This document shows positions 1 through 12,210 of a stretch of DNA of 12,210 bases, piece after piece. Position 1 is the stretch's first letter. Each line of letters begins with the position of its first letter. The notes under the pieces were generated by a model that ran no database searches, was not told the DNA's origin, and saw nothing but the letters and a program-made list of their open reading frames with translations. The DNA comes from Bacteroidia bacterium (lineage in GTDB: Bacteria; Bacteroidota; Bacteroidia; Bacteroidales; Azobacteroidaceae): contig BNWW01000054.1 of assembly GCA_025999115.1 (NCBI GenBank), positions 1 through 12,210 on the forward strand, written 5' to 3'. The translations under genes were made by a program, and so were the position numbers.

Positions 1-11
1 ATAAAAGTGGC

Positions 12-95
12 GCAGCTACGCTGCTATGGGTTTGTGTATGCCCTTATTACCGTGCGCTTACGCACACGGCTACAAAGATGTTGGCGCTATGCGCC
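12..95. repeat. Cluster of three short GC-rich hairpins
   Basis: Three small perfect inverted repeats follow each other: GCAGC-TAC-GCTGC at 12-24, GTGCG-CTTA-CGCAC at 52-65 and GGCGC-TAT-GCGCC at 83-95. All have 5-bp arms, a 3-4 nt loop and a shared core resembling GC-TAY-GC. They lie exactly where the hydrolase reading frame on the minus strand loses family similarity, so they look like repeat DNA that replaced the rest of that gene. The family of the repeat is not recognised. Confidence 0.55.
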
Positions 96-378
96 TTTCA
101 TAAACACATGGTTTTGCTGCTGATCCGATTTGGTTCTGCGCCAAGCCTTCCGCCAAATATTGGAGCGAATTATTTTGCATGGATGGTTGATTGCCGTTGC
201 GGTCGGTGGGGCCGGAGCCGGCGATTAATATTGCAAGCGGAATGTTTTCGACGGAATCGGGGAGTAATAACGTTCCGTAAATATCGCCGGTTGAGGTGTG
301 TAAAACGATGTTTTCTTCGTTGGAAAAGAGAGAAATACAGTAAAAAATGCTAAAAAACAGAATAATAAATCGTTTCAT
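70..378 (-). pseudogene. Truncated exported alpha/beta hydrolase
   Basis: The frame begins with a clear signal peptide (MKRFIILFFSIFYCISLFS). It continues with the N-terminal part of the exported alpha/beta hydrolase / serine aminopeptidase type: a beta strand pair (TSTGDIYGTLLLPD) and then the oxyanion-loop region IAGSGPTDRNGN. After the segment ending LAEGLAQN the family would continue with a DKRG-like stretch and the nucleophile elbow. Instead the sequence runs into hairpin-rich repeat DNA and stops. About 100 codons remain of a protein normally near 300-450 aa, and the catalytic Ser, Asp and His are all missing. The ATG at 378 is preferred; the frame is open to a TTG at 387. No promoter is evident directly upstream. 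I infer a dead gene. Confidence 0.7.
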
Positions 379-415
379 GTCATTCAATTTTTTTGTTTTA
401 TCGAATCAACCAGAC

Positions 416-505
416 TTACCGGTTCTTCACTTTGATAACCGGCTTGTCTATCCAAACGGTAAGCCGTTGCAGATAGTTTTCCCTTTCTAAAACAATTTGT
501 TTCAT
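416..505 (-). pseudogene. N-terminal stub of a DUF4143-type AAA ATPase
   Basis: An ATG-started frame of 29 codons reads MKQIVLERENYLQRLTVWID and then KPVIKV before a stop. This resembles the first residues of Bacteroidota AAA/DUF4143 ATPases, which open with a similar 'R..YL..L..W..K.VIKV' segment directly before the Walker A loop. Here the frame ends at KNR, just before the P-loop would begin, so only the leader of the gene survives. A TAACTTTG promoter element lies about 30 bp upstream of the ATG, where the promoter of a real gene would be. The assignment rests on a short match and is moderate. Confidence 0.5.
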
Positions 506-533
506 AAAATTCTTGTATCAAATATATTTTTTG

Positions 534-541
534 CAAAGTTA
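534..541 (-). promoter_or_regulatory. Bacteroidota -7 promoter element
   Basis: TAACTTTG on the minus strand fits the TAnnTTTG consensus of the Bacteroidota primary sigma factor and lies 29 bp upstream of the ATPase stub at 505. No convincing -33 TTG at the usual 19-21 nt spacing was found, so it may be weak or decayed. Confidence 0.45.
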
Positions 542-592
542 GCATAAAATCTTCAATTTGTGCCACCTGAACCTTCGGTAGCAACGAGACCG

Positions 593-695
593 TTAGCAGA
601 TGAACTGTACGTGGCGGCATTGTTTGACTACCATTTTTGCATCCTGTGCATGCATACTTGCTACTGCTGCAAAAAACAGTAAACTTAATTTTCAT
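593..695 (-). pseudogene. Frameshifted signal-peptide fragment of an exported protein
   Basis: The ATG at 695 starts MKIKFTVF. If the reading frame shifts by one base within a run of six T (671-676), it continues AAVASMHAQDAKMVVKQ, a normal Bacteroidota signal peptide with a signal peptidase I site after MHA. The shifted frame stops at 593. A further frame carries a plausible short continuation (NGLVATEGSGGTN) ending near 540, which suggests more than one indel. The unshifted frame stays open to 384 but has no signal peptide and looks meaningless after residue 8. I infer the decayed 5' end of a periplasmic or surface protein of unknown function. Confidence 0.45.
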
Positions 696-771
696 CTTGT
701 GTGTTATTTAAAAAATTAATAATTAGTGTGATTTTCTATGATTATCTTTGTCATTGCGGGCTTGACCGCTC

Positions 772-789
772 TTCGAGCTATCGCTCGAA
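772..789. repeat. Perfect 7-bp-arm hairpin
   Basis: TTCGAGC-TATC-GCTCGAA forms a perfect 7-bp stem with a 4-nt loop. Its centre (GCTATCGC) resembles the cores of the hairpins at 12-95, so it may belong to the same dispersed repeat family. There is no T-run, so it is not a good terminator. Confidence 0.55.
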
Positions 790-837
790 TCGACGAAGTC
801 CATCCCCTGAAAAGGCGTTAGCCGGATACAAAAACGG

Positions 838-875
838 AATAGCCGTACCAGGGAAATATTCCTGTTACGGCTATT
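838..875. repeat. Imperfect palindrome with 10-bp outer arms
   Basis: AATAGCCGTA (838-847) is the exact reverse complement of TACGGCTATT (866-875). Inside, CAGG (849-852) pairs with CCTG (861-864), so most of the 38 nt folds on itself. It stands alone in non-coding sequence and is probably a REP-like or MITE-like repeat; no T-run follows on either strand. Confidence 0.55.
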
Positions 876-1068
876 ATGGGTGATGCCCGAAAAGGCAGAA
901 AATTTTATGAAACCATCGTAACTATTTGATAATAAGGAGCTACCCCTCGTATATTATCATTTTTTAATATTTTGACAAGTGAGCAAGAGCCCAACTGTAC
1001 TGCCGTGCTAAAAGAGAGGTGAAAGTGAGTCGTTGTGTCTGTCATTCCTTTTTTTGTGGCGCAAACTC

Positions 1069-1146
1069 GTGGCACAAAAAATTGTTGACGACCTGCCAGC
1101 GGACATTCAAGTACAAATCAATGCGGCTAAAAATATAATCGTATGA
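1069..1146 (+). pseudogene. Possible C-terminal tail of an unidentified gene
   Basis: One frame reads VAQKIVDDLPADIQVQINAA-KNIIV and then stops, 10 bp before the MarR start codon. The stretch has a natural amphipathic-helix composition and sits where an upstream gene of a MarR operon would end. Upstream in the same frame the sequence becomes low quality. It may be the surviving end of a truncated gene. I do not recognise the family, and chance is possible because the fragment is only 26 codons. Confidence 0.25.
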
Positions 1147-1156
1147 CAAGATAAGA

Positions 1157-1612
1157 ATGGAATCAAATGACAACACATTCAGCGTAGAAAACGCGGAAGA
1201 CAGTTCCGGCTTTTTATTATGGCAAGTTACCTCTTTGTGGCAACGCAAAATTAGGGACTCATTAAAACAATATGACTTGACCCATTCTCAGTATGTTTTA
1301 TTGACTTGTCTTCATTGGTTGAAATTACACGGGCAAGAAGTTACACAAATTGTTTTGTCGTCAAATTCCAAGATAGACCCTATGACAACTTCTACTGTTT
1401 TAAGAACATTGCAGCAGAAAGGGTTAATTCGGCGAAAGGAACATTCGACCGATACAAGAGCCAAGAAAATCGACATTACAGAAAAAGGGAAAGAGATAAT
1501 AAAAAAAGCAGTAGTAACAGTCGAAACTGCCGATAAGGATTTTTTTGAATTATTGGGTGACAAAACGCATGATTTTAATGAAATTTTGCTTGCTTTGATA
1601 AAAAATCAGTGA
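1157..1612 (+). CDS. MarR-family winged-helix transcriptional regulator
   Basis: This 151-aa protein has the normal length and layout of MarR dimeric repressors. An N-terminal dimerisation helix (about residues 15-45, SGFLLWQVTSLWQRKIRDSL) contains the typical LTHSQYVLL start of helix 2. The recognition-helix region DPMTTSTVLRTLQQKGLIRR is at about 75-94, the wing follows (TDTRAKKIDITEKG, about 98-111), and a C-terminal helix completes the dimer interface. MarR proteins usually sense small ligands or oxidants and repress nearby transport or stress genes. No target gene remains beside it: upstream is degraded sequence and downstream is a convergent pseudogene. The ATG at 1157 gives the expected N-terminus, and there is no strong ribosome-binding site, as is usual in Bacteroidota. 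The ligand cannot be predicted. Confidence 0.9.
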   Translation: MESNDNTFSVENAEDSSGFLLWQVTSLWQRKIRDSLKQYDLTHSQYVLLTCLHWLKLHGQEVTQIVLSSNSKIDPMTTSTVLRTLQQKGLIRRKEHSTDTRAKKIDITEKGKEIIKKAVVTVETADKDFFELLGDKTHDFNEILLALIKNQ

Positions 1613-1633
1613 ATAACGACAACTGTCGTTATT
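1612..1633. terminator. Perfect palindrome between convergent genes
   Basis: AATAACGACA-AC-TGTCGTTATT has perfect 10-bp arms starting at the last base of the MarR stop codon. Read on the minus strand it is followed a few bases later by a T6 run (CACTGATTTTTT). It lies between the convergent MarR gene and the MarR-like pseudogene, so a bidirectional terminator is the simplest reading. A palindrome of this size could also be a MarR-type operator, but no promoter faces it. Confidence 0.6.
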
Positions 1634-1669
1634 GGATTCAATCAAATTTTTCATATCTTTCTCTTTCAA

Positions 1670-1972
1670 TTATTTTATATTTACCAGTGTTTTAAGCGAT
1701 TCTGAAAGCGGCAATTCAGCATTTTGTATTGTTGCAAGCAATTTTGCGCCTTTTTCGGTCAGGGCAAAATACATTTGCCGCTTGTCGTTGTTGCCAAGTG
1801 TGCGGATTATCAGATTTTTTTTCTCGGCAAGGCAGATTACTTTTGACGCATTGGAACAGGTCAAGCCCAACAGGGAAGCGATTTCGCCCGATGAACATCG
1901 TCCCGATTTTTGCAGGGAACAAATCAACATTCCTTCGTTCAGACATATACCGTATTGCTGTTGGAAAACAGT
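1670..1972 (-). pseudogene. N-terminally truncated MarR-like winged-helix protein
   Basis: The frame is open from 1972 and encodes the winged-helix core of a second regulator: QQQYGICLNEGM, then SSGEIASLLGLTCSNASKVI (helix-turn-helix), the wing NNDKRQMYFALTEKG, and a C-terminal helix ending LVNIK. This small family in Bacteroidales normally has another 20-40 residues before the QQQYG segment. Here those codons are missing because the sequence joins directly to the truncated flavoprotein gene in another frame. The first in-frame ATG (1930) falls inside the domain, giving an 86-aa product without the first helix. I infer loss of function by the same deletion that truncated the neighbour. Confidence 0.7.
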
Positions 1973-2931
1973 TTATTGCCTGAAATCAAGTTGCCGGCAA
2001 CAATTCGCGCCTGTTTATTGGCTGGACCTGCCAGCGGAATCAGGGCGTTTTTGCCTGTAACCGGATTGAAAACCTCGACGGCATCGCCCAAAGCGTAGAT
2101 ATTTTTGTCCGAAGTTTGTAGAAATTTATCCACCAAAATTCCACCCAAACCGCCTATTTTCAATCCCGCTTCTTTTGCTAATTTCACTTCGGGACGAACA
2201 CCGATTGAAAGTATAACCATATCTGCGTCAATGCTTTCTCCACTGTCCAACAAAACTTTTATTCTGTTTTCAACAGGTTCAAAAGCTGTTACGCCAACGT
2301 TGAGTTTCAATTTTATGCCTTTTTCGCTCAAATGATGATGCACAATCGCTGCCATCGGAAAATCAAGCGGCGCCATCACTTGCGGGGCTTTTTCCACTAC
2401 AATGGTCTCTATTTCTAATTTTTTTAGATTTTCGACCATTTCCAAACCAATAAATCCACCGCCTGCAACTACTGCTTTTTGCGGTTTATTTTTGAGTATA
2501 AAATTTTTGATTTTATCCGTATCAGCCACATTTCGCAACGACATAATTCTTTCATTGTCAATATTTTTTAATGACGGACGAACAGGCTCTGCACCGGTTG
2601 AAATGACCAATTTGTCGTAACTTTCCGTATATTCTTCATTGGTCAGGCCATTTCTGACCAAAACCGTTTTAGCCGAAACATGGATTTTCAATACCTCCGA
2701 ATGTATCCGAATGTCTATGTTGTAGCGAGCCTTAAAACTTTCAGGCGTTTGCAAAAGCAACTCATCCCGCTCAACAATCACGCCGCCAATGTAGTAGGGC
2801 AAACCGCAATTGGCGTAGGAAATATGCGCGCCCCGTTCAAAAAGTACAATTTCCGCCTTTTCGTCAAGCCGCCGCAAGCGAGCCGCCGTTGTTGCGCCGC
2901 CCGCAACTCCTCCAATGATAACCGTTTTCAT
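1939..2931 (-). pseudogene. CoA-disulfide-reductase-like flavoprotein, 3'-truncated
   Basis: The protein begins with an FAD-binding Rossmann motif (IIGGVAGGATTAARLRRLD, residues 5-23). It then carries the SYANCGLPY motif with the redox Cys42 that defines CoA-disulfide reductases and related NADH oxidases/persulfide reductases. An NADH-binding motif (VVAGGGFIGLEM, about 154-165) and the second FAD motif (ALGDAVEVF, about 281-289) follow. Family members go on for at least 120 residues of dimerisation domain, and often add rhodanese and TusA-like domains. Here similarity ends near NLISGNKL, and nine unrelated residues lead to a stop in the neighbouring MarR-like remnant. The missing dimerisation domain normally completes the active site, so the 330-aa product is probably inactive. 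It begins 1 bp after the rhodanese gene and would share its promoter. Confidence 0.8.
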
Positions 2932-2932
2932 A

Positions 2933-3292
2933 CTATTTAAGATTTGAATTTAAACTTTGCCAGGCGCCGCCATTATGAACACTTTTCAGTCCTTTGCCGG
3001 CAAGAATTGATTTTGCCTGCGCCGAGCGCATTCCGCTTGCACAGACAACGATAATATGGTTATACTTCCGCAACTTTTCAGTTTCACCCGAAATTCTGTC
3101 AAGCGGAATATTGACGGAATTTTCAATATGTCCGCCACGAAATTCCTCTTTGCTACGAACGTCAACAATCAACGTGTTACTGTCTGAATTTATTATTTCT
3201 ACCATTTTTTTCTGATTTTTATTTGTTATTAATTTTTTGATTAATAAAAATACAACCATCGCTGCTAAGATAATTATTAAAGTCTGATTCAT
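2933..3292 (-). CDS. Membrane-anchored rhodanese-domain protein
   Basis: This 119-aa protein has one N-terminal membrane segment (about residues 4-18, LIIILAAMVVFLLI) followed by a single rhodanese domain. The domain shows LIVDVRSKEEFRGGHI (about 41-56), N61-IP, and the active-site loop CASGMRS with catalytic Cys84 and Arg89. Single-domain rhodaneses carry sulfane sulfur as a persulfide on this cysteine. Position 88 is Met, giving CxxGMRS, a normal variant. The gene is immediately upstream of the CoA-disulfide-reductase-like gene, a partnership common in Bacteroidota for persulfide handling, but the partner is truncated here. Transcription probably starts at the TATCTTTG element at 3318-3325, preceded by two palindromic sites. 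There is no Shine-Dalgarno sequence; the ATG at 3292 places the membrane segment at the very N-terminus. Confidence 0.88.
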   Translation of the reverse strand: MNQTLIIILAAMVVFLLIKKLITNKNQKKMVEIINSDSNTLIVDVRSKEEFRGGHIENSVNIPLDRISGETEKLRKYNHIIVVCASGMRSAQAKSILAGKGLKSVHNGGAWQSLNSNLK

Positions 3293-3317
3293 AATTATTT
3301 TTTATTAAAAATTTCTG

Positions 3318-3325
3318 CAAAGATA
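3318..3325 (-). promoter_or_regulatory. Promoter -7 element of the rhodanese operon
   Basis: TATCTTTG on the minus strand matches TAnnTTTG and lies 26 bp upstream of the rhodanese ATG. The -33 region is not canonical, which fits an activator-dependent promoter using the palindromes just upstream. Confidence 0.65.
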
Positions 3326-3330
3326 ACACT

Positions 3331-3364
3331 TATTTTCCAATAAAATATATTTCCAATGGAAATA
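3331..3364. promoter_or_regulatory. Two abutting 17-bp palindromic operator candidates
   Basis: TATTTCCA-A-TGGAAATA (3348-3364) is a perfect 17-bp palindrome. Directly beside it TATTTTCCAATAAAATA (3331-3347) is a second, imperfect 17-bp palindrome that shares the TATTT(T)CCAAT half. The perfect site is centred about 44 bp upstream of the start point expected from the TATCTTTG element, a typical position for an activator. The regulator is unknown; it could be a dimeric winged-helix or CRP-type protein. Confidence 0.55.
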
Positions 3365-3404
3365 ATTAAAAATATTTTTAGAGTGAACGGCGAGTGTTAA
3401 AGAA

Positions 3405-3575
3405 TTATATTGCTAAACTGTTTTCATTCAGCAGAAAATCGAAAATATTCGTCACTATAATACCATCATCATTCTGATATGTCGGCGTTAAACTGCCTGT
3501 AATTACAATTTTCTGAAAACTGTCGGTGATATGCAATAACGAATTAAATTACTGTTCAATCTTTTCTTGCGTGGG
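3405..3575 (-). pseudogene. C-terminal remnant of a DUF4143-type ATPase
   Basis: One minus-strand frame reads PTQEKIEQ, a TAA stop, then FNSLLHITDSFQKIVITG and a tail DGIIVTNIFDFLLNENSLAI before the final stop. This matches the usual end of ATPase/DUF4143 proteins: a restriction-nuclease-like fold ending in '(T)xExIEREFxxLLxIxDxxxKxVI' and then a short 'GI...xLxxFLL' strand. The internal TAA probably replaces one codon of the EREF motif. Upstream the same frame has another stop and quickly loses similarity. Nothing of the ATPase domain remains nearby. It cannot be the 3' end of the stub at 416-505 without a large rearrangement, though both belong to the same broad family. Confidence 0.55.
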
Positions 3576-3610
3576 CAACGCCTATGACAGGATTTTTTTA
3601 TCGGAATTTA

Positions 3611-3640
3611 TTGCTGACTAAAAAAATAGTTGTATCTTTG
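3611..3640 (+). promoter_or_regulatory. Strong Bacteroidota promoter
   Basis: TTG at 3611-3613 is followed after exactly 19 nt by TATCTTTG (3633-3640), matching the Bacteroidota -33/-7 consensus (TTTG-N19-21-TAnnTTTG) almost perfectly. The expected start is near 3647. No substantial ORF follows, but a structured region with a terminator does. Confidence 0.75.
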
Positions 3641-3646
3641 CAACGC

Positions 3647-3750
3647 AAAATGTTTTGGTAATCGTTTTTGCCAAAATGTTAAAAAAACACTTTGTTTGGG
3701 TGCGTTCTATGGTTTTTTACTTTACGCGCCGGTTCAAAAGTGTTTTTTTG
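3647..3750 (+). ncRNA. Candidate small RNA, about 100 nt
   Basis: The region has a defined promoter upstream and a strong intrinsic terminator at its end. Near the 5' end TTTTGG (3653-3658) can pair with CCAAAA (3671-3676). A long second stem follows: AAAAAAACACTTT (3681-3693) pairs with AAAGTGTTTTTTT (3737-3749), and inside it GGTGCGT pairs with ACGCGCC with one wobble. The final T run doubles as the U-tail. This gives a compact two-hairpin transcript of roughly 100 nt with no good ORF. I do not recognise an Rfam family. A trans-acting sRNA or a 6S-like RNA are possibilities, and neither is shown by the sequence. Confidence 0.5.
3681..3749 (+). terminator. Intrinsic terminator of the small RNA candidate
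   Basis: A 13-bp A/T-rich outer stem with a GC-rich inner stem (GGTGCGT/ACGCGCC) ends in a run of seven T. A-tract before, stem, then U-tract is the pattern of a Rho-independent terminator that could work on both strands; on the minus strand it would also serve leftward transcription. Confidence 0.6.
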
Positions 3751-3751
3751 T

Positions 3752-3949
3752 TTATATTGCTTCTATTTTTGTTACCGAATATTGAATGTGTCGCCCATTG
3801 TTTTTAATCCCCAGCACAAGTTTTACGGTAAAATTCATATATGATTTTTCGGTATCAACGAAATTATAGTACAATACAGCCACATTAACATAGCCTAATT
3901 TTCGTTGATTTCCTGTTGGTTTTGCTTCGGAATAAATAACAATTGGGGC
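3752..3949 (-). pseudogene. C-terminal fragment of an unidentified protein
   Basis: An open minus-strand frame runs from inside the terminator-like hairpin and encodes APIVIYSEAKPTGNQRKLGY, then VNVAVLYYNFVDTEKSYMNF, TVKLVLGIKNNG and finally YSVTKIEAI before the stop. Composition and alternating strands look like genuine protein, possibly a beta-rich C-terminal domain of a mobile-element or toxin-type protein, but I do not recognise it. No start codon, promoter or 5' end is present, because the frame opens only a few codons upstream of the hairpin. It overlaps nothing on this strand. Confidence 0.4.
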
Positions 3950-4230
3950 GGAAAACCCAGGGCAAACGCATCTTAATTTGTGTTAAAAAAAGCCCGTAAG
4001 GGCTTGAATATGAATAACCCCCAATGAAGCGAAGCGATTGGGGGCAAGACGATACCCCTCCATCCCTGAACTCCGTAGGTGTTCAACCCTTTCAGGGTTG
4101 CCGGAGAAGGGCGGTATTGTAACCCCCAGTCGCCCTATCGGGCTTCACTGGGGGTTATTCATATTTAAGACCTCCGGTCTTTAACACAAATTAAGATGCG
4201 TTTGCCCTGGCGGAAAACCTCCCGCCCCAA
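3943..4230. terminator. Terminator-like hairpin split by an insertion
   Basis: TTGGGGCGG (3943-3951) is the exact reverse complement of CCGCCCCAA (4222-4230), which is followed by ATTTTT. If the 251-bp element and one copy of the 11-bp repeat are removed, the two arms come together as a 9-bp GC-rich stem with an 8-nt loop (AAAACCTC), a standard intrinsic terminator. It would have ended the gene whose last codons lie at 4247-4351 and/or rightward transcription. Confidence 0.55.
3958..4208. mobile_element. MITE-like palindromic element, 251 bp, with 11-bp flanking repeats
   Basis: The element has long terminal inverted repeats: 3957-3987 and 4180-4210 are 31-bp perfect reverse complements (starting CCAGGGCAAACGC). 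Nested inside, GAATATGAATAACCCCCA pairs with TGGGGGTTATTCATATTT with one end mismatch. Several secondary hairpins follow: AAGCCC-GTAA-GGGCTT, CCCCCAAT...ATTGGGGG, CAACCCT-TTC-AGGGTTG, CCCCCAGT...ACTGGGGG and AAGACC-TCC-GGTCTT. It has no ORF. The identical 11-mer GGCGGAAAACC abuts both ends (3947-3957 and 4209-4219), as expected of a target-site duplication. I infer a non-autonomous element mobilised in trans; the transposase family is unknown. Confidence 0.7.
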
Positions 4231-4246
4231 ATTTTTAATAATCAAA

Positions 4247-4351
4247 TCATTCCAACACAGGACGAACAGAAAGTCCGTAATTACGGAATTGGTTATCTGC
4301 TTGCAGGAATTGTTCAAAAACCAAAATTTTATCGCTGTTTTTTCTTTGTCT
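4247..4351 (-). pseudogene. C-terminal gene tail ending in SVRPVLE
   Basis: A frame of 34 codons (..NSDKILVFEQFLQADNQ, then FRNYGLSVRPVLE) ends at 4247 just before the terminator-like hairpin. The ending 'YGxSVRPV' is typical of the last residues of FISUMP / formylglycine-generating-enzyme-like domains found in many Bacteroidota lipoproteins. The match is short and the preceding residues are not diagnostic. There is a stop upstream in frame, so only the tail is left. An overlapping longer frame (to 4413) was not preferred because it has no recognisable content. Confidence 0.3.
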
Positions 4352-4357
4352 TTATTA

Positions 4358-4393
4358 AAACCTGTTAAGACTTTATGAAAACTTAACAGGTTT
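4358..4393. repeat. Palindromic repeat, copy 1 (terminator-like)
   Basis: AAACCTGTTAAG (4358-4369) and CTTAACAGGTTT (4382-4393) are perfect 12-bp inverted arms with a 12-nt loop. It lies 20 bp downstream of the T9SS tail at 4414 and could terminate that gene. The same arms occur again at 5469-5501, on the other side of the broken ATPase. Confidence 0.65.
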
Positions 4394-4413
4394 ATGAAAT
4401 TGATTAACACCAC

Positions 4414-4497
4414 TTATTTTTTCAAAATCTTGCTGACCGCTACTCCACTACCGCTATAAACCTTAAGCAAATACACACAATGTGGCAAAACCGGACA
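4414..4497 (-). pseudogene. Tail of a type IX secretion sorting domain
   Basis: The frame reads CPVLPHCVYLLKVYSGSGVA and then VSKILKK before the stop. This is the characteristic end of the T9SS type A C-terminal sorting domain, in which 'LpxGiYlvkv' and a final 'g...KiikK' strand are conserved; the usual Gly before Tyr is replaced here by Cys-Val. Only about 27 codons of the domain remain, and directly upstream is the stop codon of the DUF4143 remnant. T9SS is restricted to Bacteroidota and relatives, so this supports the host assignment. The cargo protein it belonged to has been lost. Confidence 0.6.
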
Positions 4498-4498
4498 T

Positions 4499-5325
4499 TT
4501 ACACAACATTTCCGATTGCATACAGCGGATAAACCTTGATTTTATCATACACCGCAAAATTTTCGAGCGAAGTTCTGATGCCGTATTCCGATTCTTTTTC
4601 GTTCAAAAACACCCACATACTTTGCATTTTGCCGCTACTGCCCGATTTTACTTCGATTGGCACAACCGTTTGCCCCTGCTGAACAACAAAATCAATTTGT
4701 GCATCTGCATTTTTCTTCTCGCGCACCCAACAGTAAAGTTCGTCATCAGTGTAGCACGAGGCGGCTTTTTTGAGTTCGCAGGCAACAAAAATTTCGGCAA
4801 TCGCGCCTTTGTTGATTACGTCAAAGTCGTTTGAAAGCAAAATGTGCGAAACGTCAAGATTCAAAATTCGCTGACAAAGTCCCGTGTCAAAGGGAATTAT
4901 ACGCCGAATTTTCGGATTTATATTGGCACCGAGCGGAACGCCGTTTGCCGAACTGTGCGTAATCTGATAATTTTTCGTGTACACCTTCCGAAAGCGGTTT
5001 TTCGGGCGTTGCCTCGTCAATGAGTTTTGCCCACATATCGCGTCCCTGTGCGAGCAAAAACTGCAATTATTGGCGTATCAACTACTTCCGACAGTTTTTC
5101 GCAAATGTTTTTAGGCGAATGTCCTGCCTGAAACAAATCTTTAATTTTCTGTCCTGTATCTTCAAAATTCAGTTCCACATAATATTTGAACGTTTTGCCC
5201 AGGTTGCGCACCGCAGAAGTTTTGCCAATTTGCCGCGCACCGCGCAACATCAGCGGTTTGTGCCGTCTGTCGTTTTTCCATTCAAGCAATGCGTAGTCAA
5301 TTTTTCTTTTGAAATAGTCCATCAT
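4499..5325 (-). pseudogene. DUF4143 AAA ATPase broken by two internal deletions
   Basis: Three colinear pieces of one gene are seen in different frames. Piece A (5325-5068) is MMDYFKRKIDYALLEW through the Walker A loop GARQIGKTSA to EVVDTPI. Piece B (about 5057-4968) reads DMWAKLIDEATPEKPLSEGV-HEKL, which belongs to the middle of such proteins. Piece C (4969-4499) begins YQITHSSANGVPLGANINP and contains the C-terminal DUF4143 domain (LDTG-like FDTGLCQRIL, INKGAIAEIFVACEL, IDFVVQQG, VPIEVKSG) to its natural end. Walker B, the sensor region and the ATPase lid are missing between A and B, and more is missing between B and C. Family members are about 380-450 aa. These proteins are poorly characterised P-loop ATPases with a nuclease-like tail. 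The ATG at 5325 (or 5322) fits the family start; the frame is open to 5466 through repeats. Confidence 0.75.
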
Positions 5326-5329
5326 TTTC

Positions 5330-5410
5330 TTTTCCGTAAAAATAGGAGGCAAAGTTACGACTTTTTCCGTAAAAATACTACTCAAACTTTTATGATTTTC
5401 CGTAAAAATA
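5330..5410 (-). repeat. Three copies of a 15-mer at exact 33-bp spacing
   Basis: On the minus strand TATTTTTACGGAAAA occurs at 5396-5410, 5363-5377 and 5330-5344, each 33 bp apart, just upstream of the ATPase start codon. A degenerate fourth copy may lie near 5426-5440. Each 15-mer is preceded by a TTTG-containing segment, and the one before the last copy contains TAACTTTG (5350-5357), a good -7 promoter element. The repeats translate as IFTEK/IFTEN if the longer frame is read, but they look like a duplicated promoter/leader rather than protein. Confidence 0.65.
5350..5357 (-). promoter_or_regulatory. Promoter -7 element of the broken ATPase
   Basis: TAACTTTG on the minus strand fits TAnnTTTG and lies 25 bp upstream of the ATG at 5325, within the 33-bp repeat array. 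It supports a start at 5325/5322 rather than at 5466. Confidence 0.5.
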
Positions 5411-5468
5411 CGGGGCAAATCTTTTTTTTCGTGTAAACCAATAGTCAAAGAACGCTGTTTTGACACTT

Positions 5469-5501
5469 AAACCTGTTAAGTCTTTAAGACTTAACAGGTT
5501 T
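5469..5501. terminator. Palindromic repeat, copy 2, ending the operon
   Basis: AAACCTGTTAAGTCTT (5469-5484) and AAGACTTAACAGGTTT (5486-5501) are perfect 16-bp arms around one central base. The inner 12 bp are the same as in the copy at 4358-4393. It covers the last codons of the small membrane protein gene and would form a very stable hairpin at the 3' end of the long minus-strand operon. Confidence 0.65.
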
Positions 5502-5666
5502 TCTGTTCCTGTCATAAAAGCATTTGTAGCCAACGATTATCCATAATACAAGCAATATATTCACAGCAATATCAAGCATCTTATTCATTGCGATAAAAGA
5601 AAAAAGCCCGATAGCATATAAAAATCCATTGTCGTCCGCATCGGGACAATATTTAATTTGTATCAT
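5484..5666 (-). CDS. Small membrane protein, function unknown
   Basis: This 60-aa ORF begins with an ATG that overlaps the PHP stop codon (ATGA), preceded by AAGGAG at 7 nt spacing, so translational coupling is likely. It encodes a polar N-terminus (MIQIKYCPDADDNG) and two hydrophobic stretches (about residues 15-28, FLYAIGLFSFIAM, and 33-48, IAVNILLVLWIIVGY). The C-terminus is basic (RNRKPVKS). The last codons are read from the palindromic repeat, so the natural C-terminus may have been altered by repeat insertion. No family is recognised. Its position as the last gene of the operon suggests an accessory role at the membrane, but this is inference. Confidence 0.55.
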   Translation of the reverse strand: MIQIKYCPDADDNGFLYAIGLFSFIAMNKMLDIAVNILLVLWIIVGYKCFYDRNRKPVKS

Positions 5667-6532
5667 TTTCTACTCCTTTCTAAATTATGTTTATGCAAAT
5701 CCTCTAATATTGAGTACGGTACACATGAATTACCTTCTATGCATGTTCCTAAATCAATTTCAGGTATGTTTGTTCCGTGAAAGTCGCTTCCACCAGATTT
5801 ACATAAATGATAGGTATTAGCAAGGTCAACCATACATCGACTCGTATAGGGTGTATTATTAGAATGATATGTTTCTATGCCATCAAGACCTAAATCTTTC
5901 ATTAAAACAATCATTTTTTCAAGTGTTGAAATACTGATCCGACACAATATCGGATGTGCAAGTATGGCAAGTCCGCCAGCCTGATGAATAAGACCGATAG
6001 ATTCAGCAATCGGTTGCTTAAAAGTAGATTCAATATAAGCGGCTCCGCCAACTCCGAGTAGTTCTTTCGCTTCACTAATACCCTTTGAAACAAGATATTG
6101 TGATATATAGAATTTTGTGGGCGTTTGCATTTTTGTATATGACAATAATTCTTCGTAACTTACATCAAAACCTAAGTCAATAAGTCTTTTGATTCTCTCT
6201 TGGTTTCTTATTATTTGTGCATTGCGGCGCATTTCTAAAATACGGACAAGATTACTATCGCGAAAATCAACAAATAATCCAAGCAAATGGACGCTTATCG
6301 GTGGTTTATTGCCATTAAAAATATCAAATTCAGTTGATATTTCAATCCCGGAAATCACTTCAATATTTAGTTGATTACCTGCTATAATGGCTTCTTCTAC
6401 TCCCGATATGCTGTCGTGGTCAGTTATCGCAATCGCTGAAAGCCCTTTTTGGTTGGCATGCTGCACTATTTCAGTGGGCGTAAAAGAACCATCTGAATAT
6501 GTTGTATGTATATGTAAATCAATTGTTTTCAT
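5663..6532 (-). CDS. PHP-domain phosphoesterase (nucleotide phosphatase-like)
   Basis: This 289-aa protein is full length for the PHP group that includes 3',5'-nucleoside bisphosphate phosphatase / RNase AM (TrpH/YciV type). The metal ligands are all visible: DLHIHTTYSDG (His7, His9, Asp14), ITDHDS (Asp38, His39), GIEIS (Glu64), His82, LAHP (His193), TYHS (His223) and GGSDFHG (Asp250, His252). Family members use a trinuclear metal centre to hydrolyse phosphomonoesters of nucleotides such as pAp, or 5' ends of short RNAs. In this operon it could remove a phosphate from a nucleotide-derived intermediate or product. It starts 14 bp after the kinase stop with a moderate ribosome-binding site (AGGA), and its stop overlaps the next start. 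The substrate is unknown. Confidence 0.85.
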   Translation of the reverse strand: MKTIDLHIHTTYSDGSFTPTEIVQHANQKGLSAIAITDHDSISGVEEAIIAGNQLNIEVISGIEISTEFDIFNGNKPPISVHLLGLFVDFRDSNLVRILEMRRNAQIIRNQERIKRLIDLGFDVSYEELLSYTKMQTPTKFYISQYLVSKGISEAKELLGVGGAAYIESTFKQPIAESIGLIHQAGGLAILAHPILCRISISTLEKMIVLMKDLGLDGIETYHSNNTPYTSRCMVDLANTYHLCKSGGSDFHGTNIPEIDLGTCIEGNSCVPYSILEDLHKHNLERSRK

Positions 6533-6546
6533 TGTTTTCCTGTTCT

Positions 6547-7194
6547 CTATTTTTGCAATAATTCATTTATTGCCTTAATGCTTTCTCGCAAAACATATTC
6601 AGAATCGTTATTTGCATCAACTGTCACAATTTTGTATTCTTCTTCTCGCATAATTTTTGAATAAAGTTTCTTGAGGTTTATAAGCGCATCAATATTATCA
6701 TGTCTGCTGATTGGCTTTCCATTGGACTCGGCACGCTTTACAATTCTGCTCATTGCTTCTTCAACAGTAATATCAAGATATATTCCCAAGTCCGGAACCG
6801 GCAAACACGACATCATTTTGCTCATAACAAAATAATCTTCCGGAGCGCCTGATTCTAAAAAAACTCTGCTACAAATTGAATATCTATCAAGAACAACATT
6901 AACATTAGAATTCAACAAAGGCTCAATAAAATTAAGAACGTTGTAAACAATATCATTTATATGTGCAATACCCGAAAATGCTTTTGAGAAAGAATCCTTT
7001 AAGTAATGCATACTGTTTTTAGCATCCCTTATTTCTTTAACAAACTTAGCTTTTTTAATGCACGGATAAAATACAATGGTTCCATTATCAGGGTAATATT
7101 CTTTTAACTTACTCATTAAAGTGGTTTTACCTGAGCCATCTATACCAAAGACTACAATAAGTTTGCCTTTCTTCTTATCCAAATCAATATTCAT
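6547..7194 (-). CDS. Thymidylate-kinase-like P-loop nucleotide kinase
   Basis: The 215-aa protein has the size and motif order of thymidylate kinases: the P-loop GIDGSGKTT (17-25), the substrate-site motif LDRYS (102-106, the DR(H/Y) of Tmk), the strand PDLGIYLDIT (134-143), and a lid-like region KRAESNGKPISR (153-164). Tmk-family enzymes phosphorylate dTMP or related nucleoside monophosphates with ATP. The sequence between the P-loop and the DRY motif diverges from housekeeping Tmk, so another NMP or an unusual monophosphate is possible. The ATG lies inside the end of the pentapeptide gene (11-bp overlap), with AAGGAGG placed ideally in front, so translation is probably coupled. In this context it would phosphorylate a modified nucleotide or pyrimidine made by upstream genes, which is inference. 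Confidence 0.8.
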   Translation of the reverse strand: MNIDLDKKKGKLIVVFGIDGSGKTTLMSKLKEYYPDNGTIVFYPCIKKAKFVKEIRDAKNSMHYLKDSFSKAFSGIAHINDIVYNVLNFIEPLLNSNVNVVLDRYSICSRVFLESGAPEDYFVMSKMMSCLPVPDLGIYLDITVEEAMSRIVKRAESNGKPISRHDNIDALINLKKLYSKIMREEEYKIVTVDANNDSEYVLRESIKAINELLQK

Positions 7195-8074
7195 TAAGTA
7201 TCCTCCTTAATTTTCTCTTTTTAAGTTTATATATAACACGCGCTCGGTGCCACCGATTCCTGATTTTCTTCGTCTTCTTCATTCCGTGTTCTTCGGGCTT
7301 GAAACCTTCGGGAAAGCGTGTTTCTTTATTATATATAGCTCCTTCCAAATTGGCTCCTCCCAAATCTGCTCTCAAATCCGCTCCTTCCAAATGCGCTTCA
7401 AAGAACATGGCTCCTTTCAAATTCGCATCTTTGAAGCCGGCACCTTCCAAATTCGCTTCTTGGAAGTTGGCACCTTCCAATTTCGCTCCAAAGAACTTGG
7501 CGTTTTTCAAATACGCATTATGTAAGTGAGAGTTAGGCAAATAACATTTTGGCAAATACGCCTCCTCCAACTCTTTAAACAATCCTTCATTTTCTCTAAA
7601 CAGCAAATTCAAAAGCATCTGAATTTCATTTGAAGGCCCATCTTTATATTTTTCCTCACACTCATCCTTAGCCGTTTTGCTGCAAACATGTCCACAAAGA
7701 ATCTTAAAAACCTTTTCTTTATAGTCTTCCGGATATTCTTTAGCCAGAAAGCGAAGATTATAAATGCCACCTAAGCGGGTAGATTCACTGTTACTTTCAA
7801 GCAATTTTACAGCTTGGGCAAAACTGTTGATAAAACGGTTCTCTCTTGTTTGCTTTTGGGCTTGCCAAATTGTGCAGCACCCACCAACAACGCCAAATAA
7901 AGCAATCCAGACGGTGTAAAATTCCGTCCAATTCTGCCATGTCATTTTTTCAGGAGGCAAGTTTAATTTCTCTTTAAAATAAGGCAGGGGTATATCCAGA
8001 ATTGGAAGAAAAAAGGTGACTACTATCCCTATCCCTATCACCCATATCAAATGTTTTTTGAATACGTTTTTCAT
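7184..8074 (-). CDS. Membrane-anchored pentapeptide-repeat protein
   Basis: The 296-aa protein has two N-terminal membrane segments (about 8-28 and 52-70). A conserved cytosolic block follows (QTRENRFINSFAQAVKLLES, then RLGGIYNLRFLAKEYP, about 74-116) that is common to this pentapeptide-protein group. A C-terminal right-handed beta helix built of A(N/D)LxG repeats spans about 172-247. One repeat is a residue short (GADLR-ADLGG), interrupting the five-residue phase. The tail (about 262-296) is very basic. Pentapeptide proteins may mimic DNA or act as scaffolds; some (Qnr, McbG) protect topoisomerases against drugs, but those lack membrane segments. The gene sits between the ThiC-like and kinase genes in the same direction. 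It has no Shine-Dalgarno sequence, unlike its neighbours, so it may have joined the operon separately. Function here is unknown. Confidence 0.85.
   Translation of the reverse strand: MKNVFKKHLIWVIGIGIVVTFFLPILDIPLPYFKEKLNLPPEKMTWQNWTEFYTVWIALFGVVGGCCTIWQAQKQTRENRFINSFAQAVKLLESNSESTRLGGIYNLRFLAKEYPEDYKEKVFKILCGHVCSKTAKDECEEKYKDGPSNEIQMLLNLLFRENEGLFKELEEAYLPKCYLPNSHLHNAYLKNAKFFGAKLEGANFQEANLEGAGFKDANLKGAMFFEAHLEGADLRADLGGANLEGAIYNKETRFPEGFKPEEHGMKKTKKIRNRWHRARVIYKLKKRKLRRILNEY
7202..7210 (-). promoter_or_regulatory. Strong Shine-Dalgarno before the kinase
   Basis: TTAAGGAGG lies 7 nt before the ATG at 7194, within the last codons of the pentapeptide gene. It fixes the kinase start and is unusually strong for Bacteroidota. 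Confidence 0.75.
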
Positions 8075-8113
8075 CGCAGTATGTAATTTAATTTTTATAT
8101 TGTTTTCTCCGTT

Positions 8114-9322
8114 TTACTCAAAGTTATTATCTGCTGTCTTCTGTACTAATGGGCAATGGCATGAACATCTCGAACACGCTTTCTTGCTGTTTCCATCAGG
8201 AGCTTTGTATTCGAACAGGCCGCCATCAACAACGCAAGTTTCAAAGTTTGCCCGTTTATCAGATATTTCTTTATCTATCTCGCTTTCGCCCACAAACCTT
8301 TCAAGGTTGATAATATGTTCGACTGTCCTTGCTGCTTTCAAAGCTTCTACTATTATTTCAGTAGTTGGAATACCACCTGTATGTTCTGCACGAGATACAG
8401 TATTGATTGCGCAAGTATTGCCAAACTTTGCCATAAACGTCGCTCCGATAGCCGCAGCAACGTGGTCAAAGTCAATAACTGAATCTGTGGGGATAGGTCC
8501 CAACGGCATTAGTGGCGTTCCATTTTCTGCAACCAACTTACCGTATTCAGGAATTTTGCTAAGTGGCATATGCCCTACGCCTTCCATTACTACTTGCACA
8601 CCATTCTTTTTGCACTTGTCAATGTATTTTTTTTGCAACTTAGTTTCTGCGACACTAACTTCGTCAAGGGCATCCTCAATCGTTGCTGGACGGAATGTCG
8701 AACCAATGTTTATCGTCAAACTATACTTCGTTGCAAGTTTTAAAATATCATCGAAACATTCGTCAACGATATTCGTTTCACGCCTGTTTATTTCTACATC
8801 TTTCAAGACAAGTCCTCCGCCCCAACTTGAACAAGGTATCCTACGGCTTTTCTTAGCGAGTTCATACAATTTTTTCATAGCACAAGCGTGAATTGTGATG
8901 AAATTTACACCGTTCGCCCCCATTTCCTCAATTCTTTCAAGAAGAGCTGTTCTTGAAATATTTCCTTTAGAATCAGCTACACTATAAACGGGAACAGTTC
9001 CTGTTGGCTTATTGGTGATTTCAGAGAGATACTTCCAAACTGGCTTATCTAAGTGGAGTTCACGAGTATGGTCCATGAAATAATCGGGGGCATACGAGAG
9101 TTTTGATATTGTTTCAATCTTTCGAAGCTCTTCGGCTAAGTCGCTTGCTTTTGATATACCTATGTTCGTGTTTACCTTCAAAAGAAACTTATCGCCTAAC
9201 ACAACAGGGTGAGTAGGGTGACTGATATAAGCAATGTCAATGCAATTTCCTGAAAACATTGACTCTAAAGTTTCATTTGATATGTAGCCTTTGCTCACTT
9301 CTTTAGTCAAATTAAAATTCAT
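8114..9322 (-). CDS. Divergent ThiC-family radical SAM lyase
   Basis: The 402-aa protein follows the ThiC/BzaF layout: SKGYIS (ThiC RxGxxT), KVNTNIG (49-55), GTVPVYSVA, EEMGANGVNFITIHA, INIGSTFRP (ThiC LSLGDGLRPG), MEGVGHMP (257-264), PLGPIPTDSVIDFDHVAAAI, SRAEHTGGIP and a Cys-rich C-terminus. ThiC converts aminoimidazole ribotide to the thiamine pyrimidine; BzaF makes 5-hydroxybenzimidazole from it. Here the final motif is CSRCSCHCPL (Cys383, 386, 388, 390) instead of CX2CX4C. The ThiC SRGG motif reads SSWGGG, and DLSTGG is replaced by DHTRELHLDKPVW. The putative metal-binding histidines of GxGH and AEH remain. This points to a paralogue with another product. The ATG at 9322 is chosen because AAAGGAGG stands just before it; the frame is open to 9391. 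The nucleotidyltransferase stop is 2 bp upstream. No other thiamine genes are present. Confidence 0.85.
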   Translation of the reverse strand: MNFNLTKEVSKGYISNETLESMFSGNCIDIAYISHPTHPVVLGDKFLLKVNTNIGISKASDLAEELRKIETISKLSYAPDYFMDHTRELHLDKPVWKYLSEITNKPTGTVPVYSVADSKGNISRTALLERIEEMGANGVNFITIHACAMKKLYELAKKSRRIPCSSWGGGLVLKDVEINRRETNIVDECFDDILKLATKYSLTINIGSTFRPATIEDALDEVSVAETKLQKKYIDKCKKNGVQVVMEGVGHMPLSKIPEYGKLVAENGTPLMPLGPIPTDSVIDFDHVAAAIGATFMAKFGNTCAINTVSRAEHTGGIPTTEIIVEALKAARTVEHIINLERFVGESEIDKEISDKRANFETCVVDGGLFEYKAPDGNSKKACSRCSCHCPLVQKTADNNFE

Positions 9323-9324
9323 GG

Positions 9325-10098
9325 CTATATCCTCCTTTGATTCAACAACTCTTCTGTTCTTGCGAGGTCTTCCGCATAATCTATATCCCAAATATCTTCT
9401 ATAAGCATTGCAAGGACATTATGTTGTTCGATAAATTTTGCAATGAATCCTGCGTGACTGTCCTTTCCGATTGCCAAGCGTTTTTTAATGAATATGAATG
9501 GTTCGACATTATAGACATAAATCATTCCGCCTGCCTTGCCACATTCTTCACTATCTTCTTCAGTAATATCATCAGATTTGCTAACTCCACCCTTGTACCA
9601 TTTGATTACTCTTCCGTCCTTAACGAAAATTGAACGATCCCAGGGTTGCTTAACTTCGTCAATCGGTATTGACGGATTGTCAACCGTACAGATAAACGCA
9701 TCAGCGTGTTTACCATCAATTCCTTTCAGCATATCAAGGAAAAAGTCTGCTTGTATGACCGCATCGCCATAAGCTACCACAAACGGCGTTTGAACGTGTC
9801 TTTCTGCACACAACAAAGTTTTAATCTTGCCTTCTCCTTCAAATCTCACAAAGTTCAAAGCTTTCTTATATGCCGCGTTCTGTTCGCTAAGTGCAAGCAT
9901 ATCTTTTGTATGTTCGCTGTAAACGATAATAATAATGTCAATACCTGCCGCTAACATTGCATCAATGCCATAGCAAACGAGCGGTTTTCCTGCTACCATC
10001 GTCATAGGCTTCGAACAAGTCTGCCTTGTTCCGTCACGAAGGCGTTTGCCTTCGCCCGCAGCGAGAATCACACCGTGCTTTATATCTTTTATGTTCAC
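9325..10098 (-). CDS. Sugar-phosphate-type nucleotidyltransferase
   Basis: This 257-aa protein has the Rossmann-type nucleotidyltransferase fold: HGVILAAGEGKRLRDGT (9-24) with the NTP-binding LAAGxGxRL, the conserved lysine in SKPM (Lys30), the metal-binding GD at 111-112 (VVAYGDAV), and a late IWDIDYAEDL (236-245) typical of cytidylyl- and guanylyltransferases. Such enzymes join an NMP from CTP, UTP, GTP or dTTP to a phosphorylated small molecule, giving an activated NDP-type product. The acceptor cannot be predicted. Residue 24 replaces the usual Pro-Leu-T segment with DGT. The start appears to be GTG at 10098, since an in-frame stop lies three codons upstream and no ATG precedes the motif. 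Its last codons (QRRI) double as the ribosome-binding site of the ThiC-like gene, so the two are probably translated together. Confidence 0.85.
   Translation of the reverse strand: MNIKDIKHGVILAAGEGKRLRDGTRQTCSKPMTMVAGKPLVCYGIDAMLAAGIDIIIIVYSEHTKDMLALSEQNAAYKKALNFVRFEGEGKIKTLLCAERHVQTPFVVAYGDAVIQADFFLDMLKGIDGKHADAFICTVDNPSIPIDEVKQPWDRSIFVKDGRVIKWYKGGVSKSDDITEEDSEECGKAGGMIYVYNVEPFIFIKKRLAIGKDSHAGFIAKFIEQHNVLAMLIEDIWDIDYAEDLARTEELLNQRRI
9331..9338 (-). promoter_or_regulatory. Strong Shine-Dalgarno before the ThiC-like gene
   Basis: AAAGGAGG, with GATATAGCC... leading to the ATG at 9322, decides the start of the ThiC-like gene. It is embedded in the final Gln-Arg-Arg codons of the nucleotidyltransferase. 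Confidence 0.75.
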
Positions 10099-10123
10099 TT
10101 GATTTTAATCACTTAAAGAATAA

Positions 10124-10801
10124 TTACTTAAAAACTTCATTTATTACTTTGTTTGCATTCTCATAATCAGGTTCGTATATATGAGAACTTATTGCGTTTA
10201 CATATAACTTTCCAACTTTAGCACCTATCGCTGTAGCAATTTGTTGCTGATGTTTACTTATTGCTATAAAGTTTCCTGGAGCCTTCCACCATGCGCATTG
10301 ACTTCGAAAGATTGCGGTAACATCAAGCACATTGTTTCTTAGTTTAAAGTCAATCACTGTAATACATGGTGGTTTTTTACCACGCCAATTCCGTAACGGA
10401 AACACAATGGTTGCCGATTTAGAAGTCGGATCGTCTTTTAGTTTTTGCACAAGCCAATCAAACTGGTTGACACCGTTTAAGTTGAAAATATACTGTCCGT
10501 AACCGCGGTCAATCTTATAGCCATTAGTTCCTTCTGTCCAATAATAACCTTCTAAGAACTTTATTATTGGAGTATCTTGGTATTCCTTTAACAAGTATTC
10601 GTATTTACGTATAATCGGATCGTTGTAATCCACAGAGTCAATCTCAATATATACGTTTCTAACTTCTCTGAGACCTGAAGATTCATTCGCTTTGAACTCT
10701 GCATCTTTATCCTTTATATCCTCGCCATGAGTCATAACCAGTTGTAATGCTCGAACCCACGCTTCGCCAGCGGTCTTAGCACTAATTACATTGATTGCCA
10801 T
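10124..10801 (-). CDS. Thymidylate-synthase-family enzyme (pyrimidine C5-modifying?)
   Basis: From the ATG at 10801 the protein is 225 aa, slightly short for ThyA (264 aa in E. coli). It has the family's catalytic region: KKPPCITVIDFKL with nucleophile Cys146, FRSQC (Arg166, Ser167), APGNF (Asn177) and SSHIYEPDYEN (His207, Tyr209). These numbers coincide with the E. coli positions. Asp169, which contacts folate in ThyA, is Cys here, and the segment after it (AWWKAPGNF) replaces FLGVPFN. The family includes dUMP methylases and dCMP/CMP hydroxymethylases (MilA of mildiomycin, the bacimethrin enzyme); Asn177 is typical of uracil recognition. A modified nucleotide substrate is likely. The frame is open to a TTG at 10816. 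No strong ribosome-binding site is seen. Confidence 0.8.
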   Translation of the reverse strand: MAINVISAKTAGEAWVRALQLVMTHGEDIKDKDAEFKANESSGLREVRNVYIEIDSVDYNDPIIRKYEYLLKEYQDTPIIKFLEGYYWTEGTNGYKIDRGYGQYIFNLNGVNQFDWLVQKLKDDPTSKSATIVFPLRNWRGKKPPCITVIDFKLRNNVLDVTAIFRSQCAWWKAPGNFIAISKHQQQIATAIGAKVGKLYVNAISSHIYEPDYENANKVINEVFK

Positions 10802-10851
10802 AGTTTTATTATCCAAAAATTATTGTTTTTATATAAGCAAATTAGATTATA

Positions 10852-11883
10852 CTATTCTATAACCTCAGTATTTCTTTCAGGTGGAATACAATGATAACAA
10901 AGAGCCTTCCTAAAGTTAATATCGAAATTCTCAAAGTCAAGCAACGAGAATTGCGGTGTATTTGGAAATAGACAACTTTGCGTTTTGCCCTCATTTGAAA
11001 CTTTGAAATATCTTGTTTTGCAAAGTTCACACTCACGAAGTCGGCAATGTGAAATAAAGAAGTAAATGCCTTTATTTCTCTCGCCACCCGGGAACGTTCC
11101 GTAATATCGATCTTTTGTCCGTTGATAATTCATAGTAAGACCAAGCTCTTTAATAATGTGTTTCGCCATAATTATATACTCACCCGTTGGTTCATCAGCA
11201 ATAACATCATCAATCTTCTCAAGAATTCTCAAGAAAATTTTGTTATCACGACACCAATAAGCAAGTTTTGTTATATTATCAAGGTCACCATTATAGACAT
11301 TAGTAATCGAAACATTACAGCCGGTTTCATTTATCCTCAACACACTATTAAGAACTTTTGCTGATGGAATACCTGTCGGCGAGTCCTTTGAAACCTTTCT
11401 GTCATAGAAATCTAAACCCACAGCTACTGAATCAAGCCAACCGTGAGATATAAGGTTAAGTATTGTTTCAATCTCTATTATGTTTGAGTTTATCTCGAAG
11501 CTTATGTTAGGAAACCTTGTCTTTATTTCACGACATATATCTGTTATCTCCGGATGAATAGTTGGCTCTCCACCAGTAAGGCGCACACTCCTCACACCGT
11601 AGTTCATAGAACGTTCGACGATACCTATTATTTGCTCACGAGATAGAGTATTGTCGGAAATGCAACCTTCTCTATGGCAGTATACACACGCCATATTGCA
11701 CTTCGATGTTATTGCAATACGCAAAGCCCCAGACAAAATATTAAGTTTGCCGTACTTAATTTTTGAAACATTGCAATCAAACCAATTGCTCCTATTTAAT
11801 CCTTTGTCCATTTCATTTTTAAATAGTTGATAATTATTGTATTGAAAAATCAGATAATAAAGAATTGCTGGAAAGATAAGCAA
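10852..11883 (-). CDS. MoaA-like radical SAM enzyme, 5' end uncertain
   Basis: The protein carries the radical SAM cluster motif CNMACVYC (Cys62, 66, 69 from 11883) in an archaeal-MoaA-like context (LRIAITSKC...HREG), the SAM motif TGGEP (103-107), and a TIM-barrel core. C-terminally a second cysteine set follows: CELCKTRYFKVSNEGKTQSC (Cys285, 288, 304), plus Cys329/332. This parallels the auxiliary [4Fe-4S] site of MoaA (CX2CX13C), but with 15 residues in the last gap. MoaA's C-terminal Gly-Gly is absent; the end is NTEVIE. MoaA makes 3',8-cyclo-GTP; a related nucleotide rearrangement is plausible. The frame begins at TTG 11883 without a ribosome-binding site. An ATG at 11917 with an excellent GGAGG is in another frame and would connect by a one-base shift in the T5 run at 11845-11849. 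Alternatively translation starts at ATG 11811. Confidence 0.82.
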   Translation of the reverse strand: MLIFPAILYYLIFQYNNYQLFKNEMDKGLNRSNWFDCNVSKIKYGKLNILSGALRIAITSKCNMACVYCHREGCISDNTLSREQIIGIVERSMNYGVRSVRLTGGEPTIHPEITDICREIKTRFPNISFEINSNIIEIETILNLISHGWLDSVAVGLDFYDRKVSKDSPTGIPSAKVLNSVLRINETGCNVSITNVYNGDLDNITKLAYWCRDNKIFLRILEKIDDVIADEPTGEYIIMAKHIIKELGLTMNYQRTKDRYYGTFPGGERNKGIYFFISHCRLRECELCKTRYFKVSNEGKTQSCLFPNTPQFSLLDFENFDINFRKALCYHCIPPERNTEVIE

Positions 11884-11913
11884 AGGGACAAAATCCCGGA
11901 ATCATTGGCGCAT

Positions 11914-12057
11914 TCATAATAATTCCTCCTTTCTGAAAAAGATTTCCCCTACTCCTGTCGTTTTTCGAGAATTGACGCGGTTTTTTGAAATGGGTTCTCG
12001 CTCCATTGCACTGCCATAATCAGCTGCATTTCTGTTTGTTTTACTACTGAGATACAT
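11914..12057 (-). CDS. Possible 47-aa leader ORF
   Basis: An ATG at 12057 opens a 47-codon hydrophilic frame (MYLSSKTNRNAADYGSAMER and on to IFFRKEELL) whose TGA overlaps the ATG at 11917, as in translationally coupled genes. It has no recognisable domain, no Shine-Dalgarno sequence and no membrane segment. The overlap with the strong ribosome-binding site of the next start is the only positive sign; it could be a leader peptide or chance. Confidence 0.3.
   Translation of the reverse strand: MYLSSKTNRNAADYGSAMEREPISKNRVNSRKTTGVGEIFFRKEELL
11923..11932 (-). promoter_or_regulatory. Strong Shine-Dalgarno in front of ATG 11917
   Basis: AAAGGAGGAA stands 7 nt before an ATG at 11917. That ATG opens a frame starting MNAPMIPGFCPF that stops at 11834, unless one T of the run at 11845-11849 is removed, in which case it continues into the radical SAM protein. 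The site is the best ribosome-binding site near the gene and argues that its real start is 11917. Confidence 0.7.
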
Positions 12058-12077
12058 AAACTTTGTAATTTAAATTT

Positions 12078-12110
12078 GGGCATAAAAATAGCGGACTTAC
12101 ATTATCCGCC
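12078..12110 (-). terminator. Short hairpin with T-run (terminator or attenuator)
   Basis: On the minus strand GCGGA (12109-12105) pairs with TCCGC (12095-12091), closed by a G-U pair, with a 9-nt loop, and is followed by TATTTTTATG. It is a modest intrinsic terminator located between the right edge and the operon. Its 3' arm can alternatively pair with an upstream segment (see the structured RNA), so it may be conditional. Confidence 0.5.
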
Positions 12111-12210
12111 ATTGAGGTTGTGAGAATTACCTGTACTACAAATAAGTAAATCCGCATTGCTGCGGCATTCAACTTATCCTTGTAGTACTCGAAACTTCTC
12201 ACATTTCAAT
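12111..12210 (-). ncRNA. Long structured hairpin upstream of the operon
   Basis: The whole 100 nt folds as one irregular hairpin. Paired blocks are ATTGA/TCAAT (12111-12115 with 12206-12210), TGTGAGAA/TTCTCACA (12119-12126 with 12196-12203), GTACTACAA/TTGTAGTAC (12133-12141 with 12180-12188), ATAAGT/ACTTAT (12142-12147 with 12172-12177) and CCGCA/TGCGG (12152-12156 with 12161-12165). Read on the minus strand, the apical loop is GCAA, a GNRA tetraloop, which supports RNA function on the operon's strand. Unpaired bulges separate the stems. The outermost stem ends exactly at the window edge, so the structure may continue. It could be a riboswitch-like leader, a small RNA, or a DNA-level palindrome of a mobile element; no known class is recognised. 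Confidence 0.5.

What the first reader, a model, noticed from the sequence alone, without database searches (positions are those of the whole stretch)
5484..11917. Eight-gene operon pairing MoaA-like, TS-like, ThiC-like, nucleotidyltransferase, kinase and PHP enzymes
Seen: eight collinear genes with small gaps or overlaps, six of them with clear motifs of nucleotide or radical SAM enzymes. Known: MoaA and ThiC both rearrange purine-derived ribonucleotides by radical chemistry; TS-family enzymes alkylate pyrimidine C5; Tmk-like kinases, nucleotidyltransferases and PHP enzymes handle phosphate transfer. Inference: the operon makes an activated, modified nucleotide or pyrimidine compound, perhaps a secondary metabolite, antivitamin (compare bacimethrin and mildiomycin, which use a TS-like CMP hydroxymethylase), cofactor or defence nucleotide. 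I know of no described cluster with this set.
Basis: partly seen in the sequence, partly recalled or inferred. Interest (0 to 1): 0.85.

Follow-up and report, generated by a model that had tools for sequence, protein, structure and literature searches.

The report
Mobile operon with non-thiamine ThiC relative
A block of seven genes that looks inserted into a bacterial chromosome encodes unusual relatives of vitamin- and nucleotide-making enzymes; one belongs to a scattered ThiC-like family that has lost two residues needed to make the thiamin pyrimidine and so probably makes something else.

Summary
The operon is real but has seven genes (5663-11811, minus strand). The 'eighth' (5484-5666) is the tail of a host gene that is whole in a near relative (98% identical flank, no operon), so the operon lies on DNA new to this spot; its far end is unseen. 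The gene set was not found elsewhere: none of the other six genes has a relative at 17 ThiC-like loci, and the TS-like protein has only distant kin (34% identity or less).

The ThiC-like gene is the main result. It belongs to a scattered clade, 100/100 apart from ThiC plus Bza, that keeps most AIR- and metal-site residues, but 0 of 137 rows have Asp383 and 0 of 137 have Cys474. Published mutants of ThiC make no HMP-P without the Asp (D383A) or the Cys (C474S, which makes an aldehyde). Elsewhere the clade sits by an Fe-alcohol dehydrogenase, a toroid protein, an unknown 421-aa protein, or inside a restriction operon; thiamin genes were found at 0 of 17 of its loci and 12 of 17 canonical ones. 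Best reading: an accessory nucleotide-chemistry pathway, possibly for defence. The product is unknown.

The parts
10852..11811 (-). MoaA-like radical SAM enzyme, 319 aa (longest ORF starts at 11883)
   Evidence: Pfam PF04055 2.9e-19; moaA_archaeal 101 bits against cut-off 325; own family A2; CX3CX2C and a C-terminal C-x4-C-x2-C-x15-C
10124..10801 (-). Thymidylate-synthase-like protein, 225 aa, no close relative
   Evidence: TIGR03283 90 bits against cut-off 174.55; only itself found at E<=0.001 in the protein database; Cys146, Arg166, Ser167, His207, Tyr209 as in four comparators, Asn177, and Cys169 where the four have Asp
9325..10098 (-). Nucleotidyltransferase of the sugar/alcohol-phosphate type, 257 aa
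   Evidence: PF00483 1.8e-11, NTP_transf_3 8.9e-11; solved chains matched at 8e-6 to 7e-4 are mostly sugar-, inositol- and choline-phosphate nucleotidyltransferases
8114..9322 (-). ThiC-like radical SAM protein, 402 aa, of the clade without Asp383 and Cys474
   Evidence: PF01964 5.3e-61; 207 bits against ThiC cut-off 410; trees; residue tally
7184..8074 (-). Pentapeptide-repeat protein with two hydrophobic N-terminal segments, 296 aa
   Evidence: PF00805 4.9e-17; hydropathy peaks at residues 10 and 52
6547..7194 (-). Thymidylate-kinase-like P-loop kinase, 215 aa
   Evidence: PF02223 1.3e-22; TIGR00041 83.2 bits against cut-off 83.25
5663..6532 (-). PHP-domain phosphoesterase, 289 aa
   Evidence: PF02811 7.6e-16; 152 bits against RNase RNM cut-off 375 and 151 against 3',5'-nucleoside bisphosphate phosphatase cut-off 400
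5484..5666 (-). Relic: 3' end of a host gene broken at the junction, not part of the operon
   Evidence: G001 has the whole 129-aa gene
5613..5614 (.). Left junction of the new DNA with the host chromosome
   Evidence: 98% identity to G001 over 1961-5613, sequences part after it
11982..12207 (.). Repeats that also occur in G001, beyond the operon
   Evidence: Matches of 79-92% to G001 contig C8

Best explanation
A horizontally acquired accessory operon encodes a pathway that builds an abnormal, nucleotide-derived phosphorylated small molecule. The ThiC-like enzyme binds AIR or a close ribonucleotide and starts ThiC-type radical chemistry at C5' (inferred from kept site residues). Without Asp383 and Cys474 it should not finish HMP-P; it should release a diverted product, most simply an aldehyde, as published ThiC mutants do. 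The TS-like enzyme forms a Cys adduct with a uracil nucleotide and substitutes C5, perhaps with a changed one-carbon donor. The MoaA-like enzyme works on a second, purine-type substrate. The kinase, nucleotidyltransferase and PHP enzyme phosphorylate, activate and trim the product. The membrane pentapeptide protein is the effector or the immunity part. I think the most likely use is conflict (defence against phage, or competition) rather than core metabolism. Shown: gene content, a junction with a broken host gene, separate clade, residue losses, lack of thiamin neighbours. Inferred: insertion as a unit, substrates, order of steps, use.
For: Junction in a host gene that is whole in G001, which lacks the operon. 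ThiC-like clade 100/100 apart from ThiC plus Bza. Residues: Asp383 column T103 S28 A6 of 137, Cys474 column N135 H2 of 137, against D17 N1 and C18 of 18 ThiC, D5 and C5 of 5 Bza; N228, M257, Y286, H322, R386, E422, H426, H490 kept in 129 to 137 of 137 and in the window. ThiC mutants: D383A gives no HMP-P; C474S gives an aldehyde and no HMP-P (PMC11117688, sections 8 and 12 read). An Fe-ADH, which could reduce an aldehyde, at 8 of 17 loci. ThiG, ThiH, ThiF or ThiE matches near 0 of 17 ThiC-like and 12 of 17 canonical loci. Canonical ThiC over cut-off also in 8 of the 17 genomes. Rare: 1 of 295 and 4 of 392 genomes. Defence genes in a comparison within the same eight genomes: 56 PADLOC families for 72 ORFs near the clade, 2 for 91 ORFs near canonical ThiC.
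Against: The window has no Fe-ADH and its PADLOC matches are weak (44 bits at best). The seven-gene set is known from one contig. The defence signal was tied to three loci (L001, L013, L014), and PADLOC models are redundant. AtThiC D383N kept part of its activity, so a Ser or Thr there need not stop the chemistry. Loss of Asp383, which touches the imidazole, may mean another substrate altogether. TS-like, nucleotidyltransferase and PHP steps are assigned by family only.
Confidence: 0.45

Rival explanations
1. A secondary-metabolite or antivitamin cluster (compare bacimethrin, mildiomycin): the operon makes and activates a modified pyrimidine for export as a toxin, the pentapeptide protein being self-protection.
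For: The TS-like protein aligns with CMP hydroxymethylase MilA at 2.6e-5, though thymidylate synthase 7ta9 scores better at 2.1e-6, and has Lys at the MilA Lys133 column; ThiC kin, kinase and nucleotidyltransferase in one operon. Some ThiC-like loci look biosynthetic: L046 beside ketosynthase-III- and SDR-like genes by eye, L002 beside a LicD protein.
Against: Asn177 and Ser167 are the uracil and deoxyribose types. No transporter, methyltransferase or N-glycosidase family among the seven genes. ThiC-like lacks the two HMP-P residues.
Confidence: 0.25
2. Decoration of a surface glycan or lipid: the nucleotidyltransferase activates a phosphorylated alcohol made by the radical enzymes, as CDP-choline is for LicD.
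For: Nucleotidyltransferase nearest to sugar-, inositol- and choline-phosphate types; L002 has a LicD-epimerase protein (1.8e-39) upstream of ThiC-like.
Against: No glycosyltransferase or LicD family among the window genes scanned; LicD was seen at one locus, but the 17 loci were not all scanned for it.
Confidence: 0.12
3. A cobamide lower-ligand or molybdopterin-like cofactor pathway.
For: ThiC and MoaA kin; the nucleotidyltransferase scores weakly with CobY (34 bits against 250).
Against: BzaB score 138 bits against cut-off 700; Bza keeps Asp383 and Cys474 (5 of 5) and groups with ThiC; no further cofactor family among the genes scanned.
Confidence: 0.05
4. A chance or decaying assembly with no joint function.
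For: Gene set found once; host region rich in repeats and broken genes.
Against: Seven intact ORFs with gaps of 2-50 bases; nucleotide-site residues of the ThiC-like and TS-like proteins kept.
Confidence: 0.08

Closest known systems
ThiC, phosphomethylpyrimidine synthase (PF01964; TIGR00190; PRK13352)
   Same: Fold family, most AIR- and metal-site residues, three C-terminal cysteines
   Different: 207 bits against cut-off 410; Asp383 to Ser, Cys474 to Asn; separate clade; no thiamin genes found nearby
BzaB/BzaF hydroxybenzimidazole branch of ThiC
   Same: A non-thiamin use of the ThiC scaffold
   Different: The five BzaB-type proteins compared keep Asp383 and Cys474 and group with ThiC; the new clade does not. 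BzaF itself was not compared
MoaA, GTP 3',8-cyclase
   Same: Radical SAM CX3CX2C and a second set of cysteines at the C-terminus
   Different: 98-101 bits against cut-offs 231-325; C-x2-C-x15-C instead of x13 in the solved MoaA; no C-terminal Gly-Gly (that MoaA needs it is recalled)
MilA/BcmA CMP hydroxymethylases and thymidylate synthase (methanogen type TIGR03283)
   Same: Catalytic Cys, Arg166, His207, Tyr209; Lys at the Lys133 column
   Different: Uracil-type Asn177; Cys169 where comparators have Asp; ends soon after His-x-Tyr; no close relative
Prokaryotic viperins (pVip) with associated kinases
   Same: MoaA-related radical SAM plus a nucleotide kinase making an altered nucleotide (recalled)
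   Different: 39.6 bits to pVip, 36 against cut-off 180 in NCBIfam; more enzymes; no defence shown

Membership tests
ThiC (HMP-P synthase) | Score over the curated family cut-off | tested here: not met
   207 against 410, 179 against 460 bits
ThiC (HMP-P synthase) | Asp383 and Cys474 needed for HMP-P | tested here: not met
   Ser and Asn in the window; 0 of 137 clade rows have either; need shown in PMC11117688, where D383N kept part of the activity
ThiC (HMP-P synthase) | AIR- and metal-site residues | tested here: met
   N228, M257, Y286, H322, R386, E422, H426, H490 present in the window; the roles are recalled except for Asp383, Glu422 and Cys474
ThiC (HMP-P synthase) | Thiamin-gene neighbourhood | tested here: not met
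   ThiG/H/F/E queries from one species: 0 of 17 clade loci, 12 of 17 canonical
Bza (hydroxybenzimidazole synthase) | Score over TIGR04386 and grouping with Bza | tested here: not met
   138 against 700 bits; tree; compared with five hits of the BzaB model, four over and one just under its cut-off
MoaA | Score over curated cut-off | tested here: not met
   98-101 against 231-325 bits
MoaA | Radical SAM and C-terminal cluster cysteines | tested here: met
   Conserved in A2; spacing differs from MoaA
Thymidylate synthase / CMP hydroxymethylase | Nucleophile Cys and nucleotide-binding Arg, His, Tyr | tested here: met
   C146, R166, H207, Y209
Thymidylate synthase / CMP hydroxymethylase | Asp in the Arg-Ser-x-Asp motif | tested here: not met
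   Cys169; Asp in 4 of 4 comparators; its role in folate binding is recalled
CMP hydroxymethylase (MilA, BcmA) | Lys133, Ala176, Asp186 | tested here: not met
   Lys, Ser, Asn
Viperin | Score over viperin cut-off | tested here: not met
   36 against 180 bits
dTMP kinase | Score over TIGR00041 cut-off | tested here: inconclusive
   83.2 against 83.25
Anti-phage defence system | Protection from phage | not testable with these tools
   Only neighbourhood evidence

The most novel reading that the evidence does not exclude
The ThiC-like clade is a third branch of the ThiC superfamily that turns AIR, or another ribonucleotide, into a diverted radical product used in anti-phage immunity, working with exchangeable partners (Fe-ADH plus membrane-tailed toroid, the 421-aa protein, a restriction operon). 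The window is its most elaborate form: a MoaA-like enzyme, an orphan TS-like enzyme and activation enzymes make an immune nucleotide for a membrane pentapeptide effector.
Probability: 0.25. Interest if true: 0.9.

Novelty: new variant of a known kind. Interest (0 to 1): 0.64.

Why it matters
ThiC is described as the most complex enzyme-catalysed radical cascade known (abstract of PMC11117688). A natural clade that keeps most of its binding site but has given up two residues required for HMP-P would show where that cascade can be diverted, and gives enzymes on which the published mechanism can be tested directly. If the clade serves immunity, it would add a purine-pathway radical enzyme to the chemistry of bacterial defence, beside viperin. 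Several relatives are named 'phosphomethylpyrimidine synthase' by their sources; predictions of thiamin synthesis made from that label could be wrong, for example in G219, 98% complete, whose only ThiC-family match is of this clade.

Tried and rejected
Rejected: CX2CX3C as the mark of the new clade. Short canonical ThiC have the same spacing; what differs is GC-x-RC-x3-CP, an extra upstream Cys, and the two lost residues.

Rejected: the idea that the operon recurs on plasmids or phages. TS-like hits in 4 plasmid and 34 phage records are 34% identical or less in the rows listed; the neighbourhoods I opened (three plasmids, one phage) are not the operon. A ThiC-like query found one plasmid record at E<=1e-45, a normal thiamin operon; its ten phage-record hits were not classified.

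Led nowhere: first genome scan with the single ThiC-like protein (no relative); structure of the TS-like protein without an alignment (pLDDT 38.8); structure of the 421-aa partner (pLDDT 51.0); I ran no fold search, as both models are too poor. Rfam: no match. MoaA-like in 295 genomes of the order: none at E<=1e-30, without a positive control. Nucleotidyltransferase in viral contigs: none.

Not done: structure of the toroid partner; metagenome contigs around the nearest ThiC-like proteins (P0002, P0003, P0007), as no scan was allowed. Left out of trees and tallies: clipped or unclassified rows L026, L027, L030, L031, L032, and database hits beyond the 120 listed of 273.
Full report
What is there. 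Seven intact minus-strand genes run from 11811 to 5663: MoaA-like, TS-like, nucleotidyltransferase, ThiC-like, pentapeptide, kinase, PHP (starts of three genes taken from the database entries P0122, P0121 and P0001). Gaps are 2 to 50 bases, and the pentapeptide and kinase genes overlap by 11. The window appears to be a whole metagenome contig (longest contig 12210).

It lies on DNA new to this spot. The window's own genome is not held. The nearest held genome, G001, matches 1961-5613 at 98% and shows no DNA match to the operon and no ThiC-like protein. In G001 the gene at the junction is a whole 129-aa protein; the window keeps its last part as the 60-aa ORF that was counted as gene eight. Repeats at 11982-12207 occur in G001 contig C8, so both ends look like one lineage. 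The other half of the broken gene is not in the window, so a rearrangement, or less likely a misassembly, is not excluded.

How far each protein is from known families. Pfam cut-offs are passed, but against NCBIfam cut-offs the scores are: ThiC 207 of 410, BzaB 138 of 700, MoaA 98-101 of 231-325, TS 90 of 174.55, PHP about 152 of 375-400; the kinase reaches 83.2 of 83.25. A search of 5.8 billion proteins found 273 for the ThiC-like protein at E<=1e-5, itself included (120 listed), 53 for the MoaA-like one at 1e-10 besides itself, and none but itself for the TS-like one at 0.001 (68 candidates only, a search that needs shared 5-residue words). TS-like proteins in 34 phage and 4 plasmid records are distant matches, 34% identical or less in the rows listed.

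The ThiC-like clade. A scan of genome contigs gave 27 loci. Sixteen (L001-L016) are the clade, nine (L017-L025) group with canonical ThiC, two clipped ones (L026, L027) were not classified. Of representatives scored by NCBIfam, four of the clade reach 208-229 bits and three canonical ones 556-660 on their best ThiC model, cut-off 410. One more clade locus came from 295 genomes of the host's order (1 of 295, L046); in a second order 4 of 392 genomes had one, all already known. Members lie in Bacillota, Bacteroidota, Actinomycetota and Pseudomonadota and, by source names, cyanobacteria. Trees put the clade on one side of a 100/100 branch from canonical ThiC (51 rows) and from ThiC plus five Bza proteins (50 rows; I dropped six rows of the first set by hand). 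In the second tree one ThiC from a viral contig, L029, falls with Bza.

Lost catalytic residues. I aligned 137 clade rows (the window, the other 119 of the 120 listed database hits, and 17 loci; some overlap), 18 canonical ThiC and 5 Bza. At Asp383 the clade has Thr 103, Ser 28, Ala 6; ThiC Asp 17, Asn 1; Bza Asp 5. At Caulobacter Cys474 the clade has Asn 135, His 2; ThiC Cys 18; Bza Cys 5. Counting along the solved chain places Cys474 in LCYVTPKEH and, by the published pair Glu413/Glu422, Asp383 in GDGLRPG; both motifs align with the clade without gaps (INSVTREEH; GTTFRPA). Asn228, Met257, Tyr286, His322, Arg386, Glu422, His426 and His490 are kept in 129 to 137 of 137; the exceptions are eight rows at 228, six at 257, six at 286, two at 422 and one at 490. 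The window and ten others have Trp where ThiC mostly has an Arg before Gly-Gly. In PMC11117688 (passages, and sections 8 and 12 in full) Asp383 is bonded to AIR N3; D383A makes no HMP-P but a shunt product and formate, while D383N keeps part of the activity; C474S uses AIR, makes no HMP-P and no CO, and gives an aldehyde. So the clade should not make HMP-P. Whether AIR is still the substrate is open, since Asp383 contacts the base.

Neighbours of the clade. By tblastn at 1e-4: Fe-ADH at 8 of 17 loci (L001-L004, L007-L009, L046; in L003 only 22% identical, in L007 on the other strand), toroid protein at 7 (L001, L004, L005, L007, L008, L009, L046), the 421-aa protein at 7 (L006, L010-L013, L015, L016; in L010 on the other strand), none of these at L014 and none at 17 canonical loci. 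Some loci end early, so misses may be contig ends. The toroid protein is squalene-cyclase-like in L005 (1.2e-20), weak in L008 (0.005) and unmatched in L001 and L007. Of five toroid sequences tested for hydropathy, four have two segments towards the C-terminus, L046 one. The window's pentapeptide protein and the 285-aa protein of L014 have hydrophobic N-termini; three 421-aa proteins tested have none at that threshold. L008 and L009 add a kinase of the Tmk type. An aldehyde product would explain the Fe-ADH; the window has none.

Not thiamin genes. With ThiG, ThiH, ThiF and ThiE of one species as queries, matches lie at 0 of 17 clade loci and 12 of 17 canonical loci (9 of 9 from the scan, 3 of 8 from the same genomes as clade members). 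All 17 genomes of the clade have a ThiC-family match; in 8 a second, canonical ThiC is over the cut-off, in 9 it is not seen; completeness is known to me only for G219.

Defence neighbourhood. I first scanned ten neighbours picked by eye: a type III restriction enzyme directly upstream in L014, type I methyltransferases in L013, SIR2 in L001, weaker matches in L006 and L007; three proteins had none. To control for choice I then took closed, mostly non-overlapping ORFs of 150 aa or more in the eight clade loci whose genomes also hold canonical ThiC (72) and around that canonical ThiC in the same genomes (91) (the ThiC genes themselves removed, three of them by hand; stretches differ in length, 7.6 to 21 kb). 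At E<=1e-30, 56 PADLOC families were hit in the first set and 2 (WYL, mad3; one protein each) in the second. Families are redundant and one search does not say which protein was hit; the honest statement is at least three of eight loci against one or two of eight. Recombinase- and integrase-like ORFs near several loci were seen by eye only.

L014 is the most telling: SNF2 helicase, N6/N4 methyltransferase, type III restriction enzyme, ThiC-like, a protein that looks by eye like a nucleotidyltransferase (Pfam gave only a sub-threshold HECT match), a protein with one hydrophobic segment and a methyltransferase, all in one direction. It is also the longest branch of the tree, so its place is unsure.

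TS-like. Against four plasmid and phage TS proteins it keeps Cys146, Arg166, Ser167, His207, Tyr209 but has Cys169 where the four have Asp, and ends soon after His-x-Tyr. By the rules of PMC5175136 (passages) Asn177 is the uracil type, Ser167 the deoxyribose type, and the Lys aligned with MilA Lys133 the ribose type; so a uracil nucleotide is likely and its sugar uncertain. The catalytic Glu could not be placed.

MoaA-like. Its family keeps the radical SAM motif and four C-terminal cysteines (most rows). One viral contig (L075) carries a member at 39% next to a protein with radical SAM and B12-binding domains (2.5e-16 and 7.6e-12) and a protein with a hydrophobic N-terminus by eye. That is a second case of such an enzyme as mobile cargo, but without the other window genes.

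Print. I searched open-licence papers for ThiC kin, ThiC with defence terms, and the gene combination. I saw listings only, and of two searches just the top 20 of 623 and 10 of 1,175; none of the listed titles and abstract starts describes this clade or operon. In PMC10853773 and PMC7159879 (passages) the word ThiC does not occur in this sense.

Judgement. The seven genes, the broken host gene and the residue losses are firm. That the operon makes a nucleotide-derived molecule is likely. Defence is a lead with modest support. The gene set as a unit rests on one contig.

Noticed in passing
L014:210-13386 (Paraglaciecola arctica): A restriction-type operon (SNF2 helicase, N6/N4 methyltransferase, type III restriction enzyme) is followed after 30 bases by a ThiC-like gene and three further small genes.
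   Followed up: partly
L075:8182-13540 (viral contig): Cargo with a MoaA-like protein, a B12-binding radical SAM protein and two unknown proteins.
   Followed up: partly
L048:8028-10589 and L049:8776-10678: Plasmids of Leptospira and Agrobacterium carry a TS-like gene with an alpha-glutamyl/putrescinyl thymine pyrophosphorylase clade 3 gene beside an ImmA/IrrE gene: a likely base- or nucleotide-modifying module.
   Followed up: partly
L047:6774-9705: E. coli IncHI1B plasmid with metallophosphoesterase, a protein weakly like TS (0.0069), a MazG-like protein and a TS gene in a row.
   Followed up: no
L070-L074: All five BzaB-type proteins compared have Asn where ThiC has His490.
   Followed up: no
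L006, L010, L011, L012, L013, L015, L016: A 421-aa protein of unknown fold is the partner of one set of ThiC-like genes; single members had no Pfam, NCBIfam, PHROG or PADLOC match of note.
   Followed up: partly
window 3957-4210: A repeat with 31-base perfect inverted ends and many partial copies in G001; looks like a small non-coding mobile element.
   Followed up: no
window 1-128 and 5469-5501: Dispersed repeats with many copies in G001; the second is a 33-base near-palindrome.
   Followed up: no
window 4499-5466: An AAA_14/DUF4143 ATPase gene split into two frames; also in pieces in G001.
   Followed up: no
L002:6534-11161: Epimerase and LicD genes, as of a surface-polymer cluster, directly before a ThiC-like and Fe-ADH pair.
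   Followed up: no
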